A DNA stretch of 64,000 nt from Microbispora amethystogenes (GTDB lineage Bacteria; Actinomycetota; Actinomycetes; Streptosporangiales; Streptosporangiaceae), in the NCBI RefSeq assembly GCF_016863015.1, contig NZ_BOOB01000003.1, positions 248,001 to 312,000 on the forward strand, in the 5' to 3' direction. How positions within the stretch are numbered: position 1 is the stretch's first letter; each line of letters opens with the position of its first letter. A program made the position numbers and the translations under genes. Positions 1 through 64,000 of this stretch are shown one piece after another. The notes under the pieces are model-generated. The model had not been told where the DNA came from. It saw only the letters and a program-made list of their open reading frames with translations, and ran no database searches.

Positions 1-215
1 GCAAGGAGGCGGGCGTGACCTCCTCCGGCTTCGACGACTGCGTACGCAAGCAGGGCAACGTCCAGGCGCACCAGACGTACACGCAGCAGGTCATGAGCAC
101 GCAGAAGCTGGGCGGCACGCCGACCATCAAGATCAACGGCAAGGAGCTCGACAGCACGACCGCGTTCGTGCCGAGCGCGCTGCGCGACGCCGTGATCAAC
201 GCCGCCAAGAGCTGA
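1..215 (+). CDS. DsbA-family thiol:disulfide oxidoreductase, C-terminal fragment
   Basis: The reading frame is open from the window edge (first full codon at 3) and ends at TGA 213-215, so only about the last 70 residues are present. The motif 'GGTPTIKINGKEL' has the cis-proline loop (TPT) typical of the thioredoxin-fold Thioredoxin_4/DsbA group, followed by the terminal helix. These proteins are usually membrane-anchored or exported and form or isomerise disulfides outside the membrane. The CxxC active site would lie upstream of the window. The GTG at 15 is in frame but falls inside the domain and is not the real start. The family call is fairly safe; the exact role cannot be judged from a fragment. 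Confidence 0.75.
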   Translation, partial: KEAGVTSSGFDDCVRKQGNVQAHQTYTQQVMSTQKLGGTPTIKINGKELDSTTAFVPSALRDAVINAAKS

Positions 216-333
216 CCCGGAGGCGTACGCCCTGGCCGGAAGCCCCGGTCGGAAGCCCTGGTCCGGATGCTGCGCACACGGATCAGGGCACGGCTCCGGG
301 CGCTCCGCCTGGCTTGTGACCAAAAATGGATGG

Positions 334-1122
334 TCACCGTCCAAGGCCTCGCCTGATCGCAGCCTCGACTGGGGAGAAGGCCCCGTCCGCACGGTCGAGC
401 TGGAGCGGCTCGGCCGGGCGGAGTTTCGGCTGGCCAAGGAAACGGGGCTCTTTTCCGAGGTTCGGCTGGCCGGCGTGCACCAGAAACGGGTGACAGAGGT
501 AGACGTCGCCCGCGCTGCCCGTGGCGTGGACGACCGGACGACGCGTGCCGGCGCTCTCCGCATGGCGGGCCAGCTCCCTGGCGTCCAAGCCGTCCTCGCC
601 CTCAGGTTCCAGGACCCGCGCCACGTCCAGGTGAGAACCCACGCGCAGGCGAGTTGGCGCGGCGTTCTCATCGATGTCCGAGAGCAGGAAGAACATCAGC
701 AGTGCGCGGTCCCTGGACTCGACGTTCGCACGCCAGGTCAGGTAGTCGCCCGGATCGGAGTCGTGGCCGGGGAAGCTCACATCGACGTGCCACCCGTCGA
801 CAACGGCCGGTTCGTCCCCGGGGAAGCGGATAACAAAGCCTCCCAGGCTCGTGCGGGGCAACCACCGCCCCACTCCCACGAGGTCGTCGAATGCGGCGTG
901 CAGACGCGGCGTGTTGGCCGCGGTCTCGAACGGCGCCTGCGCGTAGTCAGGGCGTGCCGCCACCGGCCGCGGCCATGTGGCCGGATCGTCGGGATCGGCG
1001 TCGAGGTCCCGCCAGATGATCTCGCGGCACTCGTCCGCGATCTCTCTGGGGAACGCGCCCCGGATCCGGACGAAGCCGTCTGTGATGAACGTCCTCACCT
1101 GCGCGTCGCTCAACATGCTCAC
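334..1122 (-). CDS. Phytanoyl-CoA dioxygenase (PhyH) family protein
   Basis: This 262-residue protein belongs to the Fe(II)/2-oxoglutarate-dependent PhyH oxygenases. The facial triad is visible as 'WHVDVSFPG' (His and Asp) and the distal His in 'HPFLVHAGQ', followed by the 2-oxoglutarate-binding Arg in 'KEPRFLGQPKL'. The length matches small bacterial PhyH proteins. The GTG at 1122 gives MSML; the ATG two codons later is an equally possible start. It is monocistronic and transcribed away from the genes to its right. The substrate cannot be predicted: the family hydroxylates varied small molecules and secondary metabolites. Confidence 0.82.
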   Translation of the reverse strand: MSMLSDAQVRTFITDGFVRIRGAFPREIADECREIIWRDLDADPDDPATWPRPVAARPDYAQAPFETAANTPRLHAAFDDLVGVGRWLPRTSLGGFVIRFPGDEPAVVDGWHVDVSFPGHDSDPGDYLTWRANVESRDRALLMFFLLSDIDENAAPTRLRVGSHLDVARVLEPEGEDGLDARELARHAESAGTRRPVVHATGSAGDVYLCHPFLVHAGQPNLGKEPRFLGQPKLRPAEPLQLDRADGAFSPVEAAIRRGLGR

Positions 1123-1473
1123 AGCATCTTCGCCGCGGCGCCGTCAGGCCAAAGCTTTATGGGAGTCCTGGTCCCAGAGGCAGGCCCACCGGAGCCCGGT
1201 AGCCATACCGACCCGGCCGCGAAGGACGGCTTCGGTTCAGTCCTGATCAGCGGTGTGCTCGATGAAGCCGAGTATGCGGGCAGCGACCAATCCGGGTGCC
1301 CGTTCCGGACTCATGCCAACCCCGCCAGGGCGCGACGGTTCATCCTGAGGTGAGTCTGTCCGCTGGACCGACTTGCGTCGCGCCCTGCCGCAGTCCGCCG
1401 AGCCGCAGTCCGCCGAGCCGCCACCGGCCACTCGGCCGTGACACCCCGCCGGAGCCGCGCCGGCCGGGGAAGT
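1123..1473. other. Intergenic region with a 15-bp tandem duplication
   Basis: No convincing gene is seen here. A 15-bp unit (GCCGCAGTCCGCCGA) is perfectly duplicated at 1387-1401 and 1402-1416. The part next to 1122 should hold the promoter of the PhyH gene, but no clear -10/-35 pair is evident. Confidence 0.5.
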
Positions 1474-1800
1474 TCAGCCCCGGTGGGCCGGGCGGTAGGA
1501 CAGGCGGTCCAGGCCGACCCGGAGGCGGTGCTGGACCTCCACGATCGCGAGGTGCATGGTCTCCGCCTCGGCCTGGGCGTGCACGGGCTGCCCGTTGACG
1601 TCGAGGACCGCCCGCGCGGCGCACCGTTCTCCCGGGCTGAGCGACGGGCTGTAGGCGAGGCTGACCCTGGCGTAGAGGATCGGTTTGGCGGTGAACCTGG
1701 ACACCGACGCGATGCGTTCCCGCGCCTCGGTGACCGCTCCCGCGGGCACCTGCCCGCTCGTCTCCACCATGACCGCCTCGGGCGTGAGTGTGTCGTTCAT
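1474..1800 (-). CDS. HPF/RaiA-like ribosome-associated protein, single domain
   Basis: This 108-residue protein fits the S30EA/HPF fold. A beta-alpha segment (residues about 8-35, with a helix 'AVTEARERIASV') is followed by paired strands ending in 'HAQAEAETMHLAIVEV', which resembles the HPF signature of a strand, an acidic 'AEA.T' turn and an amphipathic helix. HPF/RaiA proteins bind the decoding centre of the 30S subunit and inactivate or dimerise idle ribosomes under stress. Long actinobacterial HPFs have an extra C-terminal dimerisation domain; this one ends right after the N-terminal domain, so it may act as a protein-Y-like inhibitor. It is monocistronic. The family call rests on pattern only. 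Confidence 0.6.
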   Translation of the reverse strand: MNDTLTPEAVMVETSGQVPAGAVTEARERIASVSRFTAKPILYARVSLAYSPSLSPGERCAARAVLDVNGQPVHAQAEAETMHLAIVEVQHRLRVGLDRLSYRPAHRG

Positions 1801-2097
1801 GATCGGAGTCTGCCCGTTTCGGCGCTCGGCTCACCAGGGACCTGTGGGACCGGCCGACGGCCCGTGCGTCGCCATTTCAAGGGCCGGACGCCCCTACCGC
1901 GCCGTCGCGGGTCCAGTCGCGGGTTCCGTCGTGGGACGGCGCGCCGACGCGCCTCGCTCACGGCTCCGCTGCGACCTCGCCCTCCACGTCGATGTTCAGA
2001 GATGTCGCGTTCGGGCATCGGCGTTCAGGGGTGTCGGCGTTCGGCGGGTCTCGATGCTCGGGGGTTTTATCGGCGCGTGGCGGGTCACGATTCCGGC

Positions 2098-3165
2098 ATG
2101 CCCCGCGACGACCGTTTAGCCCCACACTCCATACCGGTCGGTGACCCCCGGCGAGACGTCGCCGTACGGATCCACCAGGCGATGACGGCCTTCGCGGCCG
2201 GCGACGCGCTCGGCGTGCCGTGGGAGGGGCGCGGCCCGGAGCGGATCGACCCCGAGCGGGTCGTCCGGCTCCCCGTCCCGGACAGGGGGTGGCCGCGCGG
2301 GTCGACCTCGGACGACACGGCGCAGATGGTGCTGGTCGCGCGGTGCCTGGCCGACACCGGCGGCCGCCCCACCTCCCTGGAGTTCCTGACCCGCCTCGCC
2401 GAGGTGGCTCCGGCCGTGCGCGGCCTCGGACCCACCACCCGGCACGCCCTGGCGCACTTCCACGCCGTGGGTGAGCCGCCCGTACCCACGGCCGGAGACC
2501 GGCCGACCAACGGCGCGGCCATGCGCGCCGCTCCGATCGGCTGGGCCGTGCCGCCCGACCGGCCCGCTCTGCGCCGCCGGCTCTGCGAGGTCGTGTCCGC
2601 CGCGACGCACCGGGCCCCCGCGGCCGTGGCGGCGGCCTGCGTGATCGCGGCGATGGCGTCGTACGCCGTGGAGGGGGAGAGCGTGCCCGCCCTGCTGGAG
2701 GTGGCGGCGGACGAGGCCCGATGGGCGGACGGGCTTCCCGAGCCTGCGGACGCCGTGATGGACAGCGGGGCGGACGGTGTGACGGCGGGCGGGCACCGGA
2801 CACCTGCCGACGCAGTGACGGGAACCGTGACGCACGCTGCGATGGAAGCCGTCGTGGACGCCGCTCACGGCCGGTGGACGCCCCCGTCCGAGGGGGTCTC
2901 GCTGGACGCCGCCGAGACCGTCGCCGCCGTGGTCCACGTGATGCGGGAGGCCCCCACCCTCGCCGCGGCGCTGCCGTACGCCGTGTCCCTGGGCGGCGAC
3001 ACCGACACGGTCGCCGCACTCGTCGGCGGGGTCCTCGGCGCCCGCGAACCGGAAGGGGTGGCCGCGCTCGGCTGGCTCGGGCTGGTGGACCTCGGCGAGT
3101 ATCCCGGACTGCCGGCCCTCGCGGCCCGCCTGGCCGCCCTCCGCGCAGGCCCGCCCCCGGAGTGA
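2098..3165 (+). CDS. ADP-ribosylglycohydrolase family protein
   Basis: The product (355 residues from ATG 2098) matches the DraG/ARH fold. It starts with 'AFAAGDALGVPWEGR' and has the metal-binding 'TSDDTAQM' near residue 75. Near the C-terminus is 'VSLGGDTDTVAALVGG', the second set of Mg-coordinating aspartates. These enzymes hydrolyse ADP-ribose from proteins or small molecules. A less conserved stretch (roughly 205-245) with repeated Asp/Thr/Ala is an insertion. The frame stays open upstream to 1438, but that part has no domain similarity, so ATG 2098 or the Met inside 'HQAMTAFAAGD' is the likely start. It stands alone, and its target is unknown. Confidence 0.85.
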   Translation: MPRDDRLAPHSIPVGDPRRDVAVRIHQAMTAFAAGDALGVPWEGRGPERIDPERVVRLPVPDRGWPRGSTSDDTAQMVLVARCLADTGGRPTSLEFLTRLAEVAPAVRGLGPTTRHALAHFHAVGEPPVPTAGDRPTNGAAMRAAPIGWAVPPDRPALRRRLCEVVSAATHRAPAAVAAACVIAAMASYAVEGESVPALLEVAADEARWADGLPEPADAVMDSGADGVTAGGHRTPADAVTGTVTHAAMEAVVDAAHGRWTPPSEGVSLDAAETVAAVVHVMREAPTLAAALPYAVSLGGDTDTVAALVGGVLGAREPEGVAALGWLGLVDLGEYPGLPALAARLAALRAGPPPE

Positions 3166-3184
3166 CCCCTCTGGACGCGGGCCG

Positions 3185-3220
3185 GCTCGGATTTCGGCGG
3201 CTCGAATTTCGGCGGCTCGG
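3185..3220. repeat. 15-bp tandem repeat, about 2.4 copies
   Basis: The unit GCTCGRATTTCGGCG is repeated at 3185-3199 and 3200-3214, followed by a partial copy. It lies just after the stop codon of the ADP-ribosylglycohydrolase gene and upstream of lgt. It is probably a replication-slippage product; no function is evident. Confidence 0.6.
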
Positions 3221-3388
3221 AGCGTGGCGGAGTCCCGGTCCGGACCGCCCGGGGGAGGCGGTGGGAAGCCGCCGAGGCCGTGGCGCAGGGCCGGCGGGGG
3301 ACACCGTCAGGTCGGCCGGAGCACGTCCTGGTACCGATGAACGCGGCGGGCACCGGACTCGCCCCCTCTTGCGGTAACGTCACGTTAC

Positions 3389-4492
3389 ATGCCCCTCCTC
3401 GCCTCGATTCCCAGCCCGTCACAGGGGGTCTGGAATCTCGGACCGATCCCGATCCGCGCGTACGCCCTGTGCATCGTGCTCGGCGTCGTCGTCGCCGTCT
3501 GGATCGGCGAACGCCGCTGGCGCGCCCGTGGCGGCGCCCCCGGGACGGTCACCGACCTCGCGGTCTGGGCCGTGCCGTTCGGCCTCGTCGGCGGACGTCT
3601 CTATCACGTCATCACCGACTGGCAGATCTACTTCGGCTCCGACGCGCCCAAGCGGCCGATCGACGCCCTGTTCATCTGGGAGGGCGGCCTCGGCATCTGG
3701 GGCGCGGTCGCGCTCGGCGCGCTCGGCGTCTGGATCGCCTGCCGCCGCCGCGGCATCTCCTTCACGGCCGTGGCCGACACCCTCGCCCCCGGCGTGGCCG
3801 TCGCCCAGGCCATCGGCCGCTGGGGCAACTACTTCAACCAGGAGCTTTTTGGCGGCCCCACCACCCTGCCGTGGGCTCTGGAGATCGAGCCGGGCCGCCC
3901 GGGCACCGTCCCCGGCGCGAGCACCTACCACCCGACCTTCCTGTACGAGTCGCTGTGGGACCTGGCGCTCGCCGGCGTGCTGATCCTGGCCGCCCGCCGC
4001 TTCGGCCTCCGCCACGGCCGGGTGTTCGCGCTGTACATCGCGGGCTACACGCTGGGCCGCTTCTGGATCGAGGGGCTGCGGGTCGATCCCGCGCACGAGA
4101 TCCTCGGCCTCCGGCTGAACCAGTGGACCTCGATCGTCATCTTCCTGTGCGCCGTCGCGTACCTGCTGCTGTCCCGCAACCGGACGGGTGAGGAGCCGGT
4201 CGGCGTCCTCGCGGGGGACGGCGAGGGCGCCGACCCCGCCCACCAGCGGGACCAGGCCGACGAGCCCGAGCTCGGCGGCGGGGAGGCCGGCGGCCTGCCC
4301 ACCGCCCAGGAGGACACGACCGCGACCGACAACACCGGCCCCGCATCCGTGGACTCCACATCGGTGGACTCCGCTTCTGCGGGCTCCGATGACGCTCCGG
4401 CGGACTCCGGTGAGGGGGACAGGGCGCCGGCGGGCGCCGGCGCCACCGGCGACGGCGGGACCATGCCGGAACCGGAGGCCGGGCGGCGATGA
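3389..4492 (+). CDS. lgt: Prolipoprotein diacylglyceryl transferase
   Basis: Lgt transfers diacylglycerol from phosphatidylglycerol to the lipobox cysteine of prolipoproteins, the first step of lipoprotein maturation in the membrane. The signature 'GRWGNYFNQELFG' (about residues 142-155) is intact. The conserved 'WEGGL' loop, 'YHPTFLYES' and several hydrophobic segments are also present. Residues after about 270 form an acidic, Ser/Thr/Asp-rich tail of about 95 residues ('SVDSTSVDSASAGSDD'), longer than the enzymatic core needs but common in actinobacterial Lgt. TAACGT at 3375-3380 sits 8 nt before the ATG, suggesting a nearly leaderless transcript. The stop overlaps the next gene in an ATGA junction. 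Confidence 0.95.
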   Translation: MPLLASIPSPSQGVWNLGPIPIRAYALCIVLGVVVAVWIGERRWRARGGAPGTVTDLAVWAVPFGLVGGRLYHVITDWQIYFGSDAPKRPIDALFIWEGGLGIWGAVALGALGVWIACRRRGISFTAVADTLAPGVAVAQAIGRWGNYFNQELFGGPTTLPWALEIEPGRPGTVPGASTYHPTFLYESLWDLALAGVLILAARRFGLRHGRVFALYIAGYTLGRFWIEGLRVDPAHEILGLRLNQWTSIVIFLCAVAYLLLSRNRTGEEPVGVLAGDGEGADPAHQRDQADEPELGGGEAGGLPTAQEDTTATDNTGPASVDSTSVDSASAGSDDAPADSGEGDRAPAGAGATGDGGTMPEPEAGRR

Positions 4493-5208
4493 CCGAGGCC
4501 AGGACGGGGGCACGGGCCGAGGCACACCACCAGCACAGGGACGTCACCGGCGGATGGCTGCGGCCCGCGGTGTTCGGCGCGATGGACGGCCTGGTGTCCA
4601 ACTTCGCGCTCATCGCAGGCGTCGCCGGCGGCACCGCCGAGACCAGGATCATCGCCCTCGCGGGCATCGCCGGCCTGGCCGCCGGAGCGTTCTCCATGGC
4701 GGGCGGCGAGTACGTGTCGGTCGCCAGCCAGCGCGAGCTGGCCGAGGCCGAGATCGACGTGGAGCGGCGGGAGCTGGAGCGGCATCCCGAGGCCGAGGAG
4801 GCCGAGCTGGCCCAGATGTACGTCCAGCGGGGCGTGGATCCGGAGACCGCCAGGGAGGTCGCGCGCCAGATCTCCCGCGACCCGGAGGAGGCGCTCGCCG
4901 TCCACACGCGGGCCGAGCTGGGCGTGGACCCCGGCGACCTGCCGTCGCCGCTGCTCGCCGCCGGGTCGTCATTCCTGTCGTTCGCCCTCGGCGCACTGGT
5001 CCCGCTCCTGCCGTACCTGCTCGGCGCGCGGAGCCTGTGGATCCCGGCCGCCGCGTCCATGGTGGCGCTGTTCGTCGCCGGCGCGGTGGTCTCGCGCGTG
5101 ACGGCCAGAAGCTGGTGGTTCAGCGGCCTCCGCCAGCTCGTGGTGGGGGCCGTGGCGGCGGCGCTGACATGGGGACTGGGCTCGCTGATAGGAACCGGCG
5201 GTCTATGA
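4489..5208 (+). CDS. VIT1/CCC1-family transporter
   Basis: This 239-residue membrane protein has the VIT layout. Its first two TM segments ('FGAMDGLVSNFALIAGVAGG' and the following 'AGAFSMAGGEYVSVASQREL') precede a cytosolic charged helical region (about residues 78-150), then three more TM segments. The 'GGEYVSVASQ' motif and the acidic metal-binding hinge are typical of vacuolar-iron-transporter-like proteins, which export or sequester Fe(II)/Mn(II). The start ATG overlaps the lgt stop (ATGA), and its own stop overlaps the next start, so the three genes are translationally coupled. The actual metal is not deducible here. Confidence 0.9.
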   Translation: MTEARTGARAEAHHQHRDVTGGWLRPAVFGAMDGLVSNFALIAGVAGGTAETRIIALAGIAGLAAGAFSMAGGEYVSVASQRELAEAEIDVERRELERHPEAEEAELAQMYVQRGVDPETAREVARQISRDPEEALAVHTRAELGVDPGDLPSPLLAAGSSFLSFALGALVPLLPYLLGARSLWIPAAASMVALFVAGAVVSRVTARSWWFSGLRQLVVGAVAAALTWGLGSLIGTGGL

Positions 5209-6128
5209 CCAAGCGCAAGCGCCGGTCGTCCGCGACGGCCGAGCGCTGGGCCGGATCCACCCTCACCGAGCTCGGGCTGGACGACCGGCAGCAACGCGTG
5301 CTCGTGTGGTCCGTGACCGCCGTGGGCGTGCTGGCGATCGCCCTGGTGCTGACACTGGTGGTCAACGCGCTGGGCGGAGGCGGGCCCGCGGCGCCGACGG
5401 GAGCGACGGCGGACATCGCGGGCCAGGGACTGCCGTCGTCCTTCCAGTCCTGGCCGTCCCTGAAGGAGTTCGCCCCGATCGCGGACCGCAAGGCGGACGG
5501 CGCGCCGCTGAGCGTCCAGGAGGTGTTCGGCGCCCGGACACTCAGCGCGAGCAAGATCACGCTGCGCCGCCTCACCAGCCGTCTCGACCAGGCCTGCGGG
5601 GGAGCCGTGTGGGGCGCCGACCTCGCCGACTCCCTCGCGAAGGCCGGATGCACCCAGGCCGTCCGCGGCCTGTACGCCACTGCCGACGGGGGTTACCTCG
5701 CGCAGTACACGCTGTTCAACCTGTCGTCGGTCGCCGCCGCCGAGTCGCTGGCCACGTCGCTGGCGGATCTCTACCGGGGCTCCTGGGTGCAGCCGCTCGA
5801 ATCCCCCCGGGCGAAGTTCGGCACCTACAGCGAGGCCAGCGCCCAGGTCATGGGGCACTACCTCGGCGTGGCCTGGATCGGCAGGACCGACGGCGCCGAG
5901 CCGGGGGAGAACGACGACTTCGTCATGCTCGGCTTGGCCGTGCGGGAGGCGGAAAGAGCGGTCTTCCGCCGGGTGGTCGCCGTCGCCGGCGTCCCGTCGG
6001 ACCCCGCGCAGCCGCCGGGCCCGGCCGACACCGCCCAGCCCGCGGAGGACCCGCCGTCCGATCCCGGCGCCTCTCCGGCCTCTTCCGCGACAGTGCCGCC
6101 GTCCCCCTCCGCCCCGGCCGCCCAGTAG
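5205..6128 (+). CDS. Membrane-anchored protein of unknown function
   Basis: This 307-residue protein has a basic N-terminus ('MTKRKRRSS'), one TM segment at about 34-56 and an extracytoplasmic domain (about 85-265). A Pro/Ala/Ser-rich tail follows ('PAQPPGPADTAQPAEDPPS'). Two cysteines (in 'DQACGGAVWG' and 'AKAGCTQAV') could form a disulfide outside the membrane. I do not recognise the domain. It is translationally coupled to the VIT-family gene (ATG 5205 overlaps TGA 5206-5208) and is the last gene of the lgt operon. That position suggests, but does not show, a cell-envelope role. Confidence 0.7.
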   Translation: MTKRKRRSSATAERWAGSTLTELGLDDRQQRVLVWSVTAVGVLAIALVLTLVVNALGGGGPAAPTGATADIAGQGLPSSFQSWPSLKEFAPIADRKADGAPLSVQEVFGARTLSASKITLRRLTSRLDQACGGAVWGADLADSLAKAGCTQAVRGLYATADGGYLAQYTLFNLSSVAAAESLATSLADLYRGSWVQPLESPRAKFGTYSEASAQVMGHYLGVAWIGRTDGAEPGENDDFVMLGLAVREAERAVFRRVVAVAGVPSDPAQPPGPADTAQPAEDPPSDPGASPASSATVPPSPSAPAAQ

Positions 6129-6197
6129 TACGCCCGGTGCAAGGGCCGGCAGCCGGTCGGCGCACCGGCCGAGACCCCGGAAGCGCACCCGTTCGCA

Positions 6198-6231
6198 CCC
6201 GCCCGCCGGTATCCCGGCGGCGACGGGCGGG
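6198..6231 (+). terminator. Probable terminator of the lgt operon
   Basis: The arms CCCGCCCG (6198-6205) and CGGGCGGG (6224-6231) are perfectly complementary. An inner CCGG-TATC-CCGG hairpin lies between them with a 6-nt bulge. It sits 70 bp after the last stop and lacks a U-tract, as is usual in actinobacteria. It also faces the 3' end of the convergent BpsA-like gene. Confidence 0.45.
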
Positions 6232-6299
6232 GGAGGGAACGCGAAGCCTCGGCTGATCGCGGTGCGGGACTCGCCCTGCCGGTGAATCCTCGGCGAGGG

Positions 6300-7967
6300 T
6301 CAGGCCGGGGTGGGGCCGGTGATCTCCGCCGTCATCTGGGTGAGCCGGTGGAGTGGGAGTTCGAGCGGCGTCGCGTCGCCGGCCCAGGGAGCGGCCTCCT
6401 CGACGGCGGCCCTGGCCTGCCGCTTGGTGAGCCCGGGCGTTGTGGTGAGGCCGGCCCTGACGAGGTCGGGCCTGGTGAGGGCCTCCCGCCAGGTGTTGGC
6501 GAGCTTGCCGTGCGCGCTGTCGAGGATCGCGCGGATGATCCGGTCCGGCCCGCCCTCCGGAGGCGCGAGCCGTACGGCGTCGAGGACACGGCCCTCGGCG
6601 GTGAGTTCGTAGACCGGGGCGAGCAACGCGGCCAGCGCGGGCAGCCCGGCGACCGGGGCGGCGAGGAGCACCCGCACGTGCCGGGCCCGGGTCGCGAGCA
6701 GCAGGCGGGGCAGGGCCGCCTCCAGCCCGGCCGGCACCGCGATCGCCACCCGCTCCGGGTCGGCGGCGTACGGCTTGGCCAGCAGTGTCGCGAGCCGGGT
6801 GCGGGGCACCTGGGGCAGCAGGCCGCGCGGCCAGTCCCCGGCGAGCAGGCCCGGCCCGAACGCGGTCACCGCCGCCTCCTCCGCCGCGCTGTCGGCCGCC
6901 CTGTCGGCCGCCCTGTCGGCCGCGCTGTCCGCACCCGGGCCGGCCGCGCCGCCTGTGGCCTTCGCTGCCCTGTCGGGACGCCCGGCGGGGGCGGACTCCA
7001 CGGCCTGGGGGCCCTGCGTGTAGATGGCCGTGGCGAGGCGGTCGAGCCGCGCGGCGATCGCGGGCCAGGTCTTCGTGGTGGGACGCAGCACATAGAGGTC
7101 CGCCGCGCTGCCGATCGCCTCCGCCCCGTGATACCGGTTGAAGTGCGGAAATATCGCCTCATGCAGCAGGTTGAGGTCGACAAGCGCCTTCTGCACCTTC
7201 AGCGCGAGCATCGGGGTGCGCTCGGAGGCGCCGTACGCCACGAGGATGCGTCCCCGCTCGCGGTCGCGCAGGCCCTCGGCGGCCCGGGCGGCGAACAGCC
7301 CGATCCCCTCCGGCGTGTACGGCGGGTCGGTGACCGCGAGGTCGGCCCAGCCGCGCAGCGACGGCGGCAGGCCGAGGCGCAGGTCGGCCCACCGGGTGCG
7401 CACCCCGAGGTCCTGGGCGTCGATGAACTCCAGGATGCGGTCGTCGATGTCGGCCACCGCCACCTCGACCTCCGGGTGGACCATCCGTACGGCCAGCGAG
7501 GTCAGGTCGTGGTCGCCGACGCAGAGCAGGCGGGCGCCGGGCAGCCAGAACCGCCGCCCGAGCAGGAGGGCGCGGCGCAGCACGGTCTCGGCGGTCGCGG
7601 AGACATGGTCGAGCGCGTGCCGGCCCCGGGGGGCCTCGGCGATCAGCCGCTCCAGACGGGCGAGGGTTTCGGCGTGTTCCGGCACCATTTCGGACACCGG
7701 ATTCCCGAGATCGGAAATTTCCGGCTCGACCCCCGCGTTGAAGCGGTTGACCTGATCCATGGGTATACGGACACGTTCGCCGCTGTGCTCAAGGGGGAGC
7801 ACCCGCAGCAGCGACTCGATCGTCCGCCGTGGCGTCGCGGTCTCCCGTACCAGGTCGGACAGGGTCCACCAGCGCCCGCCTGAGAGGAGCGCCAGTGCTC
7901 CGCGCAGGCGCAGGCCGTCCACGCCGGCCTCCGCCAGCAGTTCGTCGATCGCCTCATGACCACCCAT
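6300..7967 (-). CDS. BpsA-like (DUF43) branched-chain aminopropyltransferase family protein
   Basis: The N-terminus is a winged-helix-like segment (about residues 1-75). It is followed by a Rossmann methyltransferase-type fold with 'LLCVGDHDLTSLA' (nucleotide loop) and 'VTDPPYTPEG' (about residue 213). Together these identify the bis(aminopropyl)spermidine synthase family, which adds aminopropyl groups to spermidine in thermophiles. After about residue 330 comes an Ala/Asp-rich linker with near-tandem 'DRAADRAADSAA', then about 190 residues without a recognised family. TAGGGT on the minus strand (7979-7974) lies exactly 6 nt before ATG 7967, indicating a leaderless mRNA; a TTG at 7973 is in frame but fits worse. 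The substrate is uncertain, because the actinobacterial members are largely uncharacterised. Confidence 0.75.
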   Translation of the reverse strand: MGGHEAIDELLAEAGVDGLRLRGALALLSGGRWWTLSDLVRETATPRRTIESLLRVLPLEHSGERVRIPMDQVNRFNAGVEPEISDLGNPVSEMVPEHAETLARLERLIAEAPRGRHALDHVSATAETVLRRALLLGRRFWLPGARLLCVGDHDLTSLAVRMVHPEVEVAVADIDDRILEFIDAQDLGVRTRWADLRLGLPPSLRGWADLAVTDPPYTPEGIGLFAARAAEGLRDRERGRILVAYGASERTPMLALKVQKALVDLNLLHEAIFPHFNRYHGAEAIGSAADLYVLRPTTKTWPAIAARLDRLATAIYTQGPQAVESAPAGRPDRAAKATGGAAGPGADSAADRAADRAADSAAEEAAVTAFGPGLLAGDWPRGLLPQVPRTRLATLLAKPYAADPERVAIAVPAGLEAALPRLLLATRARHVRVLLAAPVAGLPALAALLAPVYELTAEGRVLDAVRLAPPEGGPDRIIRAILDSAHGKLANTWREALTRPDLVRAGLTTTPGLTKRQARAAVEEAAPWAGDATPLELPLHRLTQMTAEITGPTPA

Positions 7968-7973
7968 GGACAA

Positions 7974-7979
7974 ACCCTA
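7974..7979 (-). promoter_or_regulatory. -10 element (TAGGGT) of the BpsA-like gene
   Basis: TAGGGT is read on the minus strand with 6 nt to ATG 7967, which predicts transcription starting at or next to the start codon. Confidence 0.5.
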
Positions 7980-8136
7980 TCGAGGCCCTATCCACCGCGC
8001 TGACCTGTGAAGGTTCGCGAAGTGGACCGGGGGGGCACTATTCCGGCAGCGTGTTGTAATCTCTAAGCACCACAACCGCAGCAGGGCCAGCGTCGTCCCT
8101 CTGTTCCACGCAGAAGTTGACGACGGGAGTGACTAC

Positions 8137-11100
8137 ATGCCTGCTGCCCGCCTTGGCCTTCCCGGAGGTCTCCCCGAGCCTCAGGGACTCTACGACCCCG
8201 CCTATGAGCACGACGCCTGCGGCGTCGCCATGGTCGCCGACGTGCAGGGTCGCCGCAGCTACGACATCGTCGCCAAGGCACTGACGGCCCTCCGCAACCT
8301 CGACCATCGGGGCGCGAGCGGCAGCGAGCCGGACACCGGCGACGGAGCGGGCATCCTCACCCAGATCCCCGACGCGTTCTTCCGCGCGGTGGTCGAATTC
8401 GAGCTGCCGGCCGCGGGCGCGTACGCCGCGGGCACCGCGTTCCTGCCGGCGGACGAGCAGGCCAGGCAGACCGCGATCGGCCTCATCGAGGAGATCGCCG
8501 CCGAGGAGGGCGTGAGCATCCTCGGCTGGCGCGACCTGCCGGTCGACCGCGACCTGCCCGGCGCCACCGCGCGGGCGGTCATGCCCCACTTCGCGCAGCT
8601 CTTCGTGACCTCCCCCGGCGGCGAGACCGGCGTCGCCCTCGACCGGATCGTGTTCGCCTTCCGCAAGCGGGCCGAGCACGAGGCGGACGTCTACTTCTCC
8701 TCGCTGTCCTCGCGGACCATCGTCTACAAGGGCATGCTGACCTCGCTGCAGGTCGAGCCGTTCTTCGCCGACCTGTCCGACGAGCGCTACGTCAGCGCCA
8801 TCGCGCTGGTCCACTCGCGCTTCTCGACCAACACCTTCCCCTCCTGGCCGCTGGCCCACCCGTACCGGTACGTCGCGCACAACGGTGAGATCAACACCGT
8901 CCGCGGCAACCGCAACTGGATGCGCGCCCGCGAGGCGATGCTCGCCACCGGCCTGATCCCGGGCGACCTGCGGCGGCTGTTCCCCATCTGCGACCCGGAC
9001 GGCTCCGACACCGCCTCGTTCGACGAGACGCTGGAACTGCTGCACCTCGGCGGCAGGTCGCTGCCGCACGCCGTGCTGATGATGATCCCGGAGGCGTGGG
9101 AGAACCACACCGAGATGGACCCGGCCCGCCGGGCCTTCTACGAGTTCCACTCCACCCTCATGGAGGCGTGGGACGGCCCCGCGTCCATCACCTTCTCCGA
9201 CGGCACGCTGGTCGGCGCGGTCCTCGACCGCAACGGCCTGCGTCCCGGCCGGTTCTGGGTCACCGACGACGGCCTGGTCGTGCTCGCCTCCGAGGCCGGC
9301 GTGCTGTCCGACATCCCGCAGGAGAAGGTCGTCCGCAAGGGCCGCCTGCAGCCGGGCCGGATGTTCCTCGTGGACACCGAGCGCGGCCGGATCATCGAGG
9401 ACGACGAGGTCAAGGCCGAGCTCGCCGCCGCCGAGCCGTACGGCGAGTGGCTGCACGCGGGCCTGGTCCGCTTCGAGGAGCTGCCCGAGCGCGAGCACGA
9501 GCACCCCACCCACGAGGCGCTGGTCAAGCGGCAGCAGACCTTCGGCTACACCGAGGAAGAGCTCCGGATCATCCTCACGCCGATGGCGCGCAACGGCGCC
9601 GAGCCGATCGGCTCGATGGGCACCGACAGCCCCGTCGCCGTGCTGAGCGAGAAGCCGCGGCTGCTGTTCGACTACTTCAGCCAGCTCTTCGCGCAGGTCA
9701 CGAACCCGCCGCTGGACGCCATCCGCGAGGAGCTCGTCACCTCGCTGCAGTCGACGATCGGCCCCGAGGGCAACCTGCTCGACCCCGGCCCGGCCTCGTG
9801 CCGCCGGCTCGTGCTGCCCTACCCGGTGATCGACAACGACGAGCTCGCGAAGATCGTCCACATCAACGACGAGGGCGCGCTGCCCGGCTTCCAGCCGTAC
9901 GTCGTGTCCGGCCTGTTCGACGCCGCCGGCGGCGGCGAGGCGCTGGTGCGGCGGCTGGAGGAGATCCGCCTGGAGGTCTCCCGGGCCATCGAGGACGGCG
10001 CCCGGATCATCGTGCTGTCCGACCGCGGGTCCTCCCGCGAGCGGGCGCCGATCCCGTCGCTGCTGCTCACCGGCGCGGTGCACCACCACCTCATCCGGGA
10101 GAAGTCCCGCACCCGGGTCGGCCTCGTGATCGAGACCGGCGAGGCCCGCGAGTGCCACCACATGGCCCTGCTCGTCGGGTACGGCGCGAGCGCGATCAAC
10201 CCCTACCTCGCCCTGGAGACGGTCGAGGACATGATCGCGACCGGTCAGCTCGACCTGGACCCGCGCAAGGCCGTGCGCAACCTCATCAAGGCGTACGGCA
10301 AGGGCGTCCTGAAGGTCATGTCCAAGATGGGCGTGTCCACGGTCGCCTCCTACACCGGCGCGCAGATCTTCGAGGCCCTCGGCCTCGGCGCCGAGGTCAT
10401 CGACAGGTGCTTCACCGGCACCACCTCCCGCCTCGGCGGCGTCGGTTTCGACGTGCTGGCCAGAGAGGCGCTGGAGCGGCACGCGCGGGCCTACCCCCGC
10501 GCGGAGAACCCGCACCGGCGGCTGGAGGTCGGCGGCGAGTACCAGTGGCGCCGCGAGGGCGAGCCGCACCTGTTCAACCCGACCACCGTCTTCAAGCTCC
10601 AGCACTCCACCCGCACCCGGCGGTACGAGATCTTCAAGGAGTACACGTCCCTGGTGGACGGGCAGTCCGAGAAGCTCATGACGCTGCGCGGCCTGTTCAA
10701 GCTGCGTCCCGCCGGCGCGCCGATCCCGATCGACGAGGTCGAGCCGGTCGAGTCGATCGTGAAGCGGTTCTCCACCGGCGCCATGTCGTACGGCTCCATC
10801 TCGATGGAGGCGCACGAGACGCTGGCCATCGCGATGAACCGGCTCGGCGCCAAGTCGAACACCGGCGAGGGCGGCGAGGACCCCGAGCGGCTGCACGACC
10901 CCGAGCGGCGCAGCGCGATCAAGCAGGTGGCCTCCGGCCGGTTCGGCGTGACCAGCGAATACCTCGTCAACGCCGATGACCTGCAGATCAAGATGGCGCA
11001 GGGCGCCAAGCCCGGCGAGGGCGGCCAGCTGCCCGGTCACAAGGTGTACCCGTGGATCGCCAAGACCCGGCACTCCACCCCCGGCGTCGGCCTCATCTCG

Positions 11101-12663
11101 CCGCCGCCGCACCACGACATCTACTCGATCGAGGACCTCGCCCAGCTCATCCACGACCTGAAGAACTCGAACCCGCGCGCCCGCGTCCACGTGAAGCTGG
11201 TCGCCGAGGTCGGGGTCGGGACCGTGGCGGCGGGCGTCAGCAAGGCCCACGCCGACGTCGTGCTGATCTCCGGCCACGACGGCGGCACCGGAGCCTCCCC
11301 GCTGACCTCGGTCAAGCACGCGGGCGCCCCCTGGGAGCTCGGCCTGGCCGAGACCCAGCAGACGCTGCTGCTCAACGGGCTGCGCGACCGCATCGTCGTG
11401 CAGGCCGACGGCCAGCTCAAGACCGGCCGCGACGTGGTCATCGCGGCGCTGCTCGGCGCCGAGGAGTACGGCTTCGCCACCGCTCCGCTGGTCGTCTCCG
11501 GCTGCGTCATGATGCGGGTCTGCCACCTCGACACCTGCCCGGTGGGCGTGGCCACGCAGAACCCCGAGCTGCGCAAGCGGTTCAGCGGCAAGCCCGAGTT
11601 CGTGGTGAACTTCTTCGAGTTCGTCGCCCAGGAGGTGCGCGAGTACCTCGCCGAGCTCGGCTACCGCTCGCTCGACGAGGTCATCGGACGGGCCGACCTG
11701 CTCGACACCACCCGCGCGGTCGAGCACTGGAAGGCCGCCGGCCTCGACCTGTCGCCGATCCTGCACCAGCCGGAGCTGCCCGAGGGCACCCCGCGCCGCA
11801 GGGTCGCCGAGCAGGACCACGGGCTCGACAAGGCGCTGGACAACACGCTGATCCAGCTCGCGGAGGGTGCGCTGAACCTCGGCGAGCCGGTCACGCTGGA
11901 GCTGCCCATCCGCAACGTCAACCGCACGGTCGGCACCATGCTCGGCCACGAGGTGACCAAGCGGTACGGCGGCGCGGGCCTGCCCGACAACACGATCGAC
12001 GTGTCGTTCACCGGCTCCGCGGGCAACTCGTTCGGCGCGTTCGTGCCGCGCGGCGTCACGCTGCGGCTGACCGGCGACGCCAACGACTACCTCGGCAAGG
12101 GCCTGTCGGGCGGCCGCATCGTCGTCCGGCCGCACCCCGACGCGCCGTTCGAGGCCGAGACGCAGGTCGTCTCGGGCAACGTCGGCCTGTACGGCGCGAC
12201 GTCCGGCGAGGTCTTCGTCCGCGGCATCGTGGGCGAGCGGTTCTGTGTGCGCAACTCCGGCGCGACCGCCGTCGTCGAGGGCGTGGGCGACCACGGCTGC
12301 GAGTACATGACCGGCGGCAGGGCCGTCGTCCTCGGCGCGACCGGCCGCAACTTCGCCGCCGGCATGTCGGGCGGCGTGGCGTACGTGCTGGACCTGCGGC
12401 CCGAGCGGGTCAACCGCGAGATGGTCGAGCTCGAGGCGCTGAACGACGAGGACGCCGAGTTCCTGCGGGAGATCGTCGACAGGCATTTCACGGAGACCGG
12501 GTCCACCGTCGCCAAGGCGCTGCTGGCGGACTGGGACGCCGCGCTCGGCCGGTTCGCGAAGATCATGCCGTCCGACTACAAGCGGGTCCTGCTGGCACGG
12601 GCCGCCGCCGAAGCCGAGGGCCGCGACATCGACGAGGCGGTCATGGCCGCCGCCCACGGGTGA
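8137..12663 (+). CDS. gltB: Glutamate synthase (NADPH) large subunit
   Basis: The 1508-residue length is standard for the GltB alpha subunit, which converts glutamine plus 2-oxoglutarate into two glutamates. The order of domains is visible. A short propeptide ends before Cys28 in '[11 protein letters not shown]', the N-terminal nucleophile of the glutaminase domain. The central and FMN-binding synthase domains contain '[10 protein letters not shown]', and the 3Fe-4S cysteines lie in '[15 protein letters not shown]' at about 1123-1137. A C-terminal GXGXG beta-helix contains '[11 protein letters not shown]'. The start ATG has GGGAG at 8126-8130. gltD follows after 60 bp, so the two subunits are co-transcribed. 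Confidence 0.97.
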
Positions 12664-12723
12664 CGCCGATGAACGTCGTCACCACCACCGCCATTCCCAC
12701 GCGACGATAAGGGGGGTACACCG

Positions 12724-14208
12724 ATGGCTGACCCGAAGGGGTTCCTGACACACGGGCGCGAGCTGCCGGCGCGCCGCCCGGTCGACGTGCGCATCCGCGA
12801 CTGGCGGGAGGTCTACGAGGACTTCCCCAAGCCCGCGCTGACCAAGCAGGCGGCCCGCTGCATGGACTGCGGCATCCCGTTCTGCCACAACGGCTGCCCG
12901 CTCGGGAACCTCATCCCCGAGTGGAACGACCTCGTCTACCGCGACGACTGGCGCGAGGCGATCGAGCGGCTGCACGCGACCAACAACTTCCCGGAGTTCA
13001 CCGGCCGCCTGTGCCCCGCTCCGTGTGAGTCGGCGTGCGTGCTCGGCATCAACTCCGACCCGGTCGCGATCAAGCGGGTGGAGGTCGAGATCGTCGACCG
13101 GGCCTTCGCCGAGGGCTGGGTCACGCCGCAGCCGCCCGCCGTCAAGACGGGCCGGAAGGTCGCGGTCGTCGGGTCCGGCCCGGCCGGCCTCGCCGCCGCG
13201 CAGCAGCTCACCCGCGCCGGGCACGACGTGGTCGTGTTCGAGCGGGCCGACCGGATCGGCGGGCTGCTCCGGTACGGCATCCCCGAGTTCAAGATGGAGA
13301 AGCGGCACGTCGACCGCCGCATCGCCCAGATGGAGGCCGAGGGAACCGAGTTCCGCACCGGCGTCGACGTGGGCGTGGACGTCACGGCGGCCGAGCTGCG
13401 CGCGGAGTTCGACGCCGTCGTTCTGGCGGGCGGCGCCACGGCGTGGCGCGACCTGCCGGTGCCCGGCCGCGAGCTCAAGGGCGTCTACCAGGCGATGGAG
13501 TACCTTCCCCCGGCCAACAAGGCCCAGGAGGGCGACTACCCCGAGTCGCCGATCTCGGCGGAGGGCAAGCACGTCGTCGTGATCGGCGGCGGAGACACCG
13601 GCGCCGACTGCATCGGCACCGCGATCCGGCAGGGCGCGCTGTCGGTCACCCAGCTGGAGATCATGCCGAGGCCGCCGGCGGCCCGTCCGGGCAGCCAGCC
13701 GTGGCCGACGTACCCGATGCTGTTCAAGATGGAGAGCGCCCACGAGGAGCTGGAGGCCGGGGCGGGCGACCGCGTGTACGCGGTGTCCACCACCGAGTTC
13801 GCCGGCGACGACGAGGGCAACGTGCGGGCGCTGCGCCTGGTCGAGGTCGAGGGCCCGGCGGCGGGGTTCGCGCAGATCCCCGGCACCGAGCGGGAGATCC
13901 CGGCCGACCTCGTCACGCTCGCCATGGGCTTCCTCGGCCCGGAGAAGGGCCCGCTGCTGAACGACCTCGCCGCCCTGTCGGGCGACCCGGAGTCGTTCTT
14001 CGACGCCCGCGGCAACGTGGCCAGGAACTCCTCGTACGAGACGTCGGTGGAGGGCGTGTTCGCGGCCGGCGACCTGGGCCGCGGCCAGTCGCTGATCGTG
14101 TGGGCGATCGCCGAGGGCCGGTCCGCGGCGGCGGCGGTCGACCGGCACCTGAGCGGCCGTACGGTCCTGCCCGTGCCGATCCCCCCGACGGCGCGGCCCC
14201 TCGTCTGA
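12724..14208 (+). CDS. gltD: Glutamate synthase (NADPH) small subunit
   Basis: GltD (494 residues) supplies electrons from NADPH through FAD and two 4Fe-4S clusters to GltB. The N-terminal cysteines in 'CMDCGIPFCHNGCPLGN' and 'CPAPCESAC' bind the clusters. The FAD motif 'VAVVGSGPAGLAAAQ' is near residue 150, and the NADPH motif 'HVVVIGGGDTGADC' is near 285. AAGGGGGG about 8 nt before ATG 12724 is a good ribosome binding site. It is encoded directly downstream of gltB as one operon. A short duplication of CTCGTCTGAT straddles the stop codon. Confidence 0.97.
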   Translation: MADPKGFLTHGRELPARRPVDVRIRDWREVYEDFPKPALTKQAARCMDCGIPFCHNGCPLGNLIPEWNDLVYRDDWREAIERLHATNNFPEFTGRLCPAPCESACVLGINSDPVAIKRVEVEIVDRAFAEGWVTPQPPAVKTGRKVAVVGSGPAGLAAAQQLTRAGHDVVVFERADRIGGLLRYGIPEFKMEKRHVDRRIAQMEAEGTEFRTGVDVGVDVTAAELRAEFDAVVLAGGATAWRDLPVPGRELKGVYQAMEYLPPANKAQEGDYPESPISAEGKHVVVIGGGDTGADCIGTAIRQGALSVTQLEIMPRPPAARPGSQPWPTYPMLFKMESAHEELEAGAGDRVYAVSTTEFAGDDEGNVRALRLVEVEGPAAGFAQIPGTEREIPADLVTLAMGFLGPEKGPLLNDLAALSGDPESFFDARGNVARNSSYETSVEGVFAAGDLGRGQSLIVWAIAEGRSAAAAVDRHLSGRTVLPVPIPPTARPLV

Positions 14209-14434
14209 TCGCTCGTCTGATTACGACGTGCGCCGCCGGCGCGGCCTCCAGGCGACTGGACCGCGTCCGGCGGCGTCACCCGGCAAACCGGGAATACCTC
14301 CATCTCGGGAGGCCAGGCCGCGCGGCGGCCGGCCCGTGCGGCCCTCGGGCCACGCGGTCCGGCGGGTTGCGGCGCGCGGCCGGCTGCCGGGAAGATGCTG
14401 AGCCCGATCACGGGCCCGGAATCGAGGAGGAGCG

Positions 14435-16171
14435 TTGCACGCACGGGGGCGGCTCGCCGGGGTCATCATGTCGGTCGCACTGCTCGGCGGGCTGGGCGCC
14501 CCGTCCAGCGCACCAGTGATACCGGGCGTACCGGCGGTGATCCCGTTCAGCACAGTGGACGCGCTGAGCACACCCGCTCCGCCGGGCCCGTCGGGGTCCG
14601 CGAGCGCGGCCGGGCAGGCCGGTGACTACCTGGTCTTCTACGTGGACGGCGGGCGGGCCGCCGCGCAGCGGGCGGCCGAGGCCGCCGGCGGCACGGTGCG
14701 GGCCCACGACGACCGTCTCGGCTATCTCCTCGTGCGCACCTCCGCGCCCGAGCGGATCGGCGCCGACCCCGCCGTGGTCGGCGTCGCCCGCGACCGCCCC
14801 ATCGGCCGGACCGCCGGGGCGATGCCCGCGACAGGGCGTACGTCCCCTGGCGCGACACGCCCGGACGGGGCCGCGCGGGCGGGGGAAAGGCGAGCGGGAG
14901 CTGCGGAGCCGCTCGCCGGCCGCCAATGGGACATGAAGATGATCGGCGCCACGCCCACGGGCTCCTACGCGAAGGCGACGGGCAGCCACAAGGTGCTGGT
15001 CGGCGTGATGGACACCGGCGTCGACGGACGGCACCCGGACATCGCGCCGAACTTCAACCGGGCGCTGAGCCGCAACTTCGTGACCGACCAGCCCACCGAC
15101 CCCAACGGCAGGAAGCTCGACGGACCCTGCGAGTACCAGGGGTGCAAGGACCCGGCCGACGTCGACGACGACGGCCACGGCACGCACGTCGCGAGCACGA
15201 TCGGCTCGCCGATCAACGGCATCGGCGTCGCCGGCGTCGCCCCCGACGTGTCGCTGGTCAACCTGCGCGCCGGCACCGACTCGGGCTTCTTCTTCCTCAA
15301 GCCGACCCTGGACGCCCTGGAGTACGCCGCCGACATCGGCGTCGACGTGGTCAACATGAGCTTCTACGTCGACCCCTGGACGTTCAACTGCCCGGACAAC
15401 CCCGGCGACACGCCCGCCGAACGGTCGGAGCAGCGGGCGATCCTGGAGGGGATGCGGCGGGCGGTGAACTACGCCCGGTCGCACGGCGTCACGCTGATCA
15501 CCGCCATCGGGAACGCCGGGGGAGACCTCGGCAAGCCGAAGACCGACACCTCCAGCCCCGACTTCCCGAAGGGCTCGGAGAAGAACCGGTCCGTCGACAA
15601 CTCCTGCCGCAACGTCCCGGCCGAGCTCGACGGCGTCATCTCGGTGTCCGCGGTCGGCCCGAGCGGCCGTAAGGCGCCCTACTCCGACTACGGCACCGAG
15701 CAGACCGACATCGCGGCGCCCGGCGGCGACGTCTTCGACGGCGGCACCGCGCTGCGGGGGAAGGACCGGGAGATCCTCGCCGCCGCCCCCGAGCACGTCC
15801 TGCGCGCGCAGGGCCGGCTCGACGCCAAGGGCATGCCGAAGGACAACTCGGTGATCCGCGAGTGCCATGCCGGCAAATGCGCCTACTACCAGTACATGGA
15901 GGGCACCTCGATGGCGGCGCCGCACGTGACCGGTGTGGCGGCCCTCATCATCGGGCGGTTCGGCAAGCCGGGCCCGGGCGGGCTCCAGATGGACCCCGCG
16001 GAGGTGGAGCGCCTGCTCTACGCCACGGCGACGCCGAAGGGCTGCCCCTCGCCGCGCACCTACCGCTACGGGACCGGGGAGACCCAGGTATGCGAGGGCC
16101 CCGCGAGCAGGAACGGCTTCTTCGGCCACGGCCTGGTCGACGCCGCCCGGGCCGCGACCGTCACGCGCTGA
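14435..16171 (+). CDS. Secreted S8 (subtilisin-like) serine protease
   Basis: The 578-residue product starts at TTG 14435, chosen because GAGGAGG at 14424-14430 is an excellent Shine-Dalgarno sequence. A signal peptide (about 1-27) is followed by an Ala-rich propeptide-like region. The catalytic triad is visible: Asp193 in 'VGVMDTGVDG', His248 in 'DGHGTHVAS' and Ser492 in 'GTSMAAPHVTG'; the oxyanion Asn lies in 'AIGNAGGD'. The His-to-Ser spacing is longer than in subtilisin, with Cys-containing insertions ('DGPCEYQGC', 'ECHAGKCAYY') suggesting surface disulfides. No C-terminal anchor is seen, so it is probably released. It appears monocistronic; its substrate is unknown. Confidence 0.92.
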   Translation: MHARGRLAGVIMSVALLGGLGAPSSAPVIPGVPAVIPFSTVDALSTPAPPGPSGSASAAGQAGDYLVFYVDGGRAAAQRAAEAAGGTVRAHDDRLGYLLVRTSAPERIGADPAVVGVARDRPIGRTAGAMPATGRTSPGATRPDGAARAGERRAGAAEPLAGRQWDMKMIGATPTGSYAKATGSHKVLVGVMDTGVDGRHPDIAPNFNRALSRNFVTDQPTDPNGRKLDGPCEYQGCKDPADVDDDGHGTHVASTIGSPINGIGVAGVAPDVSLVNLRAGTDSGFFFLKPTLDALEYAADIGVDVVNMSFYVDPWTFNCPDNPGDTPAERSEQRAILEGMRRAVNYARSHGVTLITAIGNAGGDLGKPKTDTSSPDFPKGSEKNRSVDNSCRNVPAELDGVISVSAVGPSGRKAPYSDYGTEQTDIAAPGGDVFDGGTALRGKDREILAAAPEHVLRAQGRLDAKGMPKDNSVIRECHAGKCAYYQYMEGTSMAAPHVTGVAALIIGRFGKPGPGGLQMDPAEVERLLYATATPKGCPSPRTYRYGTGETQVCEGPASRNGFFGHGLVDAARAATVTR

Positions 16172-16202
16172 CCCGTCTGAGTATCGGCCCGTCTGAGTAT
16201 CG
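16172..16202. repeat. Tandem duplication directly after the protease stop codon
   Basis: CCCGTCTGAGTATCG occurs at 16172-16186 and again at 16188-16202 (period 16). It begins at the base following the TGA of the protease gene. It is one of several short tandem duplications near stop codons in this window. Confidence 0.6.
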
Positions 16203-16273
16203 AACTGAGTAGGCCGCCGGATGCCCGGCGGCCGGGCGGCGATCTACCCTCGGCGTGTTCGGGAGGGCAGATC

Positions 16274-16690
16274 ATGATCTACCGGTACGTCTGGCAGGCC
16301 ACGATGGCCGCGCACTTCCTGGTCATCGCCTACATCGCCCTGGGCGGCTTCGCCGCCTGGTGGCGGCCCCGGCTGGCCTGGCCGCACCTCGCACTGTGCG
16401 CCTGGGCGCTCGTCCAGCTCACCGGGCTGGTGGAGTGCCCGCTGACGGCGCTGGAGAACTGGGGACGCGCCCGGGCGGGGGAGCGGGGCCTGCTGCCCGG
16501 CGGTTTCATCGACACCTACATCGAGGGGATCGTCTATCCCGAGGAGTACGTCGCGGTCGTCCGGCTGGCCGTGATCGCCGTCGTGCTCGTCTCCTGGGCC
16601 GGTCTGGCCGTCGTCATCCGCCGACGCCGCAGACGTCCTTCGCGTACGACAGGAACGTCTGCTGCACCGGCGCCGGAGGCGTCGCGATGA
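16274..16690 (+). CDS. DUF2784 family membrane protein
   Basis: This 138-residue protein has about four hydrophobic segments. The conserved DUF2784 features are 'VECPLTALENWGR' and 'GGFIDTYIEGIVYPEEY', which fit a small integral membrane family of unknown function. GGGAGGG at 16261-16267 precedes the ATG. The last 77 bp overlap, tail to tail, the 3' end of the lipoprotein gene on the other strand. The overlapping segment encodes an Arg-rich, poorly conserved C-terminal tail ('RRRRRRPSRTTG'). Confidence 0.85.
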   Translation: MIYRYVWQATMAAHFLVIAYIALGGFAAWWRPRLAWPHLALCAWALVQLTGLVECPLTALENWGRARAGERGLLPGGFIDTYIEGIVYPEEYVAVVRLAVIAVVLVSWAGLAVVIRRRRRRPSRTTGTSAAPAPEASR

Positions 16691-17465
16691 GGTAGCGCCG
16701 CTCGCCCGTCCCCACCGTCCCGTAGACCGGGAACAGGTACGCCTTCTTCGCCTCGGCGAAGGCGTGCCAGTCGCAGCGGGCGGGCGTGACCTCAACCGGG
16801 ATCTTCAGGCGCGGCGTCCCCGGCTCCAGCACGGCCACCGGACGGCTGCGGCCCGACAGCGGCCGGACGGTGTAGTGCGTGGTGGCGCCCAGCTCGTCGA
16901 TCGTCACGGGCTCCGCGCCCTGCCTCCTGGTCACCAGGAGCACCCCGCGCAGCGTACGGCCCGCCCTGGTCCACGTGTCGCCGAAGGTCACGTCCGCCGC
17001 CCGGCGCAGGAGGTACGCCCCGCACTCGGCCTTGACCAGCCCCGCCAGCAGCGGGTCCGGATGGCGTACGGGGAACTCCGCCCTACGCGCCGGCCCCTCG
17101 CCCGCCTGCACGGTCGCCACGACGGTGGCGGGGCGGACCGGCGGGATCGTCGCGGGGTCGCACCGCGCCTCGCCGTAGGGGATCCGCAGGTCGGTGCGCG
17201 GGGTCCGGCCCAGCGTGGAGTCCACCCGGGTCGGCGGGAGCGTGGCGAAGGAGCCGGTGACGAGCTGCACGTCGAGGAACCGGACGGGAGTGTCGCCGTC
17301 GTTGCGCACCGAGACCTCGAGCTCGTGGGCCGCCTCGTCGCTGCGCCACTGGTTCAGGGACACCGAAACACCCGGCGGAGGCGTGGGGGATTCGGTAGCC
17401 TGGCCTCCGCACGCCGCCAGGGTGAACAGCGCCGTTATCGCCCCCCATGCCCGGGTACGTTCCAT
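16614..17465 (-). CDS. Lipoprotein of unknown function
   Basis: The 283-residue precursor has a lipobox ('TLAACGGQ', Cys about 19), so it should be processed by Lgt and LspA and anchored outside the membrane. The mature part contains two beta-rich segments and paired cysteines, consistent with a beta-sandwich domain, but I recognise no family. On the minus strand TAGCCT (17477-17472) lies 6 nt before ATG 17465, suggesting a leaderless transcript. The gene is divergent from pyk and overlaps the DUF2784 gene at its 3' end. Confidence 0.78.
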   Translation of the reverse strand: MERTRAWGAITALFTLAACGGQATESPTPPPGVSVSLNQWRSDEAAHELEVSVRNDGDTPVRFLDVQLVTGSFATLPPTRVDSTLGRTPRTDLRIPYGEARCDPATIPPVRPATVVATVQAGEGPARRAEFPVRHPDPLLAGLVKAECGAYLLRRAADVTFGDTWTRAGRTLRGVLLVTRRQGAEPVTIDELGATTHYTVRPLSGRSRPVAVLEPGTPRLKIPVEVTPARCDWHAFAEAKKAYLFPVYGTVGTGERRYLIATPPAPVQQTFLSYAKDVCGVGG

Positions 17466-17471
17466 GGCTGC

Positions 17472-17477
17472 AGGCTA
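17472..17477 (-). promoter_or_regulatory. -10 element (TAGCCT) of the lipoprotein gene
   Basis: It is read on the minus strand with exactly 6 nt to ATG 17465, the same geometry as other putative leaderless starts in the window. Confidence 0.45.
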
Positions 17478-17558
17478 GGGCACGCGGGTGATCGCGTGAA
17501 GTGTCTGAACATTTGGCGACGGCTGTATGTGCCGTCACATCGAGTGGTCTGTACCAAT

Positions 17559-17564
17559 TAGGGT
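17559..17564 (+). promoter_or_regulatory. -10 element (TAGGGT) of pyk
   Basis: TAGGGT ends 6 nt before the GTG start of pyk at 17571, predicting a leaderless mRNA. No convincing -35 hexamer is seen. Confidence 0.5.
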
Positions 17565-17570
17565 AGTGCT

Positions 17571-19004
17571 GTGAGTCGTCGAGCAAAGATCGTCTGTACC
17601 CTCGGGCCCGCCACCTCCTCGCCGGAGCGCCTTCGCGAGCTCATCAAGGCGGGCATGAACGTGGCCCGTTTCAACCTCTCCCACGGCAGCCACGAGCTGC
17701 ACAAGGAGGTGTTCGACCGGGTCAGGGCCGCCGCCGACGAGCTGGGCTGTGCCGTCGGCATCCTGGCCGACCTCCAGGGTCCCAAGATCCGCGTCGGGCG
17801 CTTCGCCTCCGGCCCCGTCCGGCTCGGCTTCGGCGACGTCTTCACCATCACCACCGAGGACGTCCCCGGGGACCGTGACATCGTGTCCACCACCTACGCG
17901 GGCCTGCCCGGCGACGTCGGTCCCGGCGACACCATCCTCGTCGACGACGGCCGCCTGAACCTCGAGGTGACCGCGGTCGAGGGGCCGCGCGTCGTCACCC
18001 GCGTCGTCATCGGCGGCATGATCTCCGACAACAAGGGCCTCAACCTCCCCGGTGTCGCCGTCAGCGCCCCGGCGCTCACGGAGAAGGACGAGGCGGACCT
18101 GCGCTGGGCCCTGCGCACCGGCGTCGACATGATCGCCCTGTCGTTCGTCCGGTCGCCGGAGGACGCGGCCCTCGTCCACGCGATCATGGAGGAGGAGGGC
18201 GTCCGGCTCCCGCTCCTCGCCAAGATCGAGAAGCCGCAGGCCGTCGAGTGCCTGGAGGAGATCGTCGACGCCTTCGACGGCGTGATGGTCGCCCGCGGCG
18301 ACCTCGGCGTCGAGCTTCCGCTGGAGCAGGTGCCGATCGTCCAGCGCCGCATCATCGAGCTGTGCCGCGAGAAGGCCCACCCGGTCATCGTGGCCACCCA
18401 GATGCTCGACTCGATGATGAGCGCCCCGCGGCCCACCCGCGCCGAGGCGTCCGACGTCGCGTACGCGGTGATGGACGGCGCCGACGCGGTGATGCTGTCC
18501 GGCGAGACCTCGGTCGGCACCTACCCGATCGAGTCCGTGGCCACGATGGACCGCATCGCGGTCGCGGCCGAGGGCACCACGCTGCAGGCCACCCACAACC
18601 TGGACCGGCTGCCCGAGACGACCGGCGGCGCCATCGCCCGCGCGGCGGCCGAGGTCGGCGCGATCGTCAAGGCCAAGGCCCTGGTGGCGTTCACGATGTC
18701 CGGTGAGACCGCCCGCCGCCTGGCGCGCTACCGCTCGTCGATCCCGCTGCTCGCCTTCACCTCCAACCCGCAGGTGCGCGGCCAGCTCGCGCTCACGTGG
18801 GGTGTCGAGACGTTCGAGGTGCCGTTCGTCCACCACACCGACGACATGGTGCGCCAGGTGGAGGCCTCGCTGCTCGCGCTCGGCGTGTGCGAGAAGGGCG
18901 ACAAGATCGTCGTCGTGGCGGGCTCCCCGCCCGGCAACCACGGGTCCACCAACGCGCTGCGCGTCCACACGGTCGGCTCGCTCGTCGCCCACCCGGCGGG
19001 CTGA
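17571..19004 (+). CDS. pyk: Pyruvate kinase
   Basis: Pyruvate kinase (477 residues) converts phosphoenolpyruvate and ADP to pyruvate and ATP. The visible motifs are 'NVARFNLSHGSHE', 'ADLQGPKIRVG', the catalytic Lys in 'LAKIEKPQAVE', the metal-binding 'VARGDLGVELP', and 'ATQMLDSMM' with 'PTRAEASDVA'. The C-terminal regulatory domain is complete. The GTG start lacks an upstream Shine-Dalgarno sequence, consistent with the leaderless promoter proposed just upstream. Its position near pdtaR and polA matches the order I recall from other actinobacteria. Confidence 0.97.
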   Translation: MSRRAKIVCTLGPATSSPERLRELIKAGMNVARFNLSHGSHELHKEVFDRVRAAADELGCAVGILADLQGPKIRVGRFASGPVRLGFGDVFTITTEDVPGDRDIVSTTYAGLPGDVGPGDTILVDDGRLNLEVTAVEGPRVVTRVVIGGMISDNKGLNLPGVAVSAPALTEKDEADLRWALRTGVDMIALSFVRSPEDAALVHAIMEEEGVRLPLLAKIEKPQAVECLEEIVDAFDGVMVARGDLGVELPLEQVPIVQRRIIELCREKAHPVIVATQMLDSMMSAPRPTRAEASDVAYAVMDGADAVMLSGETSVGTYPIESVATMDRIAVAAEGTTLQATHNLDRLPETTGGAIARAAAEVGAIVKAKALVAFTMSGETARRLARYRSSIPLLAFTSNPQVRGQLALTWGVETFEVPFVHHTDDMVRQVEASLLALGVCEKGDKIVVVAGSPPGNHGSTNALRVHTVGSLVAHPAG

Positions 19005-19022
19005 CGCCGGCGGCCCGCGGGG

Positions 19023-19040
19023 CCGGCCCGCACGGGCCGG
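19023..19040 (+). terminator. GC hairpin after pyk
   Basis: CCGGCCCG and CGGGCCGG form a perfect 8-bp stem with a CA centre, 18 nt past the pyk stop. There is no U-tract; assignment as a terminator is tentative. Confidence 0.4.
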
Positions 19041-19167
19041 GCCTCTGCGGGAGCTGTGATCCCCGGCGGTGGAGGTAAACCGCTTGCGGGCGCGGCGTTC
19101 TTCGACGGAGCATGGCAGGAGCGAGTAATCCGTCCTGTCAGACGCCGGAGGAGCGCTGCGCCCGTTG

Positions 19168-20949
19168 ATGGCATCCCCCCAGACCCACGGGCCCGCCCAC
19201 GGCCGGTCGTCATGGCGCTCGCTGTGGCGGCTGCGGGCCTACCTGCGGCCGTACGCCGGCAGCCTAGTCGTCTCGTGGTTCGCGGCGCTCGGCGGCATCT
19301 CGGCCGGCACGGTGATCCCCCTCGTCGGCAAGGAGATCATCGACGGGCCGGTGGCCCACGGGGATCGGACCGGGCTGGTCCCGCTCGGGCTGCTCGCCCT
19401 CGCCCTCGGCGTGACCGAGGCGGTTCTCACGTTCGTCCGCCGGTGGTCGCAGGCAGGGCCGGTCCTCGGCCTCGAGACCGCGATCCGCGACGACGTCTAC
19501 CGGCAGCTCCAGCGGCTGCCGATGAGCTTCCACGACGGGTGGCAGTCGGGCCAGTTGCTGTCCCGTGCGACGAGCGACCTGTCCACGATCCGGCGGTTCC
19601 TCGGGTTCGGCGTGCTGTTCCTGATCATGAACATCCTGCAGCTCACCGCGGTGACGGTCGTGCTCCTGCGGATGTACTGGCCGCTCGGGCTGCTGGTCGC
19701 CGCCTCCGCGCTCCCCGTCGTGGCCCTGTCGCTGCGGTTCGAGCGGCGCTACATCGGCATCTCCCGGCGGCTGCAGGACCAGCAGGGCGACCTCGCGACG
19801 CTCGTCGAGGAGTCGGCCGTCGGAGTCCGCACCATCAGGGCGTTCGGGCGGCGCGAGCACGTCTTCGGCGGCTTCGCCGCCGCCGCGCGGGAGGTCCGCC
19901 GCACCGCCCTGGGGAAGGTCCGCCTGGCCTCCCGGTTCTTCACCTTCCTCGAAGTGGTGCCCAACGTCACGCTCGCGCTGGTCCTGCTGCTCGGCGCGAT
20001 CGCGGTCGGGGCCGGCGCGCTGACGCTCGGCACGCTGGTCGCGTTCACCACCCTGGTCCTCCAGCTCGTCTGGCCGGTCGCCTCCCTCGGCTACATCCTC
20101 GCCATGGGGCAGGAGGCGATGACCTCGGCGGACCGGGTCGTCGAGGTGCTCGACACGGTTCCCGAGATCCGCGGCGGCGTAGACGTCATCGAGCGCCCCC
20201 GCGGCCACGTCCGCTTCGAGGGCGTGGAGTTCCGCTTCCCGGGCGCGGACCGCCCGGTGCTGCGCGACGTCTGGCTGGAGGTGCGGCCGGGGGAGACCAT
20301 CGCCGTCGTCGGGGCCACCGGTTCGGGCAAGACGACGCTGACCACCCTCGTGCCCCGCCTGTGCGACGTCACCGCGGGCCGCGTCACCATCGACGGGCAC
20401 GACGTACGGCACCTGTCGCTGGCCTCGCTGCGCTCGGTGGTGGCCACCGCGTTCGAGGAGCCCACGCTGTTCTCCATGAGCGTGCGCGAGAACGTCACGC
20501 TCGGCCACGGAGACGCCGCCGAGGAGGAGATCAGGCAGGCCCTGGAGATCGCGCAGGCGACGTTCGCCTACGACCTGCCGTGGGGGCTCGACACCCGCAT
20601 CGGCGAGCAGGGCATGTCGCTGTCGGGCGGCCAGCGGCAGCGGCTGGCGCTGGCCAGGGCGGTGCTCGGCCGGCCGCGCGTGCTCGTGCTCGACGACACC
20701 CTGTCGGCGCTCGATGTGGAGACCGAGGCGCTGGTGGAGGACGCGCTGCGCCGCGTGCTCGCCGACGCCACCGGCATCGTCGTGGCCCACCGCGCCTCGA
20801 CGGTGCTGCTCGCCGACCGCGTGGCGCTGCTGCGCGACGGCACCATCGCCCACGTGGGACGCCACGGCGACCTGCTGGCCACGGTGCCGGAATACCGCGA
20901 ACTGCTCGCCCAGGACGCCGGCCTCGACGCCGAGAGATCCGCGCCATGA
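19168..20949 (+). CDS. ABC exporter half-transporter A (degenerate ATP site)
   Basis: The 593-residue protein has six TM segments (about 25-310) and one nucleotide-binding domain. Walker A is 'GATGSGKTT', the signature is 'LSGGQRQRLALARA', and Walker B is 'VLVLDDTLSALD'. The catalytic Glu that should follow Walker B is Asp, as in the non-hydrolysing site of heterodimeric exporters such as MdlA-type halves. The partner is encoded immediately downstream with an ATGA overlap. An in-frame TTG at 19165 abuts the ATG; GGAGGAG at 19147-19153 could serve either. The substrate is unknown: lipids, drugs or peptides are the family range. Confidence 0.92.
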   Translation: MASPQTHGPAHGRSSWRSLWRLRAYLRPYAGSLVVSWFAALGGISAGTVIPLVGKEIIDGPVAHGDRTGLVPLGLLALALGVTEAVLTFVRRWSQAGPVLGLETAIRDDVYRQLQRLPMSFHDGWQSGQLLSRATSDLSTIRRFLGFGVLFLIMNILQLTAVTVVLLRMYWPLGLLVAASALPVVALSLRFERRYIGISRRLQDQQGDLATLVEESAVGVRTIRAFGRREHVFGGFAAAAREVRRTALGKVRLASRFFTFLEVVPNVTLALVLLLGAIAVGAGALTLGTLVAFTTLVLQLVWPVASLGYILAMGQEAMTSADRVVEVLDTVPEIRGGVDVIERPRGHVRFEGVEFRFPGADRPVLRDVWLEVRPGETIAVVGATGSGKTTLTTLVPRLCDVTAGRVTIDGHDVRHLSLASLRSVVATAFEEPTLFSMSVRENVTLGHGDAAEEEIRQALEIAQATFAYDLPWGLDTRIGEQGMSLSGGQRQRLALARAVLGRPRVLVLDDTLSALDVETEALVEDALRRVLADATGIVVAHRASTVLLADRVALLRDGTIAHVGRHGDLLATVPEYRELLAQDAGLDAERSAP

Positions 20950-22841
20950 CCCAGGAAACCGACAGCGAAGCGGGAAACACCGAGCGAGCCGGAGGGGCCG
21001 ATGTGAGCGCCCCGATGAGCGAAGCGGGAAACACCGCCTGGCGGGGGGTGGCGGCCGAGGACCGGGACGAGATCTCCGAGCGGGTCTCGCTGCTGCTGCG
21101 CACCCGGTCCCGCCGTCTGCTCGGTGACCTGCTCCGGCCGCACCGCCGGGCGATCGCCGTGCTCACCGCGGTCATCGTCGTGTCCAACGCGGCCGGGCTG
21201 GCCCTGCCGTACCTGGTGAAGAAGGGCATCGACGACGGGATCCCGCCGATGCTGCGGGGGCACGGCGCGGGGGCCCTGCTGGCCGTCGTCGCCGCGGTGC
21301 TGCTGGCCGCGCTCACGCAGGCGTTCACCCGGCAGGCGTTCCTGCAGATGGCGGGCCGGATCGGCCAGGACGTCCTGCTGGAACTGCGCCGCCGGGTCTT
21401 CGACCACTTCCAGCGGCTGTCGCTGTCGTTCCACGAGAAGTACACCTCGGGGCGGGTCATCTCCCGGCTGACCTCCGACGTGGACGCGATCGCCGAACTG
21501 CTGGACTCCGGCTTCGACGGCCTCGTCACCGCCGTGCTCACCCTGTGCGGCACCGCGGTCATGCTGCTGGTGCTCGATGTGCGCCTCGGTCTGGTGGCGT
21601 TGCTGCCGCTGCCGGTCCTGCTGCTGTTCACCCGGTGGTTCCGCCGGGAGTCGAGCGTCACCTACCGCCGTACGCGGGAGGCCGTCGCGCTGGTCATCGT
21701 CCACTTCGTGGAGACGATGACCGGGATCCGGGCGGTGCAGGCGTTCCGCCGGGAGCCGCGCAACCAGGAGATCTTCGAACGGCTCAACGCGGACTACCGC
21801 GACGCCAACGTGCGCGGCTCGCGCCTGGTGGCCGTGTTCATGCCCGGCATCAAGCTGATCGGCAACGTCACGGTCGCCGTCGTCCTCCTGTACGGCGGCC
21901 TGCTCGCGCTGCGCGGCACGGTCACGGTCGGCGTGCTCGCCGCGTTCCTGCTCTACCTGCGCCAGTTCTACGAGCCGATGCAGGAGATCAGCCAGTTCTA
22001 CAACGCCCTCCAGTCGGCGGGGGCGGCGCTGGAGAAGCTGTCGGGGGTGCTCGAGGAACGACCGGCGGTGGCCGAACCCGCCCGGCCGGTGCCGCTGCCG
22101 CACGCCGCCGGGGGACTGCGCTTCGAAGCCGTCCGGTTCGCCTATGCCGAGGGCCCGCCGGTGCTGCCGCTGCTCGACCTGGAGATCCCCGCCGGGCAGA
22201 CGGTCGCCGTCGTCGGCACGACCGGCGCGGGCAAGACCACGCTGGCCAAGCTCGTCGCCCGGTTCCACGACCCGGTCGCAGGGCGGGTGCTGCTCGACGG
22301 CGTGGACCTGCGCGACCTCGACGAGGACACCCTGCGCCGCCACGTGGTCATGGTCACCCAGGAGAACTACCTGTTCAGCGGGACGATCGCGGACAACGTG
22401 CGGTTCGGGCGGCCCGACGCGCCGGACGCGGAGATCGTGCGGGCCGTGGAGGCCATCGGCGCCCACACGTTCGTCTCCACCCTCCCCGAGGGGTATGAGA
22501 CGCAGGTCGGCAAGCGCGGCGGCCGGATGTCGGCGGGGCAGCGGCAGCTTGTCGCGTTCGCCCGGGCCTTCCTCGCCGATCCCGCCGTGCTGATCCTGGA
22601 CGAGGCGACCTCCAGCCTCGACGTGCCCAGCGAGCGGCTTGTGCAGCGGGCGCTGCGGACGATCCTCGCCGACCGGACCGCGCTGATCATCGCCCACCGC
22701 CTGTCCACCGTCGAGATCGCCGACCGGGTGCTCGTGCTGGAGCATGGCCGGGTCGTGGAGGACGGCCCGCCCGACCAGCTGATCGCCGACTCCGGCCGGT
22801 TCGCCCGCCTCCACCACGCCTGGCTCGACAGCCTCGCCTGA
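20946..22841 (+). CDS. ABC exporter half-transporter B (canonical ATP site)
   Basis: The 631-residue partner of the upstream half has TM segments at about 70-355. Its NBD carries 'GTTGAGKTT', the signature 'MSAGQRQLVAFARA' and a canonical Walker B 'VLILDEATSSLD'. The ATG at 20946 overlaps the previous stop. Residues 1-60 are a poorly conserved extension in which a 19-bp stretch (20964-20982) is repeated at 21018-21036, encoding SEAGNT twice; an in-frame ATG at 21015 could be an alternative start that skips the first copy. The pair forms a type IV heterodimeric exporter with one hydrolytically active site contributed by this subunit's Glu. Confidence 0.92.
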   Translation: MTQETDSEAGNTERAGGADVSAPMSEAGNTAWRGVAAEDRDEISERVSLLLRTRSRRLLGDLLRPHRRAIAVLTAVIVVSNAAGLALPYLVKKGIDDGIPPMLRGHGAGALLAVVAAVLLAALTQAFTRQAFLQMAGRIGQDVLLELRRRVFDHFQRLSLSFHEKYTSGRVISRLTSDVDAIAELLDSGFDGLVTAVLTLCGTAVMLLVLDVRLGLVALLPLPVLLLFTRWFRRESSVTYRRTREAVALVIVHFVETMTGIRAVQAFRREPRNQEIFERLNADYRDANVRGSRLVAVFMPGIKLIGNVTVAVVLLYGGLLALRGTVTVGVLAAFLLYLRQFYEPMQEISQFYNALQSAGAALEKLSGVLEERPAVAEPARPVPLPHAAGGLRFEAVRFAYAEGPPVLPLLDLEIPAGQTVAVVGTTGAGKTTLAKLVARFHDPVAGRVLLDGVDLRDLDEDTLRRHVVMVTQENYLFSGTIADNVRFGRPDAPDAEIVRAVEAIGAHTFVSTLPEGYETQVGKRGGRMSAGQRQLVAFARAFLADPAVLILDEATSSLDVPSERLVQRALRTILADRTALIIAHRLSTVEIADRVLVLEHGRVVEDGPPDQLIADSGRFARLHHAWLDSLA

Positions 22842-22892
22842 CCCTGCCAGCGGCGTTTCGACACGGGGGTGCAGCGCAGTGGGGCAGGGGTC
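22840..22892. other. Inverted repeat between convergent genes
   Basis: GACCCTGCC (22840-22848) is complementary to GGCAGGGGTC (22883-22892) apart from one extra G. It spans the gap between the exporter stop and the stop of the LAGLIDADG gene. It could form a bidirectional terminator, although the loop is long. Confidence 0.3.
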
Positions 22893-23658
22893 AATACTTC
22901 GGGCCCACGAACCGGTCGAGGCGGGCCACGGCGTCGCGTCTGGCGATCGAGATCTCGTTGCGTTTGTTGTGGCGCCACGCGACGCCGAGGCGGTCCAGCG
23001 TCTCGCCGCACAGCCGGAGGATGTCGGCCGACTCGTTCTTGAACAGGTATCGCGGGTACTCGTACCACTTGTCCTCCCCGCCGACCGGCCGCCGGACCCG
23101 GTTCGTCCCCCGGTAGCCGTCCGAGTGGATGAGACCGCGCACGAAGAGACCCGGATGTTCGGTGACGATCTCCTCCTGCCAGCCCGCCAGCACGATGGCC
23201 CGCTGATGCTTCTTCCCCGGCCCATGCTGCGGAAAGAGACACACCCAATGTGTGGAGTAGCTCTTCACTTCGGTGCAGCCCGTGTGCTGCCGCCGGCTCA
23301 CGGAAGATGTCGGCATCACGGCGGCGAGCGCCTCGGCGGCCGCTTCGATCAGGCCCGGCCAGGTGTCGCTGCAGAAGATCGACAGCCGGTAGACCCGTTT
23401 GCGGCACAGGACGATGTGGCCGTCACCAAGATAGAGACCGAGGAGATAGGCGTATGAGCGCCGGTCGAGCGTGCGTCCGTGACAGAGCGGGCAGTTCGTG
23501 TTGCGCCTGCGGTCCTCGTCCTCCCGGGCGCGCCGGGCACCGGTCCGCCACTTCTGGACGGCTCCGAGGGAGACGCCGCAGAACGCCGCCACTTGACGGT
23601 CGTTGTAACCGAGGGCGGAGAGGCGCAGGGCGCGGTCGACGGTCTCCCGGGGGTGCAT
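22891..23658 (-). CDS. HTH / LAGLIDADG homing-endonuclease-like protein
   Basis: The 255-residue protein starts with a helix-turn-helix ('YNDRQVAAFCGVSLGAVQKW', about 18-37). A 'CPLCHG' half zinc-knuckle (about 56-61) is followed by two LAGLIDADG-like helices: 'YAYLLGLYLGDGHI' (about 69-82) and 'LFVRGLIHSDGYRG' (about 171-184). Both retain the terminal acidic residue, so the dimer-interface and metal positions of a single-chain LAGLIDADG enzyme may be intact. No intein or intron is present; it is a free-standing gene 50 bp past the 3' end of tRNA-Leu and on the same strand. It could be an active endonuclease or a domesticated DNA-binding regulator as in WhiA. The function is unproven. Confidence 0.8.
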   Translation of the reverse strand: MHPRETVDRALRLSALGYNDRQVAAFCGVSLGAVQKWRTGARRAREDEDRRRNTNCPLCHGRTLDRRSYAYLLGLYLGDGHIVLCRKRVYRLSIFCSDTWPGLIEAAAEALAAVMPTSSVSRRQHTGCTEVKSYSTHWVCLFPQHGPGKKHQRAIVLAGWQEEIVTEHPGLFVRGLIHSDGYRGTNRVRRPVGGEDKWYEYPRYLFKNESADILRLCGETLDRLGVAWRHNKRNEISIARRDAVARLDRFVGPKY

Positions 23659-23708
23659 AGTCTGACCATGCCATGCGCCACCGACAGTTTTTACTTCGTC
23701 ACGGAACG

Positions 23709-23791
23709 TGCCGGAAGCGGGATTCGAACCCGCACGCCCTCTCGGACGGACGCTTTTGAGGCGTCTATGTCTGCCATTCCATCATTCCGGC
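23709..23791 (-). tRNA. tRNA-Leu (anticodon CAA)
   Basis: The minus strand folds as a class II tRNA of 83 nt. The acceptor arms are GCCGGAA and TTCCGGC followed by discriminator A, and the anticodon stem is GACGC/GCGTC with loop CTCAAAA. A long variable arm is present, and the T arm GCGGGTTCGAATCCCGC is intact. The anticodon CAA reads UUG leucine codons. The 3' CCA is not encoded. It lies just upstream of the LAGLIDADG gene and about 110 bp from pdtaR on the other strand. Confidence 0.95.
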
Positions 23792-23889
23792 TCTTTTATC
23801 GAGTTATGTCCCGATATGTCCGCTTCGGGGGCGACCGGCCTCCGGTCGATCACCTCCACCTGGCGTGGTTCCAATGTAGCGGACATCGG

Positions 23890-23895
23890 TAACCT
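23890..23895 (+). promoter_or_regulatory. -10 element (TAACCT) of pdtaR
   Basis: TAACCT ends 7 nt before GTG 23903, predicting a leaderless or near-leaderless transcript. Confidence 0.4.
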
Positions 23896-23902
23896 CTTGT
23901 GC

Positions 23903-24499
23903 GTGAGTACGCAGCGGCGAGTGGTGATCGCGGAAGACGAGGCACTGATCCGCCTCGACCTCAAGGAGATGCTCGAGGAGGACGGCTACGCCGTGGTCGG
24001 GGAGGCCGGTGACGGTGAGACGGCGGTCAAGCTGGCCACGGAACTCCGCCCCGACCTGGTGATCCTGGACGTGAAGATGCCGGTCCTCGACGGGATCTCC
24101 GCGGCCGAGCGCATCGTCTCCGAACGGATCGCCCCCTGTCTCATCCTCACCGCGTTCTCGCAGCGCGACCTGGTGGAGCGGGCCAGGGACGCGGGGGCGA
24201 TGGCCTACCTGGTCAAGCCGTTCACCAAGGGCGACCTGGTCCCCGCGATCGAGATGGCGGTCAGCCGGCACGAGGAGATCGCCGCCCTGGAGAAGGAGGT
24301 CTCCACGCTGTCGGAGCGGCTGGAGACCAGGAAGCTGGTGGAGCGGGCGAAGGGCCTGCTCATGGCCCAGCACGGGTGGACCGAGCCGCAGGCGTTCCGG
24401 TGGATCCAGAAGGCGTCGATGGACCGGCGCATGAGCATGCGCCAGGTGGCGCAGATCGTGGTGAACGAGAACGGCGGCGGGGCCCCGGCACCCGCCTGA
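23903..24499 (+). CDS. pdtaR: ANTAR-domain response regulator PdtaR
   Basis: The 198-residue protein has a receiver domain with 'VVIAEDEALIRLDL', the phospho-acceptor Asp in 'LVILDVKMPVLDG', Thr in 'ILTAFSQRDLVERA' and Lys in 'YLVKPFTKGDL'. A coiled linker leads to a C-terminal ANTAR domain ('RKLVERAKGLLMAQHGW', 'AFRWIQKASMDRRMSMRQVA'). This matches PdtaR (Rv1626) almost throughout. ANTAR proteins bind paired hexaloop RNA hairpins and act by antitermination after phosphorylation by a PdtaS-type kinase, which is not encoded here. GTG 23903 is preferred; TTG 23897 is in frame. The location near pyk and polA matches other actinobacteria. Confidence 0.93.
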   Translation: MSTQRRVVIAEDEALIRLDLKEMLEEDGYAVVGEAGDGETAVKLATELRPDLVILDVKMPVLDGISAAERIVSERIAPCLILTAFSQRDLVERARDAGAMAYLVKPFTKGDLVPAIEMAVSRHEEIAALEKEVSTLSERLETRKLVERAKGLLMAQHGWTEPQAFRWIQKASMDRRMSMRQVAQIVVNENGGGAPAPA

Positions 24500-24710
24500 C
24501 CACGCGCCTGCGCTGATCGTCGGGGAGAAGACTCCTGGTCAGGGGCGTGCGCCGCTAAGTTGAGGAGTTATTACGACTCCGCATCCAAGTGCGGACAGTT
24601 CTGATGCATCCCTGGTCGGGGGCACCCCCGGCTATGTACCTTTCAGCCATTCGATCGGGACAGTCGGCAGCGCTGACGGATTCCCGGGCCTGGATGAAGG
24701 AGATGCTTTC

Positions 24711-26009
24711 ATGATCCGCATTGCCCCCCTCGGGCGGGCTCTGGCCGTCGCCGCAGCCGCCACGCTCGCGCTGGCGGCCTGTGGCGGTGGCGAGGACAGC
24801 GCCGCCCCGAGCGCCTCGGCTCCGGCGCCGGCGGCCTCCTCGGCCCCCGCCGCCGCGCAGGGCGACGGCGTCCTCACCATCGGCACGTTGCTGCCCCAGA
24901 CCGGTTCGCTCGCCTTCCTCGGCCCGCCGGAGTTCGCGGGTGTGAAGCTGGCCGTCAAGGAGATCAACGACGCCGGCGGTGTTCTCGGCAAGCCGGTGAC
25001 CGAGATCGACACGGACTCGGGTGACACCTCCACCAACATTGCCTCCCAGTCTGTCGACAAGTTGCTGCAGCAGAAGGCCGACGTGGTCGTGGGCGCCGCG
25101 TCGTCCTCGGTGTCGCTGTCGGTCATCGACAAGATCACTGGTGCGGGCGTCGTGCAGATCTCGCCGGCGAACACCTCCGACCAGTTCACCACCTACGACG
25201 ACAAGGGCCTGTACTTCCGTACGGCGCCGCCGGACGTGCTGCAGGGCCGCGTGCTCGGCGACCTGATCCTCGCCGACGGCAACGACACGGTCGGCATCCT
25301 CGCTCTCCAGGACGCGTACGGCACGGGTCTGGCCGACAACGTGCAGAAGGCGGTCGAGGGCGGCGGCGGCGAGGTCGTGGAGAAGGTCATCTACGACCCG
25401 AAGGCGGCCGACTACTCGGCGGACGTCGCCAAGATCAAGGAGAAGAACCCCAAGGCCGTCGCGCTGATCGGGTTCGACGAGACCAAGAAGATCGTCCCCG
25501 AGCTGGTCAAGCAGGGCCTGACCGCCAAGAAGGTGAAGTACTACTTCGTCGACGGCAACCTGTCCAACTACGGCACCGGCAAGGACGGGTTCCCCAAGGG
25601 CACGCTCGACGGCGCGAAGGGCACCCAGCCGGGCGCCCAGGTCTCCGACGACTTCAAGGAGAAGCTGAAGTCGGTCGACCCGAAGCTGAAGGACTTCAAC
25701 TACGGCCCCGAGTCGTACGACGCCACGATCGTCACCGCGCTCGCGGCGCTCGCCGCCAAGAGCGACGTGGGCAAGGACATCGCGGCGAAGCTGAAGGACG
25801 TGTCCAGCGGCGGTGAGAAGTGCAAGGACTTCAAGTCCTGCGCCGACATGCTGGCCGCGGGCAAGGACATCGACTACGACGGCGCGTCGGGCCCGATCGA
25901 GTTCAACGACGCCGGTGACCCGGCCGAGGCCACGATCGGCGTCTACGAGTACGGCGCCGACAACAACAACAAGAACGTCGCCTTCAACACCGGCAAGATC
26001 GCCGGCTGA
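24711..26009 (+). CDS. livK: Branched-chain amino-acid ABC transporter, substrate-binding lipoprotein
   Basis: This 432-residue lipoprotein has the lipobox 'LALAACGGG' and an Ala/Ser/Pro linker. A periplasmic-binding-protein type I domain of the LivK/LivJ group follows ('TIGTLLPQTGSLAFLGPPE', 'VKEINDAGGVLGKPV'). It should capture leucine, isoleucine, valine or related ligands for LivHMGF, which is encoded convergently on the minus strand. AAGGAGA at 24697-24703 supports the ATG. Upstream, 24500-24710 holds the promoter region and a small hairpin near 24615, but no recognised riboswitch. A strong terminator follows. Confidence 0.92.
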   Translation: MIRIAPLGRALAVAAAATLALAACGGGEDSAAPSASAPAPAASSAPAAAQGDGVLTIGTLLPQTGSLAFLGPPEFAGVKLAVKEINDAGGVLGKPVTEIDTDSGDTSTNIASQSVDKLLQQKADVVVGAASSSVSLSVIDKITGAGVVQISPANTSDQFTTYDDKGLYFRTAPPDVLQGRVLGDLILADGNDTVGILALQDAYGTGLADNVQKAVEGGGGEVVEKVIYDPKAADYSADVAKIKEKNPKAVALIGFDETKKIVPELVKQGLTAKKVKYYFVDGNLSNYGTGKDGFPKGTLDGAKGTQPGAQVSDDFKEKLKSVDPKLKDFNYGPESYDATIVTALAALAAKSDVGKDIAAKLKDVSSGGEKCKDFKSCADMLAAGKDIDYDGASGPIEFNDAGDPAEATIGVYEYGADNNNKNVAFNTGKIAG

Positions 26010-26028
26010 TCTGGCGGCACGACGGTGA

Positions 26029-26061
26029 CAGGGGCGGGCCGGTCCTACCGGCCCGCCCCTG
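26029..26061. terminator. Bidirectional terminator between livK and a lipoprotein gene
   Basis: CAGGGGCGGGCCGG (26029-26042) and CCGGCCCGCCCCTG (26048-26061) form a perfect 14-bp stem around TCCTA. It lies 20 bp after the livK stop and 6 bp from the end of the convergent gene, so it can serve both. Confidence 0.85.
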
Positions 26062-26066
26062 CTGCG

Positions 26067-26552
26067 TTATCCGGGTGAGGGACGGCCGCAGGCGGTGAGG
26101 ACGGCGGCGGCCGCCGTACGGTACTCGCGCAGCAGGCGGGGCCGCCGGGAGTCCGCCGTACGGGCGAGGGAGAGGGTTCCGGCGAGGTCGTCGACGGCCG
26201 CGACGGCCGGAGCGGCCGGGGCGGGCAGCCCTGGGCCGTACATCGCCAGCGTCCCGCGGAGGTAACCGAACCGGCCGCGCACGTCGCCGTCCCAGTGCTG
26301 GGCCTCCTCCTGCCCGGCGGGCAGCAGCGACAGCCCCAGATAGCCGATGGCCGACACGACGCGGGCGCAGGGGTCGTCCCCGGCCTTCGCCCCGGTCACG
26401 TAGACGGCGCCGGCGGCGTCCGGCGAGGTGGTCGCGGCACGCGGCGCGGGCGCGCGATCCGGGGCCTGGCAGGCGGACAGGTTCACGACGAGCGTGGTGA
26501 CCGTTGTGACGACCACCGCCGCCCGTGGGAAGCTTCGCGTCATACGCCTCAT
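26067..26552 (-). CDS. Small lipoprotein of unknown function
   Basis: The 161-residue precursor has a hydrophobic leader and the lipobox 'NLSACQAP' (Cys about 28). A Pro/Ala linker and a helical domain (about 50-155) with two cysteines ('DDPCARVV' and 'LTACGRPS') follow, possibly disulfide-bonded. I do not recognise the family. It sits between livK and livF and is transcribed in the liv direction, but strong hairpins on both sides make it a separate unit. A start three codons later (MTRSF) is possible. Confidence 0.65.
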   Translation of the reverse strand: MRRMTRSFPRAAVVVTTVTTLVVNLSACQAPDRAPAPRAATTSPDAAGAVYVTGAKAGDDPCARVVSAIGYLGLSLLPAGQEEAQHWDGDVRGRFGYLRGTLAMYGPGLPAPAAPAVAAVDDLAGTLSLARTADSRRPRLLREYRTAAAAVLTACGRPSPG

Positions 26553-26605
26553 TGTGCGCGCGAAGGATGCCGGACGGATGCGGATCCGGTCACAGCTCCA
26601 CGACG

Positions 26606-26639
26606 AGGACCCCGGCGGAGAAGTTTCCGCCGGGGTCCT
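26606..26639 (-). terminator. Terminator of the livHMGF operon
   Basis: AGGACCCCGGCGGA (26606-26619) pairs perfectly with TCCGCCGGGGTCCT (26626-26639) around a 6-nt loop, 25 bp past the livF stop on the minus strand. Confidence 0.85.
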
Positions 26640-26663
26640 GCGAAGGGGGTCGTGCCGCCGGGC

Positions 26664-27584
26664 TCAGGCCCGCGCGAGCGTGCCCAGGTAGAGCTGGATG
26701 ACCTTGGGGTCGTTGATCAGGTCGCGGCCGCTGGCCATGTAGGCGTTGCGTCCCTGGTCGAGCACGTAGCCGCGGTGGCAGATCTGCAGGCAGCGGCGGG
26801 CGTTCTGCTCCACCATGATCACGGTGACGCCGGCCTTGTTGATCTGCTGGGCCTGGATGAAGACCAGGTCCTGGAGCTTGGGCGACAGGCCCGCGGAGGG
26901 CTCGTCGAGCAGCAGGACCGACGGCTCCGTCATCAGCGCGCGGCCCATGGCCACCATCTGCCGCTCACCGCCGGACAGCGAGCCCGCGCGCTGCTTGCGG
27001 CGCTCCCGCAGGGCGGGGAAGATCTCGCAGACGAACTCGAACCGCTCCTTGAACCTGCCGGGCACCTGGAAGGCGCCCATCTCCAGGTTCTCCTCGATGG
27101 TGAGGCTGGGGAAGACGTTGTTCGTCTGCGGGACGTAGCCCACCCCCCGGGACACCAGCGCGTGCGCCTTGAGGTTGGTGATGTCCTCGCCGTCCAGGGT
27201 GACCGAGCCGCTGCGTACGGGCACGAGCCCGAACAGGGTCTTGAGCAGGGTCGACTTTCCGGCGCCGTTGGGGCCGATGATGCCGATCAGCTCGCCCTTC
27301 TTCACGTACAGGTCGGTGCCGTTGAGGATGTTGACGCCCGGGATGTAGCCCGCGTACAGCTCGTCGGCGCGCAGCAGCGCGCTCTCGGCCCCGGCGACGT
27401 GCTCGGAGCGGTCGGTGACGGCCGCCCGCGAGACGCTCTCGTCACCGGCCTCCGTGTCCGTCGAGGCGTCCGACGAGGCGTCCGACGACGCGGACGCCGC
27501 CTCGGCCGGCTCCGGCTCGACGGTGCCGTCCGGTGTGACGGCGTCCTCCGGTGTGACGGAGCGGTCCGGCTCGGCTGCGCTCAT
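26664..27584 (-). CDS. livF: Branched-chain amino-acid ABC transporter ATP-binding protein LivF
   Basis: This is an ABC ATPase of 306 residues with Walker A 'GPNGAGKSTLLK', Q-loop 'YVPQTNNVF', signature 'LSGGERQMVAMGRA', Walker B 'VLLLDEPSAGLSP' and the H-loop position occupied by Gln in 'IMVEQNARR', which is normal for LivF. An acidic Ser/Asp/Glu-rich extension of about 65 residues ('ASASSDASSDASTDTEAG') precedes the domain and is not part of the family. The start overlaps the livG stop (ATGA), and this is the last gene of the operon. Confidence 0.93.
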   Translation of the reverse strand: MSAAEPDRSVTPEDAVTPDGTVEPEPAEAASASSDASSDASTDTEAGDESVSRAAVTDRSEHVAGAESALLRADELYAGYIPGVNILNGTDLYVKKGELIGIIGPNGAGKSTLLKTLFGLVPVRSGSVTLDGEDITNLKAHALVSRGVGYVPQTNNVFPSLTIEENLEMGAFQVPGRFKERFEFVCEIFPALRERRKQRAGSLSGGERQMVAMGRALMTEPSVLLLDEPSAGLSPKLQDLVFIQAQQINKAGVTVIMVEQNARRCLQICHRGYVLDQGRNAYMASGRDLINDPKVIQLYLGTLARA

Positions 27585-28510
27585 GCCTTCTCCTCGATCT
27601 CGGCTTCCAGCTCGGCCTCGGCCTCCTGCAGCTGCTCCTCGAACTCCTCCGCCGACATCGGCGCGTCGTGGTGGGCGCCCAGGTACGCGTCGACCACCCG
27701 CTGGTCGGACATGATGGTGTCCGGCGGCCCCTCCGCGATCACGGCCCCCTGCGCCATCACCACGACCCAGTCGCTGATGTCGCGGACCATGTCCATGTCG
27801 TGCTCGACGAAGAGCACGGTCATGCCCTCCTCGCGCAGGTCCTTCACGTGCGCGAGGAGCGACTGGGTGAGGGCCGGGTTCACGCCCGCCATGGGCTCGT
27901 CCAGCATGACCAGCTCGGGGCCGACCATCAGCGCCCGGGCCATCTCCAGCAGCTTGCGCTGGCCGCCGGACAGCGAGCCCGCGAAGTCGTCGCGCTTGGT
28001 GTTGAGCTTGAAGCGTTCGAGAAGCTCCTCGGCCCGCTCGGTGATCTCGTCCTCCTGCTGGCGCCAGCTGCCCGGGACGAGCGCGCGGAAGAAGTTCTCC
28101 CCGCGCTGGTTCTGCGCGCCGAGCCGCATGTTCTCCATCACCGTGAGCTTCGACAGCGCCTTGGTGAGCTGGAACGTGCGCACCATGCCCGTGCGGGCCA
28201 CCCGGTGCGCGGGCACGCCCTTGAGCTGCTTGCCGTTGAAGGCCCAGGACCCCTCGTCGGCGCTGTCGAAGCCCGTGAGCTGGTTGAAGAACGTCGTCTT
28301 GCCGGCGCCGTTCGGCCCGATGAGCGCGGTGATCGAGCCGCGCTGGATCTCCAGGTGGGCGACGTCGACGGCGGTGAGGCCGCCGAAACGGCGTACGACG
28401 TTGTCGACGACGAGGATGGGGTCGGGCTTGGCGACCCCCGGCTCGCGATCGAGGCCCGCGAAGGCCGCCAGCGCCGCCGCCTTCCTCGTCGTGGTGCTGT
28501 CAGCGTGCAT
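27581..28510 (-). CDS. livG: Branched-chain amino-acid ABC transporter ATP-binding protein LivG
   Basis: The 309-residue ATPase has Walker A 'GPNGAGKTTFFNQ', the signature 'LSGGQRKLLEMARA', Walker B 'LVMLDEPMAGVNP', H-loop 'VLFVEHDMD' and the LivG-specific helical insertion after the Q-loop. The C-terminus is a strongly acidic Glu-rich helix ('EFEEQLQEAEAELEAEIEE'). It overlaps livM by 11 bp at its start and livF by 4 bp at its end, showing translational coupling. Confidence 0.94.
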   Translation of the reverse strand: MHADSTTTRKAAALAAFAGLDREPGVAKPDPILVVDNVVRRFGGLTAVDVAHLEIQRGSITALIGPNGAGKTTFFNQLTGFDSADEGSWAFNGKQLKGVPAHRVARTGMVRTFQLTKALSKLTVMENMRLGAQNQRGENFFRALVPGSWRQQEDEITERAEELLERFKLNTKRDDFAGSLSGGQRKLLEMARALMVGPELVMLDEPMAGVNPALTQSLLAHVKDLREEGMTVLFVEHDMDMVRDISDWVVVMAQGAVIAEGPPDTIMSDQRVVDAYLGAHHDAPMSAEEFEEQLQEAEAELEAEIEEKA

Positions 28511-29489
28511 CGAGCGCGATCTCCCTCTTGTCGCCGAAGATGCCCTGGGGCCGGAAGATGAGCAGGAGCATCAGGCCGAGGCCGACCAGCATGAACCGGA
28601 CGGCGCCGATGTTGTTCACGGTGAACAGCGAGGGGAGCATTCCGGCCGAGACGGCCTCACTGAGCGTGTTCCCGACGAAGACCAGCAGCACCCAGAAGAT
28701 CGCGGCGCCGACGACGGGGCTGAAGACGCGGGCCGCGCCGCCGAGGATCACGATCGTGTACGCGTAGAACGTGAACTCGGTGCTGAACAGGTCGGGCTGC
28801 ACCGACGCCTGGCCGAGCGCGAACAGGAAGCCGCCGAGGCAGCCGACCAGGCCGCCGAGCACCAGCGCCTGCATCTTGTAGGAGAAGACGTTCTTGCCGA
28901 GGCTGCGCACGGCGTCCTCGTCCTCGCGGATGGCCTTGAGCACGCGGCCCCACGGGCTCTTCATGAGCAGGTAGACCAGCCCGCAGCAGATCGCGATGAG
29001 CACCCAGCCGACGGTCAGGATCCAGGTCACCCGCTCGTTGAAGCTGATCGGGCCGATGCCGTACGTGCCGGGGGAGTAGGGGTTCATCGCGAAGAAGTCG
29101 CCGGAGAAGTTCTGGCGGCCGTCCGAGCCGCCGAAGACGCTGCTGAACTTCACCGATCTGAAGACGAGCCGGACGATCTCGGCCGCCGCGATGGTGACGA
29201 TGGCGAGGTAGTCGGCCCGCAGCCGCAGGGTCGGGATGCCGAGCAGGAAGGCCAGCACGACGGTGGCGGCCAGGCCGATCGCGATGCCCAGCCAGAACGG
29301 CAGGTGGAAGGTGGCCACCGTGACGGCCATGCCGTACGCGGCGACGCCGAGGAAGGCCGCCTGGCCGAAGTTGAGCAGCCCGGCGTAGCCGAACTGGATG
29401 TTGACGCCGATCGCGGCGAGCGCGTAGACGACGGTCTCCAGGCCGATCGAGGCCTTGACCGTGGTGATGAGGATTGCGTTCCAGTCCAC
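28500..29489 (-). CDS. livM: Branched-chain amino-acid ABC transporter permease LivM
   Basis: The 329-residue polytopic protein has about eight TM segments. The LivM features 'GYAGLLNFGQAAFLGVAAYG' and the EAA-like loop 'SPWGRVLKAIREDEDAVRSL' contact the ATPases. It lies 13 bp downstream of livH and overlaps livG. With LivH it forms the transmembrane pore for branched-chain amino acids or related ligands. Confidence 0.94.
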   Translation of the reverse strand: MDWNAILITTVKASIGLETVVYALAAIGVNIQFGYAGLLNFGQAAFLGVAAYGMAVTVATFHLPFWLGIAIGLAATVVLAFLLGIPTLRLRADYLAIVTIAAAEIVRLVFRSVKFSSVFGGSDGRQNFSGDFFAMNPYSPGTYGIGPISFNERVTWILTVGWVLIAICCGLVYLLMKSPWGRVLKAIREDEDAVRSLGKNVFSYKMQALVLGGLVGCLGGFLFALGQASVQPDLFSTEFTFYAYTIVILGGAARVFSPVVGAAIFWVLLVFVGNTLSEAVSAGMLPSLFTVNNIGAVRFMLVGLGLMLLLIFRPQGIFGDKREIALDAR

Positions 29490-29502
29490 GTGTGGTCTCC
29501 GA

Positions 29503-30786
29503 TCAGCCGATGCGCTCGCGCCGGCCGAGAATGCCCTGCGGCCGGAAGAGCATGACGAGGATGAGCACCAGCAGCGCGCCGACGGTCTTCAGCTCGGTCG
29601 GCACCACGACGGTGGACAGCTGGATGAACAGGCCGACGACGATGGAGCCGACGAGGGCGCCGAACGCGGTGCCGAGCCCGCCGAGGGTGACCCCCGCGAA
29701 GACGAGCAGCAGGATCTGGAAGCCCATCTGGTAGCTGACGTTCTGCGACAGGCCGAGCATGATGCCCGCGAGCGACGCGATCGCTCCGCCGACGGTCCAG
29801 ATGATCCGGATGACCCGGTCGACGTTGATGCCGGAGGAGGCGGCCAGCGCGGGGTTGTCGGCGACCGCGCGGGCGGCCTTGCCGATGCGGGTCTTGAGCA
29901 GCGCGAGGCCGACGATCACGAGCACGAGGAGCTCGATGCCCATGGCGACGAAGTTCTTCGGCGCGGCGGAGATCGGGCCGACCTGGATGCCCGGCTGGGC
30001 GTTGTAGTCGGCGTACGGCGCGCCCTCACCGCCGAAGAAGAACAGGAAGACGTACCGCAGGAACAGGGCCAGGCCGATCGAGATGATCATCATGGCCACG
30101 AGGCTGCTGCCTCTCCTGCGCAGCCGTCCCCAGAAGAACCGGTCCTGCCCGTACCCGAAGATCCCGCCGATCACGACGGAGATCAGCGCGGCCCAGACGA
30201 GGTGGACCCCCACGACGACGTTGAAGAAGTAGGCGCACATCGCGCCGAACGTGAGCAGCTCGCCGTGGGCGAAGTTGGTGAGGCCGGTGGTGCCGAACAC
30301 CAGCGACAGGCCCATGGCGGCGAGGGCGATGATGAGCCCGAGGTTGAAGCCCTCGAAGGTGAGCTGCGCGACCCGGTCCCAGAAGGAGGTCCCCCCGTCG
30401 TCGGCGGGCGCGGCGCCGCCCTTGGCACCGGCCGGCACGAGGGCGAACAGGACGTTCCGTACGCTGCCGTCGTACACCTGCACGTCGAGCGTGGACCTGT
30501 TCTGGAACTTCAGGGCGACCCCCGCGGGGAGCGTGGAGGTGTCCAGGGTGACCTTGTACTTGCCCGCCTTGGGGACGGGCACCTCCCACTTGCCGTCGGC
30601 ACCCGAGGTGGCGTCGTCGACGGGTTTGCCGTCCTCCGCCACCACACTGATCTTCACGCCGTTCACCGGCTGGCCTTGGTTTTGGAGTGTGCCCTTCAGT
30701 GCCTCTCCGTCCGCCCACGCGGGGGCGGTGAGGAGAAAGACGAGTCCACCCATGAAGGCCGTGAACGCGATCACGGCTCTGCGCAA
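29503..30786 (-). CDS. livH: LivH permease with an N-terminal secreted beta-sandwich domain
   Basis: TTG 30786 is chosen because GAGGGAGC lies 4 nt upstream and a clean signal peptide follows ('AFTAFMGGLVFLLTAPAWA'). Residues about 28-115 form a carboxypeptidase-regulatory/transthyretin-like module ('GTLQNQGQPVNGVKISVV', 'GADGKWEVPVP', 'KVTLDTSTLPAGVALKF'). From about 130 the canonical LivH permease begins, with 'GLSLVFGTTGLTNFAHGELL' and the cytoplasmic loop 'KTRIGKAARAVADNPALAAS'. Standard LivH is about 290 residues; this one has 427. The extra domain would face outside, where it could touch the LivK-type binding lipoprotein. It is the first gene of livHMGF. Confidence 0.9.
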   Translation of the reverse strand: MRRAVIAFTAFMGGLVFLLTAPAWADGEALKGTLQNQGQPVNGVKISVVAEDGKPVDDATSGADGKWEVPVPKAGKYKVTLDTSTLPAGVALKFQNRSTLDVQVYDGSVRNVLFALVPAGAKGGAAPADDGGTSFWDRVAQLTFEGFNLGLIIALAAMGLSLVFGTTGLTNFAHGELLTFGAMCAYFFNVVVGVHLVWAALISVVIGGIFGYGQDRFFWGRLRRRGSSLVAMMIISIGLALFLRYVFLFFFGGEGAPYADYNAQPGIQVGPISAAPKNFVAMGIELLVLVIVGLALLKTRIGKAARAVADNPALAASSGINVDRVIRIIWTVGGAIASLAGIMLGLSQNVSYQMGFQILLLVFAGVTLGGLGTAFGALVGSIVVGLFIQLSTVVVPTELKTVGALLVLILVMLFRPQGILGRRERIG

Positions 30787-31245
30787 TGGTGCTCCCTCTG
30801 ATTCAGGTCGTGGCGGGGTCGTGCCCCAACTGCGGACGCGCAACGTCGGACAGGTTCTGTCTCGTTGTGGCCGGAGCATAAGCCTGGGACGCCCGGTTCA
30901 GGGTTCTTCGTCACCAATCGGTGACCATGGTGTGTCACTGACGTGAGAAAAGCTTTCGCAGGTCAGCGGGCTGTCATGAGTCATTCGAGGCGACGGTGCT
31001 GGAGAACGGACGGCGCGGAGCGACGATGAGCCCGTGGGGTGACCTTTGGGACCGTACACAGCTTCCCCGGCTCCGCACGTTGTCTACTCGGTTCCCCACG
31101 GGCTCTGGAGCCACAACGCTAGCGACCGGAGCGACCCGCGTGCAAAGAGAGTCGCAAGCCGTTCCGGTTTGGCCCTCAATGCGTGCCGAAAGTCGGTTGC
31201 GCCTCTTGTCCGCATGCCGGCCTCCCGGGGCGGGCGCGGGCCCGC
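30787..31245. other. liv operon upstream region with inverted repeats
   Basis: No gene is seen. GTCACC-AATC-GGTGAC (30910-30925) is a perfect 6-4-6 palindrome about 125 bp before the livH start and is a candidate operator. GAGCCCGTGGGG (31028-31039) and CCCCACGGGCTC (31094-31105) are a perfect 12-bp inverted repeat with a 54-nt loop. This may be a terminator for the thioesterase gene or a structured leader. On the minus strand TATGCT near 30880 could be the liv -10. Confidence 0.45.
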
Positions 31246-31656
31246 TCATTCAGGCCTGATGAGACAGGTGAGACGGGACGTGCACACCATCCGGCCCTCG
31301 CCGTCGGTGATCTCGATGGCGTACGTCGCGAGCGTGCGCCCGCCGTGCACCCGGGTGGCGACGGCGGTGACGTGCCCCGAGGTGGCGGCGCGGTGGTGGG
31401 TGGCGTTGATCTCGATGCCGACGACCCTGCGTCCCGGCCCGGCGTGCAGGGCGGCGCCGGTCGAGCCGAGCGTCTCGGCCAGCACGCACGAGGCGCCGCC
31501 GTGCAGCAGGCCGTACGGCTGGGTGTTGCCCTCGACGGGCATGCGGCCGACCACCCGCTCCGCGCTCGCCTCCAGGAACTCGATGCCCATGCGCCGGTGC
31601 AGGCCCGGTGAGGCGTTCATCTCCGCCACGAACTCGTCGGGATTCGTCAAGGTCAA
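31246..31656 (-). CDS. PaaI-family hotdog thioesterase
   Basis: The 136-residue product has the hotdog-fold signature 'YGLLHGGASCVLAETLGS' with the conserved HGG and helix acidic residue, and 'IEINATHHRAATSG'. This fits acyl-CoA thioesterases of the PaaI/YbgC/menaquinone 4HBT group. TTG 31656 is preceded by GGAGGCG at about 8 nt. It is monocistronic and divergent from polA. The acyl substrate is unknown. Confidence 0.88.
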   Translation of the reverse strand: MTLTNPDEFVAEMNASPGLHRRMGIEFLEASAERVVGRMPVEGNTQPYGLLHGGASCVLAETLGSTGAALHAGPGRRVVGIEINATHHRAATSGHVTAVATRVHGGRTLATYAIEITDGEGRMVCTSRLTCLIRPE

Positions 31657-31706
31657 GGGGACGCCTCCGGTGGGAAGACCACGGGTTTTCTGTCGTAGAG
31701 GGAGAC

Positions 31707-31712
31707 TAGGCT
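31707..31712 (+). promoter_or_regulatory. -10 element (TAGGCT) of polA
   Basis: TAGGCT ends 6 nt before GTG 31719. The following GCGGG is shared with the coaE promoter. Confidence 0.5.
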
Positions 31713-31718
31713 GCGGGT

Positions 31719-34400
31719 GTGCCGAAGAGTGAAGCGACCCCCACCCGTCCGTGTCTGCTGCTCCTGGACGGGCATTCCCTCGCCTATCGCGCGTTCTACG
31801 CGCTGAAGGACGCCAATCTCATGACCACGGACGGTCAGCACACCGAGGCCGTCTACGGCTTCACCTCGATGCTGGCCAACATCCTGCGTGACGAGCAGCC
31901 GAGCCACATCGCGGTCTGCTTCGACCGCAGCGAGCCCACCTTCCGGCACGAGGCGTACGAGCCGTACAAGGCGAACCGGGCGGAGACGCCGGAGGACTTC
32001 CGCGGCCAGATGCAGCTCATCTTCGAGCTGCTCGACGCGCTGCGGATCCCCCGCCTGTCGCTGGCGGGCTTCGAGGCGGACGACGTGATCGCGACGCTGG
32101 CGACCCGGGCCTCGGCCGAGGACATGAGCGTGCTCGTCGTCACCGGCGACCGTGACGCGCTCCAGCTCGTGAACGACAAGGTCACGGTGCTGATGACCCG
32201 GCGCGGCATCAGCGACATGACCCGGTTCACCCCCGAGGCCGTGATCGAGAAGTACGGCCTGACCCCCGCGCAGTACCCGGACTTCGCGGCCCTGCGCGGC
32301 GACCCGAGCGACAACCTGCCGAACATCCCGAGCGTGGGGGAGAAGACCGCCACCAAGTGGATCGCGGAGTTCGGCTCCCTCGACGAGCTGGTCCGGCGGG
32401 CCGACGAGGTGAAGGGCAAGGCCGGCGACAAGCTCCGCGAGCACCTCGGCCAGGTGATCCACAACCGGATGCTGACCGAGTTGAAGCGCGACGCGCCGGT
32501 CGACGCCGAGGTGTCCGCGCTGACCATGGGCCTGTGGGACCGCGAGGAGGTCAACAAGCTCCTCGACTCGCTGCAGATCCGGGGCGAGCTGCGGGAGCGG
32601 CTGTTCAAGACCCTCGGCACCACCGAGCCGGAGGCCGGCGAGGGCTTCGAGCTGGAGGTGACCGTGCCGGAGCCGGGCCAGGTGGCGGCGTGGCTCGCCG
32701 CCCTCCCGGCCGACCGCGCCGGGCTGGCCTTCAAGGCCACGTACGGCAGCGGCACCGGGCGGCTCGACGGCATCGCGATCGCCGCCCCCGGCGGCGCCGC
32801 CTACCTCGACCCCACCCGGCTCACCGAGGAGGACGAGGCGGCGCTGGGCGCGTGGCTGGCCGACGAGAGCCGGCCGAAGGCCGTGCACGACGCGAAGGGC
32901 GCCCTGCTGGCGCTGTGGGCGCAGGGCCACGACCTGCGCGGCCTGACCTGCGACACCGCGCTCGCCGCCTACCTGGCCATGCCGGGGCAGCGGTCGTTCC
33001 CGCTCGACGACCTGGTGTTGCGCTACATCCATCGGGAGCTGCGGGCGGAGTCCGCCCCCGGCGGTCAGACGTCGCTGTTCGAGGACGCCGACGAGGGCGT
33101 GGCCAGAGATCTGGCCCTGCGCGCCCAGGCCGTGCGCGATCTCGCCGACGCGCTGGAGGGCCACCTGTCCAAGCGTGGCGGCACGCGCCTGGTGACCGAC
33201 GTCGAGCTGCCGCTGGTGCGCGTGCTGGCCGAGATGGAGCGGGCCGGCATCGCCGCCGACCGGGAGTACTTCGCGGGGCTGGAGGCCGAGTTCGGCGCGG
33301 CGGTCAAGCAGGCGACCGAGGCCGCCCACCAGGCCGTGGGGGAGCAGTTCAACCTCGGCTCGCCCAAGCAGCTGCAGGAGATCCTGTTCGGCAAGCTCGG
33401 CCTGCCGAAGACGAAGAAGATCAAGACCGGTTACACGACCGACGCCGACGCGCTCGCGTGGCTGGCCCAGCAGACCGACAACGAGCTTCCGGTGATCCTG
33501 CTGCGCCACCGCGACCAGACCAAGCTGCGCACCACGGTCGAGGGCCTGATCAAGGAGATCTCCGACGACGGGCGGATCCACACCACGTTCAACCAGATCG
33601 TGGCGGCCACCGGGCGGCTGTCGAGCGAGAAGCCGAACCTGCAGAACATCCCGATCCGCACTCTGGAGGGCCGCCGCATCCGCAGGGGCTTCGTGGTGGG
33701 GGAGGGCTACGAGACGCTGCTGACCGCCGACTACAGCCAGATCGAGCTGCGGATCATGGCCCACATGTCGCGGGACGAGTCGCTGATCGCGGCGTTCGAG
33801 TCCGGGCACGACTTCCACAAGGCGACCGCGTCGCGGGTCTTCGACCTGCCGCCCGAGCAGGTGGACGCCGACCTGCGGGCCCGGATCAAGGCGATGAACT
33901 ACGGCCTCGCCTACGGGCTGTCCGACTTCGGGCTCTCGGGGCAGCTCAACATCCCGGTGGCGGAGGCGCGGGCGCTCAAGGAGGAGTACTTCGAGGAGTT
34001 CGGCGGCGTCCGCGACTACCTGGAGGCGATCGTCGCCCGGGCCCGCAAGGACGGCTACACCGAGACCATCCTCGGCCGCCGCCGCTACCTGCCCGATCTC
34101 ACCAGCGACAACCGGCAGCGCCGGGAGATGGCCGAGCGGATGGCGCTCAACGCGCCGATCCAGGGCTCGGCCGCCGACATCATCAAGGTCGCCATGCTCG
34201 ACGTGCAGGAGGCGATCGCGGGCATGCGCTCCCGCATGCTGCTCCAGGTCCACGACGAGCTGGTGTTCGAGGTCGCGCCGGGTGAGCTGGAGGAGCTCAC
34301 CGAGATCGTGCGGCAGCGGATGTGCCGGGCCTACGACCTGAGCGTGCCGCTGGAGGTCGGCGTCGGCGTCGGCGCCACCTGGGAGGACGCCGGCCACTGA
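31719..34400 (+). CDS. polA: DNA polymerase I
   Basis: The 893-residue protein has an N-terminal 5'-3' exonuclease domain ('LLLDGHSLAYRAFYAL', 'VCFDRSEPTFRHE', 'GDPSDNLPNIPSVGEKTA'). A middle domain at about 305-490 lacks recognisable proofreading carboxylates, as in mycobacterial Pol I. The C-terminal polymerase domain has motif A 'TADYSQIELRIMAH', the O-helix 'RIKAMNYGLAYGLSDFGL' and motif C 'QVHDELVFEV'. It acts in Okazaki-fragment maturation and excision repair. The GTG start follows a putative leaderless promoter. It ends 3 bp from the convergent DUF2127 gene. Confidence 0.97.
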   Translation: MPKSEATPTRPCLLLLDGHSLAYRAFYALKDANLMTTDGQHTEAVYGFTSMLANILRDEQPSHIAVCFDRSEPTFRHEAYEPYKANRAETPEDFRGQMQLIFELLDALRIPRLSLAGFEADDVIATLATRASAEDMSVLVVTGDRDALQLVNDKVTVLMTRRGISDMTRFTPEAVIEKYGLTPAQYPDFAALRGDPSDNLPNIPSVGEKTATKWIAEFGSLDELVRRADEVKGKAGDKLREHLGQVIHNRMLTELKRDAPVDAEVSALTMGLWDREEVNKLLDSLQIRGELRERLFKTLGTTEPEAGEGFELEVTVPEPGQVAAWLAALPADRAGLAFKATYGSGTGRLDGIAIAAPGGAAYLDPTRLTEEDEAALGAWLADESRPKAVHDAKGALLALWAQGHDLRGLTCDTALAAYLAMPGQRSFPLDDLVLRYIHRELRAESAPGGQTSLFEDADEGVARDLALRAQAVRDLADALEGHLSKRGGTRLVTDVELPLVRVLAEMERAGIAADREYFAGLEAEFGAAVKQATEAAHQAVGEQFNLGSPKQLQEILFGKLGLPKTKKIKTGYTTDADALAWLAQQTDNELPVILLRHRDQTKLRTTVEGLIKEISDDGRIHTTFNQIVAATGRLSSEKPNLQNIPIRTLEGRRIRRGFVVGEGYETLLTADYSQIELRIMAHMSRDESLIAAFESGHDFHKATASRVFDLPPEQVDADLRARIKAMNYGLAYGLSDFGLSGQLNIPVAEARALKEEYFEEFGGVRDYLEAIVARARKDGYTETILGRRRYLPDLTSDNRQRREMAERMALNAPIQGSAADIIKVAMLDVQEAIAGMRSRMLLQVHDELVFEVAPGELEELTEIVRQRMCRAYDLSVPLEVGVGVGATWEDAGH

Positions 34401-34403
34401 CGG

Positions 34404-35189
34404 TCATGGGCGGGCGGGCCTGTGGGCCCGTCCGGCCCTGGCCAGGCCGGCCTCCTCGACCTCCAGCAGGCTGGCCTCGTGCCGTTCCGCCTCGTAGGCC
34501 GTCCGCCCGCCGCGCAGGCCGAACAGGCGTTTGCTCAGGGCGATGTACAGGACGGCCGCGATGTTGATCAGCAGGAGCACGATGCGGAACGGGCTCACCT
34601 TCTCGGCGATCTCGTAGATCTCCACCGGGATGAACGCCGAGGTCACGATCACCGAGAAGTACTCTCCCCAGCGCTTGAGCAGCCACAGGCCGGCGCCCTC
34701 GACGAGCATCAGCGCCGCGAGGGCGAGAAGGGCGAGGACGATCCCGGCCAGGGTGCTCGTGCGCGCGGCCAGCACGGTCCGCAGGGTGTGCACCACACCC
34801 GACTGGTCGAGGTTCCACCCGAGCCGGTGGGCCAGCGGTTCGATCAGCGGGAGGTCCTCGTCGAACGCCCGCCGCACGGCGTCGTGATGCGCGCGGAACC
34901 GCCAGACGCCGTACGCGCCGCCCAGCACGAGCACCGCCTTGGCCCAGCGGAAGACGGCGATCGTCCGCAGCACGGCGGCGTCGCGCAGCGCCCGGCCGCG
35001 CAGCACGACCGGCGCGTCCCCGGCCGGTCCCGCGCCGCGCGGCGGGCCCAGGGTGAAGTCGCCGCAGCGCAGGCAGCGCCATGCCTCTCCGAGCGGGGTA
35101 TCGGCGCGTAGCCGGGCCCGCAGCGCCTCCTCGTCCGGCGCGTAGGTGACGTGTCCGTGCCGTCCGCAGGCACGCAGGCTCCAGTCCAC
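34404..35189 (-). CDS. DUF2127 family membrane protein with N-terminal zinc-ribbon-like segment
   Basis: The 261-residue protein starts with paired cysteines ('RACGRHGHVTY' and 'WRCLRCGDFTLG') that resemble a small metal-binding ribbon (about 5-50). At least three TM segments follow, with the DUF2127 core 'WGEYFSVIVTSAFIPVEIYE' and 'LLINIAAVLYIAL'. A charged C-terminal tail ends the protein. The function is unknown. The GTG start lies 56 bp from the divergent polysaccharide deacetylase start. Confidence 0.8.
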   Translation of the reverse strand: MDWSLRACGRHGHVTYAPDEEALRARLRADTPLGEAWRCLRCGDFTLGPPRGAGPAGDAPVVLRGRALRDAAVLRTIAVFRWAKAVLVLGGAYGVWRFRAHHDAVRRAFDEDLPLIEPLAHRLGWNLDQSGVVHTLRTVLAARTSTLAGIVLALLALAALMLVEGAGLWLLKRWGEYFSVIVTSAFIPVEIYEIAEKVSPFRIVLLLINIAAVLYIALSKRLFGLRGGRTAYEAERHEASLLEVEEAGLARAGRAHRPARP

Positions 35190-35245
35190 AGAAAAATTGC
35201 AACACAGATGAATAGGGACACGGCGGGCAGTAAGGTCAAATAACT

Positions 35246-36340
35246 GTGCGCAACCTTGCCCGGATGACCGTCGCCGCCAGTATCGCCGTCGCCACCGTCG
35301 TCATCGTCGTGGTCGGCCTCGTCGTGCTCGTGCTGCTGACCCGGTCACCGGGAGGCGGGGTCCAGGGGGACGGCCGGTCGAAGGTCCGGTCCCAGCCGCC
35401 CGCCTCGTCGGCGCAGCCCAGCGCGGCGCCCGTGCGCGCGACCGCGGAGTCGGCGAAGAAGGTCAAGGCGAACGAGGCCGGGCTGATTCCGGTGATCATG
35501 TATCACCGCATCCTGCCCAAGCGGATCGCCTCGATCGACCGGACCCCCGGCCAGTTGCGCAAGGAACTGGAGCGCCTGGCCAAGAGCGACTACGTGCCGA
35601 TCACCGCGGCCGAACTGGTCGCCGGGAGGATCGACATCCCCGCCGGGACCCATCCCGTCGTCCTGACCTTCGACGACGGCCATCCCAGCCACTTCGCGAC
35701 GGACCGGAACGGCATGCCGAAGAACGACACGGCCGTCGGGGTCATCTACGAGGTTGCCGCGAAGTATCCGAACTTCCGGCCCACGGCGACCTTCTGGGTC
35801 AACCGGGACCCGTTCGGCCTGCGTGACCGGGCGGAGCAGAAGAAGGCCGTGAAGTGGCTGCTCGACCACGGCTTCGAGGTGGCCAACCACACCTACTCCC
35901 ACCCCGATCTCCACCGGCTGTCGAACAAGGGGGTGAGCGAGCAGATCGTCCGGCAGGAGCGGCTGCTGAAGAAGATCGGCGCGCCGCCCTCGGCCACCTT
36001 CGCGCTGCCGTACGGGTCGCGCCCGAGGAAGCTGAGCCGGGCGCACGAAGGGAAGTGGGACGGCACGCGGTACGACTTCGACGCCGTCTTCCTGGCCGGA
36101 GCGCAGCCCACGGTTTCGCCCTTCGCGAAAAGTTTCCCGCGCTACGCGATCCCGAGGATCCAGTCCAACGGAAAACGCGGGGACTGCCGGCGGTGGTGCA
36201 CGACCTACTGGCTGGAGTGGCTCGGCAAACACCCAAGAGAGCGTTACACGTCGGACGGCGATCCGGAGCGGGTGTCGGTGCCGCGCAAACTCCGGGCAAC
36301 GCTCTCGCCGGGCCGGGCCACGTCGGTGATCACGTACTAG
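35246..36340 (+). CDS. Membrane-anchored polysaccharide deacetylase (CE4) family protein
   Basis: The 364-residue product has an uncleaved-looking TM anchor (about 9-33), a Ser/Ala linker and a NodB-like domain. The catalytic motifs are 'PVVLTFDDGHPSHF' (Asp-Asp), 'HTYSHPDLH' (metal-binding histidines) and 'ALPYGSRPRK'. It should act outside the membrane on peptidoglycan or another N-acetylated glycan. TAAGGT (35231-35236) lies close to GTG 35246, so the leader is very short. It is divergent from the DUF2127 gene. Confidence 0.88.
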   Translation: MRNLARMTVAASIAVATVVIVVVGLVVLVLLTRSPGGGVQGDGRSKVRSQPPASSAQPSAAPVRATAESAKKVKANEAGLIPVIMYHRILPKRIASIDRTPGQLRKELERLAKSDYVPITAAELVAGRIDIPAGTHPVVLTFDDGHPSHFATDRNGMPKNDTAVGVIYEVAAKYPNFRPTATFWVNRDPFGLRDRAEQKKAVKWLLDHGFEVANHTYSHPDLHRLSNKGVSEQIVRQERLLKKIGAPPSATFALPYGSRPRKLSRAHEGKWDGTRYDFDAVFLAGAQPTVSPFAKSFPRYAIPRIQSNGKRGDCRRWCTTYWLEWLGKHPRERYTSDGDPERVSVPRKLRATLSPGRATSVITY

Positions 36341-36548
36341 GCGAACGTCCGGATGCCTCGGATTGACCCGGCTCGCCATGTCTCATATGCTGATCGCTGC
36401 GCTGTGGGCTCGCGCGCGTCACGGACGGAGCGGGCTCGCGCTCGGTCATCTGGTCGCTACCAGGAACAAACGGCACCCCGGTGAACGAAAACAGGCCCGC
36501 CGCGCTTCTGTCACAACGACATCTGTCCGGTTCGGAGCAATTCCACAC

Positions 36549-38027
36549 ATGACGAGCAGCACTGAGGCCACCTCGAGCACCCCGCAGGTAGCGGTCAACG
36601 ACATCGGTTCCGAGGAGGCCTTCCTCGCCGCGATCGACGAGACCATCAAGTACTTCAACGACGGCGACATCGTTGAAGGCACCGTCGTCAAGGTCGATCG
36701 AGACGAGGTCTTGCTCGACATTGGCTACAAGACCGAGGGCGTCATCCCGTCCCGCGAGCTTTCGATCAAGCACGACGTCGACCCTGCCGACGTTGTCGAG
36801 GTCGGAGAGCACGTCGAGGCCCTGGTCCTCCAGAAGGAGGACAAGGAAGGCCGCCTCATCCTGTCCAAGAAGCGCGCCCAGTACGAGCGCGCCTGGGGCA
36901 CGATCGAGAAGATCAAGGACGAGGACGGCATTGTCACCGGCACGGTCATCGAGGTCGTCAAGGGCGGCCTGATCCTCGACATCGGCCTGCGTGGCTTCCT
37001 CCCCGCCTCCCTCGTGGAGATGCGCCGGGTCCGCGACCTGCAGCCGTACGTCGGGCGCGAGCTCGAGGCGAAGATCATAGAGCTCGACAAGAACCGCAAC
37101 AACGTGGTCCTGTCGCGCCGCGCCTGGCTTGAGCAGACCCAGTCCGAGGTGCGCCAGACGTTCCTCAACACCCTTCAGAAGGGCCAGGTCCGCAAGGGCG
37201 TCGTGTCCTCGATCGTCAACTTCGGCGCGTTCGTCGACCTCGGCGGCGTCGACGGTCTGGTGCACGTGTCGGAGCTGTCCTGGAAGCACATCGACCACCC
37301 GTCCGAGGTCGTCGAGGTGGGCCAGGAGGTCACCGTCGAGGTTCTCGACGTCGACATGGAGCGCGAGCGGGTCTCCCTGTCGCTCAAGGCGACGCAGGAG
37401 GACCCCTGGCAGCAGTTCGCCCGCACGCACCAGATCGGCCAGGTCGTGCCCGGCCGGGTCACCAAGCTGGTGCCGTTCGGCGCGTTCGTCCGGGTCGAGG
37501 AGGGCATCGAGGGCCTGGTCCACATCTCCGAGCTGGCCGAGCGCCACGTGGAGATCCCGGAGCAGGTCGTGCAGGTCGGCGACGAGATCTTCGTGAAGAT
37601 CATCGACATCGACCTGGACCGCCGCCGCATCTCGCTGTCCCTCAAGCAGGCCAACGAGGGTGTCGGCGCCGAGGTCGAGTTCGACCCCACGCTGTACGGC
37701 ATGGCGGCGACCTACGACGACCAGGGCAACTACATCTACCCCGAGGGCTTCGACGCCGAGACCGGCGAGTGGCTTGAGGGCTTCGACAAGCAGCGCGAGG
37801 AGTGGGAGCGGCAGTACGCCGAGGCCCAGTCCCGCTTCGAGGCCCACCGCTCGCAGATCGAGAAGGCCCGCCAGGAGGAGGCGGCGGCCAGCGAGGCCGC
37901 TCCGTCGTCCTACAGCGGGGGCGGCGAGACCACCTCGCAGTCCAGCGGCGGCAGCGGCGGTGGCGCTCTCGCCTCCGACGAGGCCCTCGCGGCCCTGCGC
38001 GAGAAGCTGGCCGGCGGCCAGAGCTGA
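36549..38027 (+). CDS. rpsA: 30S ribosomal protein S1
   Basis: The 492-residue protein has four S1/OB domains and the near-invariant blocks 'GDIVEGTVVKVDRDEVLLDI', 'FGAFVDLGGVDGLVHVSEL' and 'FGAFVRVEEGIEGLVHISEL'. This is the four-domain actinobacterial S1, with a Gly/Ser-rich tail ending 'LAALREKLAGGQS'. It assists mRNA binding to the 30S subunit. The frame is open upstream to 36363, but homology starts right after ATG 36549. Only a weak GGAG lies upstream; the 208-bp gap before it should contain the promoter and leader. Confidence 0.97.
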   Translation: MTSSTEATSSTPQVAVNDIGSEEAFLAAIDETIKYFNDGDIVEGTVVKVDRDEVLLDIGYKTEGVIPSRELSIKHDVDPADVVEVGEHVEALVLQKEDKEGRLILSKKRAQYERAWGTIEKIKDEDGIVTGTVIEVVKGGLILDIGLRGFLPASLVEMRRVRDLQPYVGRELEAKIIELDKNRNNVVLSRRAWLEQTQSEVRQTFLNTLQKGQVRKGVVSSIVNFGAFVDLGGVDGLVHVSELSWKHIDHPSEVVEVGQEVTVEVLDVDMERERVSLSLKATQEDPWQQFARTHQIGQVVPGRVTKLVPFGAFVRVEEGIEGLVHISELAERHVEIPEQVVQVGDEIFVKIIDIDLDRRRISLSLKQANEGVGAEVEFDPTLYGMAATYDDQGNYIYPEGFDAETGEWLEGFDKQREEWERQYAEAQSRFEAHRSQIEKARQEEAAASEAAPSSYSGGGETTSQSSGGSGGGALASDEALAALREKLAGGQS

Positions 38028-38102
38028 CACACGGTCCCGGCGGGCTGACGCGTGGTCCCAAGGGACCGATGCACGGCCTGCCGGACACCGGAACGTCAAA
38101 GG

Positions 38103-38128
38103 AAGGGCCCCGCTTCGGCGGGGCCCTT
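38103..38128 (+). terminator. Terminator of rpsA
   Basis: AAGGGCCCCGC (38103-38113) and GCGGGGCCCTT (38118-38128) form a perfect 11-bp stem capped by the stable TTCG tetraloop, followed by TCC. It lies 76 bp past the rpsA stop. Confidence 0.9.
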
Positions 38129-38175
38129 TCCGCTGTCCGCGCCCGGCCTGCCGGTGCCGCCGGGCCGATCGCCGA

Positions 38176-38181
38176 TAGGGT
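38176..38181 (+). promoter_or_regulatory. -10 element (TAGGGT) of the GNAT gene
   Basis: TAGGGT ends 6 nt before GTG 38188, predicting a leaderless mRNA. Confidence 0.5.
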
Positions 38182-38187
38182 GGCGGC

Positions 38188-38643
38188 GTGGTGGAGATCA
38201 CGAAGGCCGTGCCCGGGGACGCCGGGGAGATTTTGACCCTGCAGCGGGCCGCGTACGTGGCCGAGGCCCAGCTTTACGGCGACCCGTTCATCGCGCCGCT
38301 CGCGGAGTCGCTCGACCAGGTGCGTACGGTGATCGAGACGGCGATCGTGCTCAAAGCGACGGACGGCGGGCGGGTGGTCGGCGCGGTCCGGGGTCAGCTG
38401 TCCGGCACGACGTGCCTGGTCGGCCGCCTCGTCGTCGCACCCGACCGGCAGGGGCAGGGGATCGGCACCGCGCTGCTGGCCGCGATCCACGAGGCCGTGC
38501 CCGAGGCGGCGGCGTTCGACCTGTTCACGGGGCATCTGTCGGAGGGGAACCTGCGGCTCTATCGGCGTCTCGGCTACCGCGAGACCCAGCGGGAGCGGGT
38601 GCAGGACCACCTGATGCTGGTCCACCTGCGCCGGGAGCCCTAG
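38188..38643 (+). CDS. GNAT-family N-acetyltransferase
   Basis: The 151-residue single-domain acetyltransferase has the acetyl-CoA loop 'VAPDRQGQGIGTALLAA' (about 91-107) and the C-terminal 'LSEGNLRLYRRLGYRET' motif. Its substrate is unknown. It lies between rpsA and coaE, which are neighbours in several actinobacteria, and has its own promoter after the rpsA terminator. A MITE-like element begins 3 bp after its stop. Confidence 0.88.
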   Translation: MVEITKAVPGDAGEILTLQRAAYVAEAQLYGDPFIAPLAESLDQVRTVIETAIVLKATDGGRVVGAVRGQLSGTTCLVGRLVVAPDRQGQGIGTALLAAIHEAVPEAAAFDLFTGHLSEGNLRLYRRLGYRETQRERVQDHLMLVHLRREP

Positions 38644-38646
38644 GTC

Positions 38647-38848
38647 GTGCCTGACAAAACATGCCCTGCTGCGCGTGGCCCAGGTGGCGCCTCGCTGCGT
38701 TGTCGCCCCACCCACGAAGATTCCTCGCAGGCTCGGAATCTCCGCGGGGCCCGGAGTCGTCGCCGATAACGCTGTTATCGGCTCCTCCTCCGCCTTGCGA
38801 TGCATCCACCTGGATCCACGCTCGCGACGGGCAGCCTTTGTCAGGCAC
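38647..38848. mobile_element. MITE-like element with imperfect terminal inverted repeats
   Basis: GTGCCTGACAAA (38647-38658) and TTTGTCAGGCAC (38837-38848) are perfect 12-bp inverted repeats. Similarity continues inward for about 45 bp per side: TGCCC, CGTGG and CCAGGTGG recur at matching offsets. Inside are two further hairpins: AGATTCC/GGAATCT (38718-38741) and the perfect GCCGATAAC-GCT-GTTATCGGC (38762-38782). There is no ORF with recognisable similarity and no clear target-site duplication. It could be a non-autonomous transposon or a structured RNA element. It ends 29 bp before the coaE start and next to its -10. Confidence 0.65.
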
Positions 38849-38864
38849 TCCCCAGCCTGCCCGA

Positions 38865-38870
38865 TAGGCT
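38865..38870 (+). promoter_or_regulatory. -10 element (TAGGCT) of coaE
   Basis: TAGGCT ends 7 nt before GTG 38878. It lies 17 bp beyond the right end of the MITE-like element, so the element's end could supply the -35 region. Confidence 0.45.
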
Positions 38871-38877
38871 GCGGGAC

Positions 38878-39483
38878 GTGCTGAAGGTTGGGCTCACGGG
38901 CGGCATAGGTTCGGGCAAGAGCGAGGTGTCGCGCCGGCTCGCCGCCCGCGGCGCCGTCGTCGTCGACGCGGACAAGATCGCCAGAGAGGTCGTGGAGCCC
39001 GGCACCCCCGGGCTCGCGCAGATCGTCGCGGCGTTCGGCGAGGGCGTGCTCCGCCCCGACGGAACCCTTGACCGGGAACGCCTCGGCTCGATCGTCTTCG
39101 CCGACACCGAGAAGTTGCGGATCCTCAACGGGATCGTCCACCCCAAGGTGGGCGAGCGCAGTGAGCAACTGCAGCGGGAGGCCCCGGACGACGCGGTCGT
39201 CGTCTACGACGTGCCGCTGCTGGCGGAGAACAACCTGGCCCCCCTGTACGACGTGGTGATCGTCGTGGACACGCCGGACGACGTCCGGCTGGAGCGGCTG
39301 CTGCGGTCGCGCGGCATGTCCGAGGCGGACGCGCGCGCCCGGATCGCGGCCCAGGCCTCCCGCGAGGACCGTCTGAGGATCGCCGACATCGTGATCGGCA
39401 ACGAGGGCTCCCTGGACCAACTGGAGGCCCAGGTCGACAGGGTCTGGCAGGACCTGAGCACCCGCGCCTCCTCCCAGCGCTGA
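38878..39483 (+). CDS. coaE: Dephospho-CoA kinase
   Basis: CoaE phosphorylates dephospho-CoA at the 3' hydroxyl, the last step of CoA synthesis. The 201-residue protein has the P-loop '[15 protein letters not shown]', '[12 protein letters not shown]', the lid region '[17 protein letters not shown]' and the '[10 protein letters not shown]' motif. GTG 38878 is the start because homology begins there, although the frame is open further upstream. The mycobacterial homologue has an extra C-terminal domain; this one is the short form. Confidence 0.95.
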
Positions 39484-39602
39484 CCCCCGGCGAAGCCGGT
39501 GCCTGAAAGAGGCGCGCCCGGCTGCGAATCTACAACGTAAAGGCAACCGCGCTATAACAGCCCCCCATGGGCCTGTCGCCTCGCCATGCCTTAACGAATT
39601 TG

Positions 39603-39617
39603 GCTAATGCCATTAGC
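39603..39617 (+). promoter_or_regulatory. TetR-type operator upstream of the hydrolase-TetR pair
   Basis: GCTAATG-C-CATTAGC is a perfect 7-1-7 palindrome, 33 bp before the hydrolase GTG. Such short high-symmetry sites are usual TetR targets, and the second gene of the pair is a TetR regulator. TTAACG at 39592-39597 with TAGCTT 17 bp downstream could be the -35/-10 that it overlaps. Confidence 0.65.
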
Positions 39618-39650
39618 TTTACGGCTATGAGAATGAGCCTGGAGGGCAAC

Positions 39651-40502
39651 GTGACCGAGAACGGCGTGACGCGGTTCCTGAAGATCGGCGACGGAGAGAT
39701 CGCGTACGACGTGATCGGGGAGGGCCCGCTGGTCGTGATGGCCCCGGGCATGGGGGACAGCAGGCGCGCCTACCGCTTCCTCGCGCCCGCGCTGGCCGCC
39801 GCCGGCTACCGCGTGGCGGTCATGGACCTGCGCGGGCACGGCGAGTCGAGCCTCGGCTGGGACTCCTACACGCGCACCGACACCGCGAACGACATCGTCG
39901 CCCTGATCGAGCACCTGGGCGGTCCCGCCGTGGTCGTGGGGCACTCGTTCGCCGGAGGGGCGGCCACCATCGCGGCGGCGCGGCGGCCCGAGCTGGTCGG
40001 CGCGCTCGTGGAGATCGCCCCGTTCACCCGGCCGCAGCAGCCCGACCTGGGCGGATTGCTGCGCAACGGGCACTACCGCAGGGGCATGACGCTGCTGATG
40101 GGTGTGGCGATCTTCCGCAGCGCCGGGCTGTGGAAGAGGTATCTCGGCCACGCCTACCCCGGCGTCAAGCCCGCCGACTGGGCGGGCTACCTGACCGCCC
40201 TGGGCGACGACCTGGGCAGGCCGGGCCGCATGGCCGTGGTCAGCGCGATGGGCGCGTCCGCCCCGAAGGACGCGGGCGCGCACCTCGGCCGCGTCCGCTG
40301 CGCCACCCTGGTCGTCATGGGGACCCGCGACCCCGACTGGGCCGACCCCCGCGCCGAGGCGGACGGCGTGGTCGCCGGCATGCCGGCCGGGCTCGGGAAG
40401 GTGGTGATGATCGACGGCGCCGGGCACTACCCGCACGCGCAGTACCCCGGCGAGGTCGCCGCCGCCGTGCTCGCGTTCCTCAAGGAGGAGGCTCGTGCCT
40501 AG
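39651..40502 (+). CDS. Alpha/beta hydrolase
   Basis: The 283-residue product has the alpha/beta-hydrolase fold. The oxyanion region is 'VVMAPGMGDSR', 'MDLRGHGESS' is present, the nucleophile elbow is 'VVGHSFAGGAA' (Ser), the acid is probably in 'GTRDPDWADP', and the catalytic His is in 'GAGHYPHAQYP'. GTG 39651 is chosen because GGAGGG lies 5 nt upstream; the frame extends to 39567 but that would include the operator. It overlaps the TetR gene by 8 bp. The substrate is unknown. Confidence 0.88.
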   Translation: MTENGVTRFLKIGDGEIAYDVIGEGPLVVMAPGMGDSRRAYRFLAPALAAAGYRVAVMDLRGHGESSLGWDSYTRTDTANDIVALIEHLGGPAVVVGHSFAGGAATIAAARRPELVGALVEIAPFTRPQQPDLGGLLRNGHYRRGMTLLMGVAIFRSAGLWKRYLGHAYPGVKPADWAGYLTALGDDLGRPGRMAVVSAMGASAPKDAGAHLGRVRCATLVVMGTRDPDWADPRAEADGVVAGMPAGLGKVVMIDGAGHYPHAQYPGEVAAAVLAFLKEEARA

Positions 40503-41082
40503 AGCGTCTCTGTCTCCGGGCGCCGTCGTCGGTCTCGCGCTGCGGATCGTGGACGAGGAGGGTCCGGACGCGCTCACCCTGTCCGCGGTGGCCGGGCGGG
40601 CAGGGGTCGCCACCCCCTCGCTCTACAAGCACGTACGCGGCCTCGCCGAGTTGCGTGGCCTGGTCTCCGGGCGGGTGCTGGCGGAGCTGACCGAGATCGC
40701 GGCGGAGGCGGTGCTCGGCCGGTCGGGCGACGACGCGTTGCGCGCCCTGATGGACGGCTGGCGGTCGTACGCCGCCCGGCACCCGCACCGCTACTCGGTC
40801 CTGGTCCAGGCGCCGCTGCCGGAGACGGCCGAGGCGGGGGACCGGCTCGTCGGCGTCATGCTCGCGGCGCTGCGGGCGTACGGGCTGGAGGGCTCGGCGG
40901 CGATCCACGCGGTCCGCTGCCTGCGCGCCGTGACGCACGGTTTCGCCGTCCTGGAGGCGGAGGGCGCGTTCCGTCTCGCCGAGGACCTGGACGAGAGCTA
41001 CGCCCTGCTGGCCCACATGGTCGTCTCCGGGCTCCGCACCGCCCGCGAGATGAGCGCCGCCGACAGCACGCCCGGGCGCTGA
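40495..41082 (+). CDS. TetR-family transcriptional regulator
   Basis: The 195-residue protein has an N-terminal HTH ('LTLSAVAGRAGVATPSLYKH', about 23-42) and a C-terminal WHG-type ligand domain ('MDGWRSYAARHPHRYSVL'). It overlaps the hydrolase gene and probably autoregulates the pair through the palindrome at 39603-39617. Confidence 0.9.
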   Translation: MPRASLSPGAVVGLALRIVDEEGPDALTLSAVAGRAGVATPSLYKHVRGLAELRGLVSGRVLAELTEIAAEAVLGRSGDDALRALMDGWRSYAARHPHRYSVLVQAPLPETAEAGDRLVGVMLAALRAYGLEGSAAIHAVRCLRAVTHGFAVLEAEGAFRLAEDLDESYALLAHMVVSGLRTAREMSAADSTPGR

Positions 41083-41110
41083 CCCCCCCGAGCAGTAGAC
41101 CTCCGGCGTG

Positions 41111-44100
41111 TCAGAAGGGCTCGTCCAGGGCCAGCCGCCGGACCTCCGGCAGGTATTCGTCCAGCTCGCCCGGCTCGAACCGGCACATGCCGATCACGAA
41201 CCAGAACTGGCCGGTCACGTCGCCCTCCAGCTTGTACAGCCCGCCGGGGGAGAAGGCGGCCCACCCCTCCGGCAGGCCGAGCAGGGTCGTGCGGCGCGTA
41301 CGCCGCGGGACGTCCCACAGGATCACCACGCCGTCGTCCCCGCCGCTGGCGAGCAGGTCGCCCGAGGGGTGGAACGCGACGGACCAGATCCGGCGGCCGT
41401 GGCCCGCGAGGGAGCCGACGCGGGCGCCGGTCGACGGGTCCCACAGGTGGACGGCGAGGTCGTCGCCGGCCGTGGCGAGCAGGTCGCCGGACGGGCTGAA
41501 GGCGGCCGTCCACAGCCGGCCGCCGCCGTCGAGCACGTGCGCGCACTCGCCGGAGGCGAGGTCCCACAGGCGGGCGGTGCCGTCGTTGCTCGCGCTGGCC
41601 AGCAGGCCGCCCGCGGGGGAGAAGGCCACCGCGTAGACCCGGTCGCCGTGGCCGTCCAGCGTCGCCGTGCACCGGCCCGTCCGCAGGTCCCACAGCCGCA
41701 CCCGGCGGTCGTCGCAGCCGGTGGCGGCGAACCGCCCGCCGGGGTCGAAGGCGATCGACCTGACCCGTCCCCGGTGGCCGGAGAGGTTCGCGACCTGCCG
41801 CCCGGTGGGGCGGTACCACAGCCGCACGCTGTCGTCGTCGTTGGCGGTGGCCAGCAGCTCCCCGTCGGGGCTGAACGCCTCGGCCCACACGTGGTCGGTC
41901 TCCACGTTGAGCTCGCGCTCGTACACCCCCGCCACCGGGTTCCACAGGTAGACCCCGCCGTCGTTGCTCGCGGTCGCGAGCAGCGGCCCGGCCGGGCTGA
42001 AGACGGCCGACACCAGCCGGTCGGCCGTCCCGGTGAGCGATCGCAGGCGCCGTCCCGTCGCCGGGTCCCACAGGCGTACGTAGCCGTCGTTGCCGCAGGC
42101 GGCGAGCATGCCGCCGTCGGCGGAGAAGCGCACCGAGGTGATGCGGCGGCCGTGCCCGCGCAGCGTCTGGGCGCACTGCCCGGTGTTCGGGTCCCACAGT
42201 CGGGCGGTGCCGTCGTTGCTGCTGGTCGCGAGTTGCCGGCCGTCCGGGCGGAAGGCGAACGGCCACACCGATCCCCGGTGGCCGGTCAGCTCGGCGCGCG
42301 CCTGGGCGGTGACGGAGTCCCAGAGCCGCACGACGCCGTCGCTGTCTCCGGTGGCGAGCAGCTCCCCGGTGGGGTCGAACAGCACCTGGTAGACCGCGCC
42401 GCGGTGCCCCGGCAGGCTGCCGGCCGCCTCACCCGTGACCGGGTTCCACAGCCGTACGGCTCCCTCGGTGTCGCCGGAGGCGAGCAGCCGGCCCTCCGGG
42501 TGGAAGGCGAGGGAGTAGATCCGCCCGGGGTGCCCGGTCAGCTCGTGCAGCGCGGCGCCGGTGCGCGGGTCCCAGAGGCGCAGCACGCCCTGCCCGTCCC
42601 CGGCGGCCAGGCGGGTGCCGTCGGGGCTGAGCACGAGCCGGTAGACGGCTCCGCTGTGACCGGTCAGGTGATGGCGCACCTGCCCGGTGGCGAGGTCCCA
42701 CACGCGGATCACCCCCGCGCGGTCGCCGGTCACCAGCAGTCCCGGCAGGAACACGGCGGTGTAGATCGGGGCGCTGTGACCCGGCAGCTCCCGCACGAGC
42801 TCCCCGGACGCCCAGACCCGGACGACCCCGTCGGCGCCGCCGGCCGCGATCAGGTCGCCGGAGGTCACCACCGGCCACACCCCCTCGGGATGGCCGTGCA
42901 GGACGTGGGACGGCGCTCCGGTGTGCGGGTCCCACACCCGCACGGTCCCGTCGCTCGCGCCGGTCACCAGACCGGCCTCGCCGTAGACGACCTTGTAGAC
43001 GCGGCCGCGGTGGCCGTGCAGCGTGCGCAGCGCCGACCCGGTGACGGCGTCGCAGACCAGCACGCCGCCGTCCTCACCGCCGAGCGCGAGCACGCCGCCG
43101 TCGGGGTGGTAGGCGACCGGCTCCGGCAGGCGGCTGCTCTCGAAGTGGTAGCCGTACGGCACGCCCACGACGGCGGGGGCCGGCTCGGCGCCGACCGGGT
43201 CGCCCGCTCTCCCGCGGCCGCCGGGCCCGGCCGGTACGGCGGGTGCGACGGCCGCGCCGCGCAGTTCCGGCGCCGCGACGGGGACGCCGGTGGAGCCGAC
43301 GATCGCGGCTCGGTCCCAGCGGCTGCCCTCGACGGCGACGTCCCGCAGGTCGGTGCGGGCGAGCCGGGCCCGGGTGAGGTCGGCGCCGCGCAGGTCGGCG
43401 CCCACCAGCACGGCCTCGTCCAGGCGGGCGCCGGCCAGCCGGGCGTCCCTGAGCACGGCGTGGGAGAGGTCGGCCCCGACGAGCCGGGTGTCGGTCAGGT
43501 CGGCGCCGGTGAGATCCACGCCCTGCAGTTCGCGGTACGACAGGTCCTCACCGCTGAGCCGCGCCCCGCGCAGGTCGGTGCGCGCCGAGGTGCGCAGCCG
43601 GGTCGTCACCTTGATGGCGTTGGCCCGCGCGACGTCGCCGGAGGCGGGGGAGGCGAGCGTCCTGGCCGCCCACGCCTGCAGCCGGGACGCGTCGGCGAGG
43701 TCGCACAGGAAGTCGACGGTCAGCGTGGACAGCGGCCGCAGGCCCAGCCAGCCGGAGGGTCCGCCGGTGGTCCCGATCGGAGACCCGCCGAGCGACTCGG
43801 CCAGATGCCGGGCGACCAGCCACTCGGCGACCGAGGCGTGGATGAAGCCGAACAACCCCTCGTCGGTGCGCACGAGCAGGCTGCCCGCTCCGACCGCGTG
43901 CACGGCCTGCTCCGGCGTCAGCCGCGCCGCCCCCGCCGCCCCGCCCGATCCGTACGGCGCGGGGGTCCTCGGGTCGGCGGCGAGGCCGGTGAGCGTGTCG
44001 GCGGCCTCGGCCAGCTCGGCCGGCCGCAGGTAGGTCTCGCCGGTCTCCCACAGCCGCAGCGCGAGGGTGGTCGTGGCCCGCCGCAGCTCCTCGCGGGTGA

Positions 44101-46879
44101 GCCCGCCGGGGGCCCCGGCCACGCCGCCGACCCGCTCCTCCTCGAAGGCCAGCCAGGTGTCGAGGATCTCCTGGTAGAGACCGGCCGCGCTGATCGTCTC
44201 CCCGGCCCGCGCGACGGCTCGCAGCCGCTCCTCCGGCAGGTCGGCGATGAAGCTCAGCATGCGGGGGTTGTGGGCCAGGCCGAGCAGGTCGGCGATGCCG
44301 GTGAGCAGGGCCATCCGGTCGTCGGCCGCCTCCCGCGAGCCGTACCGGTTGAACAGGTACGCCCGGATCTGCTCCTCGGTGAACTCCTCGATGCCGAGCA
44401 CCCGGCGGTTGGGCAGCAGGCCGACCTTCTCGCCGAGCGCGGTCATCACCTGGCTGCGCGACTTGAAGTGCTGGGTCCGTCCGGCCACGACGATCTTGGC
44501 CTTGTCCTCCGCCGCGCGCAGCAGGGTGTCCAGGTGGTCGGCCGCCCGTTCGTACGTCACGCGGGTGACCAGCTCGTCGAAGCCGTCGAACAGCAGCACG
44601 ATGCGGCCCTGGCGCAGCATGTAGTGGAACGCCTTGAGGTCGATCAGCTCCTCGCCGTGGTTGGCGAGGTGCGCCGCGACCAGCCCGGCGACCGAGTGCG
44701 CCTTGTCGAGGGCGCGCAGCTCGATCAGGATCGGGGTGAGGTGCGGCAGCTCGGCGGGAATGCGCCGGGCCACCTCGCGCAGCGAGAACGTCTTGCCCCG
44801 GCCGAAGTCGCCGAGCACGAGCACGAACCGCCCGTGGTCGGCCGCGAGCAGCCGCATCAGCTCGCCGCCGAGGTCGTCGCGCACCTCGCCGCCGTTGCGG
44901 TCGAGCTCGCGGAACCGCTGCGGCACGTACAGCTCGGGCGGGTAACGCCGGTCGCCGCGCAGCCGCGCCGTCTGCCCGGCGACGTACGCCGACAGGTCGA
45001 GCAGGCCCTGGAACTCGGTGAAGCTGCGCAGGCGCAGCCCGCGCCGCAGGGCGTCGTCGCGTAACGCCCGGGGTGGCGGCGGGCCCTGGTAGACCAGCTC
45101 CGCCGCGTGCTCCAGCCCGGCCGCGTGGACGTGGCCGAGGAACGCCTCGACGTGCTCCTCGCCCGGCTCCCCGGCGTGCGCGCCGACGAGGACCTGCCGG
45201 ACGAAGCCGTCCTCGGGGTGGGTGACGAGCAGGCGCGGCGGGTCGCCGGCCACCCGTTTGATCTTGGCGCGTTCGAACCGGGTCTCGCAGACCTCGGCGA
45301 TGAGGTCGAGCAGCAGGTCGGCCGGGCCGGCGGGCTCCTCGGGGGCCACTTCCGGCGGTTCCGCGACCGGCGGCGGAGGGCTCTGCGGGCGCCACCCGCG
45401 CCAGCGGTAGGCCAGGACCTCCGGCTCGCGCAGCTCCGGCCGGTCGCGGGTCCACCGGCGCAGCCCCTCGGGCGTGAACTGGAGGATCTGGTGGCGTCCC
45501 GGAGCGAGCGCCGGCACGCACGGCAGACCGTCCAGCTCCCCGGCCTCGGCCGGGCCGTCGCGCCGCGCGTCCCGCGCGTGGACGAGCAGGTCGAGCCGGG
45601 AACCGAGCAGGCGCTGCAGGGTGTCGGCGTCGCGCAGGCCGGGGCGCGGGGGATGGGCGACGACGCCGATGCGCAGCCATCCGTCGTACGGCCGCAGCCG
45701 CTCGGCGAACCACGCCGCCTGGGCCTCGCCGACGAAGCCGTGGGCGTCCTCCTCGCGGTGGCTCATCGCGATGGTCGAGTTGATCCCGGCGACGACCGTG
45801 CGAAGCTCGGGCAGCTCGAACAGCGTCCACGGCTGGGCGCTGTCGAAGGCGGGGCCGTCGAGGCCCTGGTAGAGCTCGCCGAAGAGCGTGGAGAAGTGCC
45901 GCCACTTCGGCCAGTAGGGCGGCTGGGGGCGCACGTCGTCGGCCTCGCAGGTGGCGAAGTAGGCCCGGCACGCCGCCTTGGTGACGTCGCGCGGCCCGGG
46001 GACGACGGCGAGGCGCCCGGGTTCGAGGCCGAGCAGCACGCGCAGCCCGGTGAGGAACGCCAGCGCCTGCTCGCACTCGCGGATGCTGCCCGACTCGGTG
46101 AGGTCGCCGGTCACCACGAGCAGGTCGGGCCGGGGCACCCCGGCGTCCGCGAGGCGGGTCAGGTCGGCCCACACGCTCGCCTGCAACTCGCCCGCGTCGA
46201 GCGGCTCGTCCGCCTCCGCGAGCCCGCGCCCGAAGCGCGGCCCGGCGACGTGCAGCACGGTGACCGACGACGCGCCGCCCGCGCGGCCGGCCGTCGGGAA
46301 CGCCGGCTCGGCGGCCGGGGCCCGGCGTGCCCTGGGGATCCGTACGGCGGGCACCGGGTCGGCGGGCGGCCGGAGGGCACGCGGGCCGTGCGGACCCGGT
46401 GAGCCGTCGGCGGACGCGGCCGGGAACCGGGGCGGCTCGTCCGGTTTGGCCCGCCCGGCCAGGGCCTGCCTGATCCGGGTCAGCAGCAGCCGCCGCGCCT
46501 CGCCGGGGTCGGTCACGCCAAGGAGGTCGACCCAGGTGATCGTGGACAGCAGCCCGTCGAGCGGGCAGTCCTCCAGCCGGACCGTCACGAGCTTGTTGGA
46601 CGGGTTGTCCGGAGCGGCGCGCAGCGCCGCCTGCCACTCCAGCCTGCCGTACCGCGAGCCCAGGTAGTTGCGGGTGAGCACGGCGACGACCAGGTCGGCC
46701 TCGCTGACGCCGCGGTCCATGAAGTCGATGAAGTTGGTGCCGGGCACGAAGTCCCACGCCTGGAGCATCGTGCGGTAGCCGGCGGCTTCGAGCTGCCAGG
46801 CGATCCACGTCGCCCACCGCTCGTCCGCGGGGGAGTAGCTGACGAAGATCTCCGTTCTGGCGTCCCCGCGCCCGCTCAT
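41111..46879 (-). CDS. Giant TIR / degenerate metallophosphoesterase / NACHT / pentapeptide / WD40 protein
   Basis: The 1922-residue protein reads as a multi-domain STAND receptor. TIR: about 9-140 ('EIFVSYSPADERWA'; probable catalytic Glu81 in 'YGRLEWQAAL'). A calcineurin-like fold at about 204-470 keeps Asp259 ('VVTGDLTESG') and His409 but has lost the DxH ('HVAGPRFG'), GNHD ('PGPRDVT') and GHxH ('VHARDA') ligands. An unassigned domain spans about 519-655. NACHT follows: Walker A 'GDFGRGKT' at 690-697, Walker B 'LLFDGFDEL' at 762-770. Pentapeptide repeats lie at about 1103-1193, and fifteen WD40 repeats at about 1250-1870 precede a C-terminal cap. TIRs of this kind usually cleave or cyclise NAD. 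Inferred role: ligand-triggered antiviral suicide enzyme. GAGGGGG precedes the ATG, and no operon partner is seen. Confidence 0.85.
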   Translation of the reverse strand: MSGRGDARTEIFVSYSPADERWATWIAWQLEAAGYRTMLQAWDFVPGTNFIDFMDRGVSEADLVVAVLTRNYLGSRYGRLEWQAALRAAPDNPSNKLVTVRLEDCPLDGLLSTITWVDLLGVTDPGEARRLLLTRIRQALAGRAKPDEPPRFPAASADGSPGPHGPRALRPPADPVPAVRIPRARRAPAAEPAFPTAGRAGGASSVTVLHVAGPRFGRGLAEADEPLDAGELQASVWADLTRLADAGVPRPDLLVVTGDLTESGSIRECEQALAFLTGLRVLLGLEPGRLAVVPGPRDVTKAACRAYFATCEADDVRPQPPYWPKWRHFSTLFGELYQGLDGPAFDSAQPWTLFELPELRTVVAGINSTIAMSHREEDAHGFVGEAQAAWFAERLRPYDGWLRIGVVAHPPRPGLRDADTLQRLLGSRLDLLVHARDARRDGPAEAGELDGLPCVPALAPGRHQILQFTPEGLRRWTRDRPELREPEVLAYRWRGWRPQSPPPPVAEPPEVAPEEPAGPADLLLDLIAEVCETRFERAKIKRVAGDPPRLLVTHPEDGFVRQVLVGAHAGEPGEEHVEAFLGHVHAAGLEHAAELVYQGPPPPRALRDDALRRGLRLRSFTEFQGLLDLSAYVAGQTARLRGDRRYPPELYVPQRFRELDRNGGEVRDDLGGELMRLLAADHGRFVLVLGDFGRGKTFSLREVARRIPAELPHLTPILIELRALDKAHSVAGLVAAHLANHGEELIDLKAFHYMLRQGRIVLLFDGFDELVTRVTYERAADHLDTLLRAAEDKAKIVVAGRTQHFKSRSQVMTALGEKVGLLPNRRVLGIEEFTEEQIRAYLFNRYGSREAADDRMALLTGIADLLGLAHNPRMLSFIADLPEERLRAVARAGETISAAGLYQEILDTWLAFEEERVGGVAGAPGGLTREELRRATTTLALRLWETGETYLRPAELAEAADTLTGLAADPRTPAPYGSGGAAGAARLTPEQAVHAVGAGSLLVRTDEGLFGFIHASVAEWLVARHLAESLGGSPIGTTGGPSGWLGLRPLSTLTVDFLCDLADASRLQAWAARTLASPASGDVARANAIKVTTRLRTSARTDLRGARLSGEDLSYRELQGVDLTGADLTDTRLVGADLSHAVLRDARLAGARLDEAVLVGADLRGADLTRARLARTDLRDVAVEGSRWDRAAIVGSTGVPVAAPELRGAAVAPAVPAGPGGRGRAGDPVGAEPAPAVVGVPYGYHFESSRLPEPVAYHPDGGVLALGGEDGGVLVCDAVTGSALRTLHGHRGRVYKVVYGEAGLVTGASDGTVRVWDPHTGAPSHVLHGHPEGVWPVVTSGDLIAAGGADGVVRVWASGELVRELPGHSAPIYTAVFLPGLLVTGDRAGVIRVWDLATGQVRHHLTGHSGAVYRLVLSPDGTRLAAGDGQGVLRLWDPRTGAALHELTGHPGRIYSLAFHPEGRLLASGDTEGAVRLWNPVTGEAAGSLPGHRGAVYQVLFDPTGELLATGDSDGVVRLWDSVTAQARAELTGHRGSVWPFAFRPDGRQLATSSNDGTARLWDPNTGQCAQTLRGHGRRITSVRFSADGGMLAACGNDGYVRLWDPATGRRLRSLTGTADRLVSAVFSPAGPLLATASNDGGVYLWNPVAGVYERELNVETDHVWAEAFSPDGELLATANDDDSVRLWYRPTGRQVANLSGHRGRVRSIAFDPGGRFAATGCDDRRVRLWDLRTGRCTATLDGHGDRVYAVAFSPAGGLLASASNDGTARLWDLASGECAHVLDGGGRLWTAAFSPSGDLLATAGDDLAVHLWDPSTGARVGSLAGHGRRIWSVAFHPSGDLLASGGDDGVVILWDVPRRTRRTTLLGLPEGWAAFSPGGLYKLEGDVTGQFWFVIGMCRFEPGELDEYLPEVRRLALDEPF
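41270..43140 (-). repeat. Array of fifteen WD40 repeats (about 126 bp each)
   Basis: This is the 3' third of the TIR-NACHT gene. Each unit is about 42 residues of the type 'FSPDGELLATANDDDSVRLW' followed by 'TG......L.GH'. Fifteen units fit two seven- or eight-bladed propellers. The middle units are very alike at DNA level (the GGTCCCACAG block recurs), so recombination between repeats is plausible. Confidence 0.85.
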
Positions 46880-47057
46880 GCCGCCCCCTCACCCGGCGGC
46901 CCGGGTAGGCGGACCGCCCGTTGCCTGGTGATTCGCCCGATCATGCCCTGTTCGCCGCAATCACCCACCGGCCGCCCCCATCGACGTGCGTCATGGGGCC
47001 CAGTATTCCCGCTGTCACCGACGGTTTGGAGGGGTTCGATCATCTCGGCGTGCGGGA

Positions 47058-47063
47058 TAGGGT
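47058..47063 (+). promoter_or_regulatory. -10 element (TAGGGT) of the ArsB/SLC13-like gene
   Basis: TAGGGT ends 6 nt before GTG 47070, again the leaderless geometry. Confidence 0.5.
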
Positions 47064-47069
47064 GTCCGC

Positions 47070-48260
47070 GTGGCGACCGGGCTGCGGAGGCTGAGCGTTC
47101 TCGACTGGATCAGGTTCGGGCTGCTCGCGGCGGGCCTGGTGTTCGTGGCCACCGGCCTGCTGCCGGCCGAGACCGCGAGGGAGAGCGTCGAGCGCATCGC
47201 GCCCCTGCTGCTGTTCCTCGGCGCGGTCATCGTGCTCGCCGAGCTGACCAAGGAGGCGCGGGTCTTCGACGTCATCGCGACCCGCATCGCGATCGTCGGC
47301 CGGGGCAGCTACGCGAGCCTCTTCCTGCTGTGCGCGGCGTTCGCCTCCCTGGTCACGATATTCCTGAACCTGGACACGACGGCCGTCCTGCTGACGCCGG
47401 TCATGCTGGCCCTGGCGCCCCGCGCGAAGATCGCCCCGCTGCCGATGGTGATGACCACGGTGTGGCTGGCCAACACCGCGAGCCTGCTGCTGCCGGTCTC
47501 CAACCTCACCAACCTGCTCGCCATGAACCGCGTCGCGCTGACCACCCAGGAGTTCGCCGCGCGGATGTGGGCGCCCCAGCTCGTCTCGATCGCGGTCACG
47601 ATGGCCTTCCTCTGGGTGTTCTACTGGCGGCGCGGCGAGCGGGGGGAGGACCGGTACGAGCCGCCGCCGCCGGTCCCGGTGGCCGACCGGGTGCTGTTCG
47701 GCGTCTCCGGGGTGGCCTGCCTGCTGTTCATCGCCGCGATCCTGGCGGGCGTCGAGATCGGCGTCGCGGCCCTGGTCGCGGCGGTCGCGGTGGTCGCCGC
47801 CTTCGCCTGGCGCGACCGGGCGAAGCTCGTGTGGGGCCTGGTCCCCTGGCGGCTGCTGGTCTTCGTCACCGGCCTGTTCCTCGTGGTCCCGACGCTCAGC
47901 CGCCTCGGCCTGGCGGACGTGATGCGCGCGCTCATCGGCGTGGGGAGCGACGGAGACGGCGCCTACCGCGCGGCCGCCGCCGGGGCCGCGCTGTCCAACG
48001 TGGTCAACAACCTCCCGGCGTACGTCGCGGGCGAGCAGGTCATCCCGGCGGCCAACCACACGCAGTTGCTGTCGCTGCTCGCGGGCACCAACCTCGGCCC
48101 GGTGATCACGCCGTGGGGGTCGCTCGCGACCCTGCTGTGGTTCGAGTGGTGCCGCCGGGGGGACGTGCGGGTGCCGCTGGCCAAGTTCGTCGCCACCGGC
48201 GCGGGCCTCGCCGTGGCCGGCCTCGCCGCGACGGTGACCGTCCTGGTCCTCACCGGCTGA
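47070..48260 (+). CDS. ArsB/NhaD/SLC13-like permease
   Basis: The 396-residue protein has about ten TM segments. The ion-transporter-superfamily hairpins are 'NLDTTAVLLTPVMLAL' and 'LSNVVNNLPAYVAGEQ', with 'GTNLGPVITPWGSLATLLW' near the C-terminus, all typical of ArsB-type and citrate/arsenite permeases. It could export an oxyanion or exchange Na+/H+ or dicarboxylates. No arsR or arsC is adjacent, so an arsenite role is not supported by context. Its 3' end overlaps the convergent TIM-barrel gene by 11 bp. Confidence 0.85.
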   Translation: MATGLRRLSVLDWIRFGLLAAGLVFVATGLLPAETARESVERIAPLLLFLGAVIVLAELTKEARVFDVIATRIAIVGRGSYASLFLLCAAFASLVTIFLNLDTTAVLLTPVMLALAPRAKIAPLPMVMTTVWLANTASLLLPVSNLTNLLAMNRVALTTQEFAARMWAPQLVSIAVTMAFLWVFYWRRGERGEDRYEPPPPVPVADRVLFGVSGVACLLFIAAILAGVEIGVAALVAAVAVVAAFAWRDRAKLVWGLVPWRLLVFVTGLFLVVPTLSRLGLADVMRALIGVGSDGDGAYRAAAAGAALSNVVNNLPAYVAGEQVIPAANHTQLLSLLAGTNLGPVITPWGSLATLLWFEWCRRGDVRVPLAKFVATGAGLAVAGLAATVTVLVLTG

Positions 48261-49263
48261 GCGCGCCGCCGACCCGGCCCGGCCAGGCGGCGTACGCGTG
48301 GAACGCCTCCTTCGGCTCCCGCGACCCGTCCGGCAGGCAGCGGACGACGCCGTACGCCGCGAGGTCGAGATCGTGGGCGGGGTCGGGACGATGGGGATAG
48401 CTGTAGGACGCGAACGTGAAGAGGAAGGCCGTGTCCACCCCCTCCTCGGCGAAGACGTCCAGCAGCCCGGTGATCTCGGCGGCCTGCTCGTGCTCGTCGC
48501 GGACCAGCGGCTCCCGCAGCCGGGCGGGCTCCGCCGCGCGGTCCACGACGTTCCAGGCCGTCGCGCCCCGCGCCGCCGCGCCCCGGTAGGTGCAGCAGCC
48601 GAACTCGGTGACCGCGAACGGCCTGCCGTGCGCCTGGTAGGCCCGGATCCGCTCGCGGTAGACGGCGGCGTTGCCCGCGTCCCTGTAGTGGTCCACGGCG
48701 ACCACGTCGAAGGGCGACCAGTCCACCTCCTCCCACGGCCCCGCCGCGTACGTCACCCGGCCCCCGAACTCCGCCCGCACGACCGGCGCCGCGCGGGCCA
48801 GGAAGCCGTTCAGCCGCCGGTTGAACGAGCCCTTGAGCGCCAGGTTCGCGACGAGCCGGGGGACGGAGGTGAACGTGCGCATCCGGGCGAAGGCGTCCCG
48901 GCCGAGGACGAGCCCGCGCATGAAGAACGTCAGCTCCCGCCCGGTGACGAACACCACCCGGTCCGAGCCCGCGCGGAGCCGTTCGGCGGCCCTCGCGCAC
49001 CGCGCCAGATAGGGCAGCCACTCGCCCGGACGGGCGTTGTGCGCGTCGGGCGAGAACCACACCTCCAGCCCCTCGGCGAGGGCGTGCTCGGCCGCGACGG
49101 TCAGCCGGCCGAGGTCCTCGCCGAAGATCCGTACGGCGGCGCAGCCGAGGTCGTGGCGGATGACGCGCATCTCCTCGCGCACCTGGCCCGCGTCGAAGCG
49201 GGGCCGCGAGGGCCGGTCGGCGGTCGTCCGGATGCCCACGTCGTAGTTGATCGCCTTCCGCAT
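48250..49263 (-). CDS. TIM-barrel glycoside-hydrolase-like protein ('abortive infection' annotated family)
   Basis: The 337-residue protein looks like a (beta/alpha)8 barrel. It has 'MRVIRHDLGCAAVRIFG' and 'LEVWFSPDAHN', a possible general acid region 'VVFVTGRELTFFMRG', and 'PFAVTEFGCC', whose Glu is placed like a GH nucleophile. From memory, homologues in Streptomyces are often labelled 'abortive infection protein', a name without known basis. ATG 49263 is divergent from a TetR gene across 48 bp containing two palindromes, so it is probably that regulator's target. No signal peptide is seen, so it is cytosolic. Confidence 0.7.
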   Translation of the reverse strand: MRKAINYDVGIRTTADRPSRPRFDAGQVREEMRVIRHDLGCAAVRIFGEDLGRLTVAAEHALAEGLEVWFSPDAHNARPGEWLPYLARCARAAERLRAGSDRVVFVTGRELTFFMRGLVLGRDAFARMRTFTSVPRLVANLALKGSFNRRLNGFLARAAPVVRAEFGGRVTYAAGPWEEVDWSPFDVVAVDHYRDAGNAAVYRERIRAYQAHGRPFAVTEFGCCTYRGAAARGATAWNVVDRAAEPARLREPLVRDEHEQAAEITGLLDVFAEEGVDTAFLFTFASYSYPHRPDPAHDLDLAAYGVVRCLPDGSREPKEAFHAYAAWPGRVGGALSR

Positions 49264-49277
49264 GACTCCGCCCTTCT

Positions 49278-49310
49278 CGATACAGCGTATCGACACGATA
49301 CACTGTATCG
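49278..49310 (+). promoter_or_regulatory. Two tandem TetR-type operators in a 48-bp divergent promoter
   Basis: CGATAC-AGC-GTATCG (49278-49292) and CGATACA-C-TGTATCG (49296-49310) are adjacent palindromes sharing CGATAC/GTATCG arms. The second contains TACACT (49299-49304), a likely -10 for the TetR gene, and ends one base before its GTG. Occupancy would block transcription in both directions. Confidence 0.8.
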
Positions 49311-49311
49311 A

Positions 49312-49983
49312 GTGAGTGTGATCTGGGAGCGGCCCGAGCCGGGCGAACGCCGGTCCGTACGGCTGAGCAGGCAGGCCGTCACCGCCGCGGCCGTCGCCCT
49401 CGCCGACGCCGAGGGGCTGGAGGCCGTGTCGCTGCGCCGGGTGGCCGCCGCGCTCGGGACCGGCCCCATGCGCCTGTACGGCTACCTCGATTCCAAGGAC
49501 GACCTGCTCGACCTGATGATGGACGCGGTCTGCGGCGAGATCCCGCCGCCTCCGCCCGGCGACTGGCGCGAGGAACTGCGGGCCATCGCGCGGGACACCC
49601 AGCGCACGGCCCGGCGTCACCCCTGGTACGTCACGCTGCTCGGCACCCGCCAGCCGTACGGGCCGAACGGGCTCGCCTACTCCGAGCGGCTGTTCGCGGC
49701 CGTGGCCCGGCTGGGGCTGCCGGCGCGGCTCACCGTCCACGCGGTGGACGCGGTCCGGGCCTACATCGCGGGCTTCCTGCAACTGGAGCTGCTGCCGGGC
49801 CCGGAGGCGGAGCCGGGGGAGGAGAAGCTGGCCTATCTCGCCCGCTCGGTCGCCACCGGGAGGTATCCGACGCTGGCGTGGATCATCGCCGAGTTCGAGG
49901 CGGTCGGCCCGGACGAGGCGTTCGCCGAGGGGCTCGAACGCGTCCTCGACGGCATCGCCGCCGCCCGGCCCGGCGCGTCCTGA
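49312..49983 (+). CDS. TetR-family transcriptional regulator
   Basis: The 223-residue protein has an HTH ('VSLRRVAAALGTGPMRLYGY', about 42-61) preceded by an N-terminal 'RPEPGERRSVRLSRQAV' arm, and a TetR_C domain. GTG 49312 follows a TACACT -10 by 7 nt, implying a leaderless transcript. It is divergent from the TIM-barrel gene and probably represses both through the two palindromes between them. The ligand is unknown. Confidence 0.9.
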   Translation: MSVIWERPEPGERRSVRLSRQAVTAAAVALADAEGLEAVSLRRVAAALGTGPMRLYGYLDSKDDLLDLMMDAVCGEIPPPPPGDWREELRAIARDTQRTARRHPWYVTLLGTRQPYGPNGLAYSERLFAAVARLGLPARLTVHAVDAVRAYIAGFLQLELLPGPEAEPGEEKLAYLARSVATGRYPTLAWIIAEFEAVGPDEAFAEGLERVLDGIAAARPGAS

Positions 49984-50087
49984 TCTTCCTGCCGGACGTT
50001 GCCTATGGACACCGTTGAGAACGACACGGGAAAAAGTTGTCGAAATCCTCATGAGCCAGGAGGGTGGTCCTGGTATGGGATCGTCCC

Positions 50088-50699
50088 GTGACAGATGAAC
50101 AGCGCCCATCGCGGCGGCGTCTCCCCGCCGGAGACATCGCCAGGGTCAGCGTCTTCGCCGCGCTGATCGCCGTGCTCGGCCTGCCGGGCACGCTGAACGT
50201 CTTCGGCGACGTGGTGCCGATCACGTTGCAGACGCTCGGCGTCATGCTCGCCGGGGCGATCCTGGGCACCTGGCGGTCCGCTCTCGCCGTCGCGGTCCTG
50301 CTCGTGCTGGTCGCCGCGGGGCTTCCGCTGCTCGCCGGCGGACGCGGCGGCCTCGGCGTCTTCGCCGGCCCCTCGGCCGGCTTCCTGATCGGCTGGCTCC
50401 CCGGGGCGGCCCTGACCGGCTGGATCGTCGAGCGCGGCGGCCGCGCCCCGGGCACGATGCGGATGCTGGCCGCCTGCCTCGCGGGCGGCGTCGGGGTGGT
50501 CTACCTGTGCGGCATCCCCGTGCAGGCGCTGGTCACCGGGCTCTCCCTGGGCAAGACCGCCCTGCTCAGCGCCACCTTCCTGCCCGGGGACCTGATCAAG
50601 GCGGTGCTGGCGACGGTCGTGGCGCGGGGCACCCAGCGGGCCTACCCGGACGCGATCCCGGCGGTGCACCGCGAGCGGCTGCGGGCCGGGGGACGGTGA
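50088..50699 (+). CDS. bioY: Biotin transporter S-component BioY
   Basis: The BioY fold is evident in about six TM segments with 'VFAALIAVLGLPGTLNVFGD', 'VPITLQTLGVMLAGAILG', 'GRGGLGVFAGPSAGFLIG' and 'TFLPGDLIKAVLATVVA'. BioY binds biotin in the membrane and works with the BioM ATPase and BioN permease encoded 2.8 kb downstream. GTG 50088 gives 203 residues; GTG 50064 in the same frame is possible but lies too close to AGGAGG. It is the first gene of a five-gene operon. No recognised biotin operator was found in the 104 bp upstream. Confidence 0.92.
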   Translation: MTDEQRPSRRRLPAGDIARVSVFAALIAVLGLPGTLNVFGDVVPITLQTLGVMLAGAILGTWRSALAVAVLLVLVAAGLPLLAGGRGGLGVFAGPSAGFLIGWLPGAALTGWIVERGGRAPGTMRMLAACLAGGVGVVYLCGIPVQALVTGLSLGKTALLSATFLPGDLIKAVLATVVARGTQRAYPDAIPAVHRERLRAGGR

Positions 50700-50706
50700 T
50701 CCCCCC

Positions 50707-52332
50707 GTGCCGGTAGCCGACCGGGTCCTGCTCCACGCCACCGCCCGTCCGCACCAGGTCGCGGTGTCCGGCCCCGGAGGCGACCTGACCTACGCCGAAC
50801 TCGCCGGCCGCGCCGGACGGGCCGCCCGCCATCTGCGTGACCGGGGTGCCGGGCGCGGCGCGCTGGTCGCGGCCGGCCAGGCCGACCCGGTGGACCTGCT
50901 CGTCGCCGTGCTCGCCGCCGACCTCGCGGGCGCCACACCGCTGCTGTGCGACCATACGTGGAGCGCGGAGCGGCGCGAGCAGGTCATGGCCGCGGTGCCC
51001 GTCGCCGCCCGCTTCGACGCCCCGCTGCCCGGGGCGGACGGCCCGCCCGTACGGCACGATCCGGCCCCGGGCGACCTGACCTGGGCCTGCTTCAGCTCCG
51101 GCAGCACCGGAAGGCCGCGCGCGGTGGTGCGCACCCGCGCCTCCTGGACCGGGTCGTTCCCCCACCTGGACGAGCTGACCGGGATCGGCCCGGACGACGT
51201 CGTGCTGATCCCCGGCCCGCTGGTCTCCTCCCTGTACGGCTTCGCGGCGGCGCACACCCTGGCGGCGGGCGCCACCGCGGTGGTGCCCGGCCGGTGGTCT
51301 CCCGGGGCGCTGGCCGGGCAGCTCAGCCGGGCCACCGCGGTCCACGTGGTGCCCCACTGTCTGCCGGCGGTGCTGGACGTGCTGGAGGCGGCCGGCGGCC
51401 CGCTGCGTACGGCCGTGGTGGGCGGGGCCGCCCTGGACCCCGGCGCCCGGACCCGCGCGGCGGGGGCCGGAGTGCGTGTGGTGTCCTATTACGGCGCGAC
51501 CGAGCTGTCGTTCGTCGCCGTGGACGCCGACGGCCGCGGGCTGCGGCCGTTCCCCGGCGTCGAGATCGACGTCAGGCCGGAGCCCGGGCACGCCCTGGGT
51601 GAGGTGTGGGTGCGTTCTCCCTGGCTGTGCGAGGGCTATCTGGCGGGAGCCGCCGGGCCCCTGCGCCGGGACGGCGACGGCTGGACGACGGTCGGCGACC
51701 TCGCCGAGCCGTACCGGCCGGGCGAGGTCCTGCGGCTGCGCGGCCGCGGCGACGGCGCGATCCAGACCGGCGGCGCCACGGTGGTGCCCGAGGACGTCGA
51801 GGAGGTGCTGAGGAAGGTGCCCGGAGTGAACGACGTGGTCGTGGTCGGCACGCCGCACCCCTACCTCGGCGCGGTCGTCACCGCGGTCGTGGAAACGGTC
51901 GTCGAGACTGCGGCCAGGGCGATCACCGACGGCACCGTCGCGAACAGCGCCTGTGGGCCCGCCGAAGACGACCCCGAGGGGGCTGCCGAGAGCGGTGCCA
52001 AGGGGAGCGGCGAGGGTGCCGTGCGAAGCGACGGCCTCTTGCGGGGGGCTCTGGAAGGGGTGGCGCGCGCCGAACTCGATCCGGCGCAGCGGCCCCGGCG
52101 CTGGTACGCCACGCGCTCCCTGCCCCGCACGGCCGCCGGGAAGCCGGCCCGCGGCCTGCTCGCCGCCCACCTCGCCGCCCGTTTCGCCGGCGAGAGCGTC
52201 GGCTCCGCGAGCCAGAGCTCCGGCAACGGCCATCCCGAGAGCAGCCACCCGGAGAGCAGCGGCGCGATGATCGGCGGCCCGGAGACCGGTGGCCCGGAGA
52301 CCGGTGGCCCGGAGATCTGGCGGCTCGGCTGA
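50707..52332 (+). CDS. AMP-forming acyl-CoA ligase (YhfT-like)
   Basis: The 541-residue protein is an ANL-superfamily enzyme: 'CFSSGSTGRPRAVV' (P-loop), 'VSYYGATELSFV' (A5), 'TVGDLAEPYR' (A7), 'GGATVVPEDVEEVL' (A8 hinge) and the catalytic Lys in 'RTAAGKPARGLL'. It activates a carboxylate to acyl-AMP and then to a thioester. A low-complexity insertion (about 400-450) and a repetitive tail ('HPESSHPESS', 'GGPETGGPETGG') are unusual. Sitting between bioY and bioMN, it resembles B. subtilis yhfT beside bioY2 (yhfU), so a role in biotin-precursor acyl metabolism is inferred. It starts 7 bp after bioY. Confidence 0.85.
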   Translation: MPVADRVLLHATARPHQVAVSGPGGDLTYAELAGRAGRAARHLRDRGAGRGALVAAGQADPVDLLVAVLAADLAGATPLLCDHTWSAERREQVMAAVPVAARFDAPLPGADGPPVRHDPAPGDLTWACFSSGSTGRPRAVVRTRASWTGSFPHLDELTGIGPDDVVLIPGPLVSSLYGFAAAHTLAAGATAVVPGRWSPGALAGQLSRATAVHVVPHCLPAVLDVLEAAGGPLRTAVVGGAALDPGARTRAAGAGVRVVSYYGATELSFVAVDADGRGLRPFPGVEIDVRPEPGHALGEVWVRSPWLCEGYLAGAAGPLRRDGDGWTTVGDLAEPYRPGEVLRLRGRGDGAIQTGGATVVPEDVEEVLRKVPGVNDVVVVGTPHPYLGAVVTAVVETVVETAARAITDGTVANSACGPAEDDPEGAAESGAKGSGEGAVRSDGLLRGALEGVARAELDPAQRPRRWYATRSLPRTAAGKPARGLLAAHLAARFAGESVGSASQSSGNGHPESSHPESSGAMIGGPETGGPETGGPEIWRLG

Positions 52333-52333
52333 G

Positions 52334-53485
52334 ATGGACGATCAGCCGGTGATCGTGGCGGCCCGCCGTACCCCCATCGGCACCGCCGGTCACGCCTTCG
52401 CGACCGTGCCGGTCCACCGGCTCGCCGCGCCGGTCATCGAGGCGGTGGTCCGCGACGCCGGGCCTCTCGGCGTACCGGTGGACGACGTGGTGCTGGGCAA
52501 CTGCACGGGTCCCGGAGGCAACCTGGCGCGGGTCTGCGCGCTGGCCGCCGGGCTGGGGCCGGAGGTGCCGGGCGTCACCGTCGACCGGCAGTGCGGCAGC
52601 GGGCTCGCCGCGATCCTGCTGGCCGCCCAGGCCGTACGCTGCGGGGAGGCCGCCCTCGTCGTCGCCGGCGGGGCCGAGAGCGCCTCGACCGCGCCGCTGC
52701 GGGTCAGCCGGCGGGAGGGTGAGCCGGGCGTGCCGTACGAACGGGCGCCGTTCGCGCCGGAGGGCCACCCGGACCCCGACATGGGCCCGGCGGCCGAAGC
52801 GCTCGCCGCCGCGTACGGCGTGACCAGGGAACGCCAGGACGACTACGCCCGCCGGAGCCACGAGCGGGCGCTGGCCGCCCGCCAGGCGGGCCGGTTCGAG
52901 CGGGAGATCGTCCCGATCGGCGGCCGGACCGACGACCAGCGGCCGCGCGTCCTGAGGCCCGCGTCGCTGGCCCGGCTGCCCGCCGCGTTCGTGCCGGGCG
53001 GCACGGTGACGGCCGGCAACTCCTCCCCGGTGAGCGACGGCGCGGCGGCCGTGGCGGTCGTGCCGGAGCGGCTGCGCGCCGCGGCCGGGCTGCCCGGCCT
53101 GCGCCTGCTGGCCGGGACCGTGACCGGCTGCGACCCCGCGCTGCCCGGATGGGGGCCGGTGCCCGCCGTACGGCGGGTGCTGGAGCGGACCGGGACGGAC
53201 CTGGCGCGGGTGGCGGCGGTGGAGATCGTGGAGGCGTTCGCGGCGCAGGTGCTCGCCGTGACCGACGCGCTCGGTCTCGACCCGCTCGGCGCCGACACGG
53301 ACCGGGTGAGCGCCGGCGGCGGCGCTCTCGCCCTCGGCCACCCCTGGGGCGCGAGCGGCGCCGTCGTGGTGACCCGGCTGTTCAGCCGGCTTCTCGGGGA
53401 GGGGGCGCCGCCGGGCACGCTGGGCCTGGCGGCGGTCGCGGTCGGCGGCGGTCTGGGGATCGCCGCCCTGTTCGAGGTGGTTTGA
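52334..53485 (+). CDS. Thiolase-fold protein with altered active site (YhfS-like)
   Basis: The 383-residue protein aligns with acetyl-CoA acetyltransferases. The nucleophile Cys87 is in 'VDRQCGSGLAA' and His336 in 'LGHPWGASG'. Two normally invariant positions differ: the Asn of NEAFA is Val299 ('EIVEAFAAQ'), and the second catalytic Cys of CxGGG is Ala369 ('VAVGGGLG'). It may therefore catalyse a different Claisen or transfer step, or only hydrolysis. The start lies just after the ligase stop, in a bioY - ligase - thiolase - bioM - bioN operon, which suggests work on a biotin precursor thioester. Confidence 0.85.
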   Translation: MDDQPVIVAARRTPIGTAGHAFATVPVHRLAAPVIEAVVRDAGPLGVPVDDVVLGNCTGPGGNLARVCALAAGLGPEVPGVTVDRQCGSGLAAILLAAQAVRCGEAALVVAGGAESASTAPLRVSRREGEPGVPYERAPFAPEGHPDPDMGPAAEALAAAYGVTRERQDDYARRSHERALAARQAGRFEREIVPIGGRTDDQRPRVLRPASLARLPAAFVPGGTVTAGNSSPVSDGAAAVAVVPERLRAAAGLPGLRLLAGTVTGCDPALPGWGPVPAVRRVLERTGTDLARVAAVEIVEAFAAQVLAVTDALGLDPLGADTDRVSAGGGALALGHPWGASGAVVVTRLFSRLLGEGAPPGTLGLAAVAVGGGLGIAALFEVV

Positions 53486-54160
53486 GTGATCCGGCTGACG
53501 GACGTCCATGTGCGGCTCGGGCAGCGGGAGGTGCTGCGCGGCGTCACGGCCACGCTGACCGAGCGCCGGGTGGGGGTGGTCGGGGCCAACGGCTCGGGCA
53601 AGAGCACGCTCGCCCGCCTGCTCAACGGCCTGGTGCTGCCGTCCTCGGGCGGCGTCACCGTGTTCGGGCTCGACACGCGCCGTCACGCGGCCCGGATCAG
53701 GCGCGGGGTCGGGTTCCTGTTCACCGACCCCGACGCGCAGATCGTGATGCCGACGGTCGCCGAGGACGTCGCCTTCTCGCTGCGGCGCAAGGGCCTGCCG
53801 CGCGAGGAGACCGAGCGGCGGGTGCGGGAGACGCTGGAGAGGTACGGCCTCGCGGAGCACGCCGACCACCCCGCGCACCACCTGTCCGGCGGCCAGAAGC
53901 AGTTGCTCGCCCTCTGCTCGGTCCTCGTGCTCGAACCGGAGATCCTCGTCATGGACGAACCCACCACCCTGCTCGACCTGCGGCACTCCCGGCAGGTCGC
54001 GGGCGTGCTGCGGAGCCTGCCGCAGCAGGTGGTGGTGGTCACCCACGACCTTCCGTTGCTGGAGGACTTCGACCGCGTGCTCGTGGTGGACCAGGGCCGG
54101 ATCGTCGCCGACGCCGATCCCGCGACCGCGATCGGCCACTACCGGAAGATGATGGCGTGA
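53486..54160 (+). CDS. bioM: Biotin ECF transporter ATP-binding protein BioM
   Basis: The 224-residue ECF-type ATPase has Walker A 'GANGSGKSTLARL', Q-loop 'FTDPDAQIVMPT' (the ECF hallmark), signature 'LSGGQKQLLALCS', Walker B 'ILVMDEPTTLLD' and H-loop 'VVVTHDLPLL'. The GTG start is immediately after the preceding TGA and its end overlaps bioN. Together with BioN and BioY it forms the energised biotin importer. The operon context supports biotin over cobalt or other ECF substrates. Confidence 0.93.
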   Translation: MIRLTDVHVRLGQREVLRGVTATLTERRVGVVGANGSGKSTLARLLNGLVLPSSGGVTVFGLDTRRHAARIRRGVGFLFTDPDAQIVMPTVAEDVAFSLRRKGLPREETERRVRETLERYGLAEHADHPAHHLSGGQKQLLALCSVLVLEPEILVMDEPTTLLDLRHSRQVAGVLRSLPQQVVVVTHDLPLLEDFDRVLVVDQGRIVADADPATAIGHYRKMMA

Positions 54161-54762
54161 AGGGCCTCACCGGCGCCTACGTGCCCGGCGGCTCGCCCCT
54201 GCACCGGCTGCCCGCGGGCGTCAAGCTCGCCGGGCTCGCCGTGTGCTGCACCGCGCTCCTGCTGCTGCGCCCGCCCGCCGCGCTGGCGGTCGCCGCCGTC
54301 GTCGTGGCGGCCCTGTACGCCGTGTCGGGCGTGGGGGTGACGGCGGCCTGGGCGCAGGTGCGGCCGGTCCGCTGGTTCGCTCTGGCCCTGTTCGGGGTGC
54401 AACTGGTGGTCGCGGACCTGTCCGGCGCGGTGTCGTCAACGCTCCGCGTCGTGCTCGCGATCGCCCTCGCCGGGCTGGTCACCCTCACGACGCGTACGGC
54501 CGATCTCATGGCCTTCCTGGAGCGGTGCCTCGCCCCCGCGAGGTTCGCCGGGCTCGATCCGTACCGCCTGTCGCTGCTGCTGTCTCTCACGCTGCGCAGC
54601 GTGCCGGTCGTCGCGGAACTGGCCACCCGGGTCAGGGAGGCCCAGCGCGCCAGAGGGGTCGAACGGAGCCCGCGCGCCTTCGCCGTCCCGCTCGTGGTGG
54701 GCGCCCTGCGGCACGCCGACGCCCTGGGCGAGGCGCTCGCCGCCCGCGGCCTGGACGACTGA
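54157..54762 (+). CDS. bioN: Biotin ECF transporter transmembrane protein BioN
   Basis: The 201-residue EcfT-type protein has about five TM segments and the ATPase-coupling motif 'TRVREAQRARGVERSPRAF', which contains the ARG signature, near the C-terminus. GTG 54157 overlaps the bioM stop. It is the last gene of the biotin operon. Confidence 0.92.
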   Translation: MKGLTGAYVPGGSPLHRLPAGVKLAGLAVCCTALLLLRPPAALAVAAVVVAALYAVSGVGVTAAWAQVRPVRWFALALFGVQLVVADLSGAVSSTLRVVLAIALAGLVTLTTRTADLMAFLERCLAPARFAGLDPYRLSLLLSLTLRSVPVVAELATRVREAQRARGVERSPRAFAVPLVVGALRHADALGEALAARGLDD

Positions 54763-54821
54763 CCCCCCGGCTGCCGCGCTCAGGGCTTGCGGCCCGGTGG
54801 CGGGTGTCCCGGACCCTCCGG

Positions 54822-55712
54822 CTAGATCGGGGGGAGGGCCGGTGCGAGGCGGCGGGCCTCGGCGACCAGGTCGAGGAGGTCTCCGACCAGGGCGGGCGGC
54901 GCGGCGACGAAGCTGCGGTCCTCGGGCGGCCCCTCGGCCGACGCCTCGAAGGGCTGGCCGTCGAACCCGCGGATCTCCACCCCCGCCTCCTGCGCGATCA
55001 GCGCCCCGGCGGGCAGGTCGAGCCCCTCGGCGTGGTAGCCGATCATGCCGTCGATGTCGCCGCGGGCGAGCATCGCCCAGCACAGCAGCGGTGCCCACAG
55101 CTGGAGCACCCGCCGGGCGCGGACCTCCATCGTCATCCTCAGCGACCGCGCCGCCGGGTCGCGCCGGGAGACCCCGTGGCCCTGCGTCCATCCCAGCACC
55201 GGGCCGTGCGGGAGGTTCCGCCGCGGCGGCCCGGTCAGCGGCCCGGCGGGCCCGAGCGCCCCGGCGTCGCGTACGGCCGACCAGGTGTGGCCGGACACCG
55301 GTTCGTGCACGACGCCCACCACCGGGCGGGACCCCGCGCACAGCGCCAGGCCCACGACGTACGCAGGGAGGCCGATCGCCACGTTGTTCGTGCCGTCGAG
55401 GGGATCGACCAGCCAGGTCCACCCGTCGGCTTCCGGTCCGTCTCCGTGCGGGCCGGCAGCGGAACCGGCAGCGGAACCGGCTGCGGAACCGGCGTGGACG
55501 CCCGACTCCTCGGCCACGATCCGGTGGGCCGGGAACTCCGCCCGGAGCCGTTCGACGATCAGTTTCTCGGCGGCCAGGTCGAGGTCGGTCACGACGTCGC
55601 CTGACGTGCCCTTCGGCCGGGCGGCGGCCGCGCCCGGCACGCTCTCCCGCAGCGCCGACCCGGCGGCCAGGGCGGCCTCCACGGCTATCCGCCTTGCGTG
55701 TTCGAGGTCCAC
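54822..55712 (-). CDS. Inositol monophosphatase family protein
   Basis: The 296-residue protein has the IMPase metal motifs: Glu68-Glu69 in 'IVAEESG', Asp103-Asp106 in 'LVDPLDGTNN', and the distal 'LDLPAGALIAQEAG', where the usual WD is LD with the Asp retained. A small Gly/Ala/Ser triple repeat lies at about 75-87. Substrates of this family include inositol phosphate, fructose-1,6-bisphosphate and PAP. GTG 55712 has GGAGAAG upstream. It overlaps the cupin-like gene by 28 bp, so the two are co-expressed. Confidence 0.88.
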   Translation of the reverse strand: MDLEHARRIAVEAALAAGSALRESVPGAAAARPKGTSGDVVTDLDLAAEKLIVERLRAEFPAHRIVAEESGVHAGSAAGSAAGSAAGPHGDGPEADGWTWLVDPLDGTNNVAIGLPAYVVGLALCAGSRPVVGVVHEPVSGHTWSAVRDAGALGPAGPLTGPPRRNLPHGPVLGWTQGHGVSRRDPAARSLRMTMEVRARRVLQLWAPLLCWAMLARGDIDGMIGYHAEGLDLPAGALIAQEAGVEIRGFDGQPFEASAEGPPEDRSFVAAPPALVGDLLDLVAEARRLAPALPPI

Positions 55713-56338
55713 AGGCTTCTCCTGGCCAGCTCGGCGGCACGTGCGGTGTCGGCGGCGTCGAGGCGTTCCCGCCTGACGTGGTGGAGGGGCGTGGCGAGCG
55801 GCCCGAGCGACAGGTCTCCCCGTTCCGGCCGGACGCGGCCGAGGGCCACCGTGGCGGCCTCGCCCTCGCCGGGGATGACGCTGCTGTGGAAGGCGCCCGC
55901 GACGAGGGTGTAGGTGTCTCCCGCCCCGAAGACCTCGGCACGCCCCGGGGCGTACCGGACCGTCCTGCCGGTGGGCCGCAGGACGTCGCCCTCGGGGGCG
56001 CTGACCACCTCGAACACGCGGTGGGTGGGGGACTCGGCAGTGTCGGTGAGCGCGGCCTGCACGTTGCACACCCGGCCGTAAAGGACGTGGCTGATCAGGT
56101 CCCAGCTGTGGCAGTGGATCTGTGAGGTGGTGCTGCGCGCGGGCCGCGCGGCGGAGGTCCAGATGTGCACGCACACCCCGAGCCCGCCGTCGCGTTCCAC
56201 GGGCAGGCAGAGGAACCCGAGCGGGTGCCGCACGCCCAGGATCGGGGTGCCGCCCGCCGCGATCTCGGTGAGCACGCCGAGCGCCCACTCGCGGGCGTTC
56301 CCGCCCGTCAGCACAGCGAGCACCTCCCGGTATCTCAT
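55685..56338 (-). CDS. Cupin-like protein of unknown function
   Basis: The 217-residue product shows two cupin-like motifs: 'IHCHSWDLISHVLYGRV' (HxH near residue 75) and 'VAGAFHSSVIP' with a later His. The arrangement is reminiscent of metal-binding cupins such as cysteine-dioxygenase relatives, but I cannot assign a family. It is co-transcribed with and overlaps the IMPase gene, suggesting a shared phosphorylated-metabolite pathway; this is inference. Confidence 0.6.
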   Translation of the reverse strand: MRYREVLAVLTGGNAREWALGVLTEIAAGGTPILGVRHPLGFLCLPVERDGGLGVCVHIWTSAARPARSTTSQIHCHSWDLISHVLYGRVCNVQAALTDTAESPTHRVFEVVSAPEGDVLRPTGRTVRYAPGRAEVFGAGDTYTLVAGAFHSSVIPGEGEAATVALGRVRPERGDLSLGPLATPLHHVRRERLDAADTARAAELARRSLWTSNTQGG

Positions 56339-56378
56339 GGCCGGCGTCTCGGTGGCCGCCGTGTCGAAGGCCGGCGTC

Positions 56379-57416
56379 TCATGGCGCGTACGGGTCCTTG
56401 GCGCGCAGTGCCTTGCGGGTGACCTCGACCACGTCCCGGTCGGTGAACGACTTGGGCAGCGGAAGCTCGACGCCGTCGAACAACCTGCGGACCTCCTCGA
56501 CGGTCGGCTCGTCGCTCAGCTGCACCGACCGGTAGCGGTCGATCGGCAGGCGGCGGGCCTGCTCGAAGCTGGTGCGCAGCTCGGCGCCGCAACTGCCGTA
56601 GAAGAACGAGCCGCTGTAGGCGATGATCGCCCGGTTGGGGTCCTCGGAGGTCATGATGAGGGAGCGGTCCGACATGTCCCAGCGGAAGGTCGTCATGACC
56701 GGGGACAGGCCGACCGCGATGTCGAGCAGGCCGTACCGCTGGCGGTACCAGAACGCGGCCAGGACGCTCGCGTACGACTCCTTCCTGGCGCGTTCGGTCG
56801 TCCACATCTCGCCGGTGCCGTCCGGGCGGTCCGACAACGACCTGCGGTAGTGCGCGTAACTCTCGCACACCGCCTCGTCGGTCGGGTCGATGATCTCCAT
56901 CCGGATCGTGAGGTGCCGCCGGTCGCGCCGCGCGGCGGCCACGCACTCGGGGAGCGTGACGGCGCGCATGTAGGTGCCGGTGCCGCCCTTGAACGTCCAG
57001 TGGTCGGTGCCCCGCCGCGCGTCCGCGTGGGCCTGGGCGATCTCGTGCCTGCTGCCCAGGATGCGGATGACCGCCATGTCCTCCAGCGCCCTGCGGGTGC
57101 CCGCGACCAGCTCCTCCAGCTGGTCGAGGCGGCCCAGCCGCTCGGGCAGCCGCGCCAGGACGCCGGAGGTGGCGTGCATGGCCTCCTCCACCGGCTCCTG
57201 CCGGGCGCGGTCGCGCAGCAGCGCGGTCGCCACCAGGGCGAGGACGACCAGCGTGGTGCCGCTGACGAGCTGCGACTTGACCTTGTCGGAGAGCACGTCG
57301 TCGGGCAGCACGCCCAGCACGCCCACCACCACGGCCAGCACCAGGGCGATGGCGCCGTCGACGTTCTTGCCCGCCCACGCGGCGGCCTGGCCGACGGCAG
57401 CTCGCAGTCCCGCCAT
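56379..57416 (-). CDS. Two-TM membrane protein with unrecognised globular domain
   Basis: The 345-residue protein has two N-terminal TM segments (about 20-38 and 48-66) and a short helical linker (about 75-110). A soluble domain at about 115-345 contains 'DHWTFKGGTGTYMRAVTLP', 'LTIRMEIIDPTDEAVCESY' and 'SDRSLIMTSEDPNRAIIAY'. I do not recognise the domain. The arrangement 'two TM plus cytosolic domain' is shared by many membrane-associated defence effectors, but there is no catalytic motif I can name. The ATG at 57416 stands alone, 266 bp from the divergent uvrB. Confidence 0.7.
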   Translation of the reverse strand: MAGLRAAVGQAAAWAGKNVDGAIALVLAVVVGVLGVLPDDVLSDKVKSQLVSGTTLVVLALVATALLRDRARQEPVEEAMHATSGVLARLPERLGRLDQLEELVAGTRRALEDMAVIRILGSRHEIAQAHADARRGTDHWTFKGGTGTYMRAVTLPECVAAARRDRRHLTIRMEIIDPTDEAVCESYAHYRRSLSDRPDGTGEMWTTERARKESYASVLAAFWYRQRYGLLDIAVGLSPVMTTFRWDMSDRSLIMTSEDPNRAIIAYSGSFFYGSCGAELRTSFEQARRLPIDRYRSVQLSDEPTVEEVRRLFDGVELPLPKSFTDRDVVEVTRKALRAKDPYAP

Positions 57417-57681
57417 AGGTCAGCCCCGCCATCCCGTGATTCCCGGCATCTCGTGATCCCCGGCCCCGGCTGGCATCGTAACGAGAGCGTCATGCCCCGG
57501 CAAAGGTGCGGCGGGGTGACGTGCGGCTGCCCCCGCGCCGGGCCGTGAGCGGGGCCCCGGCGTGCGGAGGGGACCGGAAATGTCGGTGGCCGCGCGTAGG
57601 TTATGGAGGTGTGAACGGCGGAGGGCGGGGCGTGTCCCCGGTTCCCGCCGGTGGGCGGGGCGAGCGAGGAGCTGAGCGGCG

Positions 57682-59793
<2,112 letters not shown>

Positions 59794-59814
59794 CCCCGCC
59801 CGGCCCTCACGGCA

Positions 59815-59842
59815 CGGACCGGCGTGACCTGACGCCGGTCCG
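59815..59842 (+). terminator. Terminator of uvrB
   Basis: CGGACCGGCGT (59815-59825) and ACGCCGGTCCG (59832-59842) form a perfect 11-bp stem with a 6-nt loop, 22 bp after the uvrB stop. Confidence 0.8.
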
Positions 59843-59952
59843 AGCCGGGGTCAGCCGTTTGGGCGGCGCAGGGGCCGTGTGCGGCCCTGGGACGCGGCCC
59901 GGTGCGCGACGCCGCCGATGGTGGCCGATGTGGCCTGCCGGATGTCCCGGTC

Positions 59953-61011
59953 TCAGCTGTAGGCGGCCTGCCGCAACGTGTTGTCCAGCGAGACGCGGGC
60001 GGCGTCCGTCAGGTTGCGGTCGTAGGTCACCACCACCGATATGCCGTTGTCCCACATGGCGAAGAAGGCGCTGAAGGCGTTCGGCCGGGTCGCCCTGGAC
60101 TGCCAGTTCCCGTGGTGGAACACGTTGCGCCCATGCGCCGTGGGCACCACGTACACGCCCAGGGACGCGGCCGGCTTGCCGCTGACGGCGGACGCGTCGA
60201 TGAAGCGGTGCGCGGCGGGGCTGAGCAGCCGGGCGCGCGGGTCGAAGGCGCGGGCGAACATCGCGTAGTCGACCGCCGAGATCTCCCAGCCGCCGAACGC
60301 CTTCATGGCGCGGGTGCCCGGGCCGATCCTGCCCGCCGCGCCGCGCGGCGCCAGCGCCATCCGGCGGCAGTAACTCTCGTACGGCTCCCCCGTGACGCTT
60401 TGGATCACGAGGCCGAGGATCGCGTAGTTGATGTTGTTGTAGACCTCGTCGTGCTTGGCGCTGATCGGCCGCGCCAGGGCGCGGCGCACGAGGGGCACGT
60501 CGGAGGAGGAGGCGTTCCTGACGCCGACCAGCCCGTTCTGCGTGGGGTCGTAGGTGATCCCGCTGGTGTGCCGGAGAAGCTGCTCGATGGTGATGTTGCG
60601 AGCCCTCCGGCTCGCCCGATATCCCAGGCGCAGCCGGAAACCCGGCGGCATCGTCGCGAGCCGCGTGTCGAACCGGAGCCGCCCGTTGTCGATGAGCGAC
60701 ATGAGGCACACGGCGGTGATCGCCTTCGACAGCGAGGCCACGTTGACGGGTGACTCCGCCGATATCTCGTTGTAGCCGTAGGAGCCGACGAGGGCGTTGT
60801 CGCGCATCACGGCGAGCCCGGCGTTGCTGACGCCGTTGGCGGTCATCCACTGGTGCAGCGCGGCGTCGATGCGGTCCTGAACGCCCGCCCGGGCGGCGGT
60901 CCGAGTGCCGGCCTGGACATTGACGTGGGCGTCGGCGGGGAGCGGCGCGGAGGCCAGCACCGCCACCGCCGTCAGGATCGGCGCCACGGCGCGCCTCAGC
61001 GAAGTGATCAC
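59953..61011 (-). CDS. Secreted beta-lactamase-fold serine hydrolase
   Basis: The 352-residue protein has a signal peptide (about 1-28, cleavage near 'PADAH') and a class C beta-lactamase/D-Ala-D-Ala carboxypeptidase fold. The nucleophile is Ser93-x-x-Lys96 in 'VASLSKAI', the second element is 'VYNNINYAILG' (YxN) and the third is 'HHGNW' (HxG in place of KTG), as in esterase- or peptidase-like family members. It acts outside the cell; the substrate (D-amino peptide or ester) is unknown. Confidence 0.88.
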   Translation of the reverse strand: MITSLRRAVAPILTAVAVLASAPLPADAHVNVQAGTRTAARAGVQDRIDAALHQWMTANGVSNAGLAVMRDNALVGSYGYNEISAESPVNVASLSKAITAVCLMSLIDNGRLRFDTRLATMPPGFRLRLGYRASRRARNITIEQLLRHTSGITYDPTQNGLVGVRNASSSDVPLVRRALARPISAKHDEVYNNINYAILGLVIQSVTGEPYESYCRRMALAPRGAAGRIGPGTRAMKAFGGWEISAVDYAMFARAFDPRARLLSPAAHRFIDASAVSGKPAASLGVYVVPTAHGRNVFHHGNWQSRATRPNAFSAFFAMWDNGISVVVTYDRNLTDAARVSLDNTLRQAAYS

Positions 61012-61333
61012 GGGAGAACCTCCGGGGGTGGTCGAGACGAGGACTCAGGAGTGGGGAGACGGGTCACGGCCGGGACGAGGAGGCCGGTGCCGGCAATCGG
61101 TGGAGGCCCGCTGGGGGAGGGAAGGACGTTGGTGCGGGCGTGTTGTCACGTTCCATCGATCGCGGTCATCCGGAAATCACCGAAATAGTGATGTTTTTCT
61201 GGCCATCCGTCGGCAAATCAGGCGTATGCGGGGCCGCCGAAGCCCGGACAGGAACGCACCGCCGGGGACATGGAGCCGGGGTCGTCCGTTGAGGGGGAGG
61301 CGGGAGTTTCCCGCCGCATCGAGGAGGTGGCTC
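61012..61333. other. Intergenic promoter region between divergent genes
   Basis: No gene is supported. The segment holds the 5' regions of the serine hydrolase (minus) and the DUF4126 gene (plus). Around 61175-61200 is a short AT-richer stretch (GAAATAGTGATGTTTTTC) that stands out from its surroundings and is a plausible promoter. No operator palindrome was found. Confidence 0.4.
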
Positions 61334-61939
61334 ATGTTCGCGGCGCTCACCGGGCTCGGGCTGTCGACCGCGGCCGGGCTCAACGCGTACATCCCGTTGC
61401 TGCTCGTCGGCGTGCTGGCGCGCGTGACCGACGCGGTACGGCTGCCGCACGAGTACGCCTGGCTGTCCGACACCTGGGTCCTCGCGATCATCGCGGTGCT
61501 GCTGGTCGCCGAGTTCGTCCTCGACAAGGTGCCGGTGGTCGACCACGTCAACGACCTGATCCAGACGGCGGTGCGGCCGGCGTCCGGAGGGGTGGTCTTC
61601 AGCGCCACGGCCGCCGCGGCCAAAGTCGACAACTCGGCCTGGATGGCCGATCACCCGGCGGTGGGCTGGATTCTGGGCATCGCGGTGGCCCTCGCCGTGC
61701 ATCTGCTCAAGGCCGGGGCCCGGCCGGTGGTCAACGCCACGACGGCCGGTGTGGGCGCACCGGTGGTGAGCACCGTCGAGGACGTCGGCTCGATCGGGAT
61801 GAGCCTGATCGCGATCTTCCTGCCGGTGCTCGTCGTGGTGGCGCTGGCCGTGCTGGCGTTCGTCGCCTGGCGGGTGCTGCGCCGCGTACGGCGCTTCAGG
61901 GAGGCACGCCGCGCCCGTGCCGCGTCCCCGCCCATCTGA
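61334..61939 (+). CDS. DUF4126 family membrane protein
   Basis: The 201-residue polytopic protein matches DUF4126: 'GLGLSTAAGLNAYIPLLLVG', 'EFVLDKVPVVDHVNDLIQT' and 'PVVNATTAGVGAPVVSTVED'. About five TM segments and an Arg-rich C-terminus are seen. The function is unknown. GAGGAGG at 61321-61327 fixes ATG 61334, although the frame is open upstream. Confidence 0.85.
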   Translation: MFAALTGLGLSTAAGLNAYIPLLLVGVLARVTDAVRLPHEYAWLSDTWVLAIIAVLLVAEFVLDKVPVVDHVNDLIQTAVRPASGGVVFSATAAAAKVDNSAWMADHPAVGWILGIAVALAVHLLKAGARPVVNATTAGVGAPVVSTVEDVGSIGMSLIAIFLPVLVVVALAVLAFVAWRVLRRVRRFREARRARAASPPI

Positions 61940-62042
61940 CCCCCACGCCGCCCATCCGACCTCCTGCCGCGCCCGGGCCCGCCCCGACGGCGGCCAGGTC
62001 CGAGCCGGCTCTGGGCCGGGCGTGAACCCGCCGGAGGGCGGC

Positions 62043-62630
62043 TCAGCCCATGAACTGGCTCAGGTCCAGGTCGATGTCCACGTCGAACCCCGCGTAGGTG
62101 ACGAGGCGCTTGCGGTGGATGCCCGTCGGCACGTACGCCTTGACGCTCGGCTCCAGTTCGAACGTGTACGCGACGGCGTGCTGGTCCTCCTGCTCTATCC
62201 GCCAGAGGTATCTGATCCCGGCGTTCGAGTACTTGATCGGCTTTGTCACCCTGTCCCTCTCCGCCGACTCAGGAGAGACCACCTCGACCACGAGATGAAC
62301 CTCCTCCGGGCGGTACCAGGTCCTCCGCAGGTCCGAGAGCGCTTCCCGCCTGAGGACGAGGACGTCGGGTTCCGGTCGCTGGCGCGGCCCCAGCGTCACC
62401 GACATCTCCCTGGCGACCGCGAGATGACCCGGCGGGTGGATGCCATGGTCGCGGTCGGTCAGCAACGTGACCATGAGCATGTGGAAGGCGCTTTGGGGAG
62501 CTCTGAAGACGAGGGCGCCGTCGATCAGTTCGACATGGCGGGGTGCGCCGGGGGGAAGGTGATCGAGCATGTCGGCGGTCCACCCGCCGGGCGGGCCGGG
62601 ATGGAACCACTCGGGCAGAGCCACGGCCAT
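62043..62630 (-). CDS. Uma2-family (DUF820) PD-(D/E)xK nuclease-fold protein
   Basis: The 195-residue protein has the Uma2 core: the Asp in 'RPEPDVLVLR', Glu-x-x in 'LVVEVVSPES' and Lys in 'RDRVTKPIKYSNAGI', followed by 'RYLWRIE'. This is a nuclease-fold family hugely expanded in actinobacteria and cyanobacteria, with unproven function. ATG 62630 is preferred, because family members typically start 'MAVALPEWF' and GAGGAA lies upstream; GTG 62660 in frame is possible. Confidence 0.88.
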   Translation of the reverse strand: MAVALPEWFHPGPPGGWTADMLDHLPPGAPRHVELIDGALVFRAPQSAFHMLMVTLLTDRDHGIHPPGHLAVAREMSVTLGPRQRPEPDVLVLRREALSDLRRTWYRPEEVHLVVEVVSPESAERDRVTKPIKYSNAGIRYLWRIEQEDQHAVAYTFELEPSVKAYVPTGIHRKRLVTYAGFDVDIDLDLSQFMG

Positions 62631-62716
62631 CCCGTATTCCTCTCGTCCCCGGACGGTCACCTGTCATCACGATCCTGGCATGGTTCGTGACCGTGGGTGA
62701 TCGTTTTCGGGGAGGG

Positions 62717-63403
62717 TCAGGACAGGGGGGCGGGTCGGCCTGCGGGGTGGGGTGGGGAGAGCGGGGTGCGGGCGATCGCGGAGGGGCTGTGCCAGCCGAC
62801 GCCGGGGGAGTGGCGGCGGACGACCTTGGCGGGCACGCCGGCGATCACCGAGTGGTCCGGGAACTCGCCGCGTACGACCGCGCCGCCCGCGACCACCGAC
62901 TGGCGGCCGATCCGGGTCCCGGGCAGGATGATCGCCCCGGTGCCGATCCAGGATCCCGAGCCGATCGAGACCGGCCTGTTGCGCGGCCACTGGCGGCCGA
63001 TGGGAGTCTCGGGGTCGTCGTACACGTGGTTCTGGTCGGTGATGTAGACGTAGGGGCCGGTGAACACGTCGTCGCCGATGTCGATCGACTGGTGGCCGAC
63101 GATGTGGCTGCCCCGGCCGATCGAGCAGCCCCCGCCGATGCGGACGATCGGGTCAGGGCCCAGGTCCACGCCGGGCCCCATGCCGGCCGAGATCGAGACG
63201 CGCTCCCCGACCAGCGTGTGCGGCCCGATCTCGATCCACTGCTCACCGAAGATCGCGCCCTGCGGGAACGAGATGCACACTCCCTCGCCGAGGCTGCGGA
63301 ACCGGTATCCGCCGGTGGCGGCGGGGGTCACGGCCGCCGCCTCCCGCACGTAGGCCCACCAGCGGTGGACCATGCGGCCGACGGCGCGCTTCACGAACGA
63401 CAT
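62717..63403 (-). CDS. Left-handed beta-helix acyltransferase (hexapeptide family)
   Basis: The 228-residue protein has hexapeptide repeats of the [LIV]-G-x-x-x-x type ('IGGGCSIGRGSHIVGHQSID', 'SWIGTGAIILPGTRIG'). The acetyltransferase loop 'VYITDQNHVYDDP' has a likely catalytic His, and 'VIAGVPAKVVRRH' closes the coil. This fits O-acetyltransferases of the maltose/galactoside or WbbJ type, active as trimers on sugars or glycans. The gene is divergent from pyrG. Confidence 0.9.
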   Translation of the reverse strand: MSFVKRAVGRMVHRWWAYVREAAAVTPAATGGYRFRSLGEGVCISFPQGAIFGEQWIEIGPHTLVGERVSISAGMGPGVDLGPDPIVRIGGGCSIGRGSHIVGHQSIDIGDDVFTGPYVYITDQNHVYDDPETPIGRQWPRNRPVSIGSGSWIGTGAIILPGTRIGRQSVVAGGAVVRGEFPDHSVIAGVPAKVVRRHSPGVGWHSPSAIARTPLSPPHPAGRPAPLS

Positions 63404-63558
63404 AACGCGACAAGTTACCGCTTGGTCGGCTTGTCCCGCTATTGCGGATTAGTGCACGTGACAAGCCCAATGTTGCCCAGCGTTTGATATTCTGAGAGCC
63501 CGTGGGCAGGCGGCGTCCATCCGGAGCGCCGGTTCTACGAACGACCACGGGAGTCTTC

Positions 63559-64000
63559 TTGCGCAGCGCCGCACAAACCAAGCATCTGTTCGTCACCGGC
63601 GGCGTCGCCTCCAGTCTCGGCAAGGGGCTCACGGCCTCCAGCCTCGGGCGCCTCCTCAAGCTTCGCGGTCTCCGCGTCACGATGCAGAAGCTCGACCCCT
63701 ACCTGAACGTCGATCCCGGCACGATGAACCCCTTCCAGCACGGCGAGGTGTTCGTGACCGACGACGGCGCCGAGACCGACCTCGACGTCGGCCACTACGA
63801 GCGGTTCCTCGACACCGAACTGCACGGCTCCGCCAACGTCACCACCGGCCAGGTCTACTCCAACGTCATCGCCAAGGAGCGGCGCGGGGAGTACCTGGGC
63901 GACACCGTCCAGGTGATCCCGCACATCACCAACGAGATCAAGGACCGCATCCGGGGTATGGCCGGGCCGGACGTGGACGTGGTCATCACCGAGGTGGGCG
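63559..64000 (+). CDS. pyrG: CTP synthase, 5' part (continues past the window)
   Basis: The N-terminal 147 residues are present: '[20 protein letters not shown]' (synthetase P-loop), '[20 protein letters not shown]' and '[20 protein letters not shown]', with the Mg-binding carboxylates. The enzyme makes CTP from UTP with glutamine-derived ammonia; the glutaminase domain lies beyond the window. TTG 63559 with GGGAG at 63549-63553 fits the homologous start; GTG 63502 is in the same open frame and cannot be excluded. Confidence 0.95.

Follow-up and report, generated by a model that had tools for sequence, protein, structure and literature searches.

Described NACHT proteins and the architecture of gene E

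Several described systems resemble parts of the locus studied here, and they are summarised below from the accessible portions of the cited texts. The metallophosphatase-NACHT protein DS-8 provides phage defence for which both of its domains are needed (PMC13092281), and it is grouped with DS-9 among the metallophosphatase antiphage systems of DefensePredictor, with DS-8 joining the phosphoesterase and the NACHT domain in one protein. The bNACHT proteins provide defence through an effector at the N terminus and a sensor at the C terminus (PMC12169576). TEP1, which has TIR-like, NACHT, and WD40 parts, is an active NADase and was the only one of four purified human NACHT proteins compared to turn over NAD (PMC13174449), so such a build is no guarantee of activity. 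SpbK, a bacterial TIR protein that has been tested, is an NADase (PMC12847820). STAND conflict systems of multicellular bacteria draw on TIR and calcineurin effector classes, switches, and repeats (PMC8195603, PMC7159879), and the TM-macro form of Thoeris pairs a TIR protein with a two-helix membrane protein carrying a further domain (PMC11204291).

The window (the whole stretch of Microbispora amethystogenes DNA analysed, 64,000 nucleotides, 72% G+C) contains a gene, here termed gene E, whose product invites comparison with these systems (Table 1). A first-pass annotation, made from the sequence alone, had described a single frame of 1922 residues; its position and length hold, and it lies on the minus strand. 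The frame is complete, and its G+C content by codon position (0.771/0.539/0.965) is a coding pattern. That annotation listed a TIR domain with an apparent catalytic Glu81, a calcineurin-like fold, a NACHT ATPase with intact Walker A and B motifs, pentapeptide repeats, and fifteen WD40 repeats, and proposed profile searches for each segment. These recovered TIR_2, NACHT, and Pentapeptide in Pfam (all scored, like NA-iREase3, on cut segments) and WD40 (scored on the whole protein). The NACHT match reaches 38.4 bits, over the Pfam cut-off of 26.7, and both Walker motifs are intact: G690, G693, G695, K696, T697, and the DGFDE stretch are present in 80/80 alignment rows. The WD40 repeats number 15, at a spacing of ∼42 residues. 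Missing from the earlier list was a NACHT-associated inactive restriction endonuclease fold (NA-iREase3) ahead of the NACHT domain, which scores 131.8 bits in E against a curated cut-off of 27 and was found in 25/25 members.

Table 1. Features of the gene E locus, with positions counted from the first nucleotide of the window.
Feature	Position	Strand	Evidence or remark
Gene E, TIR / pseudo-phosphoesterase / NA-iREase3 / NACHT / pentapeptide / WD40 protein, 1922 aa	41111..46879	minus	
TIR domain of E, residues 11-130	46490..46849	minus	Pfam TIR_2, 1.5e-34
Glu81 of TIR	46637-46639	minus	In 79/79 rows reaching the residue
Pseudo-phosphoesterase of E, calcineurin-like fold, metal ligands lost, residues ~205-470	45470..46267	minus	
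NA-iREase3 of E, NACHT-associated inactive restriction endonuclease fold, residues 521-629	44993..45319	minus	Pfam PF22739, 2.5e-38
NACHT NTPase of E, residues 684-845, with helical region	44345..44830	minus	Pfam, 1.4e-9
Walker A (within NACHT of E)	44789-44812	minus	
Walker B (within NACHT of E)	44570-44596	minus	
Pentapeptide repeats of E, residues ~1099-1190	43310..43585	minus	Pfam, 6.4e-21
15 WD40 repeats of E, residues ~1237-1857	41309..43171	minus	WD40 match on whole protein
C-terminal tail of E, conserved, common to TIR-less relatives	41111..41308	minus	49-57% identity in L096, L097, L098, L120
Gene D, ArsB/CitMHS-type transporter, divergent from E	47070..48260	plus	Pfam CitMHS, 1.7e-36
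Splitting genes, outside the cassette: GH113-like ORF, bioY, AMP-binding, thiolase, ABC	48250..54160	.	
Gene C, inositol-monophosphatase-family phosphatase	54822..55700	minus	tblastn, 61% to family
Gene B, cupin-like, conserved HxH	55685..56338	minus	Invariant H75, H77, H151 (27 sequences)
Gene A, two hydrophobic N-terminal helices and alpha/beta domain	56379..57416	minus	Helices judged by eye

From its sequence, E appears to share the layout of animal and plant immune receptors. As in the bNACHT proteins, an N-terminal effector-type domain precedes a central NACHT with Walker A and B motifs and C-terminal sensor-type repeats, and by this likeness the TIR domain would act as the effector and the WD40 array as the sensor; unlike E, the bNACHT proteins in the accessible text have nuclease or no discernible effectors, and NCH1 or SNaCT domains (PMC12169576). 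The likeness to DS-8 is carried by four TIR-less relatives of E (L096, L097, L098, and L120), which combine NACHT with a largely intact phosphoesterase, and that to DS-9 by a remote match of the E phosphoesterase to NCBIfam DS9_1 (4.4e-9; 35.7 bits against a cut-off of 420). Compared with the accessible description of DS-8, E itself is without the motif I Asp, has a TIR domain in front and a pentapeptide/WD40 tail, and belongs to a five-gene cassette. Proteins of the TEP1/NWD1 and APAF-1 type (NACHT/AP-ATPase-WD40) share with E an NAD-related or effector N-terminus, an NTPase switch, and propellers, although TEP1 is eukaryotic, has DUF4062 instead of TIR_2, and is described in the accessible text with no mention of a phosphoesterase or iREase (PMC13174449).

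No PADLOC model covers E: none of the Avs models matched, and the only models listed at E ≤0.001 were HEAT-ARM_XIII (through the WD40 region), bSEFIR, and Aga TIR. The locus likewise departs from Thoeris, in that neither a ThsA of the SIR2-SLOG type nor a TM-macro gene accompanies the TIR gene; as far as the accessible Thoeris text allows the comparison, the companion gene A resembles the TM-macro protein in its two helices and further domain but carries no Pfam macro domain or PADLOC match, and E is an NLR. The ThsB protein of Thoeris is a small TIR protein. The accessible texts on STAND conflict systems name neither the architecture nor the cassette (PMC8195603, PMC7159879), and literature searches of an open-licence library (supplements aside) turned up no text that does, leaving room for a table entry elsewhere. 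Labels among the 120 relatives listed include "TIR domain-containing protein," "WD40 repeat," and "hypothetical protein," as well as "Hat/HatR" once and "CpdA" a few times.

A proposed effector swap in the gene E family

The family was aligned as 80 rows (80 loci minus one dropped for length, plus the window protein), one of which begins after the TIR domain. The calcineurin-like fold named in the first pass stands at the level of the family and is weak in the window protein alone, where the segment gives a Pfam E-value of 0.058, under the family's cut-off. A Metallophos match at E ≤0.1 was obtained in 19/25 members (best 5.9e-7), and the family profile retrieved 13 PDB chains at E ≤1 (best 0.0032: Rv0805/Icc, LMO2642, phosphohydrolase, 5'-nucleotidase/UshA), which we take to be calcineurin-type enzymes. 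The metal-ligand motifs of an active calcineurin-like phosphoesterase are not intact in E, and the loss of this active site is specific to the TIR lineage. The motif I Asp is Gly in all 80 TIR-family rows and Asp in all four TIR-less relatives, and at both positions of motif V, His is absent among the residues listed for the TIR-family rows; the motif II Asp is kept in 56/80 rows, the motif III His in 33/80 (the window protein reads GPRD), and the motif IV His in 80/80. Judged by these residues, decay of the phosphoesterase in the TIR family is partial, a point against the reading of E favored below.

The four TIR-less relatives are more distant and come from the surveys of family and Microbispora genomes described below. 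Beyond the motif I Asp they retain GNHD, GH-x-H, the motif II Asp, and the motif IV His, whereas the motif I His is Gln. Three of them start with the phosphoesterase (L097, L120, and L098, the last with its pentapeptide-WD40 half in a separate frame), and L096, which sits near a contig end, starts with a stretch resembling a trypsin-type protease (by eye only). Their NACHT domains are 37–52% identical to that of the window protein, as the tail is at the values in Table 1, and the N-terminus differs. One Microbispora genome (G506) harbors a TIR-less form (L120) and a TIR form together. None of genes A to D was found in the stretches fetched around the four TIR-less relatives, and gene A had no match at all in the genomes of three of them. 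A phylogeny of the NACHT module had been proposed in the first pass; a tree built from the iREase-NACHT region has a branch that separates 30 TIR rows from the other sequences with support of 86/99, the 86 falling short of the tool's mark of 95. Only this split of the TIR rows from the rest is used, because the root is a midpoint and L098 and L096 form long branches.

The simplest reading of these sequences is one effector swap, in which a TIR domain may have been gained, the phosphoesterase decayed, and the cassette recruited. The ancestor would then be a phosphoesterase-NACHT receptor to which the TIR domain was added in front, with the phosphoesterase losing its metal site and being kept as a scaffold while genes A to D were taken on. 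This direction, from a live phosphoesterase ancestor to the TIR form, would follow from the general consideration that inactive enzymes arise from active ones. The family seems to document a naturally occurring effector swap in a bacterial NLR: on one NACHT-pentapeptide-WD40 chassis, the first lineage has a phosphoesterase that is largely intact, and the second has a TIR domain together with a decayed phosphoesterase.

The TIR call and its glutamate from the first pass both stand (Table 1): as in TIR NADases, a TIR fold is accompanied by a conserved Glu, which we take to lie in helix C. The dN/dS of the TIR domain, 0.08, is the lowest of the E segments apart from the tail (0.06). The closest solved TIR matches in the PDB are animal TIRs (TLR15/TLR2, TLR1, and MyD88), and in the TLR rows printed of that comparison a Glu aligns with Glu81. 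The TIR domains of animal TLRs are scaffolds. With TLR domains of this kind as the nearest solved structures, Glu81 by itself is no proof of NADase activity. These matches could also mean that the TIR domain of E is a scaffold, as in animal TLRs, with the output provided by gene A, which occurs at all 68 loci assessed below, or by another partner recruited through TIR-TIR contact. Such a role sits poorly with the invariant Glu81, with the strong constraint on the domain, and with the NADase activity of SpbK given in the accessible text of PMC12847820, and we consider it quite improbable.

Selection on E was estimated from five Microbispora sequences (10 pairs), giving a dN/dS of 0.19 overall, 0.12 for NACHT, 0.21 for WD40, and 0.30 for the helical region. 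The number of WD40 repeats is 15 in 68 of the 80 rows, 14 in 8, 16 in 3, and 13 in 1. As the array has a dN/dS of 0.21, E overall one of 0.19, and most rows 15 repeats, the idea that the whole array is a fast-diversifying sensor is ruled out. Within it, blades 3, 12, and 13 have a dN of 0.07–0.09, compared with 0.01–0.05 for the other twelve. The sensor taken as a whole is under purifying selection, as is every domain tested; the lack of a hypervariable sensor as a whole counts against reading E as a defence switch.

Linkage of genes A to E and the genomic setting

The first-pass annotation placed E in a block between coaE and uvrB that appeared to be non-conserved; comparison with related loci contradicts this and reveals five genes conserved as a group. 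The loci compared comprise the best 80 of 177 relatives, taken from titled genomes; because the search query contained the TIR domain, TIR-bearing relatives are favored among them, and because the genes of each locus were chosen by codon composition, small or odd genes may be missed. Among the 68 loci whose flank upstream of E spans 8.5 kb or more, genes A, B, and D are present in all and gene C in 65, and the order A+ B+ C+ D- ahead of E+ is kept in 64. The 12 of 80 loci with less than 8.5 kb upstream were left out of this count (five have A to D, five D only, one C and D, and one, which is cut short, none). The main group consists of 62 loci, mostly Streptosporangiaceae and Actinomadura, and coaE lies in the stretch for 45 of the 46 whose downstream flank spans 6 kb or more. 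The other 18 loci come from Nocardia, Streptomyces, one Pseudonocardiales genome, Herbidospora, and Acrocarpospora; coaE appears in none of the 16 with at least 6 kb downstream, yet cassette genes are present there.

In the window, genes A, B, and C (54822-57416) are set apart from D and E (41111-48260) by the bioY, AMP-binding, thiolase, and ABC genes. Matches to bioY and AMP-binding genes occur in 5 of the 6 loci titled Microbispora and in 0 of the 74 others. A second genome of the genus (G097) has this bioY-to-ABC block, coaE, and uvrB, and no match to the GH113-like ORF. It also has none of genes A to E, as judged from a genome-wide search for A and E and from the 32 kb fetched for B, C, and D; with the splitting block in place, both halves of the cassette are absent together.

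This joint absence bears on whether genes A to D are merely passengers, fixed beside E by local synteny and functionally unlinked to it. Gene order at the coaE site is conserved anyway, and gene A occurs without strong E in some genomes (see below), as would be expected of passengers; but the two separated halves are absent together, and the genes also remain neighbors in Nocardia, Streptomyces, one Pseudonocardiales genome, and Herbidospora/Acrocarpospora, whose fetched stretches showed neither coaE nor uvrB. We therefore regard chance neighborhood as highly unlikely.

A survey of 100 family genomes found strong E (>600 bits) in 21 and gene A in 27. Every one of the 21 strong-E genomes also has A: 17 carry both genes on one contig, and in the other four, whose assemblies are fragmented, A is on a different contig. 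In the six A-positive genomes without strong E, two have A-B and one has A alone between coaE and uvrB, two have A-B-C elsewhere, and one has a remote A; with 6 of 27 in this state, A-B cannot depend on E alone. Across 396 phylum genomes, with three candidates scored per genome, no strong E match was found outside its own genome, and the Nocardia and Streptomyces members are known from the separate relative search (177 relatives). Within Microbispora, strong E is present in 12 of 15 genomes, and this persistence is high for a defence island. The window's own genome has a single full copy of E, and the best matches in the protein search carry the name Microbispora.

The variable placement and the phage or plasmid carriage of a mobile defence island are not seen for E. 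Its only match in phages was weak and confined to the NACHT region, and the sole close match in the plasmid collection was a Nonomuraea record of chromosome size. Pairwise distances at the 39 loci with all seven genes are correlated between D and E (r = 0.931), A and E (0.914), and E and coaE (0.877), a pattern that mostly vertical inheritance at the coaE site would produce. A promoter and terminator scan of the surroundings of the D-E gap found nothing.

A stable locus of this kind could instead be a conserved housekeeping or developmental checkpoint in which E monitors a metabolite or the state of a protein within the cell, the cassette runs a small-molecule pathway in growth or sporulation, and the TIR domain is a regulated NAD consumer or a scaffold. 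We give this possibility weight because the locus is stable, selection is purifying, and many of the genes concern small molecules: the site near coaE is conserved, every domain tested is constrained, distances track coaE, E is single in its own genome, and the companions are enzymes and a transporter. The absence of the entire cassette from one Microbispora genome, the limited spread of strong E (21 of 100 family genomes), and the phage defence by the similarly built DS-8 (accessible text of PMC13092281) argue in the other direction, as do the plasmid-borne A-B pairs in conflict-like surroundings described below. On balance, a checkpoint is possible, though somewhat unlikely.

Companion genes and a proposed mechanism

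Genes A and B represent two protein families without annotation beyond weak cupin matches. Gene A contains a GGTG-x-Y-x-R stretch, in which GGTGT is invariant and the Arg follows three positions on in the alignment; its predicted structure has a mean pLDDT of 81.5 and is mostly above 90 from about residue 120. The A protein of the window has no family in Pfam, NCBIfam, or PADLOC, and the family alignment gave weak matches only, each to at most 4 of 33 members; a macro domain is absent from the Pfam families listed for it. A relationship of A to DUF5919/PLD-like proteins is unsupported: hhalign with one DUF5919-bearing protein returned a probability of 0.1%, although one sequence makes for a weak test, and DUF5919 occurs in 2 of 30 class genomes and gave nothing in an own-genome search in which the controls gave no signal either. 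One record in which A is joined with a cyclase (P0313) was taken to be broken or chimeric and set aside.

For gene B, a weak Cupin_2 match was seen in 9 of 27 members (best 0.011), and its profile retrieved zero PDB chains at E ≤10. For gene C, the profile of the family finds a solved IMPase (1.7e-42); the start codon of C is not settled, and an overlap with B is possible. Genes A, B, C, and D had zero PADLOC matches at E ≤1. To our knowledge, a transporter and an IMPase are unusual in defence systems.

With the variable block set aside, the NLR/STAND part of the earlier interpretation still fits: a WD40 sensor, a NACHT switch, a TIR effector, and a pseudo-phosphoesterase. We favor, with a probability of roughly 0.58, a TIR switch that is gated by NACHT and acts on NAD; A-B would probably be its membrane arm. 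This reading draws on the STAND-type build and on similar published proteins, of which DS-8 and the bNACHT proteins are antiviral and TEP1 is an NADase (accessible texts of PMC13092281, PMC12169576, and PMC13174449). In such a switch, the WD40 array and the pentapeptide spacer would hold E off and recognise a conserved ligand; once this is bound, ATP-loaded NACHT modules would assemble and bring the TIR domains together, and the clustered TIRs would cleave NAD or make an NAD-derived signal. Gene A, with its helices and compact domain, together with the cupin-like B would be the best candidate for the membrane arm, which may be triggered by the TIR product or by the stress that also triggers E, while the phosphatase C and the anion transporter D could process and move a related small molecule. 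The affected cell of the multicellular filament would then arrest growth or die, and the target would most likely be invading DNA. With four companion genes beside E in several actinomycete genera, its output and partners are testable, and the A/B cassette makes the targets of TIR-NLR signalling in bacteria directly so.

More remote relatives of A are labelled, among others, Mycolicibacterium, Bradyrhizobium, and Microvirga. On plasmids from Rhodococcus opacus and a Methylobacterium, A overlaps a following B relative, and a recombinase gene is next. By hhalign, the B relatives have probabilities of 93.5 and 97.4, and the Methylobacterium A has 98.6. Gene A had no match in phages, and three pattern matches in viral contigs were not confirmed.

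A broader but unlikely reading would make A-B a new mobile two-gene membrane effector module that answers a TIR-NLR product, and E with A to D a new NAD-signal system; the TIR domain would have replaced the phosphoesterase effector and taken over a membrane partner, and C and D would tune the signal. The pair so described, a two-helix GGTG-x-Y-x-R protein and a cupin, ranges from actinomycetes to alphaproteobacterial plasmids. The Methylobacterium pair is surrounded by genes for CARF6, ORC-CDC6-like, calcineurin, and D12 methyltransferase proteins, and a trypsin-type protease lies ahead of the Rhodococcus pair.

Relatives of the receptor-like protein that lack a TIR domain

Relatives of E, the 1922-residue TIR, NACHT and WD40 protein of the window, that lack its TIR domain differ in layout. 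The paralogue at L120 retains a largely intact phosphoesterase, and the Microbispora genome that carries it also has the TIR form of E. At L096, a live-looking phosphoesterase is preceded by an N-terminal stretch that, by eye, resembles a trypsin-type protease; this layout is possibly a third effector arrangement on the E-type chassis. The L098 relative is divided into a phosphoesterase-NACHT half and a pentapeptide-WD40 half, each with its own reading frame; the frames share a few bases. The WD40 repeats of this relative appear closely similar to one another.

Coordinates of relatives and neighboring features
Feature	Locus	Position	Strand	Remark
TIR-less paralogue of E	L120	8583-13757		
Protease-like N-terminus, relative of E	L096	5725-11523	minus	
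Two-frame relative of E	L098	7465-12698		
CARF6, ORC-CDC6-like ATPase, calcineurin-type and D12 methyltransferase genes	L117	1563-6458		
Trypsin-type protease gene	L116	6968-7639		
ORF, weak GH113 match	window	48250-49350	minus	0.011, below cut-off
Second, remote A copy	L099	11220-12221	minus	38% identical
Dispersed repeat	window	38640-38860		

Plasmid neighborhoods of A-B pairs

Pairs of A (two hydrophobic helices) and B (cupin-like) also occur on plasmids. On a Methylobacterium plasmid (L117), the pair adjoins a gene row, from CARF6 to the D12 methyltransferase, that has the appearance of a conflict island. In L116, from a plasmid of Rhodococcus opacus, the protease gene lies immediately ahead of the pair.

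Other features of the cassette and its surroundings

The GH113-like ORF is located within the split cassette of the window. In L099, a similar ORF adjoins the remote A copy, which lies beside D (the ArsB/CitMHS transporter) within the same cassette. The dispersed repeat of the window, flanked by a GNAT gene and coaE, has numerous copies in two Microbispora genomes.
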